A DNA stretch of 54,578 bases from Synechococcus sp. AG-679-B05 (GTDB lineage Bacteria > Cyanobacteriota > Cyanobacteriia > PCC-6307 > Cyanobiaceae), in assembly GCA_003210795.1 (NCBI GenBank), contig QCUJ01000009.1, positions 1-54,578 on the forward strand. The letters run 5' to 3'. A program made the position numbers and the translations under genes. Below are positions 1-54,578 of the stretch, in pieces. Positions within the stretch are counted from its first letter, which is position 1. Every line of letters starts with the position of its first letter. A model generated the notes under the pieces. It made no database searches and was not told the origin of the DNA. It saw nothing but the letters and a program-made list of their open reading frames with translations.

Positions 1-271
1 CGCTGTAAAGCGCTGTATCCCCGTCATGAAGGCGCACAACTTGGCGACCTGCTTTCTGATGCTGGATCAGTTGAGGTATCACCTCCTCCAGAGTCAGTCG
101 ACTGGTGCGAATTCGAAGACAGTTATCGTTCGCCAGTTCAGCGATGTCCGGGCAAACCAGTGAATCAGTCCAGACCAAGACTTCAGCCCGGCGAATCCGC
201 TCTGCAGCTCTGAGAGTGAGCAGATCGGGAGCCCCTGGACCTGCCCCGACGAAACTGATGGGATGATTCAA
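1..271 (-). CDS. cobM: Precorrin-4 C11-methyltransferase (N-terminal part)
   Basis: The reverse strand reads from TTG at 271 with no stop to the window edge, so only about the first 90 residues are present. The N-terminus carries the SAM-dependent tetrapyrrole methylase motif [13 protein letters not shown], followed by an LVCPDI segment and [10 protein letters not shown], typical of CobM/CbiF enzymes that methylate C11 of precorrin-4 in cobalamin synthesis. The proposed TTG overlaps the lgt stop (TTGA), suggesting translational coupling at the end of the petCA-lgt run. The family call is good. The exact start is uncertain, because no ATG fits upstream of the motif. Confidence 0.8.
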
Positions 272-1110
272 CGCTGGGAGCCTGCAGCGTCTGGCAGGGA
301 TCTCTTCCTTCCGTATAGCCACCACAACCCAAAGCCACCGGTCAGAGCAAGAGCTACGCTCATCAGTTGCGCGATCCGCAGTCCGCCTGAACAGGCTGGA
401 GGGAGGGCACCGAGGCATAGGGGGTCGATGCGCAGCCCTTCAATCAACACTCGACCGAGGCTGTAACCCACCAGGTAAAGACAGCTCAACGCACCGGCAG
501 GAAGCTGGATCTTTCCGGACTGGCCGCGACGAAACAGTGTGATTAGGAGCGAAAACAGCGCGAGATTCCAAATGGATTCATACAGGAATGTTGGGTGGAA
601 GTATTCAGCGTTTGCATAGATCAGCGGCCGGTTTCCATCGGGAATAAACAACTTCCAGGGAAGATCTGTTGGCACACCGAACGCTTCGGAATTGAAGAAA
701 TTTCCCCATCGGCCAATGGCTTGTCCAAGAGCAACGGATGGGACTAAAACGTCCAGCAGATCCCAGAACGGTTGTCTGCGCCAACGGCAGAACAAAATCA
801 CGGTGATCATTCCAGCGATCAATGCGCCATGAATGGCGATGCCTCCCTCCCAAATCGCAAGTGCCTTCAATGGGCGGTCGGCATAGCTGCGCCACTCGAA
901 CAGCACGTAATAGGTCCTGGCTCCGATCACTGAACACAGCACCAGCAATGGCAGGAGATCGCTGATCAGGCCGTTTTCAAGCCTGCGCTGCTGAGCAAGA
1001 CGAGTGGAGAGATTGAGTCCAATCAGCACGGCTGCAGCGATCAGCAGGCCGTACCAACGCAATGTGATTGGCCCGAGCTGGAACAGCTCGGGCCCGGGGG
1101 AGGAGAACAT
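268..1110 (-). CDS. lgt: Prolipoprotein diacylglyceryl transferase
   Basis: Lgt transfers a diacylglyceryl group from phosphatidylglycerol to the lipobox cysteine of prolipoproteins in the plasma membrane. The protein has several hydrophobic segments, the start-proximal [12 protein letters not shown] stretch, the HGALIAG histidine region and the Lgt signature [13 protein letters not shown]. It is about 280 aa, normal for the family. ATG at 1110 is chosen, 5 bases after the petA stop. A TTG at 1119 overlapping that stop would add three residues. It lies downstream of petC-petA and overlaps cobM, so all four are probably co-transcribed. Confidence 0.93.
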
Positions 1111-1115
1111 CCCGA

Positions 1116-2048
1116 TCAAACGCCCTCGGCAGCCTGTACCTTCTCAATTTGCCTCTTCTTGAGCACCAGCATGATCTGAGCCAGAGCCACGGCTGCAAAG
1201 AAGGCCAGCAATCCGTAGATCCGCACGGGATCCTGGAGAACGATCTCCGCATCCACCTGGCCGAAGCCACCCACATTGGGATCGTTGGTGATCACAGCAC
1301 CGGCTTCAACCGCATCACCAACACTCAACAGAAGTGCAGGGCCAACGGGGATGGTTTCGGTGACGTCTTCGCCATCGGCTGTTGTGATGGTGACGAGGGT
1401 CGCTCCGTTCTCTCCGGGCTCAATGGAGGCCACAGATCCCGAGGCGGGCGCTGTGTAGGTCGTGTTGTTGCTCTTCTCACCGGTTGGGTAGACCTGGCCG
1501 CGGCCACGGTTGCCACCAACGTGAACTTGATACTTGCCGAAGTGAATGTTGTTGTCTGTGGCGGGATCTGGAGAGAGGACGGGGAAGACAATTTCCTGGT
1601 GTTGGTCGCCGGAAATGGGACCAACCAAAAGAATGTTTGATTTTTCGTCGCTGTACTGGGAGAAGTAAACCCCTTCTGTTTCTTCTTTGATCTCATCAGT
1701 CCAGCGATCCTGCGGAGCCAGAGTGAAGCCATCGGGTAACTGGATGACAGCTCCAACCTGCATTCCCACATTGCTGCCGTCTGCGCCGATCTCCTGAAGG
1801 CCGTTCTCGTAGGGGATTTTGACCGATGCTTTAAAAACGCTGTCCGGAAGCACGGACTGGGGCACTTCAGCCTGGGTCAGTTTGTTGGCCAGGTGGCAGT
1901 TGGCGCAAACGATTTTGCCTGTGGCTTCCCGAGGGCTTTCGTAGTTCTGTTGAGCCCAGAACGGATAGGCCCAGCTGGCGTTGGGAGAAACCAGAAGGGT
2001 GAGACCCAGGATCAGCGATCCGAACAGCAGGGATAGGTGGCGACGCAT
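1116..2048 (-). CDS. petA: Apocytochrome f
   Basis: Cytochrome f is the c-type haem subunit of the cytochrome b6f complex and passes electrons from the Rieske protein to plastocyanin or cytochrome c6. The 310-aa product starts with an export signal ending near the SWAYPFW segment, so the mature N-terminal Tyr can act as a haem ligand. The haem motif CANCH follows at about residue 48. A single C-terminal membrane anchor ([20 protein letters not shown]) ends in a basic stromal-side tail. It lies 40 bp after petC on the same strand, the usual petCA operon. Confidence 0.98.
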
Positions 2049-2088
2049 GGAACGGTGAGAAAGATGGTGGAGATGGGAAGAAGCGGAA

Positions 2089-2625
2089 TCAGGCCCACCA
2101 GGGCTTGTCGCCGGTTCGGAAGTCTGTTTCTGTCCACTGGCTCATAAACACGTTGTCGTTCTCAACGCTGACGTTCGCCAGAGCAAGGGAAAGAGGGGCG
2201 GGGCCACGCACAACCATTCCCGTGGCGTCGTACTGGCTGCCGTGGCATGGACACATGAATTTATTGGCGCCGCTGTTCCAGGGCACCACGCATCCGAGGT
2301 GTGTGCAGATGGCATTGATGCCGTAGCTGCCGATGGCATCCGTGCCCTCAACAATGAGGTAGGTGGGATCACCCTTCAGACCCTGCACGAGGCTACGGTC
2401 ACCCTCTGGATGAGTGGAAAGCCAGCCGCTGGCAGTGATGTCGTTACCGAGTTCATCTTTCGCACTCGTGCCTCCACCGGACCCAGCAGCTTTGGGCGGA
2501 ATGAAGTAATTCACTACCGGATAGAGAGCACCAAGGGCAACACCAGTGACAGAGCCGAATGTCAGCAGATTCATGAACTGCCTACGACCCATTCCGGGCA
2601 CATCGCTCGAGGAAAGTTGGGTCAT
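2089..2625 (-). CDS. petC: Cytochrome b6f Rieske iron-sulfur protein
   Basis: This 178-aa protein carries the 2Fe-2S cluster of the cytochrome b6f complex. The cluster-binding boxes CTHLGC and CPCHGSQY are both present, each giving a Cys and a His ligand. An N-terminal [11 protein letters not shown] twin-arginine-like segment leads into the single membrane anchor, followed by a Gly/Ser hinge (AAGSGGG) that allows head movement. It is the first gene of petC-petA. The tatC gene for the Tat translocase, which inserts Rieske proteins, is about 450 bp away. Confidence 0.98.
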
Positions 2626-2730
2626 GGCAGACGGTCATTCAGCACGTTGCGATGACCATTATGGACGCTCAGACGGCTGCCAGACTTTGCTACGACTGGT
2701 TTTTCACAATCCGTTCTATCAGACTCGAAA

Positions 2731-3090
2731 GTGCTTCAACAGACTGCTGAATCAGCTCCCAAGCCCCTCGGTGTTGAGGAGCTGATCAGCTGTCTAAGAC
2801 AGCGATGGCGGGCGACCTACGACCTTCAGCTGGTGGTTCGCCGCCGTCGTTTGTACCTGCAGGTGATGTGGGCTTTCCTCGAGCAACAGTCGTTCCCGAT
2901 GGACGAATCGGCCTACAGGGAGCACCTGGCCGAAGTCCTGGATGTTGTGAATCGGCTTGGTTTGGCCGGCGACGTTCGCCAATGGCTTGCGCAAACGCGC
3001 GACAAGCCTCGTCTTGGCAAAGCCCTAAGCCTGCAGCTCGAGGCCAGGGGCCCACAGGCCGAGAGTCTGCTCAAGGAGTTTCTGGTCTGA
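2731..3090 (+). CDS. DUF3067-like conserved cyanobacterial protein
   Basis: A 119-aa soluble protein starting at GTG. It is rich in Leu, Arg and Trp (LRQRWRATYDLQLVVRRR, LYLQVMWAFLEQQSF) and has no signal peptide or membrane segment. It resembles the DUF3067 family of cyanobacteria and chloroplasts, recognised from memory. No biochemical role can be assigned. It is divergent from petC and its 3' end overlaps the tatC 3' end by 20 bp. The setting next to b6f and Tat genes is suggestive only. Confidence 0.75.
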   Translation: MLQQTAESAPKPLGVEELISCLRQRWRATYDLQLVVRRRRLYLQVMWAFLEQQSFPMDESAYREHLAEVLDVVNRLGLAGDVRQWLAQTRDKPRLGKALSLQLEARGPQAESLLKEFLV

Positions 3091-3874
3091 GCACCGTTTC
3101 GGTCAGAGCCACCAGACCGACTCCCACCATGAACAGGGCTGTGATCGCTCCGGCCAGAAGCAGCATCGTGATTGGATCTGTGGAGGGTGTCAGTACCGCA
3201 CCTGCCAAAGCAGCACTCAGCACCACCCAGCGCCAGGCCCCCAGCATCGTGCGCCAGCGCACAAGTCCGAGAACCCCAAGCAGGAGCTGGAGAACAGGAA
3301 GTTGAAAGGCAAGGCCGGTGGCCAGCATCAACAAAAGAACGAAGTCGAGGTAGCGCTCGATCGACCAAAGGGGCTCCACAACATCAGCCCCGTAGGTCAC
3401 CAGAAATCGCAAGGCCGCCGGCACCAGTGCCCACCAGGCGAAGGCGAGTCCTGCAAGAAACAGAACCGCTGATCCAGCAACTGCCGGAGCAATCAGGCGC
3501 CGTTCTCGAAGCGTCAGTCCTGGCAGAACAAATGCCAGGACCTGAAACAGCACATACGGCAGAGCCAGGGTGAGTCCCCCGTATCCGGCCACCTTGAACG
3601 ACACGAACAAAAATTCCCCGGGGGCCAGCTGCAGGAAATGGATCCCATTGGCTGGAGCCTCGAGCAATCTCACCAGTGGTTTCACCACCACAAGGCACGC
3701 AGCCGCTGCAATAACGACGGCGAGAAGGCTGCGCAACACGCGTTGACGCAGCTCCTCGAGGTGATCCACCAACGGCATCTCCACCTCATTGGGCAGCTCG
3801 GTGTCGCCTGTTTTCCGCGGGATACGGATTGGAGGCGGTGGATTCAGTACGGGGCCGTCGGAGCTGTCAGGCAC
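3071..3874 (-). CDS. tatC: Sec-independent protein translocase TatC
   Basis: TatC is the multi-spanning receptor of the twin-arginine translocase and binds the RR signal of folded cargo. The 267-aa product has the family hallmark DHLEELRQR just before the first membrane helix, six hydrophobic segments, the ERYLDFVLLLMLATGLAFQ region and the late TPSTDP loop. It begins at GTG with a Pro-rich N-terminal extension. A shorter start at the Met before PLVDHLEE is possible. It follows rqcH by 28 bp on the same strand. Confidence 0.95.
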   Translation of the reverse strand: MPDSSDGPVLNPPPPIRIPRKTGDTELPNEVEMPLVDHLEELRQRVLRSLLAVVIAAAACLVVVKPLVRLLEAPANGIHFLQLAPGEFLFVSFKVAGYGGLTLALPYVLFQVLAFVLPGLTLRERRLIAPAVAGSAVLFLAGLAFAWWALVPAALRFLVTYGADVVEPLWSIERYLDFVLLLMLATGLAFQLPVLQLLLGVLGLVRWRTMLGAWRWVVLSAALAGAVLTPSTDPITMLLLAGAITALFMVGVGLVALTETVLRPETP

Positions 3875-3902
3875 TGGATGGACCAGGGATCAGGGCGTTG
3901 GA

Positions 3903-5600
3903 TCAGGCCCCACGTTCGGTCAGGGTAGGGGCCTTGCTGCGACGTAGTTGTGCTTCGCCGTTCTGGGGATCTCCCCAGCGCACGTCTCCGCCGCTGTGAC
4001 GCACCGTGCCAGGGGCAGCACCGGTGATGCGCTGGAGCTGTTCGATCGCCACCATCACCACAGCAACCCGCACGTTGCCGCGGGCGCGACTGAAGTACGC
4101 CGCAAGGTCACAGGCCAATTGCAGGTCGTCCTCATCCGCCAGACCCGCTGAGCTTTTCAGCACCACGTGGCTGCCGGGACATTCCTGGGCATGGAACCAG
4201 AGATCTCCGCTGCGGGCTTGTCGCAGGCTGATCCATTCGTTCTGGCGATGATTGCGGCCCACCTGAATCGATAGACCTGCCGGACTCTGCAGCTCCAGGG
4301 GCTGGGGGATGTGCTGTTGCTGTCGGCGCTGCCCCTGCCGGCCAACCGGGTTGAGAAGATCCTCCAGTTCCCGTTTCAGCCCCGTCAGCGCCTCGATTCG
4401 ACTGGGCATGTCCTGCCATGCGGCAGCTCGCAGATCTTCAATGAAAGACTCACTGCCTGAGATCAATTCCAGCCGTTCCGTGTGATGGGCAATCCGTCCC
4501 TTCAGGACGGCAACGGAACGCCGAAGTTTTCGGGCCCTTCGGTACAGCTTCTGGGCCTGATCCACCTCCTCACGGCTTGGACTGCGAAGGCAGAGCAGGG
4601 CGTCTGCCTTTTGTTGCAGGTCATGGCTGTCATCGCAGGCGGCCAGCCGGTTGCGTTGATCACTCAATGCCGTGTCCTCTTTTTCCTGCCAGCGCTGCAG
4701 GCGCTGACACAGCTCTTGGCAGGTTCGATCCAGATCGCGCTGGTCCAGCCTTTCTCGGTACCACTTCCCCAAATGCAAGGCCAGGCTGGTCGAAGTTGGT
4801 GGCTCCTTTGCCTCGGAGTGGCTGGGAGGGACGACGCCAATGCTGTAACTGCCGTCGACGTTCTCGATGAGGTGGTGCTGCGGCGCCTCGAGGCTGTTGA
4901 GCCATTGCCTCCAGCTCAGATGTAACGTCCGCCACGCTGATGAGCTGAGTTCATCAACCGGCGTATTCGACTCCGGGCCTGCCAGGTTGCGAGCCAGAGG
5001 CGGGCTGATGCCCTGATAGGTCTGCTGAAGCGCTTTCCTCAGAGGGAGAGGCAGCAGACGGAGACGATCGCGCCAGCGTTCGAAGCTTTCATCGCTGCTG
5101 GGCGGGTGGCCCTGCAGGGCTGGTGGTGGCGTATACCGATCACTGGTGCTGATCGGTCGAACCCGGGATTGGTAATCGCGGACCTGGCGCCCCAAAGCAA
5201 TCACGCGTCGCTCCTGATCAAGCAGCAGCAGATTGCTGTGACGACCCATCAGCTCCAGCACGATCACTCTCGAGACGGCATCACCTGGACGCGGCGCCAG
5301 CTGGAACTCGACCACGCGTTCATAGCCCTGTTGCACCAGCCCGATCAGGGCCATTTGGCGCAGGCTGTGCTGAATCTGCTGCGCCAAGGTGCTTCCTGCT
5401 CCCTGGCGAGGTGGCGCAGGGATCTGAACCATGCGGGCTGCTTCCGCTTGCCAGCTGAGTTCCAGCCAAATCATCCCCTGAAGACTGCGAAATCCCAGCT
5501 GAAGCGTCGCGCTATCGGGCTGTTGGGCTTTCTCGAAGCGGCTGGGCAGCAGTTGCGGCCGCAGATCAGTCAGCACCGCCCTCAGGGTGGTGAGATCCAT
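3903..5600 (-). CDS. rqcH: NFACT/Rqc2 family protein (RqcH-like)
   Basis: A 565-aa protein of the NFACT family (bacterial RqcH, once annotated fibronectin-binding). Bacterial RqcH binds stalled 50S-peptidyl-tRNA complexes and recruits tRNA-Ala to add C-terminal alanine tails. Visible parts are the NFACT-N region (MDLTTLRAVLTDL, ELMGRHSNLLLL), a central helical/coiled-coil part (LYRRARKLRRSVAVLKGRI) and the DUF814/NFACT-R region (DLWFHAQECPGSHVVLK). ATG at 5600 is chosen because an upstream extension would overlap gmk and looks unrelated. It is divergent from gmk. Confidence 0.9.
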   Translation of the reverse strand: MDLTTLRAVLTDLRPQLLPSRFEKAQQPDSATLQLGFRSLQGMIWLELSWQAEAARMVQIPAPPRQGAGSTLAQQIQHSLRQMALIGLVQQGYERVVEFQLAPRPGDAVSRVIVLELMGRHSNLLLLDQERRVIALGRQVRDYQSRVRPISTSDRYTPPPALQGHPPSSDESFERWRDRLRLLPLPLRKALQQTYQGISPPLARNLAGPESNTPVDELSSSAWRTLHLSWRQWLNSLEAPQHHLIENVDGSYSIGVVPPSHSEAKEPPTSTSLALHLGKWYRERLDQRDLDRTCQELCQRLQRWQEKEDTALSDQRNRLAACDDSHDLQQKADALLCLRSPSREEVDQAQKLYRRARKLRRSVAVLKGRIAHHTERLELISGSESFIEDLRAAAWQDMPSRIEALTGLKRELEDLLNPVGRQGQRRQQQHIPQPLELQSPAGLSIQVGRNHRQNEWISLRQARSGDLWFHAQECPGSHVVLKSSAGLADEDDLQLACDLAAYFSRARGNVRVAVVMVAIEQLQRITGAAPGTVRHSGGDVRWGDPQNGEAQLRRSKAPTLTERGA

Positions 5601-5676
5601 TGGCTGCAGCTTTGGCTTGGTGCTCACCCGAGGTTGAAGAGGACTGACTACTCTGCTGGGCCATGCAACGGTATCG

Positions 5677-6237
5677 ATGGTCGAGGGGCAGGGCCAGCTC
5701 ACCGTGATCACCGGTCCCAGTGGTGTCGGTAAAGGGACCCTGGTCCAACGTCTGCTCGAGAGGAATCCCAAGATCTGGCTGTCGGTCTCGGCCACCACGC
5801 GTTCCCCGCGAGAGGGTGAGCAGGACGGACTTAGCTATTTCTTCAAAAGCCGGGAGCGGTTCGACGCTTTAGTAGCGGATGGTGGGCTGCTGGAGTGGGC
5901 CGAGTTCGCTGGTAACTGCTATGGAACACCGCGTGAACCTGTGGAAGCACAGCTTTTAACAGGTCGACCTGTCCTGCTAGAGATCGAGCTGGAAGGAGCT
6001 CGGCAGGTGCGTCACAGCTTCCCTGATGCAGTCCAGATCTTTCTGGCTCCTCCTAGCTTCGAGGAGCTGGAACGTCGGATCCGCGGCCGAGGCACTGATC
6101 CGGAGGAAGCCATTCTGCGGCGACTGGCCCGCGCTCAGGAGGAGCTGAAGGCCAAGGCTGAGTTTGATGCCGTTGTTGTCAACGACGATCTCGACCAAGC
6201 CTTGCTGCGCTTGGAGCAACGCATGGGTCTTCGTTAA
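5677..6237 (+). CDS. gmk: Guanylate kinase
   Basis: Phosphorylates GMP to GDP with ATP. The 186-aa protein has the P-loop GPSGVGKGT at residues 13-21, the GMP-binding TRSPREGE segment and the [14 protein letters not shown] strand, and matches usual bacterial length. Start ATG at 5677. It is divergent from rqcH with a 76-bp shared upstream region and ends just before a strong bidirectional hairpin that separates it from the convergent psaJ. Confidence 0.97.
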
Positions 6238-6249
6238 ACAAAGGTCAAT

Positions 6250-6280
6250 AAGAAACCTCCTCGCGGAGAGGAGGTTTCTT
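6250..6280. terminator. Bidirectional intrinsic terminator between gmk and psaJ
   Basis: A perfect 12-bp inverted repeat (AAGAAACCTCCT and its complement) encloses a 7-nt loop. It lies 12 bp after the gmk stop and 24 bp after the convergent psaJ stop. The A/T-rich outer stem ends make it usable from both strands. Confidence 0.85.
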
Positions 6281-6304
6281 CAAGAATTTGCGTTGACTTC
6301 GCTT

Positions 6305-6421
6305 TCACATTGGGTGGAAGAGAAGATCAGGGAAGAAGCGATTCCACTCGATCAATATCCCAGCAGTCATGGTGAAAAACAGAGCAGCGACAACTGGTGC
6401 TGTTGAAAGAAATTTTTTCAT
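6305..6421 (-). CDS. psaJ: Photosystem I reaction centre subunit IX
   Basis: A 38-aa single-span membrane protein beginning [16 protein letters not shown] and ending [13 protein letters not shown], the PsaJ pattern. PsaJ sits at the periphery of PSI next to PsaF and binds chlorophyll. It starts 36 bp downstream of psaF on the same strand, so a psaFJ transcript is likely, ending at the hairpin at 6250-6280. Confidence 0.95.
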
Positions 6422-6457
6422 GAATTTGGTGAGATTAGGAGACGTGGAATGAACTAT

Positions 6458-6934
6458 TTATCGAGGTGAGATTGTTACTTCCTTGTCGGATACAACCAAT
6501 GTTCCATCCCGCAGTTCACCGAAGGCTGCCACGGGCCAGGTTGAAGCTTTCATGAAGCACTTGATCGCGAGGCCAGTATCAATTTGAATTTCCTGCATCG
6601 CGGCATCCTTGCCACGGGTTGCTATCAAATATTCGCGGCCTGCCCAGCCAATGCATCCAGCGATGTACAGGAACATGATTCCCGGGATCACGAAGTCGCC
6701 GGCATGGGTCCAGCGTCCGTCAACGACCAAGTGAGGCAGGCCATCTGCGCCGCAGGAGGCCTTGCTGTACATCTCGAAGCGAGCTTTGGCCTGGGGTGTG
6801 GAGGCTGCGGCTGCTCGCTGCTGAAAGCGTGCGCTTTCGGAGCAAGGGGTGAGGCCAGCAACGTCAGCTTTGACGATGGGAGCGAAGCCGAACACCAAAA
6901 GGGTCGAAAGCAGGATTGCGAAGAGACGACGCAT
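6458..6934 (-). CDS. psaF: Photosystem I reaction centre subunit III
   Basis: PsaF is the lumenal-side PSI subunit near the plastocyanin/cytochrome c6 docking site. The 158-aa precursor has a cleavable signal (MRRLFAILLSTLLVFGFAPIV then KADVAGLTPC), the mature ADVAGLTPCSES start, the YSKASCGADGLPHLVVDGRW segment and a C-terminal hydrophobic stretch (GDFVIPGIMFLYIAGCIGWA). ATG at 6934 is chosen. The open frame continues upstream but lacks a signal peptide there. It pairs with psaJ. Confidence 0.97.
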   Translation of the reverse strand: MRRLFAILLSTLLVFGFAPIVKADVAGLTPCSESARFQQRAAAASTPQAKARFEMYSKASCGADGLPHLVVDGRWTHAGDFVIPGIMFLYIAGCIGWAGREYLIATRGKDAAMQEIQIDTGLAIKCFMKASTWPVAAFGELRDGTLVVSDKEVTISPR

Positions 6935-7012
6935 CGGAACAATTCCTGTTGGTTGTTGCCCCTGAGAGGGGAGGATGTCACATATGAACATTAGGGGAGG
7001 CCTAAGACCGCG

Positions 7013-8095
7013 ATGACTTCGGTCCTTGCCCTCGAAACAAGTTGTGACGAGTCGGCTGCAGCTTACGTGCGCCGGTTGAACGACGGTCGATTGGTCGTTG
7101 TTGCATCGCGAATCGCTTCTCAGGTCGCAGAGCATGCGCGCTGGGGAGGTGTTGTTCCAGAGATCGCCTCCCGTCGCCATGTCGAAGCACTGCCGGTCTT
7201 GATTGAACAGGTGCTTGAGGAAGCAGGCGAGTCACTGGATGGGGTTGATGCCGTGGCAGCAACGGTCGCCCCTGGTCTTGCTGGGGCATTGATGGTGGCT
7301 TCGGTCACCGGCCGCACCCTGGCAGCTCTGTATGGACGTGCATTCCTGGGGGTGCATCACCTGGAAGGTCACCTGGCCTCGGTGCAGTTGGCGGAGCGGC
7401 AGCCGAAGCCTCCCTACCTGGTTCTGCTGGTGAGCGGTGGACACACTGAATTGATCCGTGTTGCCGAGCACGGGGGTATGGATCGGCTCGGTCGCAGCCA
7501 CGACGATGCAGCTGGAGAAGCGTTCGACAAAGTGGCGCGATTGCTGGGGCTTGGTTACCCCGGAGGCCCCGCCATTCAGTTGGCCGCCGAAAGCGGAAAC
7601 AGTCAGCGTTATTCCTTGCCGAAGGGTCGAATTTCTCTTCCTGGAGGTGGTTTTCACCCCTATGACTTTTCCTTCAGCGGCCTGAAAACCGCCATGCTTC
7701 GCACCGTGCAAGCTGAGAGTGAGGCCTGCCAGGGCTCGGATTTGCCGTTGGCAGATCTCGCCGCCAGTTTCGAACAGGTGGTGGCCGATGTTCTGGTGGA
7801 GCGCAGCTTGCGCTGCGCGGTGGATCAAGGCATCCGCGAGCTGGTGATGGTGGGCGGCGTGGCTGCCAACAAACGTTTGAGAACCTTGATGCAGAAGCGG
7901 GCCGCTCAGAAAGGGATTCAGGTTTCGATCGCTCCCCTGGAGTACTGCACGGACAATGCCGCGATGATTGGCGCTGCTGCTCTGATGCGTTTGCATTCCG
8001 GTGCGAAGGGCACCTCCCTTCAGATGGGTGTCGCGGCTCGCTGGCCTCTGACGGATGCTGCAGCTCTTTACGACAGCTCCACCGTTGTTTTCTGA
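7013..8095 (+). CDS. tsaD: tRNA N6-adenosine threonylcarbamoyltransferase
   Basis: TsaD transfers threonylcarbamoyl to A37 of ANN-decoding tRNAs, with TsaB and TsaE as partners. The 360-aa product shows the ASKHA-fold start [10 protein letters not shown], the metal-binding histidines in HHLEGHLAS, the substrate loops SGGHTELIR and [18 protein letters not shown], and [11 protein letters not shown] near the C-terminus. It is divergent from psaF. Its stop lies in the first unit of a 16-bp tandem repeat. Confidence 0.97.
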
Positions 8096-8144
8096 GACCG
8101 TTGTTTTCTGAGACTTTTGTTTTCTGAAGCTGTTGTTTCCTGAG
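8081..8144 (+). repeat. Four-copy 16-bp tandem repeat overlapping the tsaD stop
   Basis: Units start at 8081, 8097, 8113 and 8129. The first two are identical (ACCGTTGTTTTCTGAG); the third and fourth carry a few substitutions. Every unit contains a TGA, and the first unit supplies the tsaD stop codon. Since 16 is not a multiple of three, the units place stops in successive frames. It looks like a local duplication of the tsaD 3' end. Confidence 0.9.
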
Positions 8145-8216
8145 CCTGGGTCGTCGGAAGACAGCGGAAACTCGATCAATCGAACTAGCATCCAGCCCCC
8201 CCTTAGATCCAATTTC

Positions 8217-8396
8217 ATGGCTGAGTCAGTCAAAGCTTCAGTTAGGGAGCCGGAACTCGTCGGTGCCGACGAGCTCAATGCCTGGAAACGAGGATTCACA
8301 CCCCAGGCCGAAATCTGGAATGGTCGACTGGCCATGATCGGGCTCTCAACCGGACTCGCCGTTGTGTTGTTTGTGCGGGTTTTCGCGAGTACTTGA
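8217..8396 (+). CDS. hli: High-light-inducible protein
   Basis: A 59-aa one-helix protein of the Lhc-like superfamily. The chlorophyll-binding ExxNxRxAM motif appears as EIWNGRLAMIG, preceded by WKRGFTPQ and followed by the hydrophobic helix LSTGLAVVLFVRVF. HLIPs protect photosystems and dissipate excess energy under stress. The Met at 8217 is preferred over an upstream in-frame Met because the intervening sequence is the repeat-rich intergenic region. It abuts the pilT pseudogene tail. Confidence 0.93.
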   Translation: MAESVKASVREPELVGADELNAWKRGFTPQAEIWNGRLAMIGLSTGLAVVLFVRVFAST

Positions 8397-9564
8397 TTAG
8401 CCGCGTCCCCGCAGCGCCTGCGCCAGCTCATTCGGCTTCAGGCTCATCGCCACAGCCTGCTCGGCATCGACAAGGTCCTCCTCCACCAGCTTCTGAAGCG
8501 ACTGGTTGATGGTGACCATGCCATCGAATCCACTCCTCTCTATGGTTTCCTCCACCTCATCCAGGGAACCTCTCTGGATGTAGTCCTTGCAGGCAGCGGT
8601 GTTGATCAGGATGTCGTGGAACGCAGCTCGTCTGCCATCGGTGCTTCTGATCATCCCTTGAGCGATCACTCCCAGCAGGGACTCAGCCATGGAGCGTCGG
8701 ACTCTCTCCTGCTGTTCCGGTGAGTACATCCCCAGCACCCGATCCACGGTTTTGACCGCAGAGTTTGTGTGCAGTGTGCCGAAGACGAGGTGGCCGGTCC
8801 GGGCTGCCTCAAGTGCGGTGGAGAGGGTTTCCTGATCACGGATCTCTCCCACCAGGATCACATCAGGATCTTCCCGGAGTGCCGCTCGCAGAGCATTGTG
8901 GAATTTGAGCGTGTGCATCCCCACCTCACGGTGGCGGATCAGAGAACGACGGCTTTTGTGCACGAATTCCACCGGATCTTCAATGGTGAGAATGTGACGG
9001 GTTTCGTTGCGGTTGATCCAATCGATCATCGCCGCAAGAGTTGTGCTCTTCCCAGATCCAGTCGGTCCGGTGATCAGGATGAGCCCCTTTGGACGCGCCG
9101 CCAGTTCGCTCAGAACGGTGGGAAGATTGAGTTGCTCGAGAGTCAGGATGGTCTATGGAATGAGCCGCAGCACCATGGCTGGTCCCAGCAGCGAATCGAG
9201 CAGGTTGATGCGGACACGCACGAAGGGAAATGCGTAGGATCTGTCAAATTCTTTTTCTCTCAGAAAACCATCGATCTGCTGCGGCGAGAGATTTTCGCTC
9301 AACCAGCGATCGAAGGTGATTCGATCACTCACAGGCCAGTCCGTGGTTTGAATCTCACCCCGCGCCGGTAGCGAGGAGATTCCCCGACGCCCAGATGAAT
9401 ATCGGAATGCCCCTTCTCGTGAGCCAAACGGACAATCTGTTCGAGCGTTGGGCCGGAGTGTGAAGCGGAACGGTTGCCTGGGGTGGGATTCGCTGGCTGG
9501 CTGTCCGGCTTTGGTCGTGGCGGAAAGCTTGGAGGGAACACCGGCTTGGCCACGGCGATCTCAT
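8397..9564 (-). pseudogene. pilT: Type IV pilus retraction ATPase PilT, broken
   Basis: Read on the minus strand, all parts of PilT are present but not in one frame. The N-terminal part has LEQIVRLAHEKGHSDIHLG. Near 9362 the frame changes: after SPRYR the homologous sequence (ARGEIQTTDWPV) continues in another frame, as from a 1-base loss. At 9153-9155 an in-frame TAG interrupts LRLIP-TILTLEQ. Then follow Walker A GPTGSGKST, the Asp box, Walker B-like ILVGEIRDQET and HLVFGTLHTN to the end. The start is also unclear: an ATG with a good GGAG site at 9564 is out of frame, and GTG at 9553 is in frame. Confidence 0.88.
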
Positions 9565-9654
9565 GGTTCTTTCTCCAGGATCGTCGCCAGGCTCTAACTG
9601 GCAAGTCTCTGGTGACAAACGCCCTTAAAGTTTCAGAGTCTGTAAAACGCAGCG

Positions 9655-10764
9655 GTGGATCAGCCCCGGGTCACGATCGTGCTGGGCACCCGCCCGGAGG
9701 CCATCAAGCTTGCTCCGGTGATCCAGGCATTTCAGGCCTGTGATGCCATCAACACCCGGGTTGTTCTCACGGGACAGCACCGCGAAATGGTGGCTCAGGT
9801 GATGGACCTTTTCGGGCTGAAGGCCGATCAGGATCTCAATCTCATGGCTCCACGCCAGACGCTCAGCCATGTGACCTGCGCTGCTCTGCAGGGTCTGCGT
9901 GATGACTTTCAGCTTTACCCTCCGCAGCTGGTGCTGGTGCAGGGGGATACGACAACGGCTTTCGCCGCTGGCTTGGCGGCGTTCTATGAACAGATTCCGG
10001 TTGGGCATGTGGAGGCCGGTCTGCGAACCGACAACCTTCTGGATCCCTTCCCGGAGGAAGCGAATCGGCGCCTGTTGTCCCAGATCTCCAGCCTCCACTT
10101 CGCTCCGACGCTGAAGGCCCAAGCCAATCTCCAGGCTTCCGGTGTGGTCGGGCAGGTGAGTGTGACTGGCAACACAGTCATCGATGCGCTGTTGCTGATG
10201 GCGGAAAACTCGTCTGAGATTCAATTCGATGGCATCGACTGGCAGAACCAGAGAGTGATCTTGGCCACGGTGCACCGGCGAGAGAACTGGGGGGATCGAC
10301 TGCAGGACATCGCCTCCGGCATGCGCCAGCTGCTGGATCGCTATGACGATGTGTCCCTGTTGCTGCCGCTGCACCGCAATCCCACGGTGCGTGAGCCTTT
10401 ACAGCGTTTGCTGGGTGACCATCCTCGGGTGGTCCTGACGGAACCCCTCGACTACGACCGTTTGGTGGCCGCGATGAAAGGGTGCACTTTGCTGTTGACC
10501 GACTCCGGCGGTCTGCAGGAGGAGGCTCCTGCCCTGGGCAAGCCTGTTCTGGTTCTGCGTCGGACCACAGAGAGGCCAGAGGCTGTTGATGCCGGAACGG
10601 CACGCCTTGTGGGCACGGACCCATCGACCATTGTTGAGGAAGCTTCCAAGCTTCTGGTCGATCCTGATGCGTACGAAGCCATGTCGAAAGCGGTCAATCC
10701 CTTTGGCGATGGACAGGCGAGTCAGCGAATCCTGCAGCTCTGTCGGGCTCATCTCGGGATCTGA
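9655..10764 (+). CDS. wecB: UDP-N-acetylglucosamine 2-epimerase (non-hydrolysing)
   Basis: Interconverts UDP-GlcNAc and UDP-ManNAc for surface polysaccharides. The 369-aa product has the family start VTIVLGTRPEAIKLAPVI, VQGDTTTAFA, VEAGLRTDN, the RRENWG segment and DSGGLQEEAPALGKPVLVLR near the UDP site. It begins at GTG. The next gene (DUF1643) overlaps its end. Confidence 0.95.
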   Translation: MDQPRVTIVLGTRPEAIKLAPVIQAFQACDAINTRVVLTGQHREMVAQVMDLFGLKADQDLNLMAPRQTLSHVTCAALQGLRDDFQLYPPQLVLVQGDTTTAFAAGLAAFYEQIPVGHVEAGLRTDNLLDPFPEEANRRLLSQISSLHFAPTLKAQANLQASGVVGQVSVTGNTVIDALLLMAENSSEIQFDGIDWQNQRVILATVHRRENWGDRLQDIASGMRQLLDRYDDVSLLLPLHRNPTVREPLQRLLGDHPRVVLTEPLDYDRLVAAMKGCTLLLTDSGGLQEEAPALGKPVLVLRRTTERPEAVDAGTARLVGTDPSTIVEEASKLLVDPDAYEAMSKAVNPFGDGQASQRILQLCRAHLGI

Positions 10765-11335
10765 AGCGCGCTTCAGTGAGGACGGACAGTACCGCTGGTC
10801 GTTGACCAGGCGCTGGGGCACCGGTGAAAGGACGCTTCTCTTTGTGGGGCTGAACCCCTCTCGTGCTGATGGCAGTCGTGATGACCCGACGCTGCGGCGT
10901 CTGGTCGGTTTTTCCCGGCACTGGGGTTATGACGCCCTGGTGGTGGTCAATCTGTTCGCTCGCATCAGCCCGTCGCCGGCTGCTTTGCTGCGCTGTGCTG
11001 ACCCCGTGGGTCGATGGGGGGATTCCGTCCTGCTGCAGTGGTGCCACCGCTGGGCCCAGTCGCAGGACTGGGATCTCTGGTGTGGCTGGGGCAATGGTGG
11101 TTGCCGCCTGGATCGTCATCAAATCGTTCGGTCCCTCTTGATGCCACATCTGAGGTTGCGGGCCGATCGATTGGCTCAATGGTCTGGGCCGTTGATGTTG
11201 GGGCTCACCGGCTCCGGGCAACCGCGCCACCCCCTCTATGCCTCCAGAGCATTGCGCTTGGTGCCATTCACTTGGGCAGGCCTTCCGGTGATCCGTCATC
11301 CTTGTGGCACGTCAAAGCACCATCGCGAGCGCTGA
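10709..11335 (+). CDS. DUF1643 domain protein
   Basis: A 208-aa protein with the DUF1643 pattern: FSEDGQYRWSLTRRWGTG, LFVGLNPSRADGSRDDPTLRR, then VVVNLFARISPSP and WCGWGNGG. The function is unknown. ATG at 10709 overlaps wecB by 56 bp. No later in-frame start precedes the conserved FSEDGQYRW region, so this start is preferred. The stop overlaps the next start (TGATG). Confidence 0.8.
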   Translation: MDRRVSESCSSVGLISGSEARFSEDGQYRWSLTRRWGTGERTLLFVGLNPSRADGSRDDPTLRRLVGFSRHWGYDALVVVNLFARISPSPAALLRCADPVGRWGDSVLLQWCHRWAQSQDWDLWCGWGNGGCRLDRHQIVRSLLMPHLRLRADRLAQWSGPLMLGLTGSGQPRHPLYASRALRLVPFTWAGLPVIRHPCGTSKHHRER

Positions 11336-11580
11336 TGCCTCGAACTCCACGCCGCTATGCCGTGCATCTTCACCTGGCGGGAGGTCAGTCTGAGCGGGTT
11401 TTCTTCCCGCGTCTCGAGCTGTTTCAGGAGTGGTACCAGGGGTTGGTCAACGCCGCTGGTCAAGGGGGGTTCGTCAATGTGCCCATCAGTGATCTCGAGG
11501 GTGAATATTTGGTTGTCAGGCCTGAGGCTGTGATCGCCCTTCGAGTGGAACCTCAGTTCTCATCTGCTGATGACGCCTGA
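11335..11580 (+). CDS. Conserved hypothetical protein, 81 aa
   Basis: Small soluble protein starting MPRTPRRYAVHLHLAGG, with a central aromatic RLELFQEWYQGLV segment and no membrane helix. No family recognised beyond resemblance to short cyanobacterial conserved proteins. Coupled to the DUF1643 gene (TGATG overlap) and overlapping the antiporter start by 11 bp, so it is likely translated within that operon. Confidence 0.7.
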   Translation: MPRTPRRYAVHLHLAGGQSERVFFPRLELFQEWYQGLVNAAGQGGFVNVPISDLEGEYLVVRPEAVIALRVEPQFSSADDA

Positions 11581-12838
11581 GCGGCTGGGTCTCCTGTGGG
11601 GAATAACGGTTTTTTCCGGCGCAGCGGCTCGTTTTGTGGCGGCCTTGTCCGGACTACCAGGGGTTGTGCTCCTGTTGTTGTCCGGCCTGTTGATCGGGCG
11701 ATCGGGCCTTGGCCTCGTGGAGCCGCTGGACCTTGGACCGGGCCTTGGCACCGTTGTTGGTCTGTTGGTCAGCCTTGTGCTGTTCGATGGCGGGCTGAAT
11801 CTGCGGCTACCCGGCGATACGATCCGCGCCACGGTGCAGCGGATTGCCGTTCTGCGCCTGCTGATTTCCTTGGGGGCAGGATTGCTGGCAGCGCATTGGC
11901 TGGCTGGTCTCAGCTGGCCGGTTGCTGCAGTGTTCAGTGCCATCGTGCTGGCGACAGGTCCCACGGTGGTGACGCCCCTGGTGCGCCAGATCAAGCTGGC
12001 TCCTCCACTGGGGGATGTGCTGGAGGCGGAAGGACTTCTGCTGGAGCCCATTGGAGCGGTGCTTGCTTTGCTGCTTCTGGAGCTTGTCTTAGGCAATCTC
12101 CACGGTTGGCGCGAGGTGGCCTTCGGCCTGTTTCAGCGTCTTGGAGGCGGGATTGTGATCGGAGCCAGCGTTGGCTGGTTGCTCTCTGAACTGTTGCGAC
12201 GAGTGAATCCCGACACGGCCTCAGGGTTGCCTTTGCAGCTCAGCCTCGGAATGCTCTTCCTGATGTATGGCGTCAGCGAGTGGCTGCTGCCGGAGTCGGC
12301 TCTTCCTGCCTCAGTGGCTGCCGGGCTTGTCGTGGGCCGCAGGCCCACTCCCTACAGCGAAGCACTGGACAACCTGATTCAGGAGTTGGCTCAACTGGCG
12401 ATCACGATGCTATTCCCTCTGCTGGCGGCCGATGTGTCTTGGGCTGAACTCAGCCCACTGGGTTGGGGTGGGATCAGCTGCGTTCTCGTGCTGATGGTTG
12501 TGGTCCGACCGCTGGCGGTCGGTGTGGCCACGGTTGGTCTCCCCCTTAACTTTCAGCAGAAGCTGTTCCTTGGCTGGTTGGCACCCAGAGGAATCGTGAC
12601 CGCATCGGTGGCATCTCTCTTCGCCATTCGTCTTGAGCAGGCGGGGATTCTCGGCGCTGGCCGCCTTCAGGGTCTCGTCTTCCTGACCATTCTGATGACA
12701 GTGGGCTTGCAGGGATTGACGGCGCAACCTCTGGCGCGTTTGCTCAAACTGGTCGAATCGTCAGAAAGCTCCGAGGATTCCCAATCAGTCGAGGCAGCGA
12801 CGAAGCCTGGCGAGGTCCTGGCCGATTCGAGCCAGTAA
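11570..12838 (+). CDS. Cation:proton antiporter (CPA1/NhaP-like)
   Basis: A 422-aa membrane protein with about 12 hydrophobic segments. It shows [27 protein letters not shown] (typical of NhaP/NhaS1-like proteins), [14 protein letters not shown] with the ion-binding loop, [16 protein letters not shown] and the late [16 protein letters not shown] helix. The cytoplasmic tail is short and acidic/Ser-rich. Likely exchanges Na+ or K+ for H+. Which ion is not visible. Confidence 0.88.
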
Positions 12839-14218
12839 TGACCATGTTGTGATCAGATCTGGCCCCTGTAATCGGCCAAGCAGAGCAGCTCTGAGGGTTT
12901 TCATCAACACTCCCTTCTTCACCCCAGCTGCCTTGGCTGCGTCGGTCAGAAGGATTTTCCCAATCTCAGGATCTTCACCGCTCCAGGGATCGGCTTCCAG
13001 TTTTTCCAGCAATTGGGCGATCGCCGTTCGCGCTCCCTCAACCTCCAGCTGCTGACGTCCGTCGTCCTCCATTTCCGGGCAAAGGAAAAACGGCTCAGCC
13101 TGCTCGATACCATCCTTCAGCAGGGTGAGCGATGGTCCCAAAAGTCTGCAGAGCTCAAGGGTCCAACCAGGGCTGTCAGGCAGTGCCCAGCCCTGATCTA
13201 GCCATAGGGGTTTGAGCTCCTGCAGCAGCGTTTCAGCAGGGAGGTCATGCAAAACCTGGCTGTTGAGCCAATTGAGCTTGTCCCAGTCGAAGCGCGCCCC
13301 AGCTTTGTTGACACGATCGAAGTCAAACACTGCCGCCGCATCGTTCAGCGTGAATCGTTCCTCCATCCCCTCGGGAACGGACCAACCCAACAGCGTCATG
13401 TAGTTGGCAATGGCTTCCGCTGTGTAGCCCATTTCGCGGAACTCATTGATGGACGTCACCCCATCCCGCTTGGACAGTTTTCGTCCCTCGGCATTGAGGA
13501 TCAGAGGTGCATGGGCAAACGTTGGCAGGGGCAAATCCAGAGCTGCGTAAAGCAGCAGCTGTTTGGCGGTGTTGGCGATGTGATCTTCACCGCGGATCAC
13601 ATGGGTGATGTTCATGGCGGCGTCATCCACCACCACCACAAGGTTGTAGAGAGGATTTCCGATCTGATCGAACGGTGCCCGACGGGCCACTACCATGTCG
13701 CCGCCAAGGTCGGCCCCGCGCCAGCTCATTGGGCCGCGCACGAGATCTTTCCAGCGGATTTCAGCATCGTCGTCGATACGAAAGCGGATCACCGCTTCGC
13801 GGCCTTCCTCCTGGAAGGACGCTTCTTGATCGGGCGTGAGGTTGCGGTGGCGGTTGTCGTAGCGCGGAGCCTGGTTTGCGGACTTCTGGTTCTCGCGCAT
13901 GGACTCCAGTTCGTCTTCGCTGGCGTAGCAGCGATAAGCCAGGCCGCGATCGAGCAGCGTTTGGATGGCCTTGCGGTGCTCGGTGATTCGCTCGCTTTGG
14001 ATCACCGGCTCTTCATCCCAGTCGATGCCAAGCCATTGCAGGCCTTCAAGGATGTTTTGGGTGTATTCCGGCTTCGATCGCTCCTTGTCGGTGTCTTCGA
14101 TGCGCAGCAGAAAACGGCCGTTCTGGTGGCGGGCAAATAACCAATTGAAAACGGCAGTTCGAGCCGTGCCGATATGAAGCGTTCCCGTGGGGCTGGGGGC
14201 CAGACGAACGCGCATCAT
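12785..14218 (-). CDS. gltX: Glutamyl-tRNA synthetase
   Basis: Charges tRNA-Glu; in cyanobacteria the product also feeds tetrapyrrole synthesis through glutamyl-tRNA reductase. The 477-aa class I synthetase has the HIGH box as [11 protein letters not shown] and the KMSKS box as KLSKRDG, plus [15 protein letters not shown]. It starts with two adjacent Met codons (14218 or 14215). Its 3' end overlaps the convergent antiporter gene by 54 bp. A tRNA-Asp gene lies just upstream. Confidence 0.97.
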
Positions 14219-14238
14219 TGCGACTGAAGTTGTTTGAA

Positions 14239-14312
14239 CGGGACCGACGGGATTCGAACCCGCAACTTCCGCCGTGACAGGGCGGTGCTCTAACCGGTTG
14301 AACTACGGTCCC
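14239..14312 (-). tRNA. tRNA-Asp (GTC)
   Basis: The reverse strand folds into a standard cloverleaf: acceptor GGGACCG pairs with CGGTCCC, the anticodon stem CCGCC/GGCGG encloses CTGTCAC with anticodon GTC, and the T-arm carries TTCGAAT. The 3' CCA is not encoded. Position 73 is G, the usual Asp discriminator. Confidence 0.96.
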
Positions 14313-14485
14313 AAACCAAAACAACAACTCGGGAAATCGTCCCGCTGAAGCTGATCGGTGCCGCCTCGGCGACCAGAGAAGTATCTATCGGGACCATGCC
14401 GTCCGTCAATACCAATAAAGGCGTTGATTGCATTTTGAAGGGTTGAACCAGCCAGGAACAGCCAAAAATTTCGGACAGACAAAAT

Positions 14486-14503
14486 CCCGGGTGTTTGCCC
14501 GGG
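14486..14503 (-). terminator. Terminator hairpin after the 62-aa gene
   Basis: CCCGGG and CCCGGG flank a 6-nt loop and form a 6-bp GC-only stem. On the minus strand it is followed by ATTTT, 44 bp after the stop of the 14547-14735 gene. The T tract is short, so strength is uncertain. Confidence 0.6.
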
Positions 14504-14546
14504 AGAGAAGTGGTGAATCCACCAATTCAGACAAGGGGCTCAACCG

Positions 14547-14735
14547 TCAGGGACGGAAGCCGGCGGGTTCAATGAGACGGACCTGGTTACCGCGGGCGGT
14601 GAATTCCCTGCCCTGGTCGCTTTGAACGACCACTCGACCACCTGATTTGACGCGAATGACGCGGGCTCGAACCCAGCCAAGGGCGGCTGACTCAAGCACC
14701 TTCACAACATCACCAGGTTGAAGATCCAACTCCAT
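14547..14735 (-). CDS. Conserved small SH3-like protein, 62 aa
   Basis: Short basic protein starting MELDLQPGDVVKVLESAALGW with VRARVIRVKSGGRVVVQSDQG, a pattern like an SH3/KOW-type beta barrel (alternating Val and Gly turns). No known function recognised. It lies between tRNA-Asp and tRNA-Trp on the same strand as both. Confidence 0.65.
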   Translation of the reverse strand: MELDLQPGDVVKVLESAALGWVRARVIRVKSGGRVVVQSDQGREFTARGNQVRLIEPAGFRP

Positions 14736-14773
14736 GCTCAGAACCGGGAAACTGCACTAAGGGGGTCATCGGA

Positions 14774-14846
14774 CGCGCCGTGGAGGACTCGAACCCCCGA
14801 CATCAGGTTTTGGAGACCTGCGTTCTACCAACTGAACTAACGGCGC
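14774..14846 (-). tRNA. tRNA-Trp (CCA)
   Basis: Cloverleaf on the minus strand: acceptor GCGCCGT/ACGGCGC, anticodon stem CAGGT/ACCTG around CTCCAAA (anticodon CCA), T-arm with TTCGAGT. It is 61 bp downstream of rplS on the same strand. The 3' CCA is not encoded. Confidence 0.95.
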
Positions 14847-14907
14847 AAGGCGATGAACCCCCGACCAACAAAAAGTGTTGGTGTCTTGATTGAACGAGGC
14901 CGAAACC

Positions 14908-15363
14908 TCAGCGATCGAAGCGCTGCTTGACGCGAGTGGCCTTGCCCACTCGTTCTCGCAGATAAAAAAGCTTCGCCCGGCGAACTTTACCGCGCCGTTC
15001 CACCTTGATGGAAGCCACTTGTGGGCTGTGGACCATGAAAACCCTCTCCACACCGATCCCTTGGAAGATCCTCCGAACGGTGATGGTTTGGTTCAGGCCC
15101 CCGTGGCGTTTTGAAATCACCACACCCTCATAGGGCTGCACGCGTTCTTTGTTGCCTTCGCTGATGCGCACACCGACTCGAACGGTGTCGCCCACAAAGA
15201 TGTCCGGAAGATCGCTCTTCTGCTGCTCCTGTTCGAATGCAGTGATCAGCTGCTCGGCGCTCAGCTTTTTTGCCGGAGCTGCATCAGCCTTGGTTGCAAC
15301 AGCCGCGGTGGCTGTTTCGTTGCTCTCTTCGGTCACCGTGGTGTCCTTGGGGTCGGCTGCCAT
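14908..15363 (-). CDS. rplS: 50S ribosomal protein L19
   Basis: L19 lies at the 30S-50S interface. The 151-aa product has the core [48 protein letters not shown] and the basic end [20 protein letters not shown]. An Ala/Thr/Glu-rich N-terminal extension of about 35 residues precedes the core, longer than the roughly 115 aa of many bacteria. ATG at 15363 is preferred over an upstream TTG. Confidence 0.96.
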
Positions 15364-15391
15364 CCCAGCTCCGCGTTGTATCGCCAAACAA

Positions 15392-15679
15392 TCAGCTTAC
15401 CTTCCGACGCCAACGATCCATCAGAATCATTGCCCCCGTGATCAGCATCCACAGGAGTCCCAGAGCGTTCAGCAGCACAACCAGGGGTTCCAGGGTCTCT
15501 CCCAGCCACTCGCCTTCGTGCAGCATCATCAACCAATGCACCTGATCTCTTGTGCAGCCGAACCAGTCCCGCGCCAGCCTGTAAGTCACCCCCGATGTCA
15601 TGGTGACCAGCAGCGGCAGCAGGACCCAAGGGGCCAGGGTTCGATGCAGTTCGCGGGCTCGCACAAGCGGGCTGGTCAC
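15392..15679 (-). CDS. PepSY-associated-like membrane protein, 95 aa
   Basis: Starts at GTG. Begins [22 protein letters not shown], resembling the membrane segment at the start of PepSY-TM proteins, then [21 protein letters not shown], and a second hydrophobic span ([21 protein letters not shown]). Two membrane helices with a short loop. Only the family resemblance can be given. It is divergent from map and followed by rplS. Confidence 0.7.
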
Positions 15680-15730
15680 CGTCCTAGATCACATAGCTAT
15701 TGATAGCGTGACTGATATGGCTGGTGTTTG

Positions 15731-16570
15731 ATGAATCTTTTCGCTGATTTGCTGTCGAACACCCAGGCTCCGCGTGCCACTTCGACGGGCCCCAGGATTC
15801 AGAAACGTCGTGGCATCGAGATCAAGTCGACGCGTGAAATCAAAATCATGCGCGAGGCCAGCCGCATTGTTGCCACGGTGCTTCGCGAGGTCATGCAAAA
15901 GGTTGAGCCGGGACAAACCACCGGTGATCTTGATGCCTTCGCGGAGCAACGTATTCGCGACATGGGGGCAACCCCAAGTTTCAAGGGTTATCACGGTTTC
16001 CCTGCCAGCATCTGCGCCAGCATCAACAACGAGGTTGTTCACGGCATTCCCAATTCGAAAAGGGTCATTCACAACGGCGACCTGCTGAAGGTGGACACGG
16101 GGGCTTACTTCGATGGCTATCACGGCGACAGCTGCGTCACCATCTGTGTGGGTGATGCATCTGCTGAATCACAGACCCTCAGTCGTGTCGCACAGGAATC
16201 GCTGATGGCGGGACTGTCAAAGGTCAAAGCCGGCAACACCTTGCTGGACATCGCCGGTGCGGTGGAAGATCACGTCCGAGCCAATGGTTTCAGCGTTGTT
16301 GAGGACTACACAGGCCATGGTGTTGGCCGAAATTTGCACGAAGAGCCTTCGGTGTTCAACTTCCGCACCGATGAGCTGCCCAATGTCACCTTGCGACCGG
16401 GAATGACCCTGGCGATCGAACCCATCCTCAATGCCGGCAGCAAGGCCTGCAGAACGCTGAAAGATCGTTGGACGGTGGTAACGCGCGATGGGTCGCTCTC
16501 GGCTCAGTGGGAGCACACAGTTCTGGTGACAAACGATGGCTGCGAAATCCTTACGGATCGCGGCGATTGA
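15731..16570 (+). CDS. map: Methionine aminopeptidase, type I
   Basis: Removes the initiator Met from nascent proteins. The 279-aa product carries the metal ligands of the pita-bread fold: two Asp in [14 protein letters not shown], His in [12 protein letters not shown], Glu in AIEPIL and Glu in QWEHTVLV. An N-terminal extension of about 35 residues precedes the catalytic domain ([12 protein letters not shown]). ATG at 15731 is preferred over the preceding TTG. Its 3' end overlaps the convergent SDR gene by 20 bp. Confidence 0.96.
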
Positions 16571-17297
16571 GTCCTCGGCTGTAAAGCCTGCGTCCCAGTT
16601 CACTCAGGGGCATTAATAAAAAAGTAAGCGGATTGGGTGTCACAACAATCAGCCGTGCCCCCAGTCCGGCTTGAAACAAGATCTGACCGGCGACAAAGTC
16701 AGCGTTCATTATTCCGATTGGATTGAGCGTCGACCGAAACGGGCCCAGCACGAGTTTTCTCAACGTGAGCTGTGATCGTTCCCGCTCGCTACGAACAGCT
16801 CCGCGGATGCTCACCAGCTGGCCGATCAGCCGTTTGCTGACTTCGTAGCCAGGACTGACCGCTGGCTGGATCTCTGCTTCCGATGTGTTAATCCACACCT
16901 CACGAGGTCCTATCCCGTTCTTGGCGAGCTGCTCACAGATCTGAAGCAGCCTCCAGGTGCTGAGGGCATTGACCTCAAGAGCTTTGTCTAAGGCGTCGAT
17001 GCTCTGATCGCCCTGAGGGTTGATTCCGTGGTTCAACACCAGGATGTTCAAGTTGCAGAGCGAAGGTTTCAGCTGTTGCTCCTGTCCGCAGCTCCAGTTC
17101 ACCCAGTCCTTGATCGGCCCCTCCGGATGGCACGGTGGGGTGCCGTGGGTCAATCCGATGACCTCGGCTCCGGCCTCCTGGAAACGTCGTGCCATGGCCT
17201 GACCGAGGCTTCCTCGCACGCCGGTGATGCCGATGCGAAGTCCATTCCACTTGGACATCCCCTTGGGGGGCTGGGGCATTCCATCTGCTTGGGGCAT
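16551..17297 (-). CDS. Short-chain dehydrogenase/reductase family protein
   Basis: A 248-aa Rossmann protein. The nucleotide loop is [17 protein letters not shown], the central motif is [10 protein letters not shown] (NNAG-like) and the catalytic region is [21 protein letters not shown] with Ser, Tyr and Lys in SDR spacing. The substrate is unknown. The C-terminus ([24 protein letters not shown]) is hydrophobic and may touch the membrane. The Met at 17258 is an equally plausible start, just before [12 protein letters not shown]. Confidence 0.8.
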
Positions 17298-17331
17298 CCT
17301 TGGAACGGAATCCTGGTGAGAGGTTGACGAG

Positions 17332-17700
17332 GTGTCTCAGCCTGCTCTTCTGGCGTTGTACGCGCCGTATTGCGGCGGATTCAGCGGTGAGGAGGATCTG
17401 AGCGCGGCTCTAACGATCCTGCAGTCTCAGTCGTTTGATGGTCTGTGCCCGGTTGAGGGGACGCCGGGGCATGCCTATCGGCTGAGCTGGACCGGCGGCC
17501 AGGCTCCTCTGGAGACTATTTCCTGCTGTTTGAAGTTCCCCTCCCATCCATCGCTGAATTACAGCTTTGAGCTGGTGACCCATCAGCTCGTGCGTTGGTT
17601 CATGCAGGTGGAGATTCAGGACGGCATGGACAGTGACCTTCCGGATGCGTTTTGGCAGTGGTTGCTGGTGGGCAACGAGCAAGACGACGACAGCGCCTAG
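17332..17700 (+). CDS. Conserved hypothetical protein, 122 aa
   Basis: Starts at GTG. Soluble protein with LYAPYCGGFSGEEDL near the start and an acidic end (GNEQDDDSA). No family recognised beyond likely conservation in marine picocyanobacteria. It is 32 bp upstream of the Pta-N/DRTGG gene on the same strand and probably co-transcribed. Confidence 0.7.
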   Translation: MSQPALLALYAPYCGGFSGEEDLSAALTILQSQSFDGLCPVEGTPGHAYRLSWTGGQAPLETISCCLKFPSHPSLNYSFELVTHQLVRWFMQVEIQDGMDSDLPDAFWQWLLVGNEQDDDSA

Positions 17701-17732
17701 ATTCTCAAGTCAAACCAACGTGTCTGCGGCTG

Positions 17733-18830
17733 ATGGGAACGACCCTGCTGATCGGATCCTGTGAGCCCTTCAGCGGCAAATCGGCCCTGGTGCTTGGGAT
17801 CGCTCAACAGCTCAGCAAGGCGGGCCAGTCGATCCGTTTTGGCAAGCCTCTTGCCACCAGCCTCGACTGGGATCCCAACAAAGGCCCGTTGCCCCAGCCG
17901 CTGATCGACGATGACGTTCGTTTTGTCGGCGACACCTTGGGTCTGAGTCCGGATCAGTTGCTGCCTTCATTGCATCTGCTGTCTCACACCACAGCCACCC
18001 AGCGATTGGGCCAGGGGGATGTGACAGCGGGGTCCGGCATGGACTTGATGCGCAGTCAGATCGACTCAGACGATGCACTCACGTTGCTGGAGTGTGCCGG
18101 GAGTCTCCAGGAAGGCCTTCTTTACGGCCTCAGCCTGCCCCAGTTGTCCGAGGAGCTGGATGCTTCGGTGGTGCTTGTGCACCTGTGGCAGGACAGTTGC
18201 AGTGTCGACGCTCTGTTGGCTGCCAAGCAGATGCTCGCTGATCGCTTGGTGGGGATTGTGCTCAATGCCGTCACCCCCGATGAGGTGGAAAGCTTGGAGC
18301 GCCAGGTGGTGCCTGCGCTGGAGAACCTCGGACTGCCGGTGTTCGGCGTGATGCCGCGGTCACCGCTGCTTCGCAGCGTCACTGTCGGAGAGCTGGTGCG
18401 CCGTCTCGAAGCGAGGGTGATCTGTTGCGCCGAGCGCCAGGAATTGTTGGTGGAGACGCTCAGCATCGGTGCCATGAATGTGAATTCGGCCATGGAATTC
18501 TTCCGACGCCGTCGCAACATGGCAGTGGTGACCGGGGCTGATCGAACCGATATCCAGTTCGCCGCTCTGGAGGCGTCCACGCAGTGCTTGATCCTCACCG
18601 GTGCCGGGGAACCCTTGCCGCAACTCATCAGTCGAGCAGAGGAACTCGATGTTCCGCTGTTGAAGGTGGAGCACGACACCCTCGCGACCGTTGGAGTCAT
18701 TGAGCAGGCTTTCGGGCATGTGCGTCTGCATGAGGCGGTCAAGGCCACCTACGCCTTCCGTCTTGTGGAAGAGCACTGCGATCTCGATCGTCTGTTCCAG
18801 GCTCTCAACCTGCAGGTTCATACAAGCTGA
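17733..18830 (+). CDS. Phosphotransacetylase N-terminal-like (AAA_26/DRTGG) protein
   Basis: A 365-aa protein with a P-loop-like start GTTLLIGSCEPFSGKSALVLG and an N-terminal ATPase-like domain (dethiobiotin synthetase/CobQ fold). The later part contains the DRTGG-type region with VVTGADRTDIQFAAL. It resembles the regulatory half of long phosphotransacetylases but lacks the catalytic Pta domain. A regulatory or nucleotide-binding role is likely; the partner is unknown. Start ATG at 17733. Confidence 0.8.
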   Translation: MGTTLLIGSCEPFSGKSALVLGIAQQLSKAGQSIRFGKPLATSLDWDPNKGPLPQPLIDDDVRFVGDTLGLSPDQLLPSLHLLSHTTATQRLGQGDVTAGSGMDLMRSQIDSDDALTLLECAGSLQEGLLYGLSLPQLSEELDASVVLVHLWQDSCSVDALLAAKQMLADRLVGIVLNAVTPDEVESLERQVVPALENLGLPVFGVMPRSPLLRSVTVGELVRRLEARVICCAERQELLVETLSIGAMNVNSAMEFFRRRRNMAVVTGADRTDIQFAALEASTQCLILTGAGEPLPQLISRAEELDVPLLKVEHDTLATVGVIEQAFGHVRLHEAVKATYAFRLVEEHCDLDRLFQALNLQVHTS

Positions 18831-18870
18831 TCATTGCTAGCGTCCGTTCAAATCCGGCCGTGGGTTCTCC

Positions 18871-19383
18871 TTGGGTCAGTCACTGGATCTTCCGGCCCTT
18901 GATCGGGTCGACACCCTGGCCCAAGAACTCGCACTCCTGCAGGACAAGGGCAAGCGAAGGATCGCGATTCTTGGCAGTCGGCATGTCCCGATTGTTGCCA
19001 TTCATCTGGTTGAGCTAGTGGCTCGGTCCCTGGCCCAGGAAGGCCATGCCTTAATCACCTCAGGGTCACAGGGCGTTAACGCGGCTGTGATCCGCGGTTG
19101 CCTCGAGGTCAACTCTGCTCAGCTCACTGTTCTGCTCCCTCAGAGCCTCGATCGTCAGCCTCCTGAAATTCGCGACCTCCTTGATCAGGTCTTGCATCTG
19201 GTGGAAAAGCCGGAGCAGGATGATCTGCCCTTGCCAATGGCCAGCAGTCTCTGCAATCAGGAGATCATCAGCCGTTGTGATCAGCTGATTTGTCTGGCAT
19301 TTCATGACAGCGAAACATTGCTGGCCAGCTGCCGCACCGCGGAAGATATGGGAAAGGTGGTGAGTCTGCTCTACTTCGACTGA
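18871..19383 (+). CDS. DprA/LOG-like Rossmann protein
   Basis: A 170-aa protein starting at TTG. The core RRIAILGSRHVPIVAIHLVE followed by HALITSGSQGVNAAVIRG resembles the DprA/LOG Rossmann fold used by DNA-processing protein A, but at roughly half the length of true DprA. Often annotated as a recombination mediator in cyanobacteria; that role is not proven by the sequence. Its 3' end is 3 bp from the convergent MAPEG gene. Confidence 0.72.
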   Translation: MGQSLDLPALDRVDTLAQELALLQDKGKRRIAILGSRHVPIVAIHLVELVARSLAQEGHALITSGSQGVNAAVIRGCLEVNSAQLTVLLPQSLDRQPPEIRDLLDQVLHLVEKPEQDDLPLPMASSLCNQEIISRCDQLICLAFHDSETLLASCRTAEDMGKVVSLLYFD

Positions 19384-19386
19384 CCA

Positions 19387-19839
19387 CTAGCTGCTGATCA
19401 GTGCTTTGAGCCCCTCGCTGTAAAGAATGCCTGTGCAGACAAGACCGCTGGCCCAGCAGAGGCCGCGCGCAGGTGGCACGTTGCCGACATAGGCAGCGAT
19501 ATAAGCCAAGCGAAGGGCAGGCTGCGCGAAAGCGGCAATCACAGTCGTTGTCGGGAGTGAGGCTCCCTGGATCACGGCCATCAGGGCCAGCAGAGCAGCC
19601 GGAGCGTGCAGGGTGAATGCTTCGAAGCTGTTCTGGTGAGCCCAGCTGGCGCGTTTCCCCCAGGCTGGGTATCGATCGAACATGGCCCGGGGCGCTGCCA
19701 TGTCTTTCATTTCGAAGTTGGCTGCCGAACGTGCTGCACCGAGCGGCAGGATGCTCGCCACCACACTTCCGCCTGACAGCACGAGGGACCAGGCAAACGG
19801 TGCCGCAGGCGTGGCGGTGAACATCTGCAGCAGCGACAT
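19387..19839 (-). CDS. MAPEG family membrane protein
   Basis: A 150-aa protein with four hydrophobic segments and the MAPEG-like features AHQNSFEAFTLHAPAALLAL and PALRLAYIAAYVGNVPPARG. MAPEG proteins in eukaryotes handle glutathione and eicosanoids; bacterial members are mostly uncharacterised. An internal loop RAMFDRYPAWGKRASWAHQN is cytoplasmic or lumenal. The function here is unknown. Confidence 0.8.
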   Translation of the reverse strand: MSLLQMFTATPAAPFAWSLVLSGGSVVASILPLGAARSAANFEMKDMAAPRAMFDRYPAWGKRASWAHQNSFEAFTLHAPAALLALMAVIQGASLPTTTVIAAFAQPALRLAYIAAYVGNVPPARGLCWASGLVCTGILYSEGLKALISS

Positions 19840-19895
19840 CGAAAAGTTTCTTGACCGGCGCCTTTCTAAGCTGAAGCCCTGAAGGAATGCGAGTT

Positions 19896-20393
19896 ATGGC
19901 CAGCACCTACTCCTTTGATGTTGTGTCCGATTTCGACCGGCAGGAGCTGGTTAACACGCTCGACCAGGTGCGGCGGGATGTGGGGAACCGTTACGACCTC
20001 AAGGATTCCAACACCGAGATTGATCTGGAGGAGTCTGAGCTCGTCATCACCACGGCCAGTGATATGACCCTTCAGGCGGTGGAGGATGTGCTGCGTACAA
20101 AGGCCACCAAGCGCAACCTCTCTCTGAAAATCTTTGATTTTCAGACGCCTGAAACCGTTGGTGGAAACCGAGTGAAGCAGGTGGTGAAGCTTCGCAAGGG
20201 TCTCAGCCAGGAGATCGCCAAGAAGCTCAGCAAGTTTGTGCGTGATGAGCTCAAAAAGGTGACTGTGGCGATTCAGGGGGAAAGTGTTCGCATCACCGGC
20301 AAGAACAAGGATGATCTCCAAGCGGCCATTCAGCTCGTGAAGAGCAAAGAGGATGATCTGGATGTTCCGCTCCAGTTTGAGAACTATCGCTGA
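19896..20393 (+). CDS. yajQ: YajQ family nucleotide-binding protein
   Basis: A 165-aa protein with the family start ASTYSFDVVSDFDRQELVN, the NRYDLKDSNTEI segment and the C-terminal SVRITGKNKDDLQAAIQLV. Some YajQ proteins bind cyclic di-GMP and act in transcription control. The Met at 19896 is used; an ATG at 19887 with an adjacent purine tract would add three residues. Confidence 0.92.
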   Translation: MASTYSFDVVSDFDRQELVNTLDQVRRDVGNRYDLKDSNTEIDLEESELVITTASDMTLQAVEDVLRTKATKRNLSLKIFDFQTPETVGGNRVKQVVKLRKGLSQEIAKKLSKFVRDELKKVTVAIQGESVRITGKNKDDLQAAIQLVKSKEDDLDVPLQFENYR

Positions 20394-20409
20394 GCTGAGG
20401 TTCTGCCAG

Positions 20410-21105
20410 TCATGCTGCGAGGCGATGTTCCAGCGGCGTGAAATCCCAGCCAATCGGGGATTCAACCGGGTTTTGTTCCCGATGGTCATTCACAAGATCT
20501 TCGATTTCCTGGCTTGCATCGCAGTACGCCAACCAACCCGTCATGCGGCGTGGATTGGCACGACCCCGTTTGTCGATGGCCCGATCAACCGTGACGCCTT
20601 CGGTTTCGGCCTGCTCGAAAGCGCTCAGTAGCGGGATGCGGGCTTTCAGAACCGTGATGTCGAAGCCTTCAAGCAATTCAGTGGCCTGTTCTGCACTGGC
20701 TTCCTTGCGTGCATCAACTTTGACAAGAAGTGCTGCATAAGGAATTTGGTATTGATTCAGCATCTGCGACATCTCAACGGTTAACTCAATGGAGCGGCTT
20801 TGTGTGGTGGTCGGGAGAAGAATGAAGTCGGACCCTTCAACCAGATTTTTCAACTCCTCATCGTTGCTACTGGCCTGTCCATCGGTCACGACGATCTCTG
20901 CCGCCCGGGTTGCTTTTGCTGCGGCTTCAATCGGTACGACGGGGCATGGCAACAGTCCTCTCGCGCCGTAAGCAGTTGCCGAGCGATTGCGGTCTGCATC
21001 TACAAGGATCACCCTTTTTTGCTTTTGGCTCCAGCCTGCGGCGATATGCACGCTGCTGCATGTTTTGGCGACACCACCCTTCTGTCCAAAAACAGTGATG
21101 AACAT
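20410..21105 (-). CDS. ParA/MinD-like ATPase, orphan
   Basis: A 231-aa protein starting MFITVFGQKGGVAKTCSSVH, the deviant Walker A of ParA-type ATPases with the signature lysine, followed by ILVDADRNRSA (A' region) and DFILLPTTTQS (Walker B region). These ATPases form dynamic gradients that position plasmids, chromosomes or organelles. No ParB-like partner lies next to it, and the C-terminus (PIGWDFTPLEHRLAA) is not diagnostic. It converges on yajQ with a 16-bp gap. Confidence 0.82.
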   Translation of the reverse strand: MFITVFGQKGGVAKTCSSVHIAAGWSQKQKRVILVDADRNRSATAYGARGLLPCPVVPIEAAAKATRAAEIVVTDGQASSNDEELKNLVEGSDFILLPTTTQSRSIELTVEMSQMLNQYQIPYAALLVKVDARKEASAEQATELLEGFDITVLKARIPLLSAFEQAETEGVTVDRAIDKRGRANPRRMTGWLAYCDASQEIEDLVNDHREQNPVESPIGWDFTPLEHRLAA

Positions 21106-21251
21106 CGCGCTCTTGATGAAGAATTATCTAAAGGATCGCGTTCTTTATCTGAAAAGCAACTGCTGGAGCATATTTAGGCTTGACATCGTTCTGCTGTTAA
21201 ACCCTTTATTTGCCGATAGGGTTCAGCCGATCCCATCGATTCTCGCGACGG

Positions 21252-21509
21252 ATGGATAAGCACGCGGCCTCTCGGATGATTGACGAGATGCAAAGCCGGT
21301 TTCCTGGGCTTACCCCTGAGCTGGCCACTCAAACAATTCTTGTGGAGTCGTTGCGGGCCTGTCGTTCGGTCATGGACTTGACCCGTCTGCCGGTGGATCC
21401 TCAGGTGCTCAACCGACTTCGGGAACAGGGGTTGCTCGAATCCGAGGAGTGGCTGCGTCTCATGGGAATGCTCGATCCAGCTGCCGCCGCTCAGGACAAG
21501 ATCCACTGA
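21252..21509 (+). CDS. Conserved hypothetical protein, 85 aa
   Basis: Helical soluble protein starting MDKHAASRMIDEMQSRFPGL and ending in an Ala-rich tail. An upstream in-frame start at 21210 adds a basic segment that looks non-coding. No family recognised. It converges on the next minus-strand gene with a 5-bp gap. Confidence 0.6.
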   Translation: MDKHAASRMIDEMQSRFPGLTPELATQTILVESLRACRSVMDLTRLPVDPQVLNRLREQGLLESEEWLRLMGMLDPAAAAQDKIH

Positions 21510-21514
21510 ATGGT

Positions 21515-21754
21515 TCAGTCCCGACGGGCGTCGATGATGCGGGCGAGCTCCAGGACGTAGCCGGCTGTACACCAGCGGCCGTGGCTGCGACCCTTGTTTT
21601 CAGGGTCGGAACGGATTTCTGCTGTTTCTGCCATCAGCAGATCGAGTTCTGCCTGCGGAAGGTCATAGAGCTCCTGCAGCTCCACTTCTCGGTTGAGTAA
21701 GTGGCTGCGGAACCATTTGCGCGTTTGTTCCTGAGCAGGGATGTCGCTGGGCAT
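21515..21754 (-). CDS. Conserved hypothetical protein, 79 aa
   Basis: Small acidic, helical protein (MPSDIPAQEQTRKWFRSHLL, then ELDLLMAETAEIRSDPEN). The ATG at 21754 is preferred because the longer reading frame would overlap the divergent phosphoribosyltransferase start. No function recognised. Confidence 0.6.
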   Translation of the reverse strand: MPSDIPAQEQTRKWFRSHLLNREVELQELYDLPQAELDLLMAETAEIRSDPENKGRSHGRWCTAGYVLELARIIDARRD

Positions 21755-21791
21755 GCTGTGTCGTGATGCATCGCATGCCATTCTCCCGGCC

Positions 21792-22190
21792 ATGAAGGAG
21801 CTCAGCTGGACGCAGTTTGATCAGGCTGTTGCAGTACTGGCGAAGCGGTACTCCGCGATTCCGATAACAGGCATCTATGGGGTCCCCAGGGGCGGTCTCT
21901 GCTTGGCGGTGGCACTCAGCCATGCCTTGAAGCAGCCGCTGCTTTCCGATGCAGTACCTGATGCTCTGATCGTGGACGATGTCTATGAGACAGGTCGGAC
22001 GCTTCAGGCTTTGCATGCTCGCTGCCCCAATGCCCGATTCGCTGTTTGGGTCAGTAAGTGCCCGCCGTTGTGGTGGCAGGCAGCAGTGGTCACGGAGCAT
22101 TCGGAATGGCTTTTGTTCCCCTGGGAGAATCGGGCGCAGGCCATGGCCGATGAGCTCTCGTATCAGAACTCACGTCAGGGGCGCCGATGA
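21792..22190 (+). CDS. Phosphoribosyltransferase family protein
   Basis: A 132-aa type I PRTase. PRPP-binding motif: ALIVDDVYETGRTL. Early loop: GIYGVPRGGL, as in xanthine/hypoxanthine-type enzymes. It would join a free base to PRPP in salvage; the base is not evident. Its stop overlaps the next start by 4 bp (ATGA), tying it to the deoxyribosyltransferase-like gene. Confidence 0.82.
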   Translation: MKELSWTQFDQAVAVLAKRYSAIPITGIYGVPRGGLCLAVALSHALKQPLLSDAVPDALIVDDVYETGRTLQALHARCPNARFAVWVSKCPPLWWQAAVVTEHSEWLLFPWENRAQAMADELSYQNSRQGRR

Positions 22191-22651
22191 ACTGCCGAAC
22201 GATTTATCTCGCTTCTCCCTATGGCTTTTCAGCCCAGTGGAAGCGGCTGCTGCTGCCGGAGTTCGTCAAGGCTCTGGAATCGCTCGGGTTGGAGGTGTGG
22301 GAACCGTTCGCTCGCAATGGTCAGGTGAACCTGGCGGAGCCGGGCTGGGCCTACCGCGTGGCTCAACGCGATCTGCAGGATGTGCGTGATGCCGACGCAT
22401 TTTTTGCGATCGTCAATGGAACGCCGCCTGATGAAGGTGTGATGGTGGAATTAGGCGTTGCTATCGCTCTCGGCAAACCAGTCTTTCTGTTCCGCGACGA
22501 CTTCCGCCGATGCACGGATTCGGAGCAGTACCCGTTGAATCTCATGTTGTTCGCAGGCTTGCCGGCTGAAGGTTGGGAGCAATTCGTTTTTGGCGATCTG
22601 ACCCAGATCGTCGATCCTGGCAAGGCTTTGGCTCGCTGGGCTCAAAAATGA
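22187..22651 (+). CDS. Nucleoside 2-deoxyribosyltransferase-like protein
   Basis: A 154-aa protein with the family start TIYLASPYGFS, AQRDLQDVRDADAFFAIVNG and the catalytic Glu loop PPDEGVMVELGVAIALGKPV. Family enzymes move deoxyribose between bases or hydrolyse nucleotides. Translationally coupled to the PRTase upstream, so a base/nucleoside salvage pair is likely. Confidence 0.85.
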   Translation: MNCRTIYLASPYGFSAQWKRLLLPEFVKALESLGLEVWEPFARNGQVNLAEPGWAYRVAQRDLQDVRDADAFFAIVNGTPPDEGVMVELGVAIALGKPVFLFRDDFRRCTDSEQYPLNLMLFAGLPAEGWEQFVFGDLTQIVDPGKALARWAQK

Positions 22652-22695
22652 ATTCGTCATCACTCCCACATCTGTCGCGTCCTTGTTGATGTCAT

Positions 22696-24039
22696 TCAGC
22701 GCAAGATGAGGCCTTCTTGTTGAAGTGGCTCTGAGATGTTTCGGACCACTGCCATGAGATCCGTGCCATGAAGAAGTTCAAGACCGTCACCGGTGGAACG
22801 CGTGCTTATTGAAATAGGTTTCGTTAACAGAATTTCGTCTTCACCTGCTGTGAAATCCAAGATAAGGGCGTGGCCCTGGCCTGATTGGATTTGGAAGATG
22901 TCTTGCCCCAATCCGCCGCTTAAAGTGTCAATCCCTGGGCCGCCATTCAATATATCGTCGCCGGCCTGTCCATTGAGTTGATTGTCTGCTTCGTTGCCAG
23001 TAATAACATCAGGTCCTGAACCTCCGATGGCGTTTTCAATGATGCAGTCAAAAGCTATTCCGAGGTTTCCATGGTTTTTGTTTGACCATCGAGCATCGTC
23101 GACGTCAAATGACAGTGTTGAGAGTTCGCCACCGGTCAGATTGATCTTGAGTCCTTTGTTGAAATTGCTCAAGTTAACTGTATCGTTGCCTGATGCATCC
23201 CAAATTGTTTGGTAGAAGGGGATCGTGTTGAAATATTGGTAAACAGTGTTTCCTTTATTGGTTTTTTTATTGGCTCCATATAGTTGTTGCAGACCTGCGA
23301 TATCCCACGGCATTGGTGTAGAAGTGGCTCCATAGCTCACTCCCTCGAATACATATTCTGCCGGGTCAGAGAATTCGTCGGCCATCAGCGTGTGCTCACG
23401 GTTTTGGGCGAATTTGGGTGTGGGTCTCTTCGGGTTGTCAGGGTGTTCTAGGCCAAGTGAATGCAGTGTTTCATGCAGCATGACGCTGGCGGGGGTGACT
23501 GCACTACCCTCAACAAGGCCTGTCGAAAAGTTGTCATTGACAAAGCTTTTGTTGAACCAAATGTCTCCTCCCCGCTCTTCTGTATTTGGCGGATCTGCTG
23601 TGGCATAAATTCCTGGAATCCAGACTCCATTTTCGTCGGTAATTGTGTTAAAGCCGATACGGATTGTTCCGACAGATTTCTTGTCTTTGACTTTTTTGAA
23701 TTTGATGGGTACGTAAGAGCTAACAATTTCAAATAACCTTGAGATGTCGCGTTTTTGTGCTTTGCTGAAATTGGCAATAGGCGCGATAGTGCCGCGATCG
23801 TCCTCGTAATTAAATTTTGATTTTTTAGATGCAAAGCTATAGGTTAAAAGTATGCCTTTTTTGGGTTTTTTGTAGCTTGAATCGCTGGCCCATCTAACGG
23901 GAATATCGGGTCGAATCCAGTTGTTCTCCTCCAGTGCGATGCCCGTATTCAGGAGTGCATTTTTGTGTTGTTTGTTGCTCCACTTAACGTCGGTGACTGT
24001 TTGCTTGCTGGATTTCCATGTCTGTTTATTCTTTGGCAT
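22696..24039 (-). CDS. Serralysin-like zinc metalloprotease with RTX repeats
   Basis: A 447-aa predicted extracellular protease. Residues about 190-200 hold HETLHSLGLEHP, the metzincin HExxHxxGxxH zinc site. The C-terminal third has glycine/aspartate nonapeptides (IGGSGPDVITGNEADNQLNG, QAGDDILNGGPG, GGLGQDIF), the calcium-binding beta-roll of type I secreted proteins. There is no N-terminal signal peptide, consistent with C-terminal ABC-exporter secretion. No exporter genes are nearby. The middle is Lys-rich and the coding sequence is AT-richer than its neighbours, suggesting later acquisition. Confidence 0.9.
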   Translation of the reverse strand: MPKNKQTWKSSKQTVTDVKWSNKQHKNALLNTGIALEENNWIRPDIPVRWASDSSYKKPKKGILLTYSFASKKSKFNYEDDRGTIAPIANFSKAQKRDISRLFEIVSSYVPIKFKKVKDKKSVGTIRIGFNTITDENGVWIPGIYATADPPNTEERGGDIWFNKSFVNDNFSTGLVEGSAVTPASVMLHETLHSLGLEHPDNPKRPTPKFAQNREHTLMADEFSDPAEYVFEGVSYGATSTPMPWDIAGLQQLYGANKKTNKGNTVYQYFNTIPFYQTIWDASGNDTVNLSNFNKGLKINLTGGELSTLSFDVDDARWSNKNHGNLGIAFDCIIENAIGGSGPDVITGNEADNQLNGQAGDDILNGGPGIDTLSGGLGQDIFQIQSGQGHALILDFTAGEDEILLTKPISISTRSTGDGLELLHGTDLMAVVRNISEPLQQEGLILR

Positions 24040-24255
24040 CTTTTAGTCGCTTTCTTCAGGCAAAAAGATAATCTTTCTTATGCTAGCGGTTGGGTGATTG
24101 GCTGGGTAAATTTTTTGTTCTGGCAAGGATCGGCTCTCGAATTAATTGCTTCCTCTTTGTGGCATTGAAAAAAATGCGGTTGAAGTTGGTTGAGATTCGT
24201 CGCGTCAACTCCATCGATGAATGCAATGGTGTTTGCCGGTGAAAATCCCTGCAGC

Positions 24256-24274
24256 GCATGCCGTCCGGGCATGC
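24256..24274 (-). terminator. Possible stem-loop after the 154-aa gene
   Basis: GCATGCC and GGCATGC arms flank a short loop 12 bp after the stop at 24287. No T tract follows on the minus strand, so termination is uncertain; it may instead protect the mRNA end. Confidence 0.35.
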
Positions 24275-24286
24275 AAAAGCAAGGAG

Positions 24287-24751
24287 TCACACCTGCTCGC
24301 GGCAGCGACCTCTGGCTGTTTCCTGAAGAGTATTCAGATTTCGGTTGCCATTCGCTTCGGTGAGCCTCGATTGTTGGTTGAGCTCGAAATTCAACCGGTT
24401 GTGGATGGTCAGCTCCCCACTGACAACCACAGTCGAATTGGACGATGTGTGTTCCGAATTCTTTGCATCCTCTAATTCAACTAGCCCTAACGGAGCATCG
24501 AACGACCATTTGTAAGTGATCTTCGAGGGATCATCTTGGTCGACCCCGGAACTGCTGAACCGGTTGACAAGGGTTGTGATTCTGCTGTCAATCACTGTGC
24601 GGGGCTCGATATGGGGCACTGAGCCTTGATGCAGAACAAACTGTTGATGTTTCAGTTCACGGATGCCTACTACTGGCTGATGAGACCACTCAACTTCAAC
24701 CGTCTCAATGGTGCAGACCTGAGGAGTGGGAGGTGGCAAATCGGCCAGCAC
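24287..24751 (-). CDS. Hypothetical protein, 154 aa
   Basis: Starts at GTG, 11 bp after the hemL stop on the same strand. Soluble, no recognised motifs; Pro-rich start (MLADLPPPTPQVC), acidic middle and Ser/Asn-rich end. Length and placement suggest a real gene downstream of hemL, but no family can be named. Confidence 0.5.
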   Translation of the reverse strand: MLADLPPPTPQVCTIETVEVEWSHQPVVGIRELKHQQFVLHQGSVPHIEPRTVIDSRITTLVNRFSSSGVDQDDPSKITYKWSFDAPLGLVELEDAKNSEHTSSNSTVVVSGELTIHNRLNFELNQQSRLTEANGNRNLNTLQETARGRCREQV

Positions 24752-24762
24752 AGGTTCTTGAA

Positions 24763-26064
24763 TCAGGCCACGGACGCAAAACTTTCGCGGAAGGCGTTGA
24801 TCGTCGCTTCGATGTCAGCATCGGAATGAGCTAACGAGGTGAAACCTGCTTCGAAGGCAGACGGGGCGAGATAGACCCCTCTTTCAAGCATGGCGCGATG
24901 CAGTTTGCCGAAACGCTCGGCATCCGTTGTCTTTGCTTCCTCGAAGTTCCGGACTGGACCCTTGCAGAGGAAGAAGCCGAACATCGCACTCACGCTGCCG
25001 GTCGTGATCGGCAGCCCTGCGGTCTGCGCTGCCTCCTGGATACCGGCAACCAATTTCTGGGTGGTGGCCGTGAGTTTGTCGTAGGCGCCGGGCTGCTTGA
25101 GCAGTTCAAGCGTCTTAATACCAGCGGTCATCGCCAGCGGATTACCACTCAGGGTGCCTGCCTGGTACATCGGCCCCGCGGGGGCAACCATCGCCATGAT
25201 GTCGGCTCGGCCGCCGTATGCGCCCACGGGGAGGCCGCCTCCGATCACTTTGCCCATCGTGGTGAGGTCGGGCGTGACACCGAAATGGGCCTGGGCGCCA
25301 CCGTAACTAATGCGGAAACCAGTCATCACTTCATCAAAAACAAGCAGGGCGCCGTTCTCCTTTGTGAGTTCGCGCAATCCTTCGAGGAAGCCGGGTTCCG
25401 GCTGAATAAACCCCGCATTGCCAACAATCGGCTCGAGGATTACACCGGAAATGGCATCGGGGTTTTCGGCGAACAGTGCCTTGACTGCTTCCAGATCGTT
25501 GTACGGGGCGGTGAGGGTGTTGGCAGTGGTACTCCTTGGCACGCCAGGGGAATCGGGCAGTCCCAAGGTGGCCACGCCAGAACCAGCCTTGACCAGGAAC
25601 ATGTCCGCGTGGCCGTGATAGCAACCCTCGAACTTGATTACTTTGTCGCGACCGGTGAACGCTCGCATCAGACGCAGCACAGCCATGCAGGCCTCGGTGC
25701 CGCTGTTTACAAAGCGAACCATCTCCACGCTGGGGACAGCATCGATCACCATCTCCGCCAATGTGTTCTCCAGGGCGCAGGGCGCTCCGAAGCTGGTGCC
25801 TTTTTCAATCGCCTCTTGAAGAGATGCGATCACCTCGGGATGGGCATGGCCGCAGATGGCTGGTCCCCAACTGCCGATGTAATCGATGTATTTATTCCCG
25901 TCCACGTCCCACGCGTAGGGGCCCTTGACCCGGTCGAATACGAGGGGTTGGCCGCCCACCGATTTGAACGCACGCACCGGAGAACTGACACCTCCGGGCA
26001 TGAGGCTCTGGGCTTCATCGAAGATGGCCTGGGAGCGGGTGGTGTTCAACGCGGGTGTTGTCAC
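24763..26064 (-). CDS. hemL: Glutamate-1-semialdehyde 2,1-aminomutase
   Basis: PLP enzyme that makes 5-aminolevulinate from glutamate-1-semialdehyde. Key regions: the [17 protein letters not shown] start of the fold, [30 protein letters not shown], and [17 protein letters not shown] with the PLP lysine. GTG at 26064 gives 433 aa, the usual family length. ATG codons at 26106 or further upstream would add 14 or more unmatched residues. Confidence 0.95.
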
Positions 26065-26443
26065 GGGAACCGACGCCAAGGGGGGCTGATGCAAACCGTG
26101 CAACATCCTGACCCAGGATTGCCCGCTTCCGTCAGCCATGTATCTCGAACGCATCGGATGACACCGATTGTCTTTCTGGTGTCTATGGATCTGAACACAG
26201 GGGGTTGCCCTCGACTGGCCAGCGCTGGAGAGGGATCTCCGCCTTCAACTCCCTCCGCGATCTGTCGTCGCTGAACGTCCTGAGCTCCTCAGATACGACT
26301 GTGACGGTCTGACTCCGGAACGTCACATTCCGCCGATAGCGGTGCTGCCGGAGACCATCAAAGAGAGGTCAGCGGTGCTCCGCTGCGGCCATCGCCCAAG
26401 GATTTCCTACGTCGCGGCTGGGCACTCGACTGAAACAGGACCT
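26065..26443. other. Intergenic region between hemL and xth
   Basis: About 380 bp containing possible alternative hemL starts and the hemL promoter. I see no tRNA, no strong hairpin and no convincing ORF on either strand; open frames here are short. Confidence 0.5.
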
Positions 26444-27283
26444 TCAGACGAAGAGGTCATCACCAGAAGCGTCATCGTCCTCAGCGGGCGGCCAGTCGAT
26501 CTCCACGCTCACCGGGGCATGGTCGCTGGGTTGGGTGTTGCCGCGCACCTGTTTGTGGATGATGCAACTCCGAGCCAGACCCATCAGCTCTTCACACAGA
26601 TAGATGTGATCGATCCGCCAGCCGCGATCCATGTCCCAGGCTCCGGTGCGGTAGTCCCACCAGCTCCAGTGGCCTGCATCCGGCTCAAACACTCGAAAAA
26701 CGTCCGCAAGACGATCTCCCAACGCGGCCTTCAATGCACCACGTTCAGCCGAAGTGGCCATGATCCCGCCGCTTAGCCGCTCTGGATCGTGAATATCCCG
26801 ATTCTCAGGCGCAATGTTGAAGTCCCCCACCATGCAAAGCGGCTCACCCCTTTCTGACTGAGCTTCGACGTAGCGCTTGAGGCAAGCCAGCCAAGAGAGT
26901 TTGTACTGATATTTGTCCGAATTCACGCTTGAGCCGTTGGGCACGTAAAGGTTGACCACACGCACTCCATCCAGCAGGGCACTGATCACCCGCTTTTGTT
27001 GATTTAAATGATCTGCATCCGCGTCATTCGGCAGCTCGTCAAGAAAGCCGAAGCGAACGTCTTCAAGGGGCTCGCGGCTCAGCAGGGCAACGCCGTTATA
27101 CGACTTTTGCCCATGGATCTGGACATTCCATCCCGCAGTCTCAAAGGCTGCGGCTGGGAACAGAGGGTCGTCAACTTTGGTCTCCTGCAGGCACAACAGA
27201 TCGGGCTGGACCGTTTCGAGCCATGACAGCACCTGCTCCAGCCGGGTGCGCACAGAATTGACATTCCAAGTGGCGATCTGCAC
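26444..27283 (-). CDS. xth: Exodeoxyribonuclease III
   Basis: Mg-dependent AP endonuclease and 3'-5' exonuclease of base-excision repair. The 279-aa protein has the family start ATWNVNSVRTRLEQVLSWL, LCLQETKV with the metal Glu, VVNLYVPNG, GDFNIAP and the catalytic SDHAPV end. It starts at GTG and ends in a short acidic tail. Confidence 0.95.
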   Translation of the reverse strand: MQIATWNVNSVRTRLEQVLSWLETVQPDLLCLQETKVDDPLFPAAAFETAGWNVQIHGQKSYNGVALLSREPLEDVRFGFLDELPNDADADHLNQQKRVISALLDGVRVVNLYVPNGSSVNSDKYQYKLSWLACLKRYVEAQSERGEPLCMVGDFNIAPENRDIHDPERLSGGIMATSAERGALKAALGDRLADVFRVFEPDAGHWSWWDYRTGAWDMDRGWRIDHIYLCEELMGLARSCIIHKQVRGNTQPSDHAPVSVEIDWPPAEDDDASGDDLFV

Positions 27284-27337
27284 AGTTGAGCCTTATCCGA
27301 AGGTGACGATTAGCATCGCCGCACGATTTCGACGCTG

Positions 27338-27616
27338 ATGTCTCATCGTTCCGCGGCCGTTGTTCTGACCCTCATCGCGACACTCTTATTCGGAGTGGAG
27401 AGAGCGGTTGCTCAGATTGATCCCGTGTACCAGAACCCAGAGGAGCAGGACATTTTCGGAAACGGGACTAATGGCGGATCCGGGCCGATTTTGGATGCGA
27501 CCAATCCAATGGATCTGATCAACCGCTTGCGGAAGTCAGAGTCCATGAACGATGCCACTCCGCCGTCGGATGCCATCGATGCTGCCTTGAAAAATTTTCA
27601 GCAGGAGACTCCCTAA
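27338..27616 (+). CDS. Secreted/periplasmic hypothetical protein, 92 aa
   Basis: Signal peptide of about 25 residues (VVLTLIATLLFGVERAVA) with likely cleavage before QIDPVYQNPEEQD. The mature part is short, acidic and Gly/Asn-rich. No known family. It overlaps the convergent TPR gene by 4 bp. Confidence 0.65.
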   Translation: MSHRSAAVVLTLIATLLFGVERAVAQIDPVYQNPEEQDIFGNGTNGGSGPILDATNPMDLINRLRKSESMNDATPPSDAIDAALKNFQQETP

Positions 27617-28395
27617 ATCTTCGAAGTCGGATGAGGGGGCCGCTGTCTCGAGGCTTGAAGGCTCCATCGTGCTCCAACGGCATCGATCAATGGGTCTTCC
27701 ACCCCCTCAAGCCCCCTCCGACGCCGCGCTTCATGCAGTAAGAACTGCATGTCATGGGTACGTCCCTGCTCGCCACGGAGCATCGCTAGGGCCAGGACAG
27801 GTCGCGCATCACCGGTTGTTTCCGCTGCCAGCTGGCGATACAACACTTCCGCTTGTTCTTGCCGGCCTTGCTGAATCTGCAGGTCTGCCATTAGCAGCCC
27901 AACAAGGGTGCGCTTCCCAGCTGGCAATGCCTGGAACTTTTGCTGCAGCCAAACTATTGCCTCGCTGCTTCGGCCCTGCTGGAGATCAACCAGAACCCGC
28001 ATCTGCATCACACCGGGATGGTTTGGATGAAGCGACAGCAATTGATCCAGCTCATGAAGCGCTGTCTCAGGGGCTCCGGTTTGGCGCAGCAGGTCAGCCA
28101 TGAGCAGCGAAAGTGGAATTTGATGGGGCTGATCGACCAGCAATGGACTCAGCACCCGCCGCGCTTCTTCCAGCCGTCCGAGCGATAGAAGTCGCTCCAG
28201 AAGCCAACGGTGATCACGACCGGACAGTTCTCCGCTGTGCATCCGGTTCAGGAGCTCGGTGACCTGTTGATCAGCGGCAATCCCGTTGCCCGTTTCCGCA
28301 CTCTTTGATGCCAGTGAGCTTGCGGAAAGCCAGCCGGCAACAGCGGCCGAAACCAGTGCTGCACTCAACACCAGACTGCGGCGTGGCTTGGGCAT
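27613..28395 (-). CDS. TPR-repeat protein with N-terminal membrane anchor
   Basis: A 260-aa protein with an N-terminal hydrophobic segment (LVLSAALVSAAVAGWLSASS) and helical repeats of TPR type, e.g. RLEEARRVLSPLLVDQPHQI and ETALHELDQLLSLHPNHPGV. Such proteins act as scaffolds in assembly of membrane complexes. The specific partner is unknown. Confidence 0.75.
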   Translation of the reverse strand: MPKPRRSLVLSAALVSAAVAGWLSASSLASKSAETGNGIAADQQVTELLNRMHSGELSGRDHRWLLERLLSLGRLEEARRVLSPLLVDQPHQIPLSLLMADLLRQTGAPETALHELDQLLSLHPNHPGVMQMRVLVDLQQGRSSEAIVWLQQKFQALPAGKRTLVGLLMADLQIQQGRQEQAEVLYRQLAAETTGDARPVLALAMLRGEQGRTHDMQFLLHEARRRRGLEGVEDPLIDAVGARWSLQASRQRPPHPTSKI

Positions 28396-28488
28396 TTCCG
28401 CTTGATTTCTGGGTTAATTCTGAGAAGCAATGACTGCGCTGGCTACAGTCTTTGGGAGGGCTTTTGAATTGCCCAGACTCCTCAATCA

Positions 28489-29109
28489 ATGCGCAATCAC
28501 CCTATTTCTCCGGTTACAGAACCCTTGCAGTACCGGGCCATTGGTGTGGTGCGTGGCATCTACAAACCGACCGATGCAGAGCAACTCACGCGAGGTGTTC
28601 TGGTGGATGCGGATGGCAAGGAAATCGAGGCAGTGGTCCTGGGTCGGGTGCTGACCTTGATGCGGCGCCATCTGGCTATGGACGAGCCCCACCTATGGGT
28701 GACTTATCCACGCTGTCGTGAAAGCGACCATCTCCATCTGCAGATCGCCGGTGTTTGGGAGCCCAGCACGCTGTCTCCTGATCAAAGCGATGCTGACGAC
28801 ACCCTCCCTGAGGGCGATGACTTCTTCTCCATCCGTGGGGAACTGATCTTCACCAAGCCTGAGAGTGGCGAACTTGTGGTGAAAGTTCGCCAGCAGGCGA
28901 GGGCTGACGGCCAGAGGCCACTGCCCTTCAAGTTGCAGATCAAGGGTGAACTCCCCCTGGAACATCTGCGTCATTTCGTCAGCCTGGATGTGCGCCGTTC
29001 CGGTCAGGAGCTGCATCTGGAATCCCATGAAGTGATCGCACCGATGCCAACCCGAGGTGGCAAGTCCAAGAGTGGTCGTGGTCGGGCTCCAGCGGGTAGT
29101 CGCGGCTGA
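28489..29109 (+). CDS. Conserved hypothetical protein, 206 aa
   Basis: Soluble protein with YRAIGVVRGIYKPT and VVLGRVLTLMRRHL, resembling conserved cyanobacterial proteins of unknown function. The C-terminus is basic and Gly/Ser/Arg-rich (GGKSKSGRGRAPAGSRG), possibly disordered. Coupled to the next gene by TGATG. Confidence 0.65.
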   Translation: MRNHPISPVTEPLQYRAIGVVRGIYKPTDAEQLTRGVLVDADGKEIEAVVLGRVLTLMRRHLAMDEPHLWVTYPRCRESDHLHLQIAGVWEPSTLSPDQSDADDTLPEGDDFFSIRGELIFTKPESGELVVKVRQQARADGQRPLPFKLQIKGELPLEHLRHFVSLDVRRSGQELHLESHEVIAPMPTRGGKSKSGRGRAPAGSRG

Positions 29110-29756
29110 TGGCAGACGCCGGTGAGGGTTCAACAGGTGCCTTGCGAGCAGGACTCGTTGTTGCAGGTATCACCGGCCTGGGTGCATTTGGCCCTGTCTT
29201 GGGGATCTCAGCGGCCTGGATCGTCGTTGCCGTAGGCGGTGGTCTGGTTTTGCTGAGCGTTGATGCCGCCACATGGCAGGGCATGGGTGGTCATGTCATG
29301 GCGGAAGCCCTACCGGGCGGTGAGGGTCGCTTGCGTCGCATCGCCGTGCATGAGGCCGGACATGTCTTGATCGCAGAGCAGGAGCAACTGCCCGTTGAGC
29401 GCGTGATGGTCGGCACCCTCGCTTGCCTCAAGGCGGGACTGCGCAGCTGTGGTGCCACGGAATTCACGGTTCCGGAAAGTGTTCGAATGCCCCTGGAGGA
29501 TCTGCGCCGTTGGAGCCGTGTGCTTCAGGCGGGAATTGCTGCCGAGACAGTTGTGTATGGCCAGGCTCGTGGTGGAGCTGACGATCGGGCCTTGCTTGGT
29601 CAGCTCTGGGGGTTGTCGGGTCATGATGTTCAGACGGCTCAACGGGAGCAGAGGCGCGCTCGTCGTGAAATCGAGCAGGCGTTGCGTCAGGGCCGATCGG
29701 CTCTTGATCAGCGTGCGGATGCGCTGCTGACGGAGGCCCCGCGTCTGGGGCGATGA
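29109..29756 (+). CDS. M41-like stand-alone peptidase-domain protein
   Basis: A 215-aa protein with two hydrophobic segments at the start, then RIAVHEAGHVLIAEQ, the HEAGH zinc motif of FtsH-type (M41) peptidases, and GIAAETVVYGQARGGADD, resembling the FtsH G-A-AE-G region with the third ligand Asp. No AAA ATPase domain is present, so it cannot pull substrates by itself. It may be a regulated or partner-dependent peptidase. Overlaps larC by 4 bp. Confidence 0.75.
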   Translation: MADAGEGSTGALRAGLVVAGITGLGAFGPVLGISAAWIVVAVGGGLVLLSVDAATWQGMGGHVMAEALPGGEGRLRRIAVHEAGHVLIAEQEQLPVERVMVGTLACLKAGLRSCGATEFTVPESVRMPLEDLRRWSRVLQAGIAAETVVYGQARGGADDRALLGQLWGLSGHDVQTAQREQRRARREIEQALRQGRSALDQRADALLTEAPRLGR

Positions 29757-30982
29757 CATCTGCGCCGGTCTCATCCCTGCATATCGACTGCCCGACTGGG
29801 CTGGCGGGGGACATGCTTTTGGCTGCTCTGTTCGATCTTGGGGTGCCGATGGCCGTGGTCCAAGATCCACTTCATCAGCTCGGCCTCAGTGAGCTAGTTC
29901 GCCTTGACCTCACGGAAGCTCGAAGTGGCGGCCTGCGAGGGCAAAGGCTGAGTGTTAGTGGGCTTGAGCCTGATCCTCCCCACCGTCAGTGGGCTGACAT
30001 CCGCCAGCGGATTGTCGATACGGCGCTCAACTCCCATCTCAAGGCCCGAGTTCTTGCCGTGTTCACGGCCCTGGCGGAGGCCGAGGCTCGGGTGCATGGC
30101 TGCGGTGTCGAAACAGTGCACTTCCACGAAGTCGGGGCCATCGATGCGCTGGTGGATGTCGTGGGTGTCTGTGCGGCAGTGACCCATCTTTCCCCGAGGC
30201 ACCTTTCTTGTGATCCACCTCCGGCAGGTCGCGGCAGCGTGCGCACTGCCCATGGGTTGTTGCCAGTGCCGGTGCCGGCGGTCCTCGAGCTGGCCAGGGC
30301 CCATGGAGTCCCATTGAGGCAAGACACAGCCCTGCCGGAGGGAGAGCTCACCACTCCAACTGGATTGGCGCTTGTGGCGGTGCTTGCCGATAGCTTCAAT
30401 CCACCATCAGTGTTCACGCCAGCGGCCATTGGTATCGGCCTGGGGCACCGCCAGCTGGACCGCCCCAATCTCGTGAGGCTCTGCCTCAGCTACGACGAAA
30501 AATGGAACTCCGCGATTGCCCCGCGTTGGCAACCCCTGGTGGTGCAGGAGGCATGGATCGACGACGCTTCCCCTGAAGATGTTGCACTTTTGGTGGATCA
30601 GCTGCGCGCCGGTGGAGCTGTGGATGTGGCCTGTCATCCCCTACAGATGAAAAAGAGCCGCGCGGGTCTGGCGATCACGGCTCTGATGCCACCTGGACTT
30701 GCGGAGTCATTGCGCGACATCTGGTGGTCCGCGGGTTCGAGCATCGGTTTACGGGAGCGCTCCCAGGGGCGCTGGCTGCTGCCCCGACGCAGTGGTTCGT
30801 TGCGTACACCCTGGGGGCGGCTGCGTGCCAAGCAGGTGCAGAAGCCGAATGGCCATTGCAGTGTGAAGCCTGAAGCCGATGATCTGCAAAACCTCAGCAA
30901 GACCAGTGGTTGCACTGTGGAGGAGTTGCGACAGGCTGCAGCTGCCGCGGAGTTTGAGACTTCAGAGCCCTGGAGCTGGTGA
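29753..30982 (+). CDS. larC: Nickel-pincer cofactor biosynthesis protein LarC
   Basis: A 409-aa LarC homologue, with DCPTGLAGDMLLAALFDLG at the start, VHFHEVGAIDALVDVVGVCA, GELTTPTGLALVA and EAWIDDASPEDVALLVDQLR. LarC inserts nickel into the nickel-pincer nucleotide cofactor of lactate racemase-type enzymes. LarA, LarB and LarE are not in this window, so the client enzyme is not visible. Confidence 0.88.
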   Translation: MTSAPVSSLHIDCPTGLAGDMLLAALFDLGVPMAVVQDPLHQLGLSELVRLDLTEARSGGLRGQRLSVSGLEPDPPHRQWADIRQRIVDTALNSHLKARVLAVFTALAEAEARVHGCGVETVHFHEVGAIDALVDVVGVCAAVTHLSPRHLSCDPPPAGRGSVRTAHGLLPVPVPAVLELARAHGVPLRQDTALPEGELTTPTGLALVAVLADSFNPPSVFTPAAIGIGLGHRQLDRPNLVRLCLSYDEKWNSAIAPRWQPLVVQEAWIDDASPEDVALLVDQLRAGGAVDVACHPLQMKKSRAGLAITALMPPGLAESLRDIWWSAGSSIGLRERSQGRWLLPRRSGSLRTPWGRLRAKQVQKPNGHCSVKPEADDLQNLSKTSGCTVEELRQAAAAAEFETSEPWSW

Positions 30983-31896
30983 TGCCACGGCTGCCCAAGC
31001 CCAAGCACTGGATCACGGCCGCCAGCCTGGGCTTCATCGCCGTTGCTCTTGTCCAGCAGGGCGAGCAGTTACGCCTGATCCACCTGGATCGAACCGGTTG
31101 GGGCTGGTTGTGTCTCGGCCTGCTCCTGACGGGGGCCAGCATCCCGATCAATGGATTGGCCTGGCAGGAGGTGATGCGGTGGCTGGGGCATCGGCCTCAG
31201 GGCGTTGCTCTCGTGCCTTTGTTCGTGCGCAGCAATCTGCTCAAGTACCTACCCGGGGGCATCTGGCACCTGGTGGAACGGGTGCGTGTTTTGCGTCCGC
31301 AGATCGATGCCGGCCCCGCCTTGGCAGGAGTGATCCTTGATCCGCTGTTGATCGTGGCTGCCGCCTCTCTGCTGTTGATGTTCGGGGGTTGGCAAAACGG
31401 TCTGCTGTTGCTGGCTCCTGTTCCTCTGCTGCTCCTGATGCTGCCCCGTTGCCGGGAGCCGGTTTTGCTGCGACTGGAGCAGGCCAAGGCCAGGCAGCTG
31501 GAAGCTGCCGGAACAGGTTCTCTCCATCTTTCGGGTTCATCGCGTGATGGTGGCCCATGGGGGGCACTGGTTATCGAGCTTGTTTTTGTTCTGATCCGGT
31601 TCAGTGGCTTCGCTTGCTGCCTGATGGCTTTCGGCATGTTTCCTCCAGCCCCGAACATCTGGTTGGCTGCGTTCTCGATGGCCTACGCCGCAGGGCTGGT
31701 TGTTCCCGGTGCTCCAGGAGGTCTGGGTGTGTTTGAAGCGACTCTTCTGTTGCGTCTGGGAGACGGGGTGGCGGAGGCGCCGCTACTCGCGGTTGTGCTC
31801 AGTTACCGATTGATTTCCACCGCAGCGGATGTGTTGCTGGCGGCTGGTGCTTCATTGCAGAACCGTCTGAACCCAAGGCTGCGTTCCTTGGATTGA
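30982..31896 (+). CDS. UPF0104/LPG-synthase-TM-like membrane protein
   Basis: A 304-aa membrane protein with about eight hydrophobic segments, NLLKYLPGGIWHLVERVRVL and AYAAGLVVPGAPGGLGVFEATLLLRLG, the latter typical of the lysylphosphatidylglycerol synthase TM region (UPF0104). The domain acts as a lipid flippase or integral membrane part in other systems. Its stop-overlap start (TGATG) follows larC. Confidence 0.75.
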   Translation: MPRLPKPKHWITAASLGFIAVALVQQGEQLRLIHLDRTGWGWLCLGLLLTGASIPINGLAWQEVMRWLGHRPQGVALVPLFVRSNLLKYLPGGIWHLVERVRVLRPQIDAGPALAGVILDPLLIVAAASLLLMFGGWQNGLLLLAPVPLLLLMLPRCREPVLLRLEQAKARQLEAAGTGSLHLSGSSRDGGPWGALVIELVFVLIRFSGFACCLMAFGMFPPAPNIWLAAFSMAYAAGLVVPGAPGGLGVFEATLLLRLGDGVAEAPLLAVVLSYRLISTAADVLLAAGASLQNRLNPRLRSLD

Positions 31897-31925
31897 TCGA
31901 CCCGTTGAACGCAGATCCAGAGGAT

Positions 31926-33491
31926 TTATCGCTTCGGGGCAGGAGGCTCAAGTGTTGGCACGAGAGCCAAGGATGCGATCAATCCCAGTACCAGAATCAT
32001 CAAGGCAGGCAGCATTGCTTCAGCAAGTCGCTCGTCGCCTGCGTACTGGTAAACCCGAACCGAGAGGGTGTCGAAGTCGAAGGGCCGAAGCGCGAATGTG
32101 AGCGGCAGCTCCTTCACTGTGTCCACGAAAACCAGCAGCAATCCCACTGTGATCGGTCCTCGCAGCAGGGGCAGGTGGACATTCTTGAGCACCTGTGGCC
32201 ACTGAAATCCCAGTCCAGTTGCGGCTTCATCCAGGCTTGGGCTGATGCGCTCCAAGGCTGCATCGAGCCCTCCTTTGGCCACTGCGAGGAAGCGGTCGCT
32301 GTAGCCCCACAGCAGCAGCACAACCGGAGCCAGCTGCCACGGAGCACCAGTGAGCAGCAGGGCCAGAGCCAGTACGGTGCCTGGAATGGCATAGCCCGAG
32401 CCAGCAAGGAAGGTGAGGCTCTGGAGCCAACGCGCGTCGCTCCAGCGCTTGGCGATAGCAAGTAACAAGGCAATGCCGACAGCAAGCACAGCAGCGCTGA
32501 GACCCAGCAACAGGCTGCGGAGGCTCAGGTTGAACAGGTCGTCGTTGAAACCGCTTCCCAGTTGATCCAGGTTGGTGACCATCCATACAAGCGGGGTCCC
32601 CAGCGTGAACAGGGGGGGCAGCAGTGCCAGCAGTTGAGCTGTGGCGGCACGGATGCCATGCAACTTCCAGGTGGTTGCGTCAACGCCTGCGACCCCGTCG
32701 CTCCAGCGACGACTGCGACGGCGCAGAATCCGTTCCGTCATCACCAGGGCCAGGACGATGACAAGCGTGATCAAAGCCAGGCCGATCGCCCCGGTGGGAT
32801 TCCCCTCCGCCTGCCAGGTCTCAAGGATTCCGGCTGACAGGCTCGGAATGCCAAGCAGTTGCACGGCACCGAGCTCGTTGATGGTCTCCATCCCCATCAG
32901 GGCCACCCCGGCACCGATGGCCGGAGCTGCAATGGGCAGTGCGACACGCCTGAATGATGCCCAGGGACCAACTCCCAGGCTCCGGCAGGCTTCAAGCTGT
33001 CGACGACTGCCAACGGAGAAGCTCTCTGTTGTCAGCAGGAAGACATAGGGATAGGTCGTCAGCGCCATCACGACGATCCCCCATCCCATGCCGTAGACGC
33101 GCCATCCCTCCCGGGTCGACAGATCCACCAGCGTTGCGGATAGCAGATAAGCAGGAGTCGCCAGAGGGATCAGTTGGGCGATGCGCAGCCATCGACGACC
33201 TGGAAAGCGGCAGTTGGATAGCAGCCAGCCATTGGTCGCCCCCAGGATGGTTCCGACAAAAGCTGTTCCCAGCAGGAGTTGAATGGTGCCCTGGACCATC
33301 AGGGGGCCATCAGAACTGAGGCCGGAGCCTTCCTGATTGAGAGACCCCGCCATCTCGATGACCAGGGTGACCAGCGGCCAGATCGCCAGCAGGGCGATCA
33401 ACGCTGCGCCGATCACCAGAACGGAACGACTGATGTTGGAACGCCACTCTCCTAAAAGCGATCCGAATGATCCACGCGATCTCTTCAGCAT
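31926..33491 (-). CDS. futB: Iron(III) ABC transporter permease (FutB-like)
   Basis: A 521-aa fused permease with two copies of the ABC permease domain, each with an EAA loop: EACRSLGVGPWASFRRVALP and EAATGLGFQWPQVLKNVHLP. About 12 membrane helices. Proteins of this kind (FutB/SfuB) import ferric iron with a periplasmic binding protein and an ATPase. The ATPase gene is divergent at 33936. ATG at 33491 is preferred over an in-frame GTG at 33503. Confidence 0.88.
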   Translation of the reverse strand: MLKRSRGSFGSLLGEWRSNISRSVLVIGAALIALLAIWPLVTLVIEMAGSLNQEGSGLSSDGPLMVQGTIQLLLGTAFVGTILGATNGWLLSNCRFPGRRWLRIAQLIPLATPAYLLSATLVDLSTREGWRVYGMGWGIVVMALTTYPYVFLLTTESFSVGSRRQLEACRSLGVGPWASFRRVALPIAAPAIGAGVALMGMETINELGAVQLLGIPSLSAGILETWQAEGNPTGAIGLALITLVIVLALVMTERILRRRSRRWSDGVAGVDATTWKLHGIRAATAQLLALLPPLFTLGTPLVWMVTNLDQLGSGFNDDLFNLSLRSLLLGLSAAVLAVGIALLLAIAKRWSDARWLQSLTFLAGSGYAIPGTVLALALLLTGAPWQLAPVVLLLWGYSDRFLAVAKGGLDAALERISPSLDEAATGLGFQWPQVLKNVHLPLLRGPITVGLLLVFVDTVKELPLTFALRPFDFDTLSVRVYQYAGDERLAEAMLPALMILVLGLIASLALVPTLEPPAPKR

Positions 33492-33695
33492 CGCTGCATT
33501 CACTCGAAGCTTCAGTTCAGTTTGGCAGTGTCTTGAGGGTTGCAGTCCAGGACGAGCTCGAAATCACCTGGGCTGAATGCATGCTCAACCGGGCTGATGC
33601 GTATCGCTCAATGCTGCACAATCGCGCCGGTTCAGGGCTATTGATTCTCGCGATTGTGTGATCTGCGATGTTGCTCAGTTGTGCCAGGCACAGTG

Positions 33696-33851
33696 ATGTC
33701 TCAGGCCAGCAAGGAGGCTGAATGGCGCCTGTGGTTTGTTAATGAGATGGAACAGCCATTGCCTTTGTCAACTGTATTGGCAGCTCTTTGCGTTGGGGTG
33801 GGTCTTGGCGGAACCCTGATTCAATTGATGATTCGGCTGTTTTCGAGCTGA
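33696..33851 (+). CDS. Small membrane protein, 51 aa
   Basis: MSQASKEAEWRLWFVNEM followed by one hydrophobic helix (LSTVLAALCVGVGLGGTLIQ) and a basic end. No family recognised. Located between the divergent fut genes; could be real or spurious. Confidence 0.45.
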   Translation: MSQASKEAEWRLWFVNEMEQPLPLSTVLAALCVGVGLGGTLIQLMIRLFSS

Positions 33852-33935
33852 ACAGACGGCACGAAGCAGATTAAATCTCACGCCTGGACTGATCATTTAA
33901 TACGTCTAGTCGGTGCCGCAATTTCCAAAAATGGA

Positions 33936-35012
33936 ATGTTTGGAAGATCTGTTTTGTCTGCAGGCTCAACGGTTGCTCTTAACGGTGTGTGGCACCGCTA
34001 CAGCAACTCTGCTGAGGCCTGGACACTTCGCGGAGTCGATCTTGAAGTTGCTCCCGGAGAGCTGGTTGGATTGCTGGGGCCCTCAGGTTGTGGAAAAACA
34101 ACTTTGCTTCGTCTCATTGCAGGCTTTGAGAGGCCTGAACGTGGCTCAGTTCAGTTAGGGCAGCAGTTGGTGGCTGGTGATGGTGCCTGGTTGGCACCGG
34201 AGCGACGCGGTGTTGGCATGGTTTTCCAGGATTACGCCCTTTTCCCCCATTTGAATGCCTGGAGGAATGCTCGCTTCGGTCTTTCGCGGGGGAAGGGCGA
34301 CGAGCGTGTGGCCTGGTTGTTTTCACTGCTTGGACTTGAGGGGCTGGAACAGCGTTATCCCCACCAACTCTCGGGTGGACAGCGCCAGCGTTTGGCCATG
34401 GCGCGTGCTTTGGCCCCATCGCCCAGGGTTGTTCTGCTTGACGAACCTTTTTCAAGCCTGGACGTAGAAGTACGTCTCCGACTGCGCGGTGAACTCTCTG
34501 AAGTTCTGGAGGCCTGCAATGCCAGTGGAGTGATCGTGACCCATGATCCCGACGAGGCTCTGGCCATCTGTGATCGGGTCGCTGTCATGCGAGATGGAGT
34601 GCTCCATCAGTGCGCGTCTCCTCAGGACATTGTTCGAACGCCTGCAACACCGTTTGTCGGATCGTTCGTTCTGCAGCGCAACGTCATTCCGGCTCAATCG
34701 ATTCAGCCCGATCAATGGTCATGTCCCCTAGGCGATCTCAGTGAGCAGGACATTCGGATGGGGCCAACGACCGCATCTGAGGACAACTGCTGTGTTCTGG
34801 TTGAGTCAAAGGATATTGAGATCGTCGCCGATGATGGCGGCCATGCCTCCATTGTTGGCCGTGAATTTCTTGGAGACCTCTGGGAATACCGCGTTCGTAT
34901 AGGTGAATTGGTTGTTCGAGCAACTTGCCCGGTTGAAAGGGATTATCCCCCTCATATGCCGTGCAATCTCAAAGTCAAATCAGGTGCAGCTATCGATCTG
35001 ATGGCCAGCTGA
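33936..35012 (+). CDS. futC: Iron(III) ABC transporter ATP-binding protein (FutC-like)
   Basis: A 358-aa ATPase with Walker A GPSGCGKTT, Q-loop VFQDYALFPHL, signature LSGGQRQRLAMARAL, Walker B VVLLDEPFSSLD and H-loop VIVTHDPDEAL. The C-terminal region (about residues 240-358) is of the TOBE type. It pairs with futB to power import, probably of ferric iron. The binding protein is not in the window. Confidence 0.88.
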   Translation: MFGRSVLSAGSTVALNGVWHRYSNSAEAWTLRGVDLEVAPGELVGLLGPSGCGKTTLLRLIAGFERPERGSVQLGQQLVAGDGAWLAPERRGVGMVFQDYALFPHLNAWRNARFGLSRGKGDERVAWLFSLLGLEGLEQRYPHQLSGGQRQRLAMARALAPSPRVVLLDEPFSSLDVEVRLRLRGELSEVLEACNASGVIVTHDPDEALAICDRVAVMRDGVLHQCASPQDIVRTPATPFVGSFVLQRNVIPAQSIQPDQWSCPLGDLSEQDIRMGPTTASEDNCCVLVESKDIEIVADDGGHASIVGREFLGDLWEYRVRIGELVVRATCPVERDYPPHMPCNLKVKSGAAIDLMAS

Positions 35013-35051
35013 AAAATTTACTTTTAAAAAAATCAAATGTCGAAGCGAAGT

Positions 35052-35213
35052 TCAGCGCTCCTGGTCTCGAACGCGGATTGGAATCAAGACGGGCTGGCGC
35101 AGCCCACCTCCACCGTTGTCATCGTCTGAGTCAGCAAGCAGCCAAAGCAACAGGCTGGCTGCAATCAAAACAGCAGCCAACGTGATGGGTTCAGCCATTG
35201 CTTGGTTCTCCAT
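35052..35213 (-). CDS. Small membrane protein, 53 aa
   Basis: Starts MENQAMAEPITLAAVLIAAS with one hydrophobic helix rich in Leu (SLLLWLLA), then an acidic DSDDDNGGGG linker and a basic tail. No family recognised. The coding frame is intact and well formed, so a real small protein is plausible. Confidence 0.5.
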   Translation of the reverse strand: MENQAMAEPITLAAVLIAASLLLWLLADSDDDNGGGGLRQPVLIPIRVRDQER

Positions 35214-35250
35214 CGAGTCAACTTAGTCGGAACATCCTGCTATTGCCTGT

Positions 35251-36264
35251 TCAGCCCGGACTGTTATTGGTCTCGGATGCAACACAGTCCTGCAGCTGCT
35301 GCCGCAGTGTGTCGTGATCCAAGTCGCGTCCGATCATCACCAGTTGGTTCTTGCGAACACCAGTCCAATCGGTGTCGTCGATGGAAAAGCGCTTGCCAGC
35401 CAGGTGGAACACATGACGGCGCTCACTCTCCTGGAACCAGAGGATCCCCTTGGAGCGGAAAACCTCCTGCGGCAATTGGTTATCGAGAAAGTTCTGAAAT
35501 TTTCGTAGGGAGAAGGGCCCATCACTCTGGAAGGACAGTGATGTGAATCCATCAATCGCCAGGTGATCGGCTTTGACGCCGTGGTCATGGCTGTGCCCGT
35601 GGTCATGGCTGTGCCCGTGGTCATGGCCGGGTGCAACAACTTTGTCTGATTCGAACAGTCCGACGCTCAGCAGCAACGGCAGGGGAACATCGCCTTTGAC
35701 CGAATGAAGAATGCGGGCATCGTTCTTCACCGCCCGCAGGGTCTGCTCAAGATCCTTCAAGCGCTGTTCCGGCACCAGGTCGCACTTGTTCAGGAGCAGG
35801 ATGTCGCCATAGACCACCTGGGCTCGTCCCACCTGGGTGTCGAGCACGTTGTCGTCGAAATTTTCAGCATCAATCAAGGTGATGATTGAGTCGAGCCGAG
35901 TTGAATCCCGCAGCTCGCTTCCCAGAAACGTCATGGCAACCGGCAGAGGATCTGCCAGGCCAGTGGTTTCCACCACGATGTAATCCATCGGACTGGGTCG
36001 CTCCAGGATCCGCTCCACCGCACTCAGAAGCTCGTCATTGATCGAGCAGCAGATGCAGCCGTTGCTGAGCTCCACGGTGTCGTCGTCGGTGGTGACGATC
36101 AGATCGTTGTCGATCCCGATCTCACCGAATTCGTTCACGAGCACTGCAGTTTTCACACCCTGCTGGTTGCTGAGAATGTGATTCAGCAGGGTGGTTTTTC
36201 CTGCTCCCAGAAAGCCACTGAGAATGGTTACTGGAACACCGGAGGTTGAGGGAGCGGCGGTCAT
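35251..36264 (-). CDS. cobW: CobW/COG0523 family GTPase (putative metallochaperone)
   Basis: A 337-aa G3E GTPase: Walker [14 protein letters not shown], the CxCC metal motif in [11 protein letters not shown], switch region [12 protein letters not shown] and [10 protein letters not shown] central His-rich metal-binding stretch ([16 protein letters not shown]) points to zinc. COG0523 proteins of this type (ZNG1-like) hand zinc to client enzymes under limitation. A Fur/Zur-like inverted repeat sits 3 bp upstream of the start. It follows the pterin dehydratase gene on the same strand. Confidence 0.88.
35581..35627 (-). repeat. 18-bp tandem repeat coding for the His-rich linker
   Basis: Two perfect 18-bp units (35581-35598, 35599-35616) plus a partial third. 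On the coding strand they spell repeated HDHGHS, giving the CobW His-rich stretch. Repeat-number change would change zinc-binding capacity without a frameshift. Confidence 0.85.
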
Positions 36265-36266
36265 TC

Positions 36267-36281
36267 CGAGAATGATTCTCA
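36267..36281. promoter_or_regulatory. Fur/Zur-like operator at the cobW start
   Basis: Imperfect 7-1-7 inverted repeat whose core GAGAATGATTCTC is a perfect 13-bp palindrome. It fits TGAnAATnATTnTCA, a pattern I recall for cyanobacterial Zur sites, with one mismatch. It ends 3 bp before the cobW ATG and lies in the 19-bp gap after the pterin dehydratase gene. Binding here would block initiation of a short leader or read-through expression. Confidence 0.65.
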
Positions 36282-36283
36282 GC

Positions 36284-36574
36284 TCATGTTGGCAGCAGCG
36301 TGTCGATTGCGATGGCCAGCTCGGTATCCAGGTCGCTGAGGCCGCCGAGATCGTGGGTGGTCAATTCAATCGATACGCGGTTGTAAACGTTGCTCCAGTT
36401 CGGATGATGGTTGCGGCTTTCGGCCAGCAGGGCTACTCGGCTCATGAAACCGAAGGCCTCCACGAAGTCGCGGAACTGAAAATCACGGCGCAGCTTTTCA
36501 CCATCAACGACCCAGTTGGGGTGAGTTGAGGCAAGGGCAGAGCGCTGGCTCTCGTTGAGTCGCTGGGTGGACAT
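36284..36574 (-). CDS. 4a-hydroxytetrahydrobiopterin dehydratase (PCD/DCoH)
   Basis: A 96-aa protein with the family pattern [20 protein letters not shown] and [20 protein letters not shown], where the NHHPNW histidines form the pterin site. The role in cyanobacteria lacking aromatic amino acid hydroxylases is unclear. Followed by cobW on the same strand. Confidence 0.93.
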
Positions 36575-36610
36575 GGGGCAAACGATGGGTGCCTGAATCC
36601 TGGCCGCAGC

Positions 36611-37276
36611 TCACTCCTCCTGGGCGATGTCATGCAGACGATCCACCAGCAGGTCCACGTCGGTGTCGGCGCCGCCATCGGTGGCCCAGGCCTCTGGGTC
36701 ATGGCGTGCTTGCACCAGTGAATTCAGCTTGCTGGTGTTGCGGCGTTGCAGCAGTGTCGTTGCGTTTTCTCGATGTGGTTCTGCTGCAAGACCTCCGCGG
36801 CTGGGTCTCAGAACTCCGACTGCATGGCAAGCAATGCGTCGCTTGTGAGCAGCTGATCGGTGTTCCCAGAGGTAAATCCCCTGCCAGGTTCCCAGCAGCA
36901 GCCTTCCGCCGTCGACGCTGAGGCTCAGGGTTTGGCTTGTCAGAGCTGTCCTGATGTGGGCAGGCATGTCGTCGCGGCCTTCGTCGTCATGGCGGTAGCG
37001 GATCCGAGTGCCATCGGGATTCAACGGTCCGCTGCCGTCCTGAGGCACGACAGCATCCATCCACCTCTGTAGGTCGTGGAGAACCCTTGGGTCAGCGTTC
37101 TCGTTGATCGTGAGGCTGCAGCTAGTATGTTTCGCGTATAAAGTCAAGAGCCCAGTCTGCATCTGGGTTTCTGCCACCCAATCGTTCAATCGTTGGGTGA
37201 TGTTTGTAAACCCTTGCCCTTGCGTCTGAACGACTAGTTCATCAAGTGCCTGAGAATTCCCATGGATCACCTGCAC
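36611..37276 (-). CDS. yjbQ: YjbQ/UPF0047 family protein, hybrid made by element insertion
   Basis: A 221-aa protein with the YjbQ core: TGLLTLYAKHTSCSLTINENADPRV, the YRHDDEGRDDMPAH metal-site region and GTWQGIYLWEHRS. The family includes enzymes with thiamine phosphate synthase activity. Residues from about the Ser-Leu at the att core onward come from the host gene; the first roughly 54 residues come from the mobile element. The start is GTG at 37276 (or GTG at 37270), overlapping the divergent recombinase start by 31 bp. A roughly 70-aa extension follows the usual family end. Confidence 0.8.
   Translation of the reverse strand: MQVIHGNSQALDELVVQTQGQGFTNITQRLNDWVAETQMQTGLLTLYAKHTSCSLTINENADPRVLHDLQRWMDAVVPQDGSGPLNPDGTRIRYRHDDEGRDDMPAHIRTALTSQTLSLSVDGGRLLLGTWQGIYLWEHRSAAHKRRIACHAVGVLRPSRGGLAAEPHRENATTLLQRRNTSKLNSLVQARHDPEAWATDGGADTDVDLLVDRLHDIAQEE
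37112..37118. repeat. Left attachment core
   Basis: GAGGCTG, identical to the right-end copy at 45206-45212, in the same codons (Ser-Leu on the minus strand) of both yjbQ-like parts. Short cores suit serine integrases. Confidence 0.65.
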
Positions 37277-38877
37277 GGATCGCCTTCAGTTACGAACGGG
37301 TTAGCAGCCGAAGGCAGGCTGGGGAAGGGAAAAAAGGTATTGAGCGTCAGCACGAAGACTTCGTTCCTTTCTGCGAGCGCCATGGCCTGACGCCCAACCC
37401 AGATCCAATCAAGGACCAGGGCCTAAGCGCCTATACGGCGAAGCACATGAAGAAAGGGAATCTCGCGGGCTTTTTCAAGGCTGCTGAAGACAAAAAAATC
37501 CCCTGGGGGTCAGTTCTTGTCGTTGAGGACTGGTCTCGCTTCAGCAGGCGCAAGGCCAGCTATTCATTCGAGATGCTGCATGCCTTGTGGAGTCTTGGGT
37601 GCGCTCTCGCTTGGGTTCGCGAAGACATTGTCATCACACGCGAGAGGTTCGATTCCGATCAGCTTCTGCGCATCAAGTTGGACCTCGCTATTGAGGCGGC
37701 CCATAACTTCAGTGCTGGTCTGAGCAAAACCAACTCTCAGGTTTGGGATCTGCGCGAGAAGGAATACTTCCAGAGCGGCATCAAGTTCCTCAGCATGTCC
37801 AGCGCACCCGACTGGGTTCGGGTGAACAGTGACGAGACGGACTTCGAGGAGAACGAACGCGCCGACTGGATGCGTGAGATCTTCCAGCTCCGTAAGGAAG
37901 GCATGGGTGCGAAGCAGATCGCCTTCGCAATGAATGACCTTGGCCGCACTATGTCCGAGGGCGGTAGCTTCAGCGAAGGAAGGGTGGGTCGCATCCTTCG
38001 CGATCGACGCTTGATCGGTGAGAAGAAATTCAAATCAGGCCGCGTAGCTAAGGGCTATTTCCCCCGCGTTATCCGCACCAAGCTCTGGGAAACCGTTCAA
38101 GGATTGGTGGATGCCAAGCCTGGTGGCACTGGCCGCGGCGATGAGTGCAGGAATATCCTTCAGGGTCTGACTAAGTGCACCTGCGGCGGCACGTTGTCTT
38201 GGCAGGGCGCTCACAAGGACAAGACGACTGGTGAGTACCGCTATGCCTACCTGGTTTGCATGAACCAGAGGAACAGCACCTGTACCGCTCCGAAGGGCAA
38301 CTGGAAGTACGACGAAGAGCTTCTTGTCCACGCCTTGATGGATGCCAGGTGGGAGGACCTCTTCAGTGCGCCACGCGACACCAAAAAGATTGCTGAACTT
38401 CAAAACCAGCTCAAGGATCAAGAGGCTGAAATTGATCGACTTCAAGAGACAGTCGACAACAACGCCGCCAACCTGGCATTAGCGATGGGCTCAAAGGATT
38501 TCGATGCCGAAGCCATCAAACTCATGACTGGGGTCGGCAAGGACGCCAAGAAAACTCTCGCCAAGGCGCAAGCGGCTGCCGATGAAATCAGCAGGCAGAA
38601 CGAGGTGCTGAACCTTGCGCCATCTGGCGATGACATCAAAAAGGAAGTCCAGCGCCGCACCAAGGATTTCCTCGGCAACCTCGAAGACAAAGAGCAGCGC
38701 AGAGCGTTTAACAACTGGGTCAACACTCTTGGAGTGGTCGTTGAGATCACTCACACCGGTCAGATGCGGTTCATGAAGGATGGCGGTGTTGAGCAGCTCG
38801 ACGTTTACCGAGAGGGCGACACCATCGTTCTGGATCAGACGCGGCAGGATGCCGCTGTTCTGGGAGTTAAGGCTTAG
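37246..38877 (+). CDS. Large serine recombinase
   Basis: A 543-aa site-specific recombinase. N-terminal resolvase domain: RIAFSYERVSSRRQ with the catalytic Ser at about residue 20, then VVEDWSRFSRR. Middle: recombinase domain with GMGAKQIAFAMNDLG and GRVGRILRDRRLIGEK. Zinc ribbon: CTCGGTLSW and CMNQRNSTC. C-terminal coiled coil (ELQNQLKDQEAEIDRLQETV). It starts at GTG next to attL and can mediate integration and excision at the yjbQ site. It ends with TAG, overlapping the next convergent gene by 4 bp. Confidence 0.93.
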   Translation: MPENSHGSPARIAFSYERVSSRRQAGEGKKGIERQHEDFVPFCERHGLTPNPDPIKDQGLSAYTAKHMKKGNLAGFFKAAEDKKIPWGSVLVVEDWSRFSRRKASYSFEMLHALWSLGCALAWVREDIVITRERFDSDQLLRIKLDLAIEAAHNFSAGLSKTNSQVWDLREKEYFQSGIKFLSMSSAPDWVRVNSDETDFEENERADWMREIFQLRKEGMGAKQIAFAMNDLGRTMSEGGSFSEGRVGRILRDRRLIGEKKFKSGRVAKGYFPRVIRTKLWETVQGLVDAKPGGTGRGDECRNILQGLTKCTCGGTLSWQGAHKDKTTGEYRYAYLVCMNQRNSTCTAPKGNWKYDEELLVHALMDARWEDLFSAPRDTKKIAELQNQLKDQEAEIDRLQETVDNNAANLALAMGSKDFDAEAIKLMTGVGKDAKKTLAKAQAAADEISRQNEVLNLAPSGDDIKKEVQRRTKDFLGNLEDKEQRRAFNNWVNTLGVVVEITHTGQMRFMKDGGVEQLDVYREGDTIVLDQTRQDAAVLGVKA

Positions 38878-39791
38878 TCAAATAAGACCAAGTCGTTCAT
38901 ACAGCTCGTATAAATCTTCCTTTCGGCCACCTTTTTCCACTTTTCTATGATATCCACCGAATGAATGATGCTCCAAAGACTCTCGTCTTCTAGTTCAGGA
39001 TGTCGTTTTTTAATGTGTCTGAATATAGCTGAGTACTGCTTCAGCATCCGATCAAATGATTCGATATTGTCTTCTTCTTTGCTGCTGTCTTGGGTGAAAA
39101 TAAGATCCCACATTATCTTCCCTGGAATATCAGGATTGTTTTTCGCTGAAACCTGATAAAGATCGACTTGCTTTTTGGCCTTTCGCTTTAGGGCTTCAGT
39201 TGGGTCTTCCTCAAAAATGCCGTTGTAATCAGGGTTTTGCGCCCATTGTTCTTGTATAATGCGGTACAAAACTCGCTCTTCTTGAGAGACCACGAGTTGA
39301 TCAAAACACGTTTCTAATCCGTCATAACTAGAGGAGAAAAGCCGGCCGCACTCTTGGCTTAGCCAGTCTTTGAAGCCACAGACTTCAGTGTCGGCGAGTC
39401 GCAGCGTTTCCGTGTACCCCTTCCATTTCCTCTTCACCAGGATTGGTATCTGTTCGACGTATCGAATGTTTGTCGCCAAGGCGTATTGATCAAATAACCA
39501 GCAATTACTCATTGGGATGTCGCCTACATGCTCTGCGACGGCACTGTCGAGACAGCTCTCCCAGAGCGGTGACCCATATTCAGGATCGCCAGCCCTCAGT
39601 CGCGACTTCTTCGTTTTCAGCTGTTCAATCCCGGGCTTGTATAAGCCAGGGTGGTTCTTCATGCTGAAGAGATAGACAGACCCCGGCTCATCCCCGTTCG
39701 GGAAAGTGCCGTCGAGAAAGCTGGTGACTGAGGGCCAGACCTTATCCATCCAGCCATTTTCTCTCAGGGCTTTAAGCCCTCCATCTCGCAC
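38874..39791 (-). CDS. GIY-YIG/T5orf172-like nuclease-domain protein
   Basis: A 305-aa protein with GSVYLFSMKNHPGLYKPGIE followed by a SRLRAG arginine and a later TETLRL acidic residue, resembling the GxVY...YKxGI...R pattern of GIY-YIG/T5orf172 nucleases. The rest is helical and charged (SSKEEDNIESFDRMLKQYSA). Starts at GTG, overlapping the upstream HTH gene by 28 bp. The assignment is by motif only. Confidence 0.5.
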   Translation of the reverse strand: MRDGGLKALRENGWMDKVWPSVTSFLDGTFPNGDEPGSVYLFSMKNHPGLYKPGIEQLKTKKSRLRAGDPEYGSPLWESCLDSAVAEHVGDIPMSNCWLFDQYALATNIRYVEQIPILVKRKWKGYTETLRLADTEVCGFKDWLSQECGRLFSSSYDGLETCFDQLVVSQEERVLYRIIQEQWAQNPDYNGIFEEDPTEALKRKAKKQVDLYQVSAKNNPDIPGKIMWDLIFTQDSSKEEDNIESFDRMLKQYSAIFRHIKKRHPELEDESLWSIIHSVDIIEKWKKVAERKIYTSCMNDLVLFD

Positions 39792-40165
39792 TGGGAACGC
39801 AACTCAGCAAGCGTTCGGCAGAACAGCCGTAGACGTTGCGGATCCGATGGCTCCTGCCAATAAGCAGTTGCACCATCCAGCACGAAGCTGAGCTTGTCGC
39901 TCAACCGCTCCCAGTAGTCCGTTGCGATGGGTGGCGGAACGGTCGGTCCCTCTACCTGCCGATTTTGCGTTTTGCGTTGTGGTTTATCAATCCGCGGTCG
40001 CGTTGTTTGCCTAAACCTCACCTCCAGGCCTGGGCGATGCAGCAGCCGACGTCGACTGTCCGCATACTCGAGACGACCATCCCGGATCGCCCGACTCACC
40101 GCTGAAACACTGCGATTCAGGATCGCTGCGGTTTCTTTTTGGGTGATCAGATCTCCGGTTGCCAT
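39764..40165 (-). CDS. HTH DNA-binding protein
   Basis: A 133-aa protein starting MATGDLITQKETAAILNRSV, a helix-turn-helix (SVSAVSRAIRDGRLEYA) like that of excisionases, MerR-type or small terminase-type proteins. The C-terminal part is helical. Probably regulates the element or acts at DNA ends; the exact role is unknown. Confidence 0.65.
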   Translation of the reverse strand: MATGDLITQKETAAILNRSVSAVSRAIRDGRLEYADSRRRLLHRPGLEVRFRQTTRPRIDKPQRKTQNRQVEGPTVPPPIATDYWERLSDKLSFVLDGATAYWQEPSDPQRLRLFCRTLAELRSQCEMEGLKP

Positions 40166-40291
40166 GGTGCTGCGCTTGAACGGCCCTAATGGCGCTTAAT
40201 CGGGCTTATTTGCGGTAGTTCCAGAGGCTGTGCCTGGACACAACGAGTGGCTGCGAATGATCCACGTGAGACAGCGCTGGAAGGACCCTGA

Positions 40292-40462
40292 TTACTCGCC
40301 GCACTTACAGCCGCAAGAGCCTGCACCATGACAGGGCTCATTGTTGACATGCCCTGTTGAACAGGATGTCGAGCAAAAGAACTTTCCCTCAAGAACAATT
40401 GCGCCCTCTTTAGTGACTTCGCAGGTGCACTTAGCGCATGCACACTTGACAGCTGTTGACAT
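40292..40462 (-). CDS. smtA: Metallothionein (SmtA/BmtA type)
   Basis: A 56-aa Cys-rich protein beginning MSTAVKCACAKCTCEVTKEG, then GKFFCSTSCSTGH and ending HGAGSCGCKCGE. It has nine cysteines and two histidines in the CxC/CxxC pattern of cyanobacterial zinc-finger metallothioneins that bind four Zn2+. It sequesters and buffers zinc. Two Fur/Zur-like 15-bp boxes lie 61 and 87 bp upstream of the start. It is a cargo gene of the integrative element. Confidence 0.92.
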   Translation of the reverse strand: MSTAVKCACAKCTCEVTKEGAIVLEGKFFCSTSCSTGHVNNEPCHGAGSCGCKCGE

Positions 40463-40522
40463 TTAAACCGATCAAGCATCTGGCAAAAATTATAACGCAT
40501 GAAGAGGGCTTAAGTATAAAAA

Positions 40523-40563
40523 AGAGAATCATTATCAACAGAAAATAATGATAACCATTCTCG
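40523..40563. promoter_or_regulatory. Paired Fur/Zur-like operators upstream of smtA
   Basis: Two 15-bp boxes, 40523-40537 (AGAGAATCATTATCA) and 40549-40563 (TGATAACCATTCTCG), arranged as imperfect inverted copies 26 bp centre to centre. They fit TGAnAATnATTnTCA with one and two mismatches and resemble the cobW box at 36267-36281. In marine Synechococcus, Zur is reported to activate a metallothionein gene from upstream sites; the spacing here would allow that. Confidence 0.7.
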
Positions 40564-40868
40564 GTGGTTGTGAGTCAATTAGTCGCTCTTCGCGATCTGG
40601 CCAAGCTGCTCCAGGCGTCGCCATGTGCTGCTGCGCCCGCCAAGCACAGATCTACAAGAAAACCATCACCGAGATCTTTGGAGATGACTATCGCTTCGAT
40701 ATCTACGACATGCGGCACCGCTGGGCCGTGCGGTCAATCGAAGCCAACGTGAACCAGAGCCTCTGTGCCCAGAGCATGGGGCACTCGCTGGAGATGCATG
40801 AGCAGCGTTACCAGCGCTGGATGACAGCAACAGACCTCAGGGCCGCAATGGTGAAGCTCACCAAGTAG
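40548..40868 (+). pseudogene. Tyrosine recombinase C-terminal remnant
   Basis: The frame encodes the catalytic end of a phage-type integrase: IYDMRHRWAVRSIEANV (RHxxA-type box), AQSMGHSLEMH (GH-S box) and the nucleophile region EQRYQRWM. The N-terminal DNA-binding and first catalytic Arg regions are missing; the frame opens inside the smtA operator region. A decayed older integrase. Confidence 0.75.
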
Positions 40869-40946
40869 CTCCGCAGCACATAGAAAATCGAACGCTTGCA
40901 AATAAGCAACACGTGAAATGAACACTCCCGATGACTCTTCTTGAAC

Positions 40947-41108
40947 ATGGGAGAAGCGCTAGAGAGCTTTGCGAGAGAAAACGGAGTTACCCCTGAAGAA
41001 GTTCAGTCTTACTTTAGGAACACTTATTCCTTGCTAAGGGGCACACACCAACGATTAAACCCTGTTGGTGATTCACTCACCCCAACCTGCCAAACACTTC
41101 ACCCGTGA
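40947..41108 (+). CDS. Small hypothetical protein, 53 aa
   Basis: ATG at 40947 reads MGEALESFARENGVTPEEVQ and ends after TCQTLHP. The first part looks helix-turn-helix-like. No family. Low confidence; it sits in an AT-rich stretch before the sulfotransferase gene. Confidence 0.35.
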   Translation: MGEALESFARENGVTPEEVQSYFRNTYSLLRGTHQRLNPVGDSLTPTCQTLHP

Positions 41109-41270
41109 GATGGACCGTTTCTGTGACAGCGCTGAGTTAGGTTCACACCAGACATCAGACACAAACTTGACCGTCAACGGGTCCGTTGCGGGGATGGGGT
41201 CGAGAAGAGGGAAGAAAACTGAAGACGTACAATGCATTAAGCAGACATAGCAGCGAAGACCATCTTAGGA

Positions 41271-42170
41271 ATGAGCCAAATCATCTTGCATATCGGCACA
41301 CCAAGGACAGGTACATCGACACTTCAGAAGCACATTCTTCCTTTGGCAAAAAATACATTCCTTCTTTCAAAAGAAGCGTACAAGTCATCCTTAAACAAAA
41401 CACACAGGGGATCGGTGCACATCACGATAGGCAACTTAAAAGAAAAGATCAACGAGATTCGCATCGAGGAAAATAAGGCAGAATTTTTGCAACTACTCAT
41501 GACTTGCCTGCTCGGAACATGCAGAGAAGAGCCCTACCCAGTGTGCATTGACATAGCCATGAATGCAATATCAAAAATGGTAAAGCAAGCAGAGGGCAGA
41601 ACTATCTTTTTCTCAAGCGAAAAACTTTGCGACACTTCTGCGTCACTGCAAGGGGACTCCCACCACTCAAAAACAGATGCAATATTTGGGGTGCACTCTC
41701 TATCGCATATATACTCCGAAACAATTAAAAAGAAAGTCAACATATGTCTTTGCCTTAGGGAACCAATCAAATACCTTCGTTCCAAATACCTGAGAACCGT
41801 AGTACAAAGGCACCTGACTAATTCCAGGCAACTATCTGCAAGTGAATATATTCACAAACAAACAGCTCTCGAAACCAGCAATCCAGGCACATCAGCACTT
41901 ACACCAGCAATGCATGCAGAGTTTATGAAACAGCTTCAAAAGCATGCATTCGTCAAAGCATTCGGTTTTCAGGAGCTCCTTGCTTCTGACGATGTCTTCT
42001 CATTATTGGGTCTACATGGAGAAGACAAGTACGCCTTCCGAAACTTCCCCAAAGAAAACAAACTTCCCTTCGCCAAGCAGCAGGAGGAGGCAATCGAGAT
42101 CGAAATCACTAAGGCACTCCAGCAATATGGCTTTTATGATCAGATTATGAAGGCGCAGATGTTTGAATAA
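41271..42170 (+). CDS. Sulfotransferase-like P-loop protein
   Basis: A 299-aa protein with the 5'-phosphosulfate loop IILHIGTPRTGTSTLQK and a 3'-phosphate-like segment CLCLREPIKYLRSKYLR, the pattern of PAPS-dependent sulfotransferases, which modify polysaccharides or lipids at the cell surface. The coding sequence is AT-rich compared with flanking core genes, consistent with transfer. No partner genes nearby. Confidence 0.7.
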   Translation: MSQIILHIGTPRTGTSTLQKHILPLAKNTFLLSKEAYKSSLNKTHRGSVHITIGNLKEKINEIRIEENKAEFLQLLMTCLLGTCREEPYPVCIDIAMNAISKMVKQAEGRTIFFSSEKLCDTSASLQGDSHHSKTDAIFGVHSLSHIYSETIKKKVNICLCLREPIKYLRSKYLRTVVQRHLTNSRQLSASEYIHKQTALETSNPGTSALTPAMHAEFMKQLQKHAFVKAFGFQELLASDDVFSLLGLHGEDKYAFRNFPKENKLPFAKQQEEAIEIEITKALQQYGFYDQIMKAQMFE

Positions 42171-42808
42171 TTTTAATTTAAATGATGACAACACTCTCAA
42201 CAAAGTTTCATTACTTGGCGACAGCCCTGTTCATGTTTTCAAACTATTAGATCAATTCAAGGCTGATTTCTCCATATCACACTGCATGGTCATAGGATTA
42301 TCTGCCCAAAGAGCAGTTAATCCTCATCCCAAAACCAATACCTTTCCAATCCTAGAGATGCACTGTCAAAAAATGCCGAATCGCATACACACTGAATGAC
42401 AATGCTTGAAGAGGTTGAATGTTGTTTTGTAATTTGGTAGCAATAAAGAGATATTAGGACAGTTCAGTAGCTAACTCGAGAGGTCACTGAAAATACACGC
42501 CAATTCCTGCAGCGCAAGAGCACTGAGAGGAACAGGCCCAAACTAGGCCCACCCCTGCAGGGTCAAGGCCAGAAGGCTTGCGATTACTGGTGACTCTCGG
42601 AGATCTGCAAGCGGCCTATTTGATCTAAGCATGGAACTATGCCTTCGAAGAATTGGGCAAATAGAAGCGCTTATAAGCGGGGCCCCCAATGCGGATAATT
42701 ACCACCAGGTCGGTGTGACCCACCAGAAATCCGATGCACACCAGCGAAGGCAATGACACCCTGTGTCTCCGTTACACCCTCCGCACTCTCCGCATCCTCC
42801 GCACTGCT
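42171..42808. other. Non-coding or weakly coding stretch in the element
   Basis: 638 bp with no convincing ORF. It includes a triplet of 9-bp repeats (CCCTCCGCA-type, 42777-42803) just after the ATPase stop. An AT-rich frame at 42163-42399 looks random. I found no tRNA. Confidence 0.45.
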
Positions 42809-44008
42809 CTAATGAGGAGAAATCGGAGTGGAGTTCTTATCAACCAGCCCGTCATTGGAAGGGTTCGGAGACTCCGGGGACTGAGGAGGGTCTTTTGGGC
42901 ACACTGGAAGCCGCAGCTTCGCTTGGCTCAGATCTGCACCGAATGGCCGGTACAGGTTGCGCTTGGCACCACCAGCACCAAGGCATCGCTTATCCACCAA
43001 CGCCTTACGGTGGAGCTGGTCGAGATTTTCGCGAGCCTTTCGATCCTTTTCCTTACCGGTGTATTCCCCAGGCAAACGTTCCACCAGCCACCCAGCTTCC
43101 ATCTCGTGACGGTCCTCATCCCAAGCATCACGAACCTCAGCCAGGGCGAATACCTGACGTTCGGTGAGATTCTCCTCAGCTTTTTTGCGCCCCTCTTCTT
43201 TAGCGATGTCATCCAGATCACCAACCAAGACCCAGGAACACGCTTCCACCTGTTCAATCACCAAGCCAACCGGTTTGGCCTGCCTACCTTCGGTGGTTAG
43301 GGCAATGCGATTGTCGGTTTTGTTCTTGTCATCAACCCAAGCCAGTTGAACGATCCGGCTAACTGCCCCTGGTACGGCTGTGCTGCCGCGAGAAGCCGTT
43401 GAACCCCTCTCACCCTCATTCCCCTTCCCGGAGTGATGCAGGACGATTGTGGTGACTCTGTACTTCTCCATTTCACGGGAGAGAGCACGCAGTGGCTCAG
43501 CGAAATCAGCATCGTTCTCTTTCAAGCCAAGCGGGCCGGTAAGACAGCTAAGTGAGTCGCAAATCAGCAAAGCGCCGGGATGCTTTGCTACCCATTTGCC
43601 GAGGTTGGCGATGCCTTCCTCATCCAGAAAGATCGGCGCATCTTGCGTCCACAGCTTTTTGATTTCAGGGGCAAGCTGAAACTCAGCATTGTCATCATCG
43701 ATCTGCTTCTTGGTGGCCAGGCCAGCCGCTTCGAGGTACCAGGTCCAATCAGCTTTGCCCTGGTCAGTGCCTGCAATCAGGATCGCTGGGCGCTCTGGTG
43801 GCTGAGCTATTGAGATGCCCATGGCACTGCTGCAATTAAGCCAGCAGCGCAGCAGGTAGACGATCAGAGAGGTCTTACCAACCTTCTCCCGTGCAATCAG
43901 GAGATTGACGCAGCCAAGAAGGAAGATTTCTTTCCACAACCACTTTGTGACCGGGACGCGGGTGGATTCACTCGCGTATATCCATCCTTCAAGTTGTGGG
44001 CGGCACGT
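42809..44008 (-). CDS. RepA/KaiC-like AAA ATPase, main part (frameshifted)
   Basis: The frame starts after a TGA at 44009-44011 and encodes an ATPase with LLGCVNLLIAREKVGKTSL (P-loop KVGKTS), DSLSCLTGP (Walker B-like) and VLHHSGKGNEG, typical of RecA/KaiC-fold replicative helicase-like proteins of the RepA/AAA_25 group. No ATG exists in frame at the start (TTG at 43939), and a separate frame upstream (43897-44145) matches the missing N-terminal part. The C-terminus is Pro/Ser-rich. Probably part of the element's replication. Confidence 0.75.
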   Translation of the reverse strand, partial: TCRPQLEGWIYASESTRVPVTKWLWKEIFLLGCVNLLIAREKVGKTSLIVYLLRCWLNCSSAMGISIAQPPERPAILIAGTDQGKADWTWYLEAAGLATKKQIDDDNAEFQLAPEIKKLWTQDAPIFLDEEGIANLGKWVAKHPGALLICDSLSCLTGPLGLKENDADFAEPLRALSREMEKYRVTTIVLHHSGKGNEGERGSTASRGSTAVPGAVSRIVQLAWVDDKNKTDNRIALTTEGRQAKPVGLVIEQVEACSWVLVGDLDDIAKEEGRKKAEENLTERQVFALAEVRDAWDEDRHEMEAGWLVERLPGEYTGKEKDRKARENLDQLHRKALVDKRCLGAGGAKRNLYRPFGADLSQAKLRLPVCPKDPPQSPESPNPSNDGLVDKNSTPISPH

Positions 44009-44145
44009 TCACCCTGCTTGTCGAGCCATTTGACCTGGCGGTCATTCAGGCTGACACCAGCGTCATAAGCAATGGCTCGAAGGGAAGCCTGGCGCTGATG
44101 CAATGGCTGCTCTTCACGGTGGAATTGCTCCGCGATTTGGAGCAT
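43897..44145 (-). CDS. RepA/KaiC-like ATPase, N-terminal fragment
   Basis: ATG at 44145 gives MLQIAEQFHREEQPLHQRQAS and VSLNDRQVKWLDKQGE, then runs off into a shifted frame (NPPASRSQSGCGKK). The main ATPase frame continues as ESTRVPVTKWLWKEIF from the same DNA. A one-base shift between 43900 and 44008 would join them. Confidence 0.65.
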   Translation of the reverse strand: MLQIAEQFHREEQPLHQRQASLRAIAYDAGVSLNDRQVKWLDKQGERAAHNLKDGYTRVNPPASRSQSGCGKKSSFLAASIS

Positions 44146-44174
44146 GTCTGACCAGAACTTTGGATTACCTGCAC

Positions 44175-44405
44175 TTAACGCTGGTGTTGGTGACGATGCG
44201 GGGCGTAATTTTTTGGTCTGTGTTTTTTACCGAGTACAGATTCAGCGACTGAACGCAAGTCTTCGAGATTTTCAATATCAGCGAGGCGCCGCGAATAGTT
44301 GCCCATTGAGATATCGGTCTCATTGGGTTCTCCTTGCGCTTTACCGCGACGCTTGAGTTCATTGAAAGCGTCGATCTCCTTTTTTCGATCCTTTTTCCAC
44401 TTCAT
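44175..44405 (-). CDS. Hypothetical protein, 76 aa
   Basis: Starts MKWKKDRKKEIDAFNELKRR and ends with a His-rich tail (NYAPHRHQHQR). Highly charged and helical. A strong ribosome-binding site (AGGAGGT) lies about 6 bases before ATG 44405, in a small hairpin. No family. Upstream of the ATPase gene on the same strand. Confidence 0.6.
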   Translation of the reverse strand: MKWKKDRKKEIDAFNELKRRGKAQGEPNETDISMGNYSRRLADIENLEDLRSVAESVLGKKHRPKNYAPHRHQHQR

Positions 44406-44412
44406 CGCTGAC

Positions 44413-44426
44413 CTCCTCGTGAGGAG
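44413..44426 (-). promoter_or_regulatory. Hairpin covering the ribosome-binding site of the 76-aa gene
   Basis: CTCCTC and GAGGAG form an inverted repeat that pairs the AGGAGG site with an upstream CCTCC on the mRNA. This could limit translation initiation until the ribosome or a factor opens it. Confidence 0.5.
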
Positions 44427-44471
44427 CGACAAGTGCCACTGCCAATAAAATCGGAACAATGACTTCCGGGG

Positions 44472-44501
44472 TCTCGCTGTTGGCGTAGCGGGGCTTTTTT
44501 T
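44472..44501 (+). terminator. Plus-strand terminator inside the minus-strand operon
   Basis: TCTCGCT pairs with AGCGGGG (two wobble pairs) and is followed by a T run (44495-44501) on the plus strand. It points against the surrounding genes, so an antisense or small RNA reading rightwards may end here. Confidence 0.5.
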
Positions 44502-44505
44502 ATTG

Positions 44506-44598
44506 TCATGAGCCCAGCCGCTCACGCTTGGTGCGCTGAGCAAGAGCGCTCTCAACCGCTTCTGGATCCCAACGAAGCTGGGGCTTGGGGGTCTTCAT
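44506..44598 (-). CDS. Tiny hypothetical protein, 30 aa
   Basis: ATG at 44598 directly follows the stop of the 91-aa gene (TGA then ATG). It reads MKTPKPQLRWDPEAVESALA and ends RTKRERLGS. Coupling and clean coding suggest a phage-like small gene; no function. Confidence 0.45.
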   Translation of the reverse strand: MKTPKPQLRWDPEAVESALAQRTKRERLGS

Positions 44599-44874
44599 TC
44601 ATCCCAGCTCCTGGTCCTGCTCACCGATGACTCGATCCAGATGTTCGATGCAGGCCTGAATTGCGAGGGCATGGTGAAACGATCGGCGCGAATTCAACCT
44701 TTTGACCAATTCGAGCCTGCGCTCTGATGCCCGCTTGTACATCTCGGCCATCTTGTGAGGGCCGAAGATCTCGACGGCGTGGCCTTCACGACCAAGCACC
44801 TGGCCTGTTTGGAACTTGGTGATCTCTTCGAGATTCCTGGAAAGGAACTCGATCTCTTCGTTGGTGAACTGCAT
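44599..44874 (-). CDS. Hypothetical protein, 91 aa
   Basis: Helical and charged: MQFTNEEIEFLSRNLEEITK and MAEMYKRASERRLELVKRLN. No membrane segment or known motif. Lies between the two plus-strand terminators on the minus strand, probably part of the element's early operon. Confidence 0.55.
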   Translation of the reverse strand: MQFTNEEIEFLSRNLEEITKFQTGQVLGREGHAVEIFGPHKMAEMYKRASERRLELVKRLNSRRSFHHALAIQACIEHLDRVIGEQDQELG

Positions 44875-44901
44875 CTAAAATTGGGTTCAGGAATTTTCTG
44901 G

Positions 44902-44933
44902 TTTCCCTCGGTTGCAGCCGGGAAATTTTTTTT
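44902..44933 (+). terminator. Second plus-strand terminator
   Basis: TTTCCC and GGGAAA form a stem around a 12-nt loop, followed by eight T bases on the plus strand. It reads against the minus-strand genes and immediately precedes the RHH stop. Confidence 0.55.
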
Positions 44934-44934
44934 G

Positions 44935-45060
44935 TCAGCTCTTCGGCAGCGCTTGATCGAGCGCAGCGCGAATTACTTCCGCACGGGGCACGTCGTATTG
45001 CTTGGCGGTCGCATCGACGCGAGCAGCCAGTGAGCGATCGACATCGCACTGGAGCTTCAC
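44935..45060 (-). CDS. Ribbon-helix-helix protein (CopG type)
   Basis: A 41-aa reading from GTG: VKLQCDVDRSLAARVDATAK then YDVPRAEVIRAALDQALPKS, a typical RHH (strand then two helices). The open frame extends upstream to a TAG near 45160 without an ATG, so the true start may be ATT near 45148 or this GTG. RHH proteins regulate plasmids and toxin-antitoxin genes; here it sits next to the right end of the element. Confidence 0.6.
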   Translation of the reverse strand: MKLQCDVDRSLAARVDATAKQYDVPRAEVIRAALDQALPKS

Positions 45061-45178
45061 GTCACGCTTCGCCTGAATTGGAAGCGGATCGGGTATGGAT
45101 TCAGTCCGGGATTCGGTGGACGAATCCTTTTTGGCATCAATCCAGATCCCTTTCTAAGACTGAAATCTGAGCCTCTGC

Positions 45179-45385
45179 TCAGCTTTTATATGAAAATTTG
45201 ACAGAGAGGCTGGCACTCGTGTGCAGGCAGGTGAGATGCAGCATTCCCTGCTGCAGTCCTTGCCCATCGAGCCAATCGTTCAGCTGTTCATTGAGCCGCG
45301 TGAATCCGCTCCCCTGGGTGTTCACCTCCAGCTGCTCCAGACTCTGATGCAGGGCCATCTGCCGGGCATGGTGCGAACTCTCCAT
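45179..45385 (-). pseudogene. yjbQ: Displaced 5' part of host yjbQ
   Basis: Minus-strand frame with LEQLEVNTQGSGFTRLNEQL, DWLDGQGLQQGMLHL and CLHTSASLS, matching the first part of the YjbQ fold. At the att core it runs into element sequence (VKFSYKS then stop). Joined to the 3' part at 36611-37118 it would rebuild an ordinary yjbQ. Likely start ATG at 45385 or 45358. Confidence 0.8.
45206..45212. repeat. Right attachment core
   Basis: GAGGCTG, same as 37112-37118, positioned in the Ser-Leu codons of the truncated yjbQ 5' part. Confidence 0.65.
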
Positions 45386-45451
45386 TCTGCTGCTTGGCCA
45401 CAGTCCCCACTCCAGCTGGTTCATCGTGGGCTCTGTTGTGCGCCGCTGGCC

Positions 45452-45877
45452 ATGAATGCATCCTCCGCGGCCCAGCTGACGCTTCTCTTCGATGGCGGCT
45501 GTCCTTTGTGTGTGCGCGAGGTCCGTTTTCTGGAACGGCGCGATCGTGCCAAGCGGATTCGATTTGTGGATATCGATGCGCCGGATTACAACCCCTCTGC
45601 CCATGGAGAAATCGGGTATCGGGAGGCTATGGGCCGGATTCACGCCATCTGCTTAGACGGAACGGTCCTGCGGGATGTGGCGGTGTTCCGCGAGGCCTAT
45701 CGACTCATCGGCCTCGGATGGCTTTATGCCCCAACGCGTTGGCCGCTCATCTCCCCCATCGTCGATCGCATTTACGCCATCTGGGCTGCGCGACGTTTGC
45801 AGCTCACCGGGCGTCCTGATCTGGACACCCTCTGCAGTGACCGCAATGCCTGTCGGGTGTCATCGACCCAGGATTAA
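45452..45877 (+). CDS. DCC family (DUF393) protein
   Basis: A 141-aa protein with LTLLFDGGCPLCVREVRFLE, the DxxCxxC (DGGCPLC) thioredoxin-like motif of the DCC family, then FVDIDAPDYNPSAHG. Thiol-disulfide exchange is inferred. The longer upstream frame overlaps the yjbQ remnant and is not used. Confidence 0.82.
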   Translation: MNASSAAQLTLLFDGGCPLCVREVRFLERRDRAKRIRFVDIDAPDYNPSAHGEIGYREAMGRIHAICLDGTVLRDVAVFREAYRLIGLGWLYAPTRWPLISPIVDRIYAIWAARRLQLTGRPDLDTLCSDRNACRVSSTQD

Positions 45878-45909
45878 ACGGTTGTCGATCGCTGGATCCC
45901 TCTCCAAAA

Positions 45910-46098
45910 TTGGATTTCGAGAGGGACTTTCCGGTGAAGGATCAATCTGCAACCCCTTACGAGGGCTTCTCAGAGCGTGTGACCGATGGCAGTGATGTCG
46001 ATCGGCAAAATGCCTACGGGCGCTGGCTGAAGCGACTCAGGGGCAACCAGGGACGCTCGGGAGGCGAGCAACAGGCTTCATCCGAGAACAAGAGCTGA
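45910..46098 (+). CDS. Small hypothetical protein, 62 aa
   Basis: Starts at TTG, MDFERDFPVKDQSATPYEGF, with a basic RWLKRLRGNQGR segment and a Ser/Glu tail. Soluble, no family. Plausible conserved small protein. Confidence 0.5.
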   Translation: MDFERDFPVKDQSATPYEGFSERVTDGSDVDRQNAYGRWLKRLRGNQGRSGGEQQASSENKS

Positions 46099-46105
46099 TC
46101 AGACG

Positions 46106-46198
46106 TCAGTTCGATGGCCGTCGGTAGATCACCTTCAAGGGCCACAGAGCGATCGGCAAAGAGATCGCGATAGCTGTCTTGATCAGGAAACGACGCAT
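46106..46198 (-). CDS. Tiny basic peptide, 30 aa
   Basis: ATG at 46198 gives MRRFLIKTAISISLPIALWP then a basic end. One hydrophobic helix. Could be a small membrane protein or chance. Confidence 0.3.
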   Translation of the reverse strand: MRRFLIKTAIAISLPIALWPLKVIYRRPSN

Positions 46199-46301
46199 GT
46201 CACCGCGGAACGCGACTGTTCCAGGTTGGCCTCAGATTGCAAGGTTTGGCCACTGCCGCTCCAAACATGCTCGTTAGGGTCTGATCAGAAGCTTTGTCCG
46301 G

Positions 46302-47807
46302 ATGGCGTCGGCCGCATCGGCCTGGGATCGGTTGGGGATGCACTTGCGGGACACCCAGTTGCTTGGCTCGATTCAAAGCACCTTGTACTGGGACCAGAAC
46401 ACGAGAATGCCCAGCGGCGGAGCAGCATGGCGGGGTGAGCAGCTGACGTTGCTGGCCCGACAGCTGCATGCACGTCAGAGTTCCAGCCTCTATGCCGATC
46501 TGGTGGCCGAGGCTCGTCAGGCCTGGGCGAGCGGCGAACATTGCGCGCAGCAGGGGCGCAACCTTGATCTGCTTGAGCAGGACCTCCGTCGTCAGCAGGC
46601 CCTGGATCCTGAACTTGTCGCCTCCATCGCCACGGCCAAAGCCAAGGGGTACAACTGCTGGCAACAGTCGCGTGCAGCATCAGATTTTGCTGGCTTTGCT
46701 CCTGCACTCCAGACGCTCATCGATCTGCGCAAGGAGCAGGCCCGCCAGCTGCAGGAACCGCGTTCCTGCTGGGAAACGCTGGCACAGCCGTTTGAGCCGG
46801 ATCTGAACCTCAAGCGCCTGCAGGAGCTTTTTGCGCCCTTGCGGGCGCGATTGCCTGAGCTGGTGAAAGAAACCCGGGCGATTTCCCAGTCCCGCACGAT
46901 GGAGTGGGATCTGGATGAACCAGCTCAGCAGCAGTTGTGCGAGCAGTTGCTGCGCTCATGGGGGCGGGATTCCGCCATCACCTGCATGGCGCGGTCTCCA
47001 CACCCGTTTTCCATCACCCTTGGCCCTGCGGATTACCGCATCACGACACGGGTTGTTCCAGGTCAGCCCCTCTCCTGTTTTCTTGCAACGGCCCATGAAT
47101 GGGGCCACTCCCTTTACGAGCAGGGCCTGCCGGATCAGAGCCATCAGTGGTTTACCTGGCCCCTTGGACAGGCCACGTCCATGGCGGTTCATGAAAGCCA
47201 GTCGTTGTTCTGGGAAAACCGGGTGGCCCGCAGTCTCCCCTTTGCGCATCAGTGGTGGCAGCGCTTCGCTGAGGCAGGTGCACCACTGACATCCGCCGGC
47301 GATCTGTGGCGGGCGATGAATCCCCTCGCTCCAGGTCTGAACAGGGTGGAGGCCGATGAACTCAGCTATGGATTGCATATCCTCATTCGTACCGATCTCG
47401 AAATTGCATTGCTGGAACAGGGATTAGCGGTGCAGGACCTCCCTAATGAGTGGAATCAACGCTATGGGCAGCTCCTTGGGGTTCAGCCGGCTAGCGATGC
47501 AGAGGGATGTCTCCAGGATGTGCACTGGAGCGAGGGTCTCTTCGGGTATTTCCCGTCCTACCTGCTGGGGCATTTGATCAGTGCCCAGTTGTCTGAGGCC
47601 ATGGAGACTGAGATTGGTTCCCCGGAAGAGCACATCGCCGCAGGGGATGTGACCCCCATGCTCGGCTGGTTGCGTCAGAACGTCCATGGTGTGGGCAGGG
47701 CTCTGAATGCCGAAGATCTTGTTCAGAAGGTCACGGGCCGCCCGTTGGACAGTGCTGCGTTTCTTCGTCACTTAACCGCCAAGTTGAATCGTCTTGCGAC
47801 GTTGTGA
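46302..47807 (+). CDS. Carboxypeptidase Taq (M32) family metallopeptidase
   Basis: A 501-aa metallocarboxypeptidase. FLATAHEWGHSLYEQG carries the HExxH zinc site, and SMAVHESQSLFWEN the third ligand Glu. Helical fold, no signal peptide. Removes C-terminal residues from peptides in the cytoplasm. Confidence 0.92.
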   Translation: MASAASAWDRLGMHLRDTQLLGSIQSTLYWDQNTRMPSGGAAWRGEQLTLLARQLHARQSSSLYADLVAEARQAWASGEHCAQQGRNLDLLEQDLRRQQALDPELVASIATAKAKGYNCWQQSRAASDFAGFAPALQTLIDLRKEQARQLQEPRSCWETLAQPFEPDLNLKRLQELFAPLRARLPELVKETRAISQSRTMEWDLDEPAQQQLCEQLLRSWGRDSAITCMARSPHPFSITLGPADYRITTRVVPGQPLSCFLATAHEWGHSLYEQGLPDQSHQWFTWPLGQATSMAVHESQSLFWENRVARSLPFAHQWWQRFAEAGAPLTSAGDLWRAMNPLAPGLNRVEADELSYGLHILIRTDLEIALLEQGLAVQDLPNEWNQRYGQLLGVQPASDAEGCLQDVHWSEGLFGYFPSYLLGHLISAQLSEAMETEIGSPEEHIAAGDVTPMLGWLRQNVHGVGRALNAEDLVQKVTGRPLDSAAFLRHLTAKLNRLATL

Positions 47808-47852
47808 CCTTCAGGGTCCCCCGTAGGATCCCGGCGCCGTCCATCGCCGTCC

Positions 47853-48440
47853 ATGGCCAATCTCGATCAGGCTCCCAGCCGCAGCATGCCGAACTTGCTG
47901 CATGTGCTGCCGGCCTTCGCTGATGAAGCCGAGCTTCGTCTCAACACGATCGTGGAGCTCAACTCCAACACCATCAACAAGTACGAGTTGATCACGGAAA
48001 CCGGCCACCTCAAGTTGGATCGGGTGGGTTACTCCTCGCTGGCTTACCCCTTCGCCTACGGCTGCATTCCTCGGACTTGGGATGAAGACGGTGATCCGCT
48101 TGATATCGAGATCGTCAACGTCACCGAACCTCTGGTGCCAGGATCCATTGTGGAAGCCAGGATCATCGGAGTGATGACCTTTGACGATGGCGGAGAAGTC
48201 GACGACAAGGTGATCGCTGTGCTCGCGGATGACAAACGCATGGATCACATCAAGAGTTTTGAAGATCTTGGAGAGCACTGGAAGAAGGAAACCACCTACT
48301 ACTGGGAGCACTACAAGGATCTCAAAAAGCCTGGTACCTGCACCGTGAATGGATTCTTCGGCACTGAAAAAGCCGTGGAAATCATCAAGGGTTGTGAGGC
48401 TCGTTATATGGCTGAAATTGATCCGAAACTGGTCGACTGA
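47853..48440 (+). CDS. ppa: Inorganic pyrophosphatase
   Basis: Hydrolyses PPi to drive biosynthesis. The 195-aa product shows TWDEDGDPLDIEIV (metal Asp cluster), IIGVMTFDDGGEVDDKVIAV and KDLKKPG. Ends at a strong hairpin shared with the convergent dioxygenase genes. Confidence 0.96.
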   Translation: MANLDQAPSRSMPNLLHVLPAFADEAELRLNTIVELNSNTINKYELITETGHLKLDRVGYSSLAYPFAYGCIPRTWDEDGDPLDIEIVNVTEPLVPGSIVEARIIGVMTFDDGGEVDDKVIAVLADDKRMDHIKSFEDLGEHWKKETTYYWEHYKDLKKPGTCTVNGFFGTEKAVEIIKGCEARYMAEIDPKLVD

Positions 48441-48461
48441 CGTTTCATTCAATCTACATTC

Positions 48462-48488
48462 AAAGGCGAGGTTATCCTCGCCTTCTTT
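48462..48488. terminator. Terminator between ppa and the PhyH-like gene
   Basis: GGCGAGG and CCTCGCC with a TTAT loop, flanked by A/T tracts on both sides. It can end both convergent transcripts. Confidence 0.8.
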
Positions 48489-48494
48489 AATAGT

Positions 48495-49019
48495 TTAGCG
48501 CTGATACATATTCACTAAAACTGCGCGTTTGGCTACAGGGTGCTGGGGATGTCCGCAATGAGCTCCTTTTTGAGACGAGATCACCATGTCTCCAGCCTTC
48601 GCGAAAATAGAGATCGCTTTAGAAGCTTGAAGTTGGCTGAATTCAAAGGGATCCAGTTGATTCTCTTTGTTGAATGTTGAATTGTTCCGCCACAAAAGAC
48701 GGTGGCGATGTGACCCTTTGACATAACAATAGGGGCCGTCATTCAGTTTGTTGACGTCGCTGATATGAACGAAAGATTTTAATTTCAAGGACCGTCCGTC
48801 GCAGTGAAACTCGCGAGTGCCCTGGACGCCCTGGTTTAAGTACAGATTTCGACATTTTACCTGGAGTTGATTGAAGCTGCTAACTAGTAATAATCTCTGG
48901 ATTAATTGTTCATGCAAGCAGTTCTTGATCCTCTTGTCCAAATTGCATGAAAGTCGTTCAGGGTGAAAGATGTCGATCATTCCAGCATCACTGCCCGTCC
49001 GTCCATCAGGCCGCTTCAC
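48495..49019 (-). CDS. Phytanoyl-CoA dioxygenase-like protein, C-terminal part
   Basis: A 174-aa frame with REFHCDGRSLKLKSFVHISD (HxD iron-binding motif) and GDMVISSQKGAHCGH then KRAVLVNMYQR (distal His and 2-oxoglutarate-binding Arg), typical of PhyH-type 2OG-Fe(II) oxygenases. Starts at GTG overlapping the upstream frame (GTGA). Probably the second half of a split gene. Confidence 0.75.
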   Translation of the reverse strand: MKRPDGRTGSDAGMIDIFHPERLSCNLDKRIKNCLHEQLIQRLLLVSSFNQLQVKCRNLYLNQGVQGTREFHCDGRSLKLKSFVHISDVNKLNDGPYCYVKGSHRHRLLWRNNSTFNKENQLDPFEFSQLQASKAISIFAKAGDMVISSQKGAHCGHPQHPVAKRAVLVNMYQR

Positions 49020-49372
49020 CCGATAATTGATGACAGCAGGATCAGCTCTCGGAAATTATGGCATCCCTTGATTGCTCGATGGTTTGGAAGATTGAGGCAG
49101 GCAATCTCTTGGAGATTTAGAAGGTTGTTTGACTGAATGTTCTCCAGAAAGTTGTGAATTTCATCTTGGATTGATGTCAAGTCTTGATTGGAGACGGCGC
49201 CTCGAAGACAGATGATTCCGTGGTGTCGAAGTGCCCAAGCGGCTGCAAGAAAGCTGCGCCGGCTTTGCACAATTTCGGAAAAGGGGAACGAGATGCTGGC
49301 AACGGCTTTGGCCAGGGCTTCGCCACGCAGCAAGATTGGCTGTTTTGAGGCGATCGTCGTACTGGACAACAC
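49016..49372 (-). CDS. Phytanoyl-CoA dioxygenase-like protein, N-terminal part
   Basis: A 118-aa frame with WALRHHGIICLRGAVSNQDL and IHNFLENIQ, the N-terminal strand-helix of PhyH-type enzymes. It ends CHNFRELILLSSIIG. In the other frame the same DNA reads VINYRVKRPDGRTGSD, which would continue it. One frameshift near 49025 would join the two into a normal-length dioxygenase. Confidence 0.7.
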   Translation of the reverse strand: MLSSTTIASKQPILLRGEALAKAVASISFPFSEIVQSRRSFLAAAWALRHHGIICLRGAVSNQDLTSIQDEIHNFLENIQSNNLLNLQEIACLNLPNHRAIKGCHNFRELILLSSIIG

Positions 49373-49534
49373 AGCTCAACATCATTTTGGAAGGGTACCG
49401 CCGACCGAAGGAGCCCCGGCACTTGCCATCTCCATCTCATTGACGAGACGGAGAGATTCTGAAGAGTTTCTGATTTCAGTTTTGCTCAGAGATTTTTTGG
49501 CGCGACATGAATACGTTTGAGACCAGTAAGACTC

Positions 49535-50035
49535 ATGCGTCTCATATGTGTTCCCTGGAGGGCTCTATCGGTTGTGGTTGCTGCCCTGGCGATGGCAGCC
49601 CCGCTGAGGGCGCAGGAGTTGGCTCTGAAATCCTCATCGCCATCGCGCATCCTTTTGGATCTGTAGCGGCGTGAAATCAGCGTGCTGCTGAACGGGCGGA
49701 TGCGTGGTTCCTGGCCGGTGGCGATCGGGGACCCAACGACCCCTACGCCTCAGGGAGAGTTCGCAATTCTCACCAAAAAGATCAACCCCATTTACGTTTC
49801 AGAAAAATCTGGATCTCGCCAGGAGCTCAGCGGCCCAACGAGTCCAATCGGTGATCGCTATCTGGCCTTCCATCGCAATGGTCGCGGTGAATTCGGTATC
49901 CATGGCACGCCCTGGCCCCATTGGGTGAGGACCCGCGCCGCCGTCAGCTTGGGTTGCGTGCGCATCCTGAACGTGCACGTCCGTCAGTTGTTTGACCTCG
50001 TTGACGTGGGCACAACCGTCAAAATCCAGGGTTGA
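49535..50035 (+). pseudogene. L,D-transpeptidase (YkuD) gene with in-frame TAG
   Basis: ATG at 49535 leads a signal peptide (LSVVVAALAMAAPLRA), then SPSRILLDL, TAG at 49664-49666, and in the same frame RREISVLLNGRMRGSWPVAI, PTPQGEFAIL, and the catalytic FGIHGTPWPHWVRT...SLGCVRI. The stop falls where a residue such as Gln (CAG) is expected. Downstream GTG at 49682 could restart but would lack the signal. Confidence 0.82.
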
Positions 50036-50088
50036 GATCGCTGCTTTCAGTCGCGATCCCCCAGGTTGTCCAGAGAGCTGCAGTTGGC

Positions 50089-51042
50089 TTAAGCCTCCGG
50101 GCGCACGGCGTCGAAGATCTCCTTGAGAATTTCGCCAGCACCAAGTTCCTTCAGCTTGGTCGCCAGCTCAAGTCCAATCGCTTCGGGATCAGCTGAGGAG
50201 CCTGTTGCTCGCTCTCGGATCAAGCGCTTGCCGTCGAGGCTTGCCACCATGCCAGTAAGGATTAACTGGTCGCCTTCGAAGCGTGTGTTGACGCCGATAG
50301 GCACCTGACAGCCTCCCTCAAGTTCCCGGAGGAAGGCGCGCTCTGCGAGGCAGCGCTTGGAGGTGGGCCCATGTTCAAGCACTTTGATGATCTCCATCAC
50401 TTCCGGCTTGTTCTCAACGCATTCGATCCCCAGAGCTCCCTGGCCCACGGCATGGAGAGAAATATCGCCAGGGATGGATTGGTCAATGCGATCTGCAAAG
50501 CCGAGTCGTCCCAGGCCTGCGGCGGCCAGGATCAGGCAGTCGTACGCGCCGCTATCGAGTTTCTCCAGGCGGGTGATGACGTTGCCTCGGACATCCTTGA
50601 ATTCCAGATTGGGGTAGTGATGCCGCAACTGGGCAAGGCGCCGGAGTGAGCTGGTCCCCACCACAGCGCCTTCGGGGAGTGTCGCAAGATTGAGGTGCTT
50701 GTTTTTGGCGTGCAGCACCAAGGCGTCGGCGGGATCTTCACGTTCGGTGATGCACCCGAGCATCAGACCCTCAGGGAGATTGGTCGGTAGGTCCTTTAAA
50801 GAATGAACAGCGATATCGGCGCGGCCGACAAGCATTTGGGCCTCGAGCTCTTTGGTGAAAAGCCCTTTATCGCCAATTTTGGCCAAGGCAACGTCGAGAA
50901 TTTTGTCGCCTTGGGTGGCCATCGCTTCCACGGTGATGGTCAGTCCCGGATGAGCCTTTTCCAATTCGGCTTTCACCCAGTTGGTCTGCACCATCGCCAG
51001 CTGGCTGCGGCGGGAGGCGATGCGCAGTTCGGTGAGGGCCAT
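50089..51042 (-). CDS. hemC: Hydroxymethylbilane synthase
   Basis: Builds the linear tetrapyrrole from four porphobilinogens. The 317-aa protein starts [18 protein letters not shown], has [25 protein letters not shown] and the cofactor-binding Cys in [11 protein letters not shown]. Confidence 0.97.
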
Positions 51043-51168
51043 TGGCTCGGCAGATCAGCCGTCAAGACTACGGACTCACGACCCGCTCGAATCGTGAATG
51101 TGAAGCATCTCGGGAGATTCGGATGAGTGTGAACATTGCGTAACATCTCCCCAGCAGTGCACTCTTTT

Positions 51169-51615
51169 ATGCCAGGTCCGGTAGTCAACGGTGTACGTCA
51201 TGCCGCATCAATCAAGGCGTCCCTGGAGGAGGAGTCGGTCACCAGCCACCTGCCACTGATGGCCGAAGGAACCATCCGTCTGCTGTTACTGAACAGCGGC
51301 GACCTGCTGATGGCACGTTTGAGGTCCACCACTGACCCCGATGGTCAAACGGCATACCAGCTCATCCGTCCCCGCCGGGTGGTGGTTTCAGAGGATGGTG
51401 AGAATCTCTGGCGTTTGGAGCCCTATCTGAAAGGCTTTACCTCGCAGTCCAGTTTGGTGCTGTTCAAGCACGCCTTGGCCTCGGTTCTTGAGCCTGACGG
51501 TTTGCTGTTGCAAGCGTATTCCGATGAAACCGCACAGGAATGCCCCTATGAGGAAACGCCGGTGGAGCGGTTAAAGCGTGCTTTTCAGGAATTCACAGAC
51601 TCTCTGGACGCCTGA
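51169..51615 (+). CDS. Conserved hypothetical protein, 148 aa
   Basis: Soluble; contains TIRLLLLNSGDLLMARLRST, resembling a small beta-barrel fold, then YQLIRPRRVVVSEDGENLWR. No function recognised. ATG at 51169 is used rather than an upstream TTG. A strong terminator follows. Confidence 0.65.
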   Translation: MPGPVVNGVRHAASIKASLEEESVTSHLPLMAEGTIRLLLLNSGDLLMARLRSTTDPDGQTAYQLIRPRRVVVSEDGENLWRLEPYLKGFTSQSSLVLFKHALASVLEPDGLLLQAYSDETAQECPYEETPVERLKRAFQEFTDSLDA

Positions 51616-51655
51616 ACCTCACACCTCGCGCGTTTTTAACGTGTTCGTTTCAGTA

Positions 51656-51681
51656 AAAACCCCAGGCATGCCTGGGGTTTT
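51656..51681. terminator. Strong palindromic terminator
   Basis: A fully palindromic 26-bp element with A4 and T4 ends around a CCCCAGGC/GCCTGGGG stem. It lies 40 bp after the 51615 stop and can end transcription from both strands. Confidence 0.85.
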
Positions 51682-51819
51682 ATCTCTTCCGTGTGAGGAG
51701 GGCGTCTCAATTCCCTCGGTTCTCTTATAGGCCCTTGAGGGGGAGCTGAGACAGTGCTTTTGTACTTCTATATTTGTCTGAAGAGAGGCAAACGAAATGC
51801 CCGCGGCAGAATTTTGTCG

Positions 51820-51900
51820 ATGAACGAGTCCTATGTCCTGGTGGCAATCATTCTCTGTGTCTGGCTCCTGGTGAAACTTTTGCCTGGAATGGAACCTTGA
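51820..51900 (+). CDS. Tiny membrane peptide, 26 aa
   Basis: MNESYVLVAIILCVWLLVKL then LPGMEP. A single hydrophobic helix with a charged N-terminus; plausible small protein in an AT-rich region, but chance is possible. Confidence 0.35.
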   Translation: MNESYVLVAIILCVWLLVKLLPGMEP

Positions 51901-52200
51901 GTCGGGGTGGGGTGATCCATTGATCTGGCTTGTTATGGACAGCTCACTCAGCTGATTATATGCTTTAAATCTTTTTCTTTGGAAATTTAGATAACGTATG
52001 TGGCGCAAAAATTCCAATTTTTGACCTTCAATAGTAGAGAGGTTAATTTAAATTCTGTCGCCGATATTTTGATTTGCTAAACATTCTCGTATTACTGAGC
52101 TGGACCCATTGACTCTCATAAAAATAGACCTGAATTGAATTTAAATAATTCAAGCTGAAATTCTTAGAGTCATCCTCAGCGGATAGTAAATATACTTACT
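51901..52200. other. AT-rich intergenic region
   Basis: 300 bp of AT-rich sequence with no convincing ORF or RNA. It may hold the promoter of the minus-strand 132-aa open frame (which I do not support) or of small RNAs. Confidence 0.4.
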
Positions 52201-52392
52201 TTATCTGAGATGTTCAAGGACAGCCCCAAAGTTCATTCCCGACTTGACGTAACCAGCAACTGCGAGGGCAATGACAGCTGCATTCAAAGCGAGGAAGGCC
52301 CCCGCAAGCTTCATTTCATCTTTCATGTACGAATGATGGCGGATCTTCCAAGATGTCCGTGGCTTCAATTCTGTTGACTTTATGCTGTTCAT
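52201..52392 (-). CDS. Small membrane protein, 63 aa
   Basis: MNSIKSTELKPRTSWKIRHH, then KDEMKLAGAFLALNAAVIAL and AVAGYVKSG. One hydrophobic helix; shape reminiscent of single-helix thylakoid proteins but lacking the ExxNxRxAM chlorophyll motif. Unknown. Confidence 0.5.
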   Translation of the reverse strand: MNSIKSTELKPRTSWKIRHHSYMKDEMKLAGAFLALNAAVIALAVAGYVKSGMNFGAVLEHLR

Positions 52393-52797
52393 CCATTTCT
52401 CCCGCGCTGAGCAGAACTTTTCGCCAATGCGGTCAGTCGTTCATTTGCTTTGATCGTCAATAGGTGCCTGATCTTTATGTTTAATCTGGATATGACCTTC
52501 TAGTGAATGCTGTCTTTTTGGGGTAGAGCATAGTCCGGGTAGTCGCATCGCAGTGAGTTTGAATTGCTGATGTTCAAAGTGAACAACCTCTTCAATGAAT
52601 TTTTGCTGTGAATAATTTTTATAAATTGGCTAAGTAATTTTGCCTTTGACTCGAGTGGGCAGATGTTCGCAAAACTGACCTATTGATATGTTGGAGTCAT
52701 TCAAATGATAAAAGCTTTCTAGCTCTGTGTGCAAAAATAGACTTTATTTGTTTTAAGACCTGTGCAACAGATCGCCTTTATTTATGGGAACTTAGAG
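52393..52797. other. AT-rich intergenic region
   Basis: 405 bp; only short open frames. No tRNA or strong hairpin seen. Confidence 0.4.
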
Positions 52798-52932
52798 ATG
52801 AGTAATCTCAGCGCAGCTGCGATATTAATCACGGGTATTGTGTCCATAGTGTTTTTTGTCATTGCGTCTTTAAAGACAGACACAAAGGGTCTTATTGAGT
52901 CGTCTATAGAGCGTCCAGAGAAAAACAAATAG
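52798..52932 (+). CDS. Small membrane protein, 44 aa
   Basis: MSNLSAAAILITGIVSIVFF with one hydrophobic helix and a charged tail ending ERPEKNK. Stops at TAG exactly at the psaE stop boundary. Plausible. Confidence 0.5.
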   Translation: MSNLSAAAILITGIVSIVFFVIASLKTDTKGLIESSIERPEKNK

Positions 52933-53157
52933 CTATCCTTCTATAAGTTCAAGTTCAATCTCGCTGAAGTTATTGGTGTTGTTTCCTCCGTCTATCCCCT
53001 GCAGGCCATAATAATTTCCCTTGTCAAATCTTACAGTGATTGGATACCTTGATTGGGTTGGCTCCTTCTCACGCGAGGCTACTACGCCAATCTCATTATA
53101 CCAATATGATTCTTTTCGCTTAATGCGTACCCTGGAGCCTTTTTTGATGTCCGACAT
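52933..53157 (-). CDS. psaE: Photosystem I subunit IV (PsaE), unusual sequence
   Basis: A 74-aa SH3-like protein: GSRVRIKRKESYWYNEIGVV, ITVRFDKGNYYGLQG and GGNNTNNFSEIELELIEG, clearly PsaE, which docks ferredoxin on the stromal side of PSI. Compared with the standard cyanobacterial form it has an inserted REKEPTQSR loop and several substitutions, and it sits in an AT-rich stretch. It could be a second or transferred copy. Confidence 0.85.
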   Translation of the reverse strand: MSDIKKGSRVRIKRKESYWYNEIGVVASREKEPTQSRYPITVRFDKGNYYGLQGIDGGNNTNNFSEIELELIEG

Positions 53158-53281
53158 TTTTAAGTTTGATTTGTATTATGGTAATTTCTTCGTTGGAACA
53201 GAGGGGTAAAAATTTACTCGCTTGTTGAGGACGTATTTTACCGAGACAAGAAAATTCTTTTTTCAAATTATGCTGGAGATA

Positions 53282-53596
53282 TTATTTGAAAGAAAAACAG
53301 TTTCCGCAAGCGCATACGTTGATTGTGTCGCCGGTTAGATAGAAGCCACCCCCTGCGAGAGACTCCTGATAGTTGATTTCAATGCTTTTGAATAATTCGA
53401 CTTTTGCGGGGTCTGCAAAAAGTGTTACTCCACTTTCTCGAGCGATTGGCTCGCCAGCGCGTCTTCCCGTAGAAATGGCTAGAGAATAATCAGAGCATCC
53501 TCCAGGAATGATGTCAGCGAACATTTCACCTGGTATCCCTGAGAATGCCGACTGTCGCAAAAGTTCTTTAGCGGCATTTTTCGTTAAATATGCCAT
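53282..53596 (-). CDS. HesB/IscA-like A-type Fe-S protein
   Basis: A 104-aa protein with GGCSDYSLAIS and the C-terminal CACGNCFSF, the three-Cys pattern of A-type Fe-S carriers, though divergent elsewhere. It lies 124 bp from psaE on the same strand in the AT-rich region. Possible Fe-S assembly role for PSI. Confidence 0.7.
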   Translation of the reverse strand: MAYLTKNAAKELLRQSAFSGIPGEMFADIIPGGCSDYSLAISTGRRAGEPIARESGVTLFADPAKVELFKSIEINYQESLAGGGFYLTGDTINVCACGNCFSFK

Positions 53597-53779
53597 CTGA
53601 GTAATTTTGATCTAGTTTATATTAGCTGTTTTGACGTTGATATTTTTGAATGCTTGCAGGCTGATCGATATAAATTTAACTGGATGGCCGTATAATTTGA
53701 AATATCGTTCAAGCCCTTAAAAGTTTAAGCCTGTCAGCTCGATTGGGTCGGCTGAGGTTTGTATTTAAAGCTATTTCCC

Positions 53780-53806
53780 AAAAAAGTGGAGGCTTTGATC
53801 CTCCCC
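53780..53806 (-). terminator. Terminator after rpoD
   Basis: GGAGG and CCTCC around a 7-nt loop, then a run of T bases on the minus strand, 48 bp after the sigma factor stop. Confidence 0.75.
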
Positions 53807-53853
53807 CAAGTATTGCTGCTATTAATAATGAGATTTTAACTCGATAAAACTCG

Positions 53854-54578
53854 CTATTTGATGTATTCCTTGAGAACGCCGTTGCGATTGGGGTGCCTCA
53901 GCTTGCGCAGGGCTTTGGCTTCAATCTGGCGGATCCTTTCGCGGGTTACATCAAAGATCTGACCAATCTCCTCAAGAGTCTTCATTCGCCCGTCATCCAG
54001 TCCATAACGCAAGCGCAAAACATCACGCTCCCTAGGGCTCAAAGTTGCCAAGACACCTTCTAGATCTTCACGAAGAAGATTCTTGGCAACGTCCTGCTCG
54101 GGGTTTTCAATGTCGGCTTCGATGAAGTCGCCGAGCCGCGAATCTTCCTCCTTTCCAATAGGAGTCTCCAGAGAAATCGGCAACTGAGCACTCTTGGCGA
54201 TGAAGCGCAACTTTTCGATGGTCATTTCCATCGATTCAGCGATTTCCTCTTCCGTCGGTTTTCGACCAAATTCCTGGCTGAGAACTTTGGTGGTTTTTTT
54301 GATTCGTGAGATGGTCTCGTAGAGATGAACCGGTAGCCGGATGGTTCGGCTCTGGTCTGCAATGGCTCGGGTGATGGCCTGACGAATCCACCAGGTGGCG
54401 TAGGTGGAGAACTTATATCCCTTTTCGTGGTCGAATTTCTCGGCTGCGCGAATCAAGCCGAGACTTCCTTCCTGAATCAAGTCCTGAAAGCTCAGACCCC
54501 TGTTCATGTATTTCTTGGCAATCGAAACCACGAGACGGAGGTTTGACTGCACCATTTTTTCCTTAGCTCGTCGACCCA
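53854..54578 (-). CDS. rpoD: RNA polymerase principal sigma factor (3' part)
   Basis: The reading frame runs off the window edge. Visible: region 2 ([60 protein letters not shown]), region 3 and region 4 with [15 protein letters not shown] and [18 protein letters not shown]. This is the primary group 1 or a close group 2 sigma70. Confidence 0.93.

Follow-up and report, generated by a model that had tools for sequence, protein, structure and literature searches.

Results

Genes and features of the locus

The window, by which we mean the whole 54,578-nucleotide stretch of Synechococcus sp. AG-679-B05 that was analysed (contig QCUJ01000009.1, from a 77%-complete draft genome), contains an 8.1 kb element that lies in yjbQ and carries a large serine recombinase (LSR; Table 1). 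As an earlier note on this DNA had proposed, the LSR sits against one boundary, about 130 bp inside the left end, and the two parts of yjbQ, a 3' part at 36611-37118 and the native 5' part, flank the element at opposite ends. The tRNAs of the window are found at 14238-14847, far from the element. Domains above cut-off in the LSR are PF00239 at residues 13-129 and PF07508 at 204-289; a zinc ribbon at 304-356 falls under the cut-off (20.8 versus 25.3 bits), and weak coiled-coil type matches occur near 379-464. Both the domain order of an LSR integrative element and an empty site with a short identical core are present.

Table 1. Positions of the element's genes, attachment-site parts and yjbQ segments in the window.
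Feature	Position	Strand	Basis
Hybrid yjbQ of 221 aa (native C-terminal part; 53 element-supplied codons at its start)	36611..37276	-	UPF0047; alignment to G015
Left core, CTG on + (CAG in yjbQ sense)	37116..37118		Identical bases common to window and G007 junctions
Element-borne yjbQ 5' copy, also attachment-site arm	37119..37276	-	Nucleotide comparison with G015 and G007 element
LSR integrase, 543 aa	37246..38877	+	Pfam Recombinase E 1.9e-10, Resolvase E 1.4e-7; PHROG integrase E 6.9e-45
Protein, 305 aa	38874..39791	-	Sub-threshold Pfam match only, E 0.0078
HTH_17 protein	39764..40165	-	Conserved in G007 element, 43/101 identical
Metallothionein, 56 aa	40292..40462	-	PF02069 E 1.3e-11
Tyrosine integrase C-terminal remnant	40548..40868	+	phrog_1 E 4.2e-6, profile 384-447 of 611
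Putative sulfotransferase, 299 aa	41271..42170	+	P-loop-like motif
AAA_25 ATPase, replication type	42809..43939	-	PF13481 E 3.7e-14; phrog_30286 E 9.8e-53
Small ORF, 91 aa	44599..44874	-	No match in Pfam or PHROG
Ribbon-helix-helix (RHH) open frame by far end, start codon uncertain	44938..45153	-	RHH_1 E 0.00019
Right core, CTG on +	45210..45212		Identical bases common to window and G007 junctions
Displaced native yjbQ 5' end	45210..45358	-	118/120 nt as intact G015; 91% over 54 aa

The metallothionein and ATPase previously suggested as cargo were recovered by profile searches. The frame called a sulfotransferase exists, while its label, which we take from a P-loop-like motif, has no match in Pfam (E<=0.1) or PHROG (E<=0.01) behind it. 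The HTH_17 protein, with weak PHROG matches to terminase small subunit (E 0.0014) and excisionase (E 0.0029), is a candidate directionality factor or regulator. In agreement with the earlier description, scans of 10 window proteins against Pfam and of 7 against PHROGs detected no capsid or conjugation families, and the PHROG scan, which also covered 3 proteins of the G007 element described below, gave no capsid match. The terminase match is the sole packaging-type match, and we rejected a prophage or phage satellite given that capsid matches are absent in the scanned proteins.

Insertion site and empty relatives

The heptamer GAGGCTG occurs at both ends of the element (37112-37118 and 45206-45212). 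In the relative G015, which has an intact yjbQ, the window flanks 45198-47000 (95.0% identity) and 35673-37118 (97.6%) align to one unbroken stretch with a 15-base overlap, and because both flanks join in this continuous stretch the boundaries are exact rather than a product of chance. The proposed GAGGCTG junctions and the predicted intact gene in element-less relatives were thereby confirmed, the site being empty in both G015 and G002. In another species, G007, the site is occupied again by a second element at the same codon; here the empty counterpart is G032, in which the flanks likewise meet exactly. Considered together, the window and G007 junctions reduce the short identical core to CAG, within which the crossover probably falls, and the target codons in yjbQ read HTSC|SLTINENAD. 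Symmetry of attP is weak (P<0.05 in 2 of 16 site/centre/width combinations, uncorrected). Within the literature collection searched, no paper mentioned yjbQ together with an integration site, which agrees with the note's view that insertion at yjbQ is not commonly described.

A hybrid yjbQ and a displaced native start

The view that yjbQ is simply split in two was not supported. Beyond the boundary the yjbQ frame stays open within the element up to a GTG at 37276 (UPF0047 E 4.8e-37, Pfam), and the gene therefore appears to be regenerated as a hybrid, the replacement 5' end of the element restoring a full-length frame. The element side of the attachment site is thus at once coding sequence of hybrid yjbQ, and the native 5' end, formerly taken as the true start, is the discarded piece; its frame stops within the element at 45179-45181, and 45182-45361 retains a UPF0047 match of E 0.002 (Pfam). 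The donated N-terminus is divergent, being 43% identical to that of G015 over 47 aa, and its 5' copy matches G015 at 57 of 120 nt versus 97 of 120 for the G007 element. In a predicted YjbQ structure the junction position corresponds to a loop of the modelled fold.

The integrases of the window and G007 elements are 84% identical, and the two elements have only the integrase with attP and the N-terminal copy, the HTH protein and the RHH frame (57% over 42 aa) in common. An in-frame new N-terminus accompanied by a native 5' end moved to the far junction has been seen twice independently. In both elements the LSR start and the donated yjbQ start overlap head-to-head by 31 bp, an arrangement that may link expression of the integrase with that of the host gene; a promoter scan near the hybrid start (36900-37600, both strands) found no sigma-70 consensus site.

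Putative relics without a matching integrase

Two genomes of another genus, G207 and G573, carry an element-type N-terminus on their own lineage's C-terminus, with the matching integrase absent beside the hybrid yjbQ. G573, like G007 a single contig, retains a displaced native fragment 6.5 kb away; G207 has lost this fragment and retains a decayed integrase start, and it is on G207 that the claim of an integrase remnant rests (best register in G573, 27/50). The donated part is still open in both species, and the breakpoint lies at the same place in all four hybrids (window, G007, G207 and G573).

Compared with their nearest hosts, the four hybrids depart by 5.0 to 6.2 sd from the N/C relation seen in 2,485 native pairs, a statistic that, like those following, is post hoc because the hybrids were chosen beforehand by an N-part search. 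Grouping the hybrids by C-part was rejected (p-AU 4e-42), and by N-part they form one branch with an SH-aLRT of 94.7, under the 95 mark. Placing the window sequence with the hosts G015 and G002 on the 47-column N-part costs 27.6 log units and is not formally rejected (p-AU 0.095). Of 76 yjbQ loci, one was left out (G423, motif not found), and 10 near-duplicates of 75 were removed before the trees were built. At the N-terminus the putative relics resemble the elements (57-60% identity) no more than their C identity predicts (+0.4 to +0.6 sd); their status as relics would rest on the distance from their own hosts, the breakpoint, the displaced fragment and the integrase remnant. As relics, they imply that an insertion can permanently replace part of a protein. 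A further pair, G358/G530, has C-parts of 95% and N-parts of 62% identity; this may be another swap, with no element shown.

Discussion

Proposed mechanism and alternative explanations

We propose, with a probability of about 0.88 and on the strength of genome sequences, that an LSR element whose attP arm is a resident yjbQ 5' copy integrates in yjbQ and restores an in-frame hybrid. The LSR would recombine the element's attP with attB inside yjbQ, one attP arm consisting of the first 53 yjbQ codons and overlapping the integrase start. Integration would swap the host N-terminal part for the element copy, giving a full-length in-frame hybrid, and leave a fragment, the native 5' end, at the opposite junction. 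On excision native yjbQ would be reconstituted, and upon decay of the integrase the hybrid would remain, as in G207 and G573. Comparison between genomes reveals the exact empty site, the hybrid frame, the displaced fragment, the second element, the N/C incongruence of four genomes and the putative relics. The window integrase presumably performs the attP x attB reaction, the HTH or RHH protein may set its direction, and hybrid YjbQ is probably expressed and active.

Alternatively, the element might simply disrupt yjbQ, the frame into the element being a functionless by-product of the likeness between attP and attB. In favour of disruption, a more distant LSR in G696 (a 64%-complete genome, the locus near a contig end) borders yjbQ at this same codon but lacks a YjbQ-like N-terminus, and yjbQ may be dispensable because 4 of 34 same-genus genomes yielded no copy, although 3 of these 4 are 53-63% complete. 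Nevertheless, all 53 donated codons are open with YjbQ-family residues kept in both elements, and the donated part is open in both relic species as well. Substitutions in it favour third positions (5, 6 and 12 by codon position; dN 0.13, dS 0.46 over 45 codons), and the hybrid frames score as well against UPF0047 as intact YjbQ does (127.1 bits in the window and 130.6, versus 120.8 in G015, 126.9 and 113.4). We therefore consider plain disruption improbable.

Still less credible is that homologous recombination or gene conversion between yjbQ alleles made the N-terminal swaps, with the integrase incidental. Such an origin is possible in principle for G207 alone, where the displaced fragment is lost, whereas the window and G007 exhibit both insertion ends, an integrase and empty relatives, G573 keeps its displaced native piece, and all four hybrids share one breakpoint. 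Two independent side-by-side yjbQ genes, suggested by the two YjbQ N-terminal stretches in the window, can be dismissed since the site is continuous in G015 and G002 and, while yjbQ is present in 30 of 34 same-genus genomes (own included), an extra N-terminal fragment occurs only in G000 and G007.

Comparison with known elements

According to the published accounts, dusA islands (IMEVchUSA3 of Vibrio and the Acinetobacter and Pseudomonas islands) insert in the 5' part of the gene, supply an in-frame N-terminus and displace the native one, and IMEVchUSA3 also brings a promoter, shown with lacZ (PMC8409611, PMC4482086). IMEVchUSA3 donates 35 residues at 61% identity versus 53 codons at about 43% for the yjbQ element. 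Donation of an in-frame N-terminus and displacement of the native 5' end are thus common to both, whereas integrase family (not LSR in the islands), gene, hosts and cargo differ. SXT/R391 in prfC donates an N-terminus in a like manner. It is conjugative and far larger, and dusA and SXT integrases are of the tyrosine type. The yjbQ element would work as these do, yet its serine recombinase places it outside their families.

LSR elements in coding genes include A118 in comK, Bxb1 in groEL1 and SCCmec in rlmH, which share the recombinase class and a short junction core with the yjbQ element; they are known to disrupt their target genes or to leave the 3' end intact or changed. We know of no LSR element that donates an N-terminus, and among the papers listed by a literature search, which dealt with mechanism and tools, no such precedent appeared. 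Tycheposons of Prochlorococcus are likewise small cargo-bearing integrative elements of picocyanobacteria, with tyrosine recombinases and tRNA targets; we rejected this assignment given the serine recombinase and coding target, a tyrosine integrase being present only as a remnant. Skin-like elements interrupt a reading frame until excision, whereas here insertion itself would restore the yjbQ frame, and regulated gene integrity was likewise rejected.

N-terminus donation, described at dusA and prfC with integrases of another kind, would hereby be extended to an LSR and to a larger and more divergent donated part. Judging from the putative relics, insertions of this kind can reshape a host protein permanently; chimeric proteins could arise along this route with few marks of it surviving the decay of the element. 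We see an even chance that a serine-integrase family with a protein-coding attachment site serves to produce permanent protein chimeras: a single kind of YjbQ N-terminus would have been joined at the same codon to different host C-parts in three lineages (window, G007 and G207/G573) and would have become permanent in one after integrase loss. The system further provides a compact integrase whose att site, defined and conserved, lies in a gene common among picocyanobacteria, and a direct test of the exchangeability of YjbQ N- and C-terminal parts.

Occurrence of related integrases

Searches with the window integrase and with a two-row integrase alignment confirmed no further copies in GTDB contigs or IMG/VR, negatives that are weak because these scans may omit own or very near genomes and returned no G007-like records. 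A degenerate hybrid-junction pattern was not found in IMG/VR. Matches occurred in 17 of 50,697 phage and 12 of 72,556 plasmid records, those listed being below 30% identity with none covering 80% of the query. Judged by neighbouring ORFs, the same strategy is not supported for LSRs in G009, G010 and G630 or for the second LSR of G007, which other genes adjoin, for that of G013, which adjoins typA, or for those of G594, G497 and G425, where full-length yjbQ lies elsewhere in the genome; in G560 and G583 no yjbQ was seen beside the LSR among the ORFs listed. Integrase matches were obtained in 2 of 388 class genomes at E<=1e-40 and in 18 of 400 family genomes at E<=1e-20, the best among the latter outside G000 and G007 reaching 314 bits versus over 1,250.

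Insertion site and boundaries

The element carries a 543-aa large serine recombinase (LSR) next to its left boundary, and GAGGCTG stands at both of its ends. In G015, a relative genome without the element, window positions 45198-47000 align to 6234-8036 of contig stretch L047 at 95.0% identity and 35673-37118 to 8022-9467 at 97.6%, so that both flanks come together within a single intact yjbQ, where they overlap by 15 bases; relative G002 presents the same empty site, with flanks at 83% and 85%. Because the flanks meet in this way in both, the insertion and its ends are exact. This comparison with element-less relatives, which the earlier note proposed, bears out its junction at GAGGCTG, and its LSR against one boundary is also confirmed. 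The window's genome (1.88 Mb in 109 contigs, 77% complete) carries genes that we take to be cytochrome f, Rieske and PsaF-like genes, which, with the small genomes of relatives, indicate a Synechococcus-type picocyanobacterial host.

Features of the yjbQ element and of related loci
Sequence	Feature	Position	Detail
Window	Element	37112-45212	8,094 bp, one core copy included
Window	Core copies	37112-37118; 45206-45212	GAGGCTG
Window	Hybrid yjbQ	36611-37276 (-)
Window	Integrase start, GTG	37246	head-to-head with donated yjbQ start (GTG, 37276); 31 bp overlap
Window	Tyrosine integrase C-terminal remnant	40548-40868	phrog_1, E 4.2e-6
Window	AAA_25 ORF region	42809-44145
Window	Displaced native yjbQ 5' end	45210-45358
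L046 (G007)	DrmC-family protein and Cas4-like nuclease	11078-12795	PADLOC E 1.8e-135; E 2.4e-10
L046 (G007)	Head-to-head starts	16432; 16462	31 bp overlap
L053 (G007)	Major head protein	4544-5554	phrog_617, E 1.8e-34
L053 (G007)	Second, distant LSR	6807-8675
L053 (G007)	Phasin-like ORF	8620-9123
L144 (G696)	LSR start	92-1017	LSR 47% over 156 aa; stretch with the divergent yjbQ
L050 (G013)	Broken LSR against typA	6185-9801	37% over 380 aa

A hybrid gene with a donated N-terminus

The gene had been described as two halves at opposite ends of the element; this holds for the insertion and the displaced native 5' piece, but at the other end the yjbQ frame crosses the boundary and continues for 53 codons into the element, up to a GTG. 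Nucleotide identity of the hybrid to G015 is 46/47 downstream of the core and 57/120 upstream, while the displaced piece matches G015 at 118/120 nt (91% of 54 aa) and its frame stops about ten codons inside the element. Therefore the 5' copy brought by the element now fronts the host gene, while the native front has become a discarded fragment.

The 221-aa hybrid product scores 127.1 bits on the YjbQ family profile UPF0047, like intact relatives (G015, 120.8; G032, 126.9; G022, 113.4). In an AlphaFold model (whole-model mean pLDDT 71.6, the middle and C-terminal extension being lower) the donated part forms strand-strand-helix-strand with block-mean pLDDT of 90-92 at residues 11-50, the junction falls after residue 53, at the HTS-bearing loop between strands 39-48 and 53-58, and the fold matches YjbQ structures (e.g. 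1vmf, E 7.7e-10). We infer that the hybrid is expressed and enzymatically functional; a consensus promoter scan found none for it.

A second element and the crossover

In G007, a single-contig genome of the same genus, a complete yjbQ lies about 13 kb from an N-terminal fragment of the gene; between them is an integrase 84% identical to that of the window, and the neighbouring genes are the same. Its flanks are joined at the same codon in the empty relative G032, with a 26-base overlap. The bases identical at the junction read CAGCCTC for the window and AGCTGCAG for G007; since only CAG is common to both, crossover would most simply lie at CA or AG. Recombination is presumably carried out by the element's integrase. 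Among 34 same-genus genomes (own included; many relatives are drafts and the samples partial), 30 hold yjbQ, and only the window genome and G007 have an extra N-terminal fragment. Across 45 codons of the donated part, differences between the two elements number 5 at first, 6 at second and 12 at third codon positions (dN 0.13, dS 0.46, for a short stretch).

Incongruence between N- and C-terminal parts

In 75 picocyanobacterial yjbQ genes, comparison was made of an N-part of 47 aa and a C-part of up to 105 aa, 1 of 76 loci having failed the motif. Across 2,485 native pairs N identity tracks C identity (residual sd 8.7), and the 82 native pairs with C of at least 88 have a lowest N of 62 and a median of 91. 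Four hybrid-host pairs, the hybrids being already known before this test, fall 5.0 to 6.2 sd below the native relation: window-G015 (C 99, N 43), G007-G032 (92, 38), G207-G167 (94, 30) and G573-G167 (92, 30). In trees of 65 of the 75 genes, the four hybrids form one branch for the N-part (SH-aLRT 94.7, just below the 95 mark), and forcing them together for the C-part costs 152.8 log units (p-AU 4e-42). Forcing the window N-part (47 columns) with G015 and G002 costs 27.6 log units, which is no formal rejection (p-AU 0.095). In G358 and G530 of genus g34 (L080, L097), C-parts are 95% identical and N-parts just 62%, with unlike 5' flanks, possibly another N-terminal swap.

Probable relics of an older insertion

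Two genomes of the same family but another genus (g30), G207 and G573, have the C-parts of G167, G220 and G090. Their N-parts, 96% identical to each other, come closest to those of the elements (for G207, 60% with the window and 57% with G007, against 47% with G102 as next best). This similarity is no higher than C identity predicts; the anomalous feature is the 30-32% N identity to their own hosts. In both, homology to G167 is lost at the junction codon of the elements, to within some 13 bases. G573 retains, some 6.5 kb off, a native N-terminus that has decayed to 65% of that of G167 (87% is usual among G167, G220 and G090) and, as read by eye, runs into a stop. The integrase model gave no match in G573 at E<=1, and no LSR adjoins yjbQ in G207, where one distant LSR lies about 98 kb off (E 2.2e-15). 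Past the donated start of G207, the integrase 5' end is still in register at 28/50 nt (20,000 shuffles gave a mean of 13.3 and a highest value of 26; no other register exceeds 21), with a stop immediately before what we take to be the catalytic serine motif. The donated part is open in all four hybrids; between G207 and G573 it has dN 0.019 and dS 0.12 (47 codons), and the C-part dN 0.026 and dS 0.046 (100 codons). The simplest account is an old insertion in their common ancestor, in which the integrase died and the hybrid gene was kept.

Element content

Integrase, attP and N-copy are common to both elements (81% over 1,775 bp). Also shared are an HTH_17 protein, at 43% over 101 columns, and a ribbon-helix-helix protein located at the far end, at 57% over 42 aa; when every open frame of at least 40 aa was compared, no further common gene came up at E<=0.01. 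PHROG matches of the HTH protein are weak and mixed (in the window terminase small subunit, E 0.0014, and excisionase, E 0.0029; in G007 excisionase/regulator, E 0.0031); it or the ribbon-helix-helix protein may be the directionality factor. Inverted symmetry of attP around AG is weak in both elements, at 13/28 (P 0.016) and 12/28 (P 0.034) positions, the only two of 16 uncorrected tests below 0.05.

Of the cargo named in the earlier note, metallothionein and an AAA_25 ATPase were recovered and the sulfotransferase is only possible; unknowns and the tyrosine-integrase remnant, a trace of another element within a serine-recombinase element, complete it. The AAA_25 ORF aligns to phrog_30286 from profile position 107 onward only, and an 82-aa ORF in another frame overlaps its start, possibly reflecting a frameshift or unusual start. 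The G007 element carries a primase-type protein, a WYL/AAA protein, a small resolvase, and DrmC with the Cas4-like nuclease, a possible defence cargo.

Comparison with known systems

Islands in dusA such as IMEVchUSA3 supply a new in-frame N-terminus to their target gene (PMC8409611; PMC4482086), and SXT does likewise in prfC, as cited in PMC8409611; the strategy is therefore already known. The yjbQ element differs from these donors in its use of an LSR, in a donated part that is larger and more divergent, in an attachment site that overlaps both the host coding sequence and the start of the integrase, and in the relics. The literature searched, with partial coverage, yielded no published yjbQ integration site; among the matches listed, genomic-island and integrase papers made no mention of yjbQ, and those retrieved for serine recombinases together with an N-terminus were only mechanism and tool papers.

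Other LSRs in relatives

In G696, the start of a related LSR is oriented divergently to a yjbQ whose junction is likewise at SLTINENAD but which has no YjbQ-like N-terminus, perhaps a relative using the same site without donation. In G013 the broken LSR abuts typA at its 5' end, in divergent orientation, and this may be the 5'-end strategy applied to a different gene. The distant G007 LSR, whose start overlaps the phasin-like ORF, accompanies a primase-type protein and the major head protein in a probable prophage or its remnant. Closely alike 619-aa LSRs in G010 and G009 (L051, L052) share a downstream replication-type gene and adjoin different host genes, L051 also holding a terminase small subunit; these loci may be mobile elements with looser site choice.
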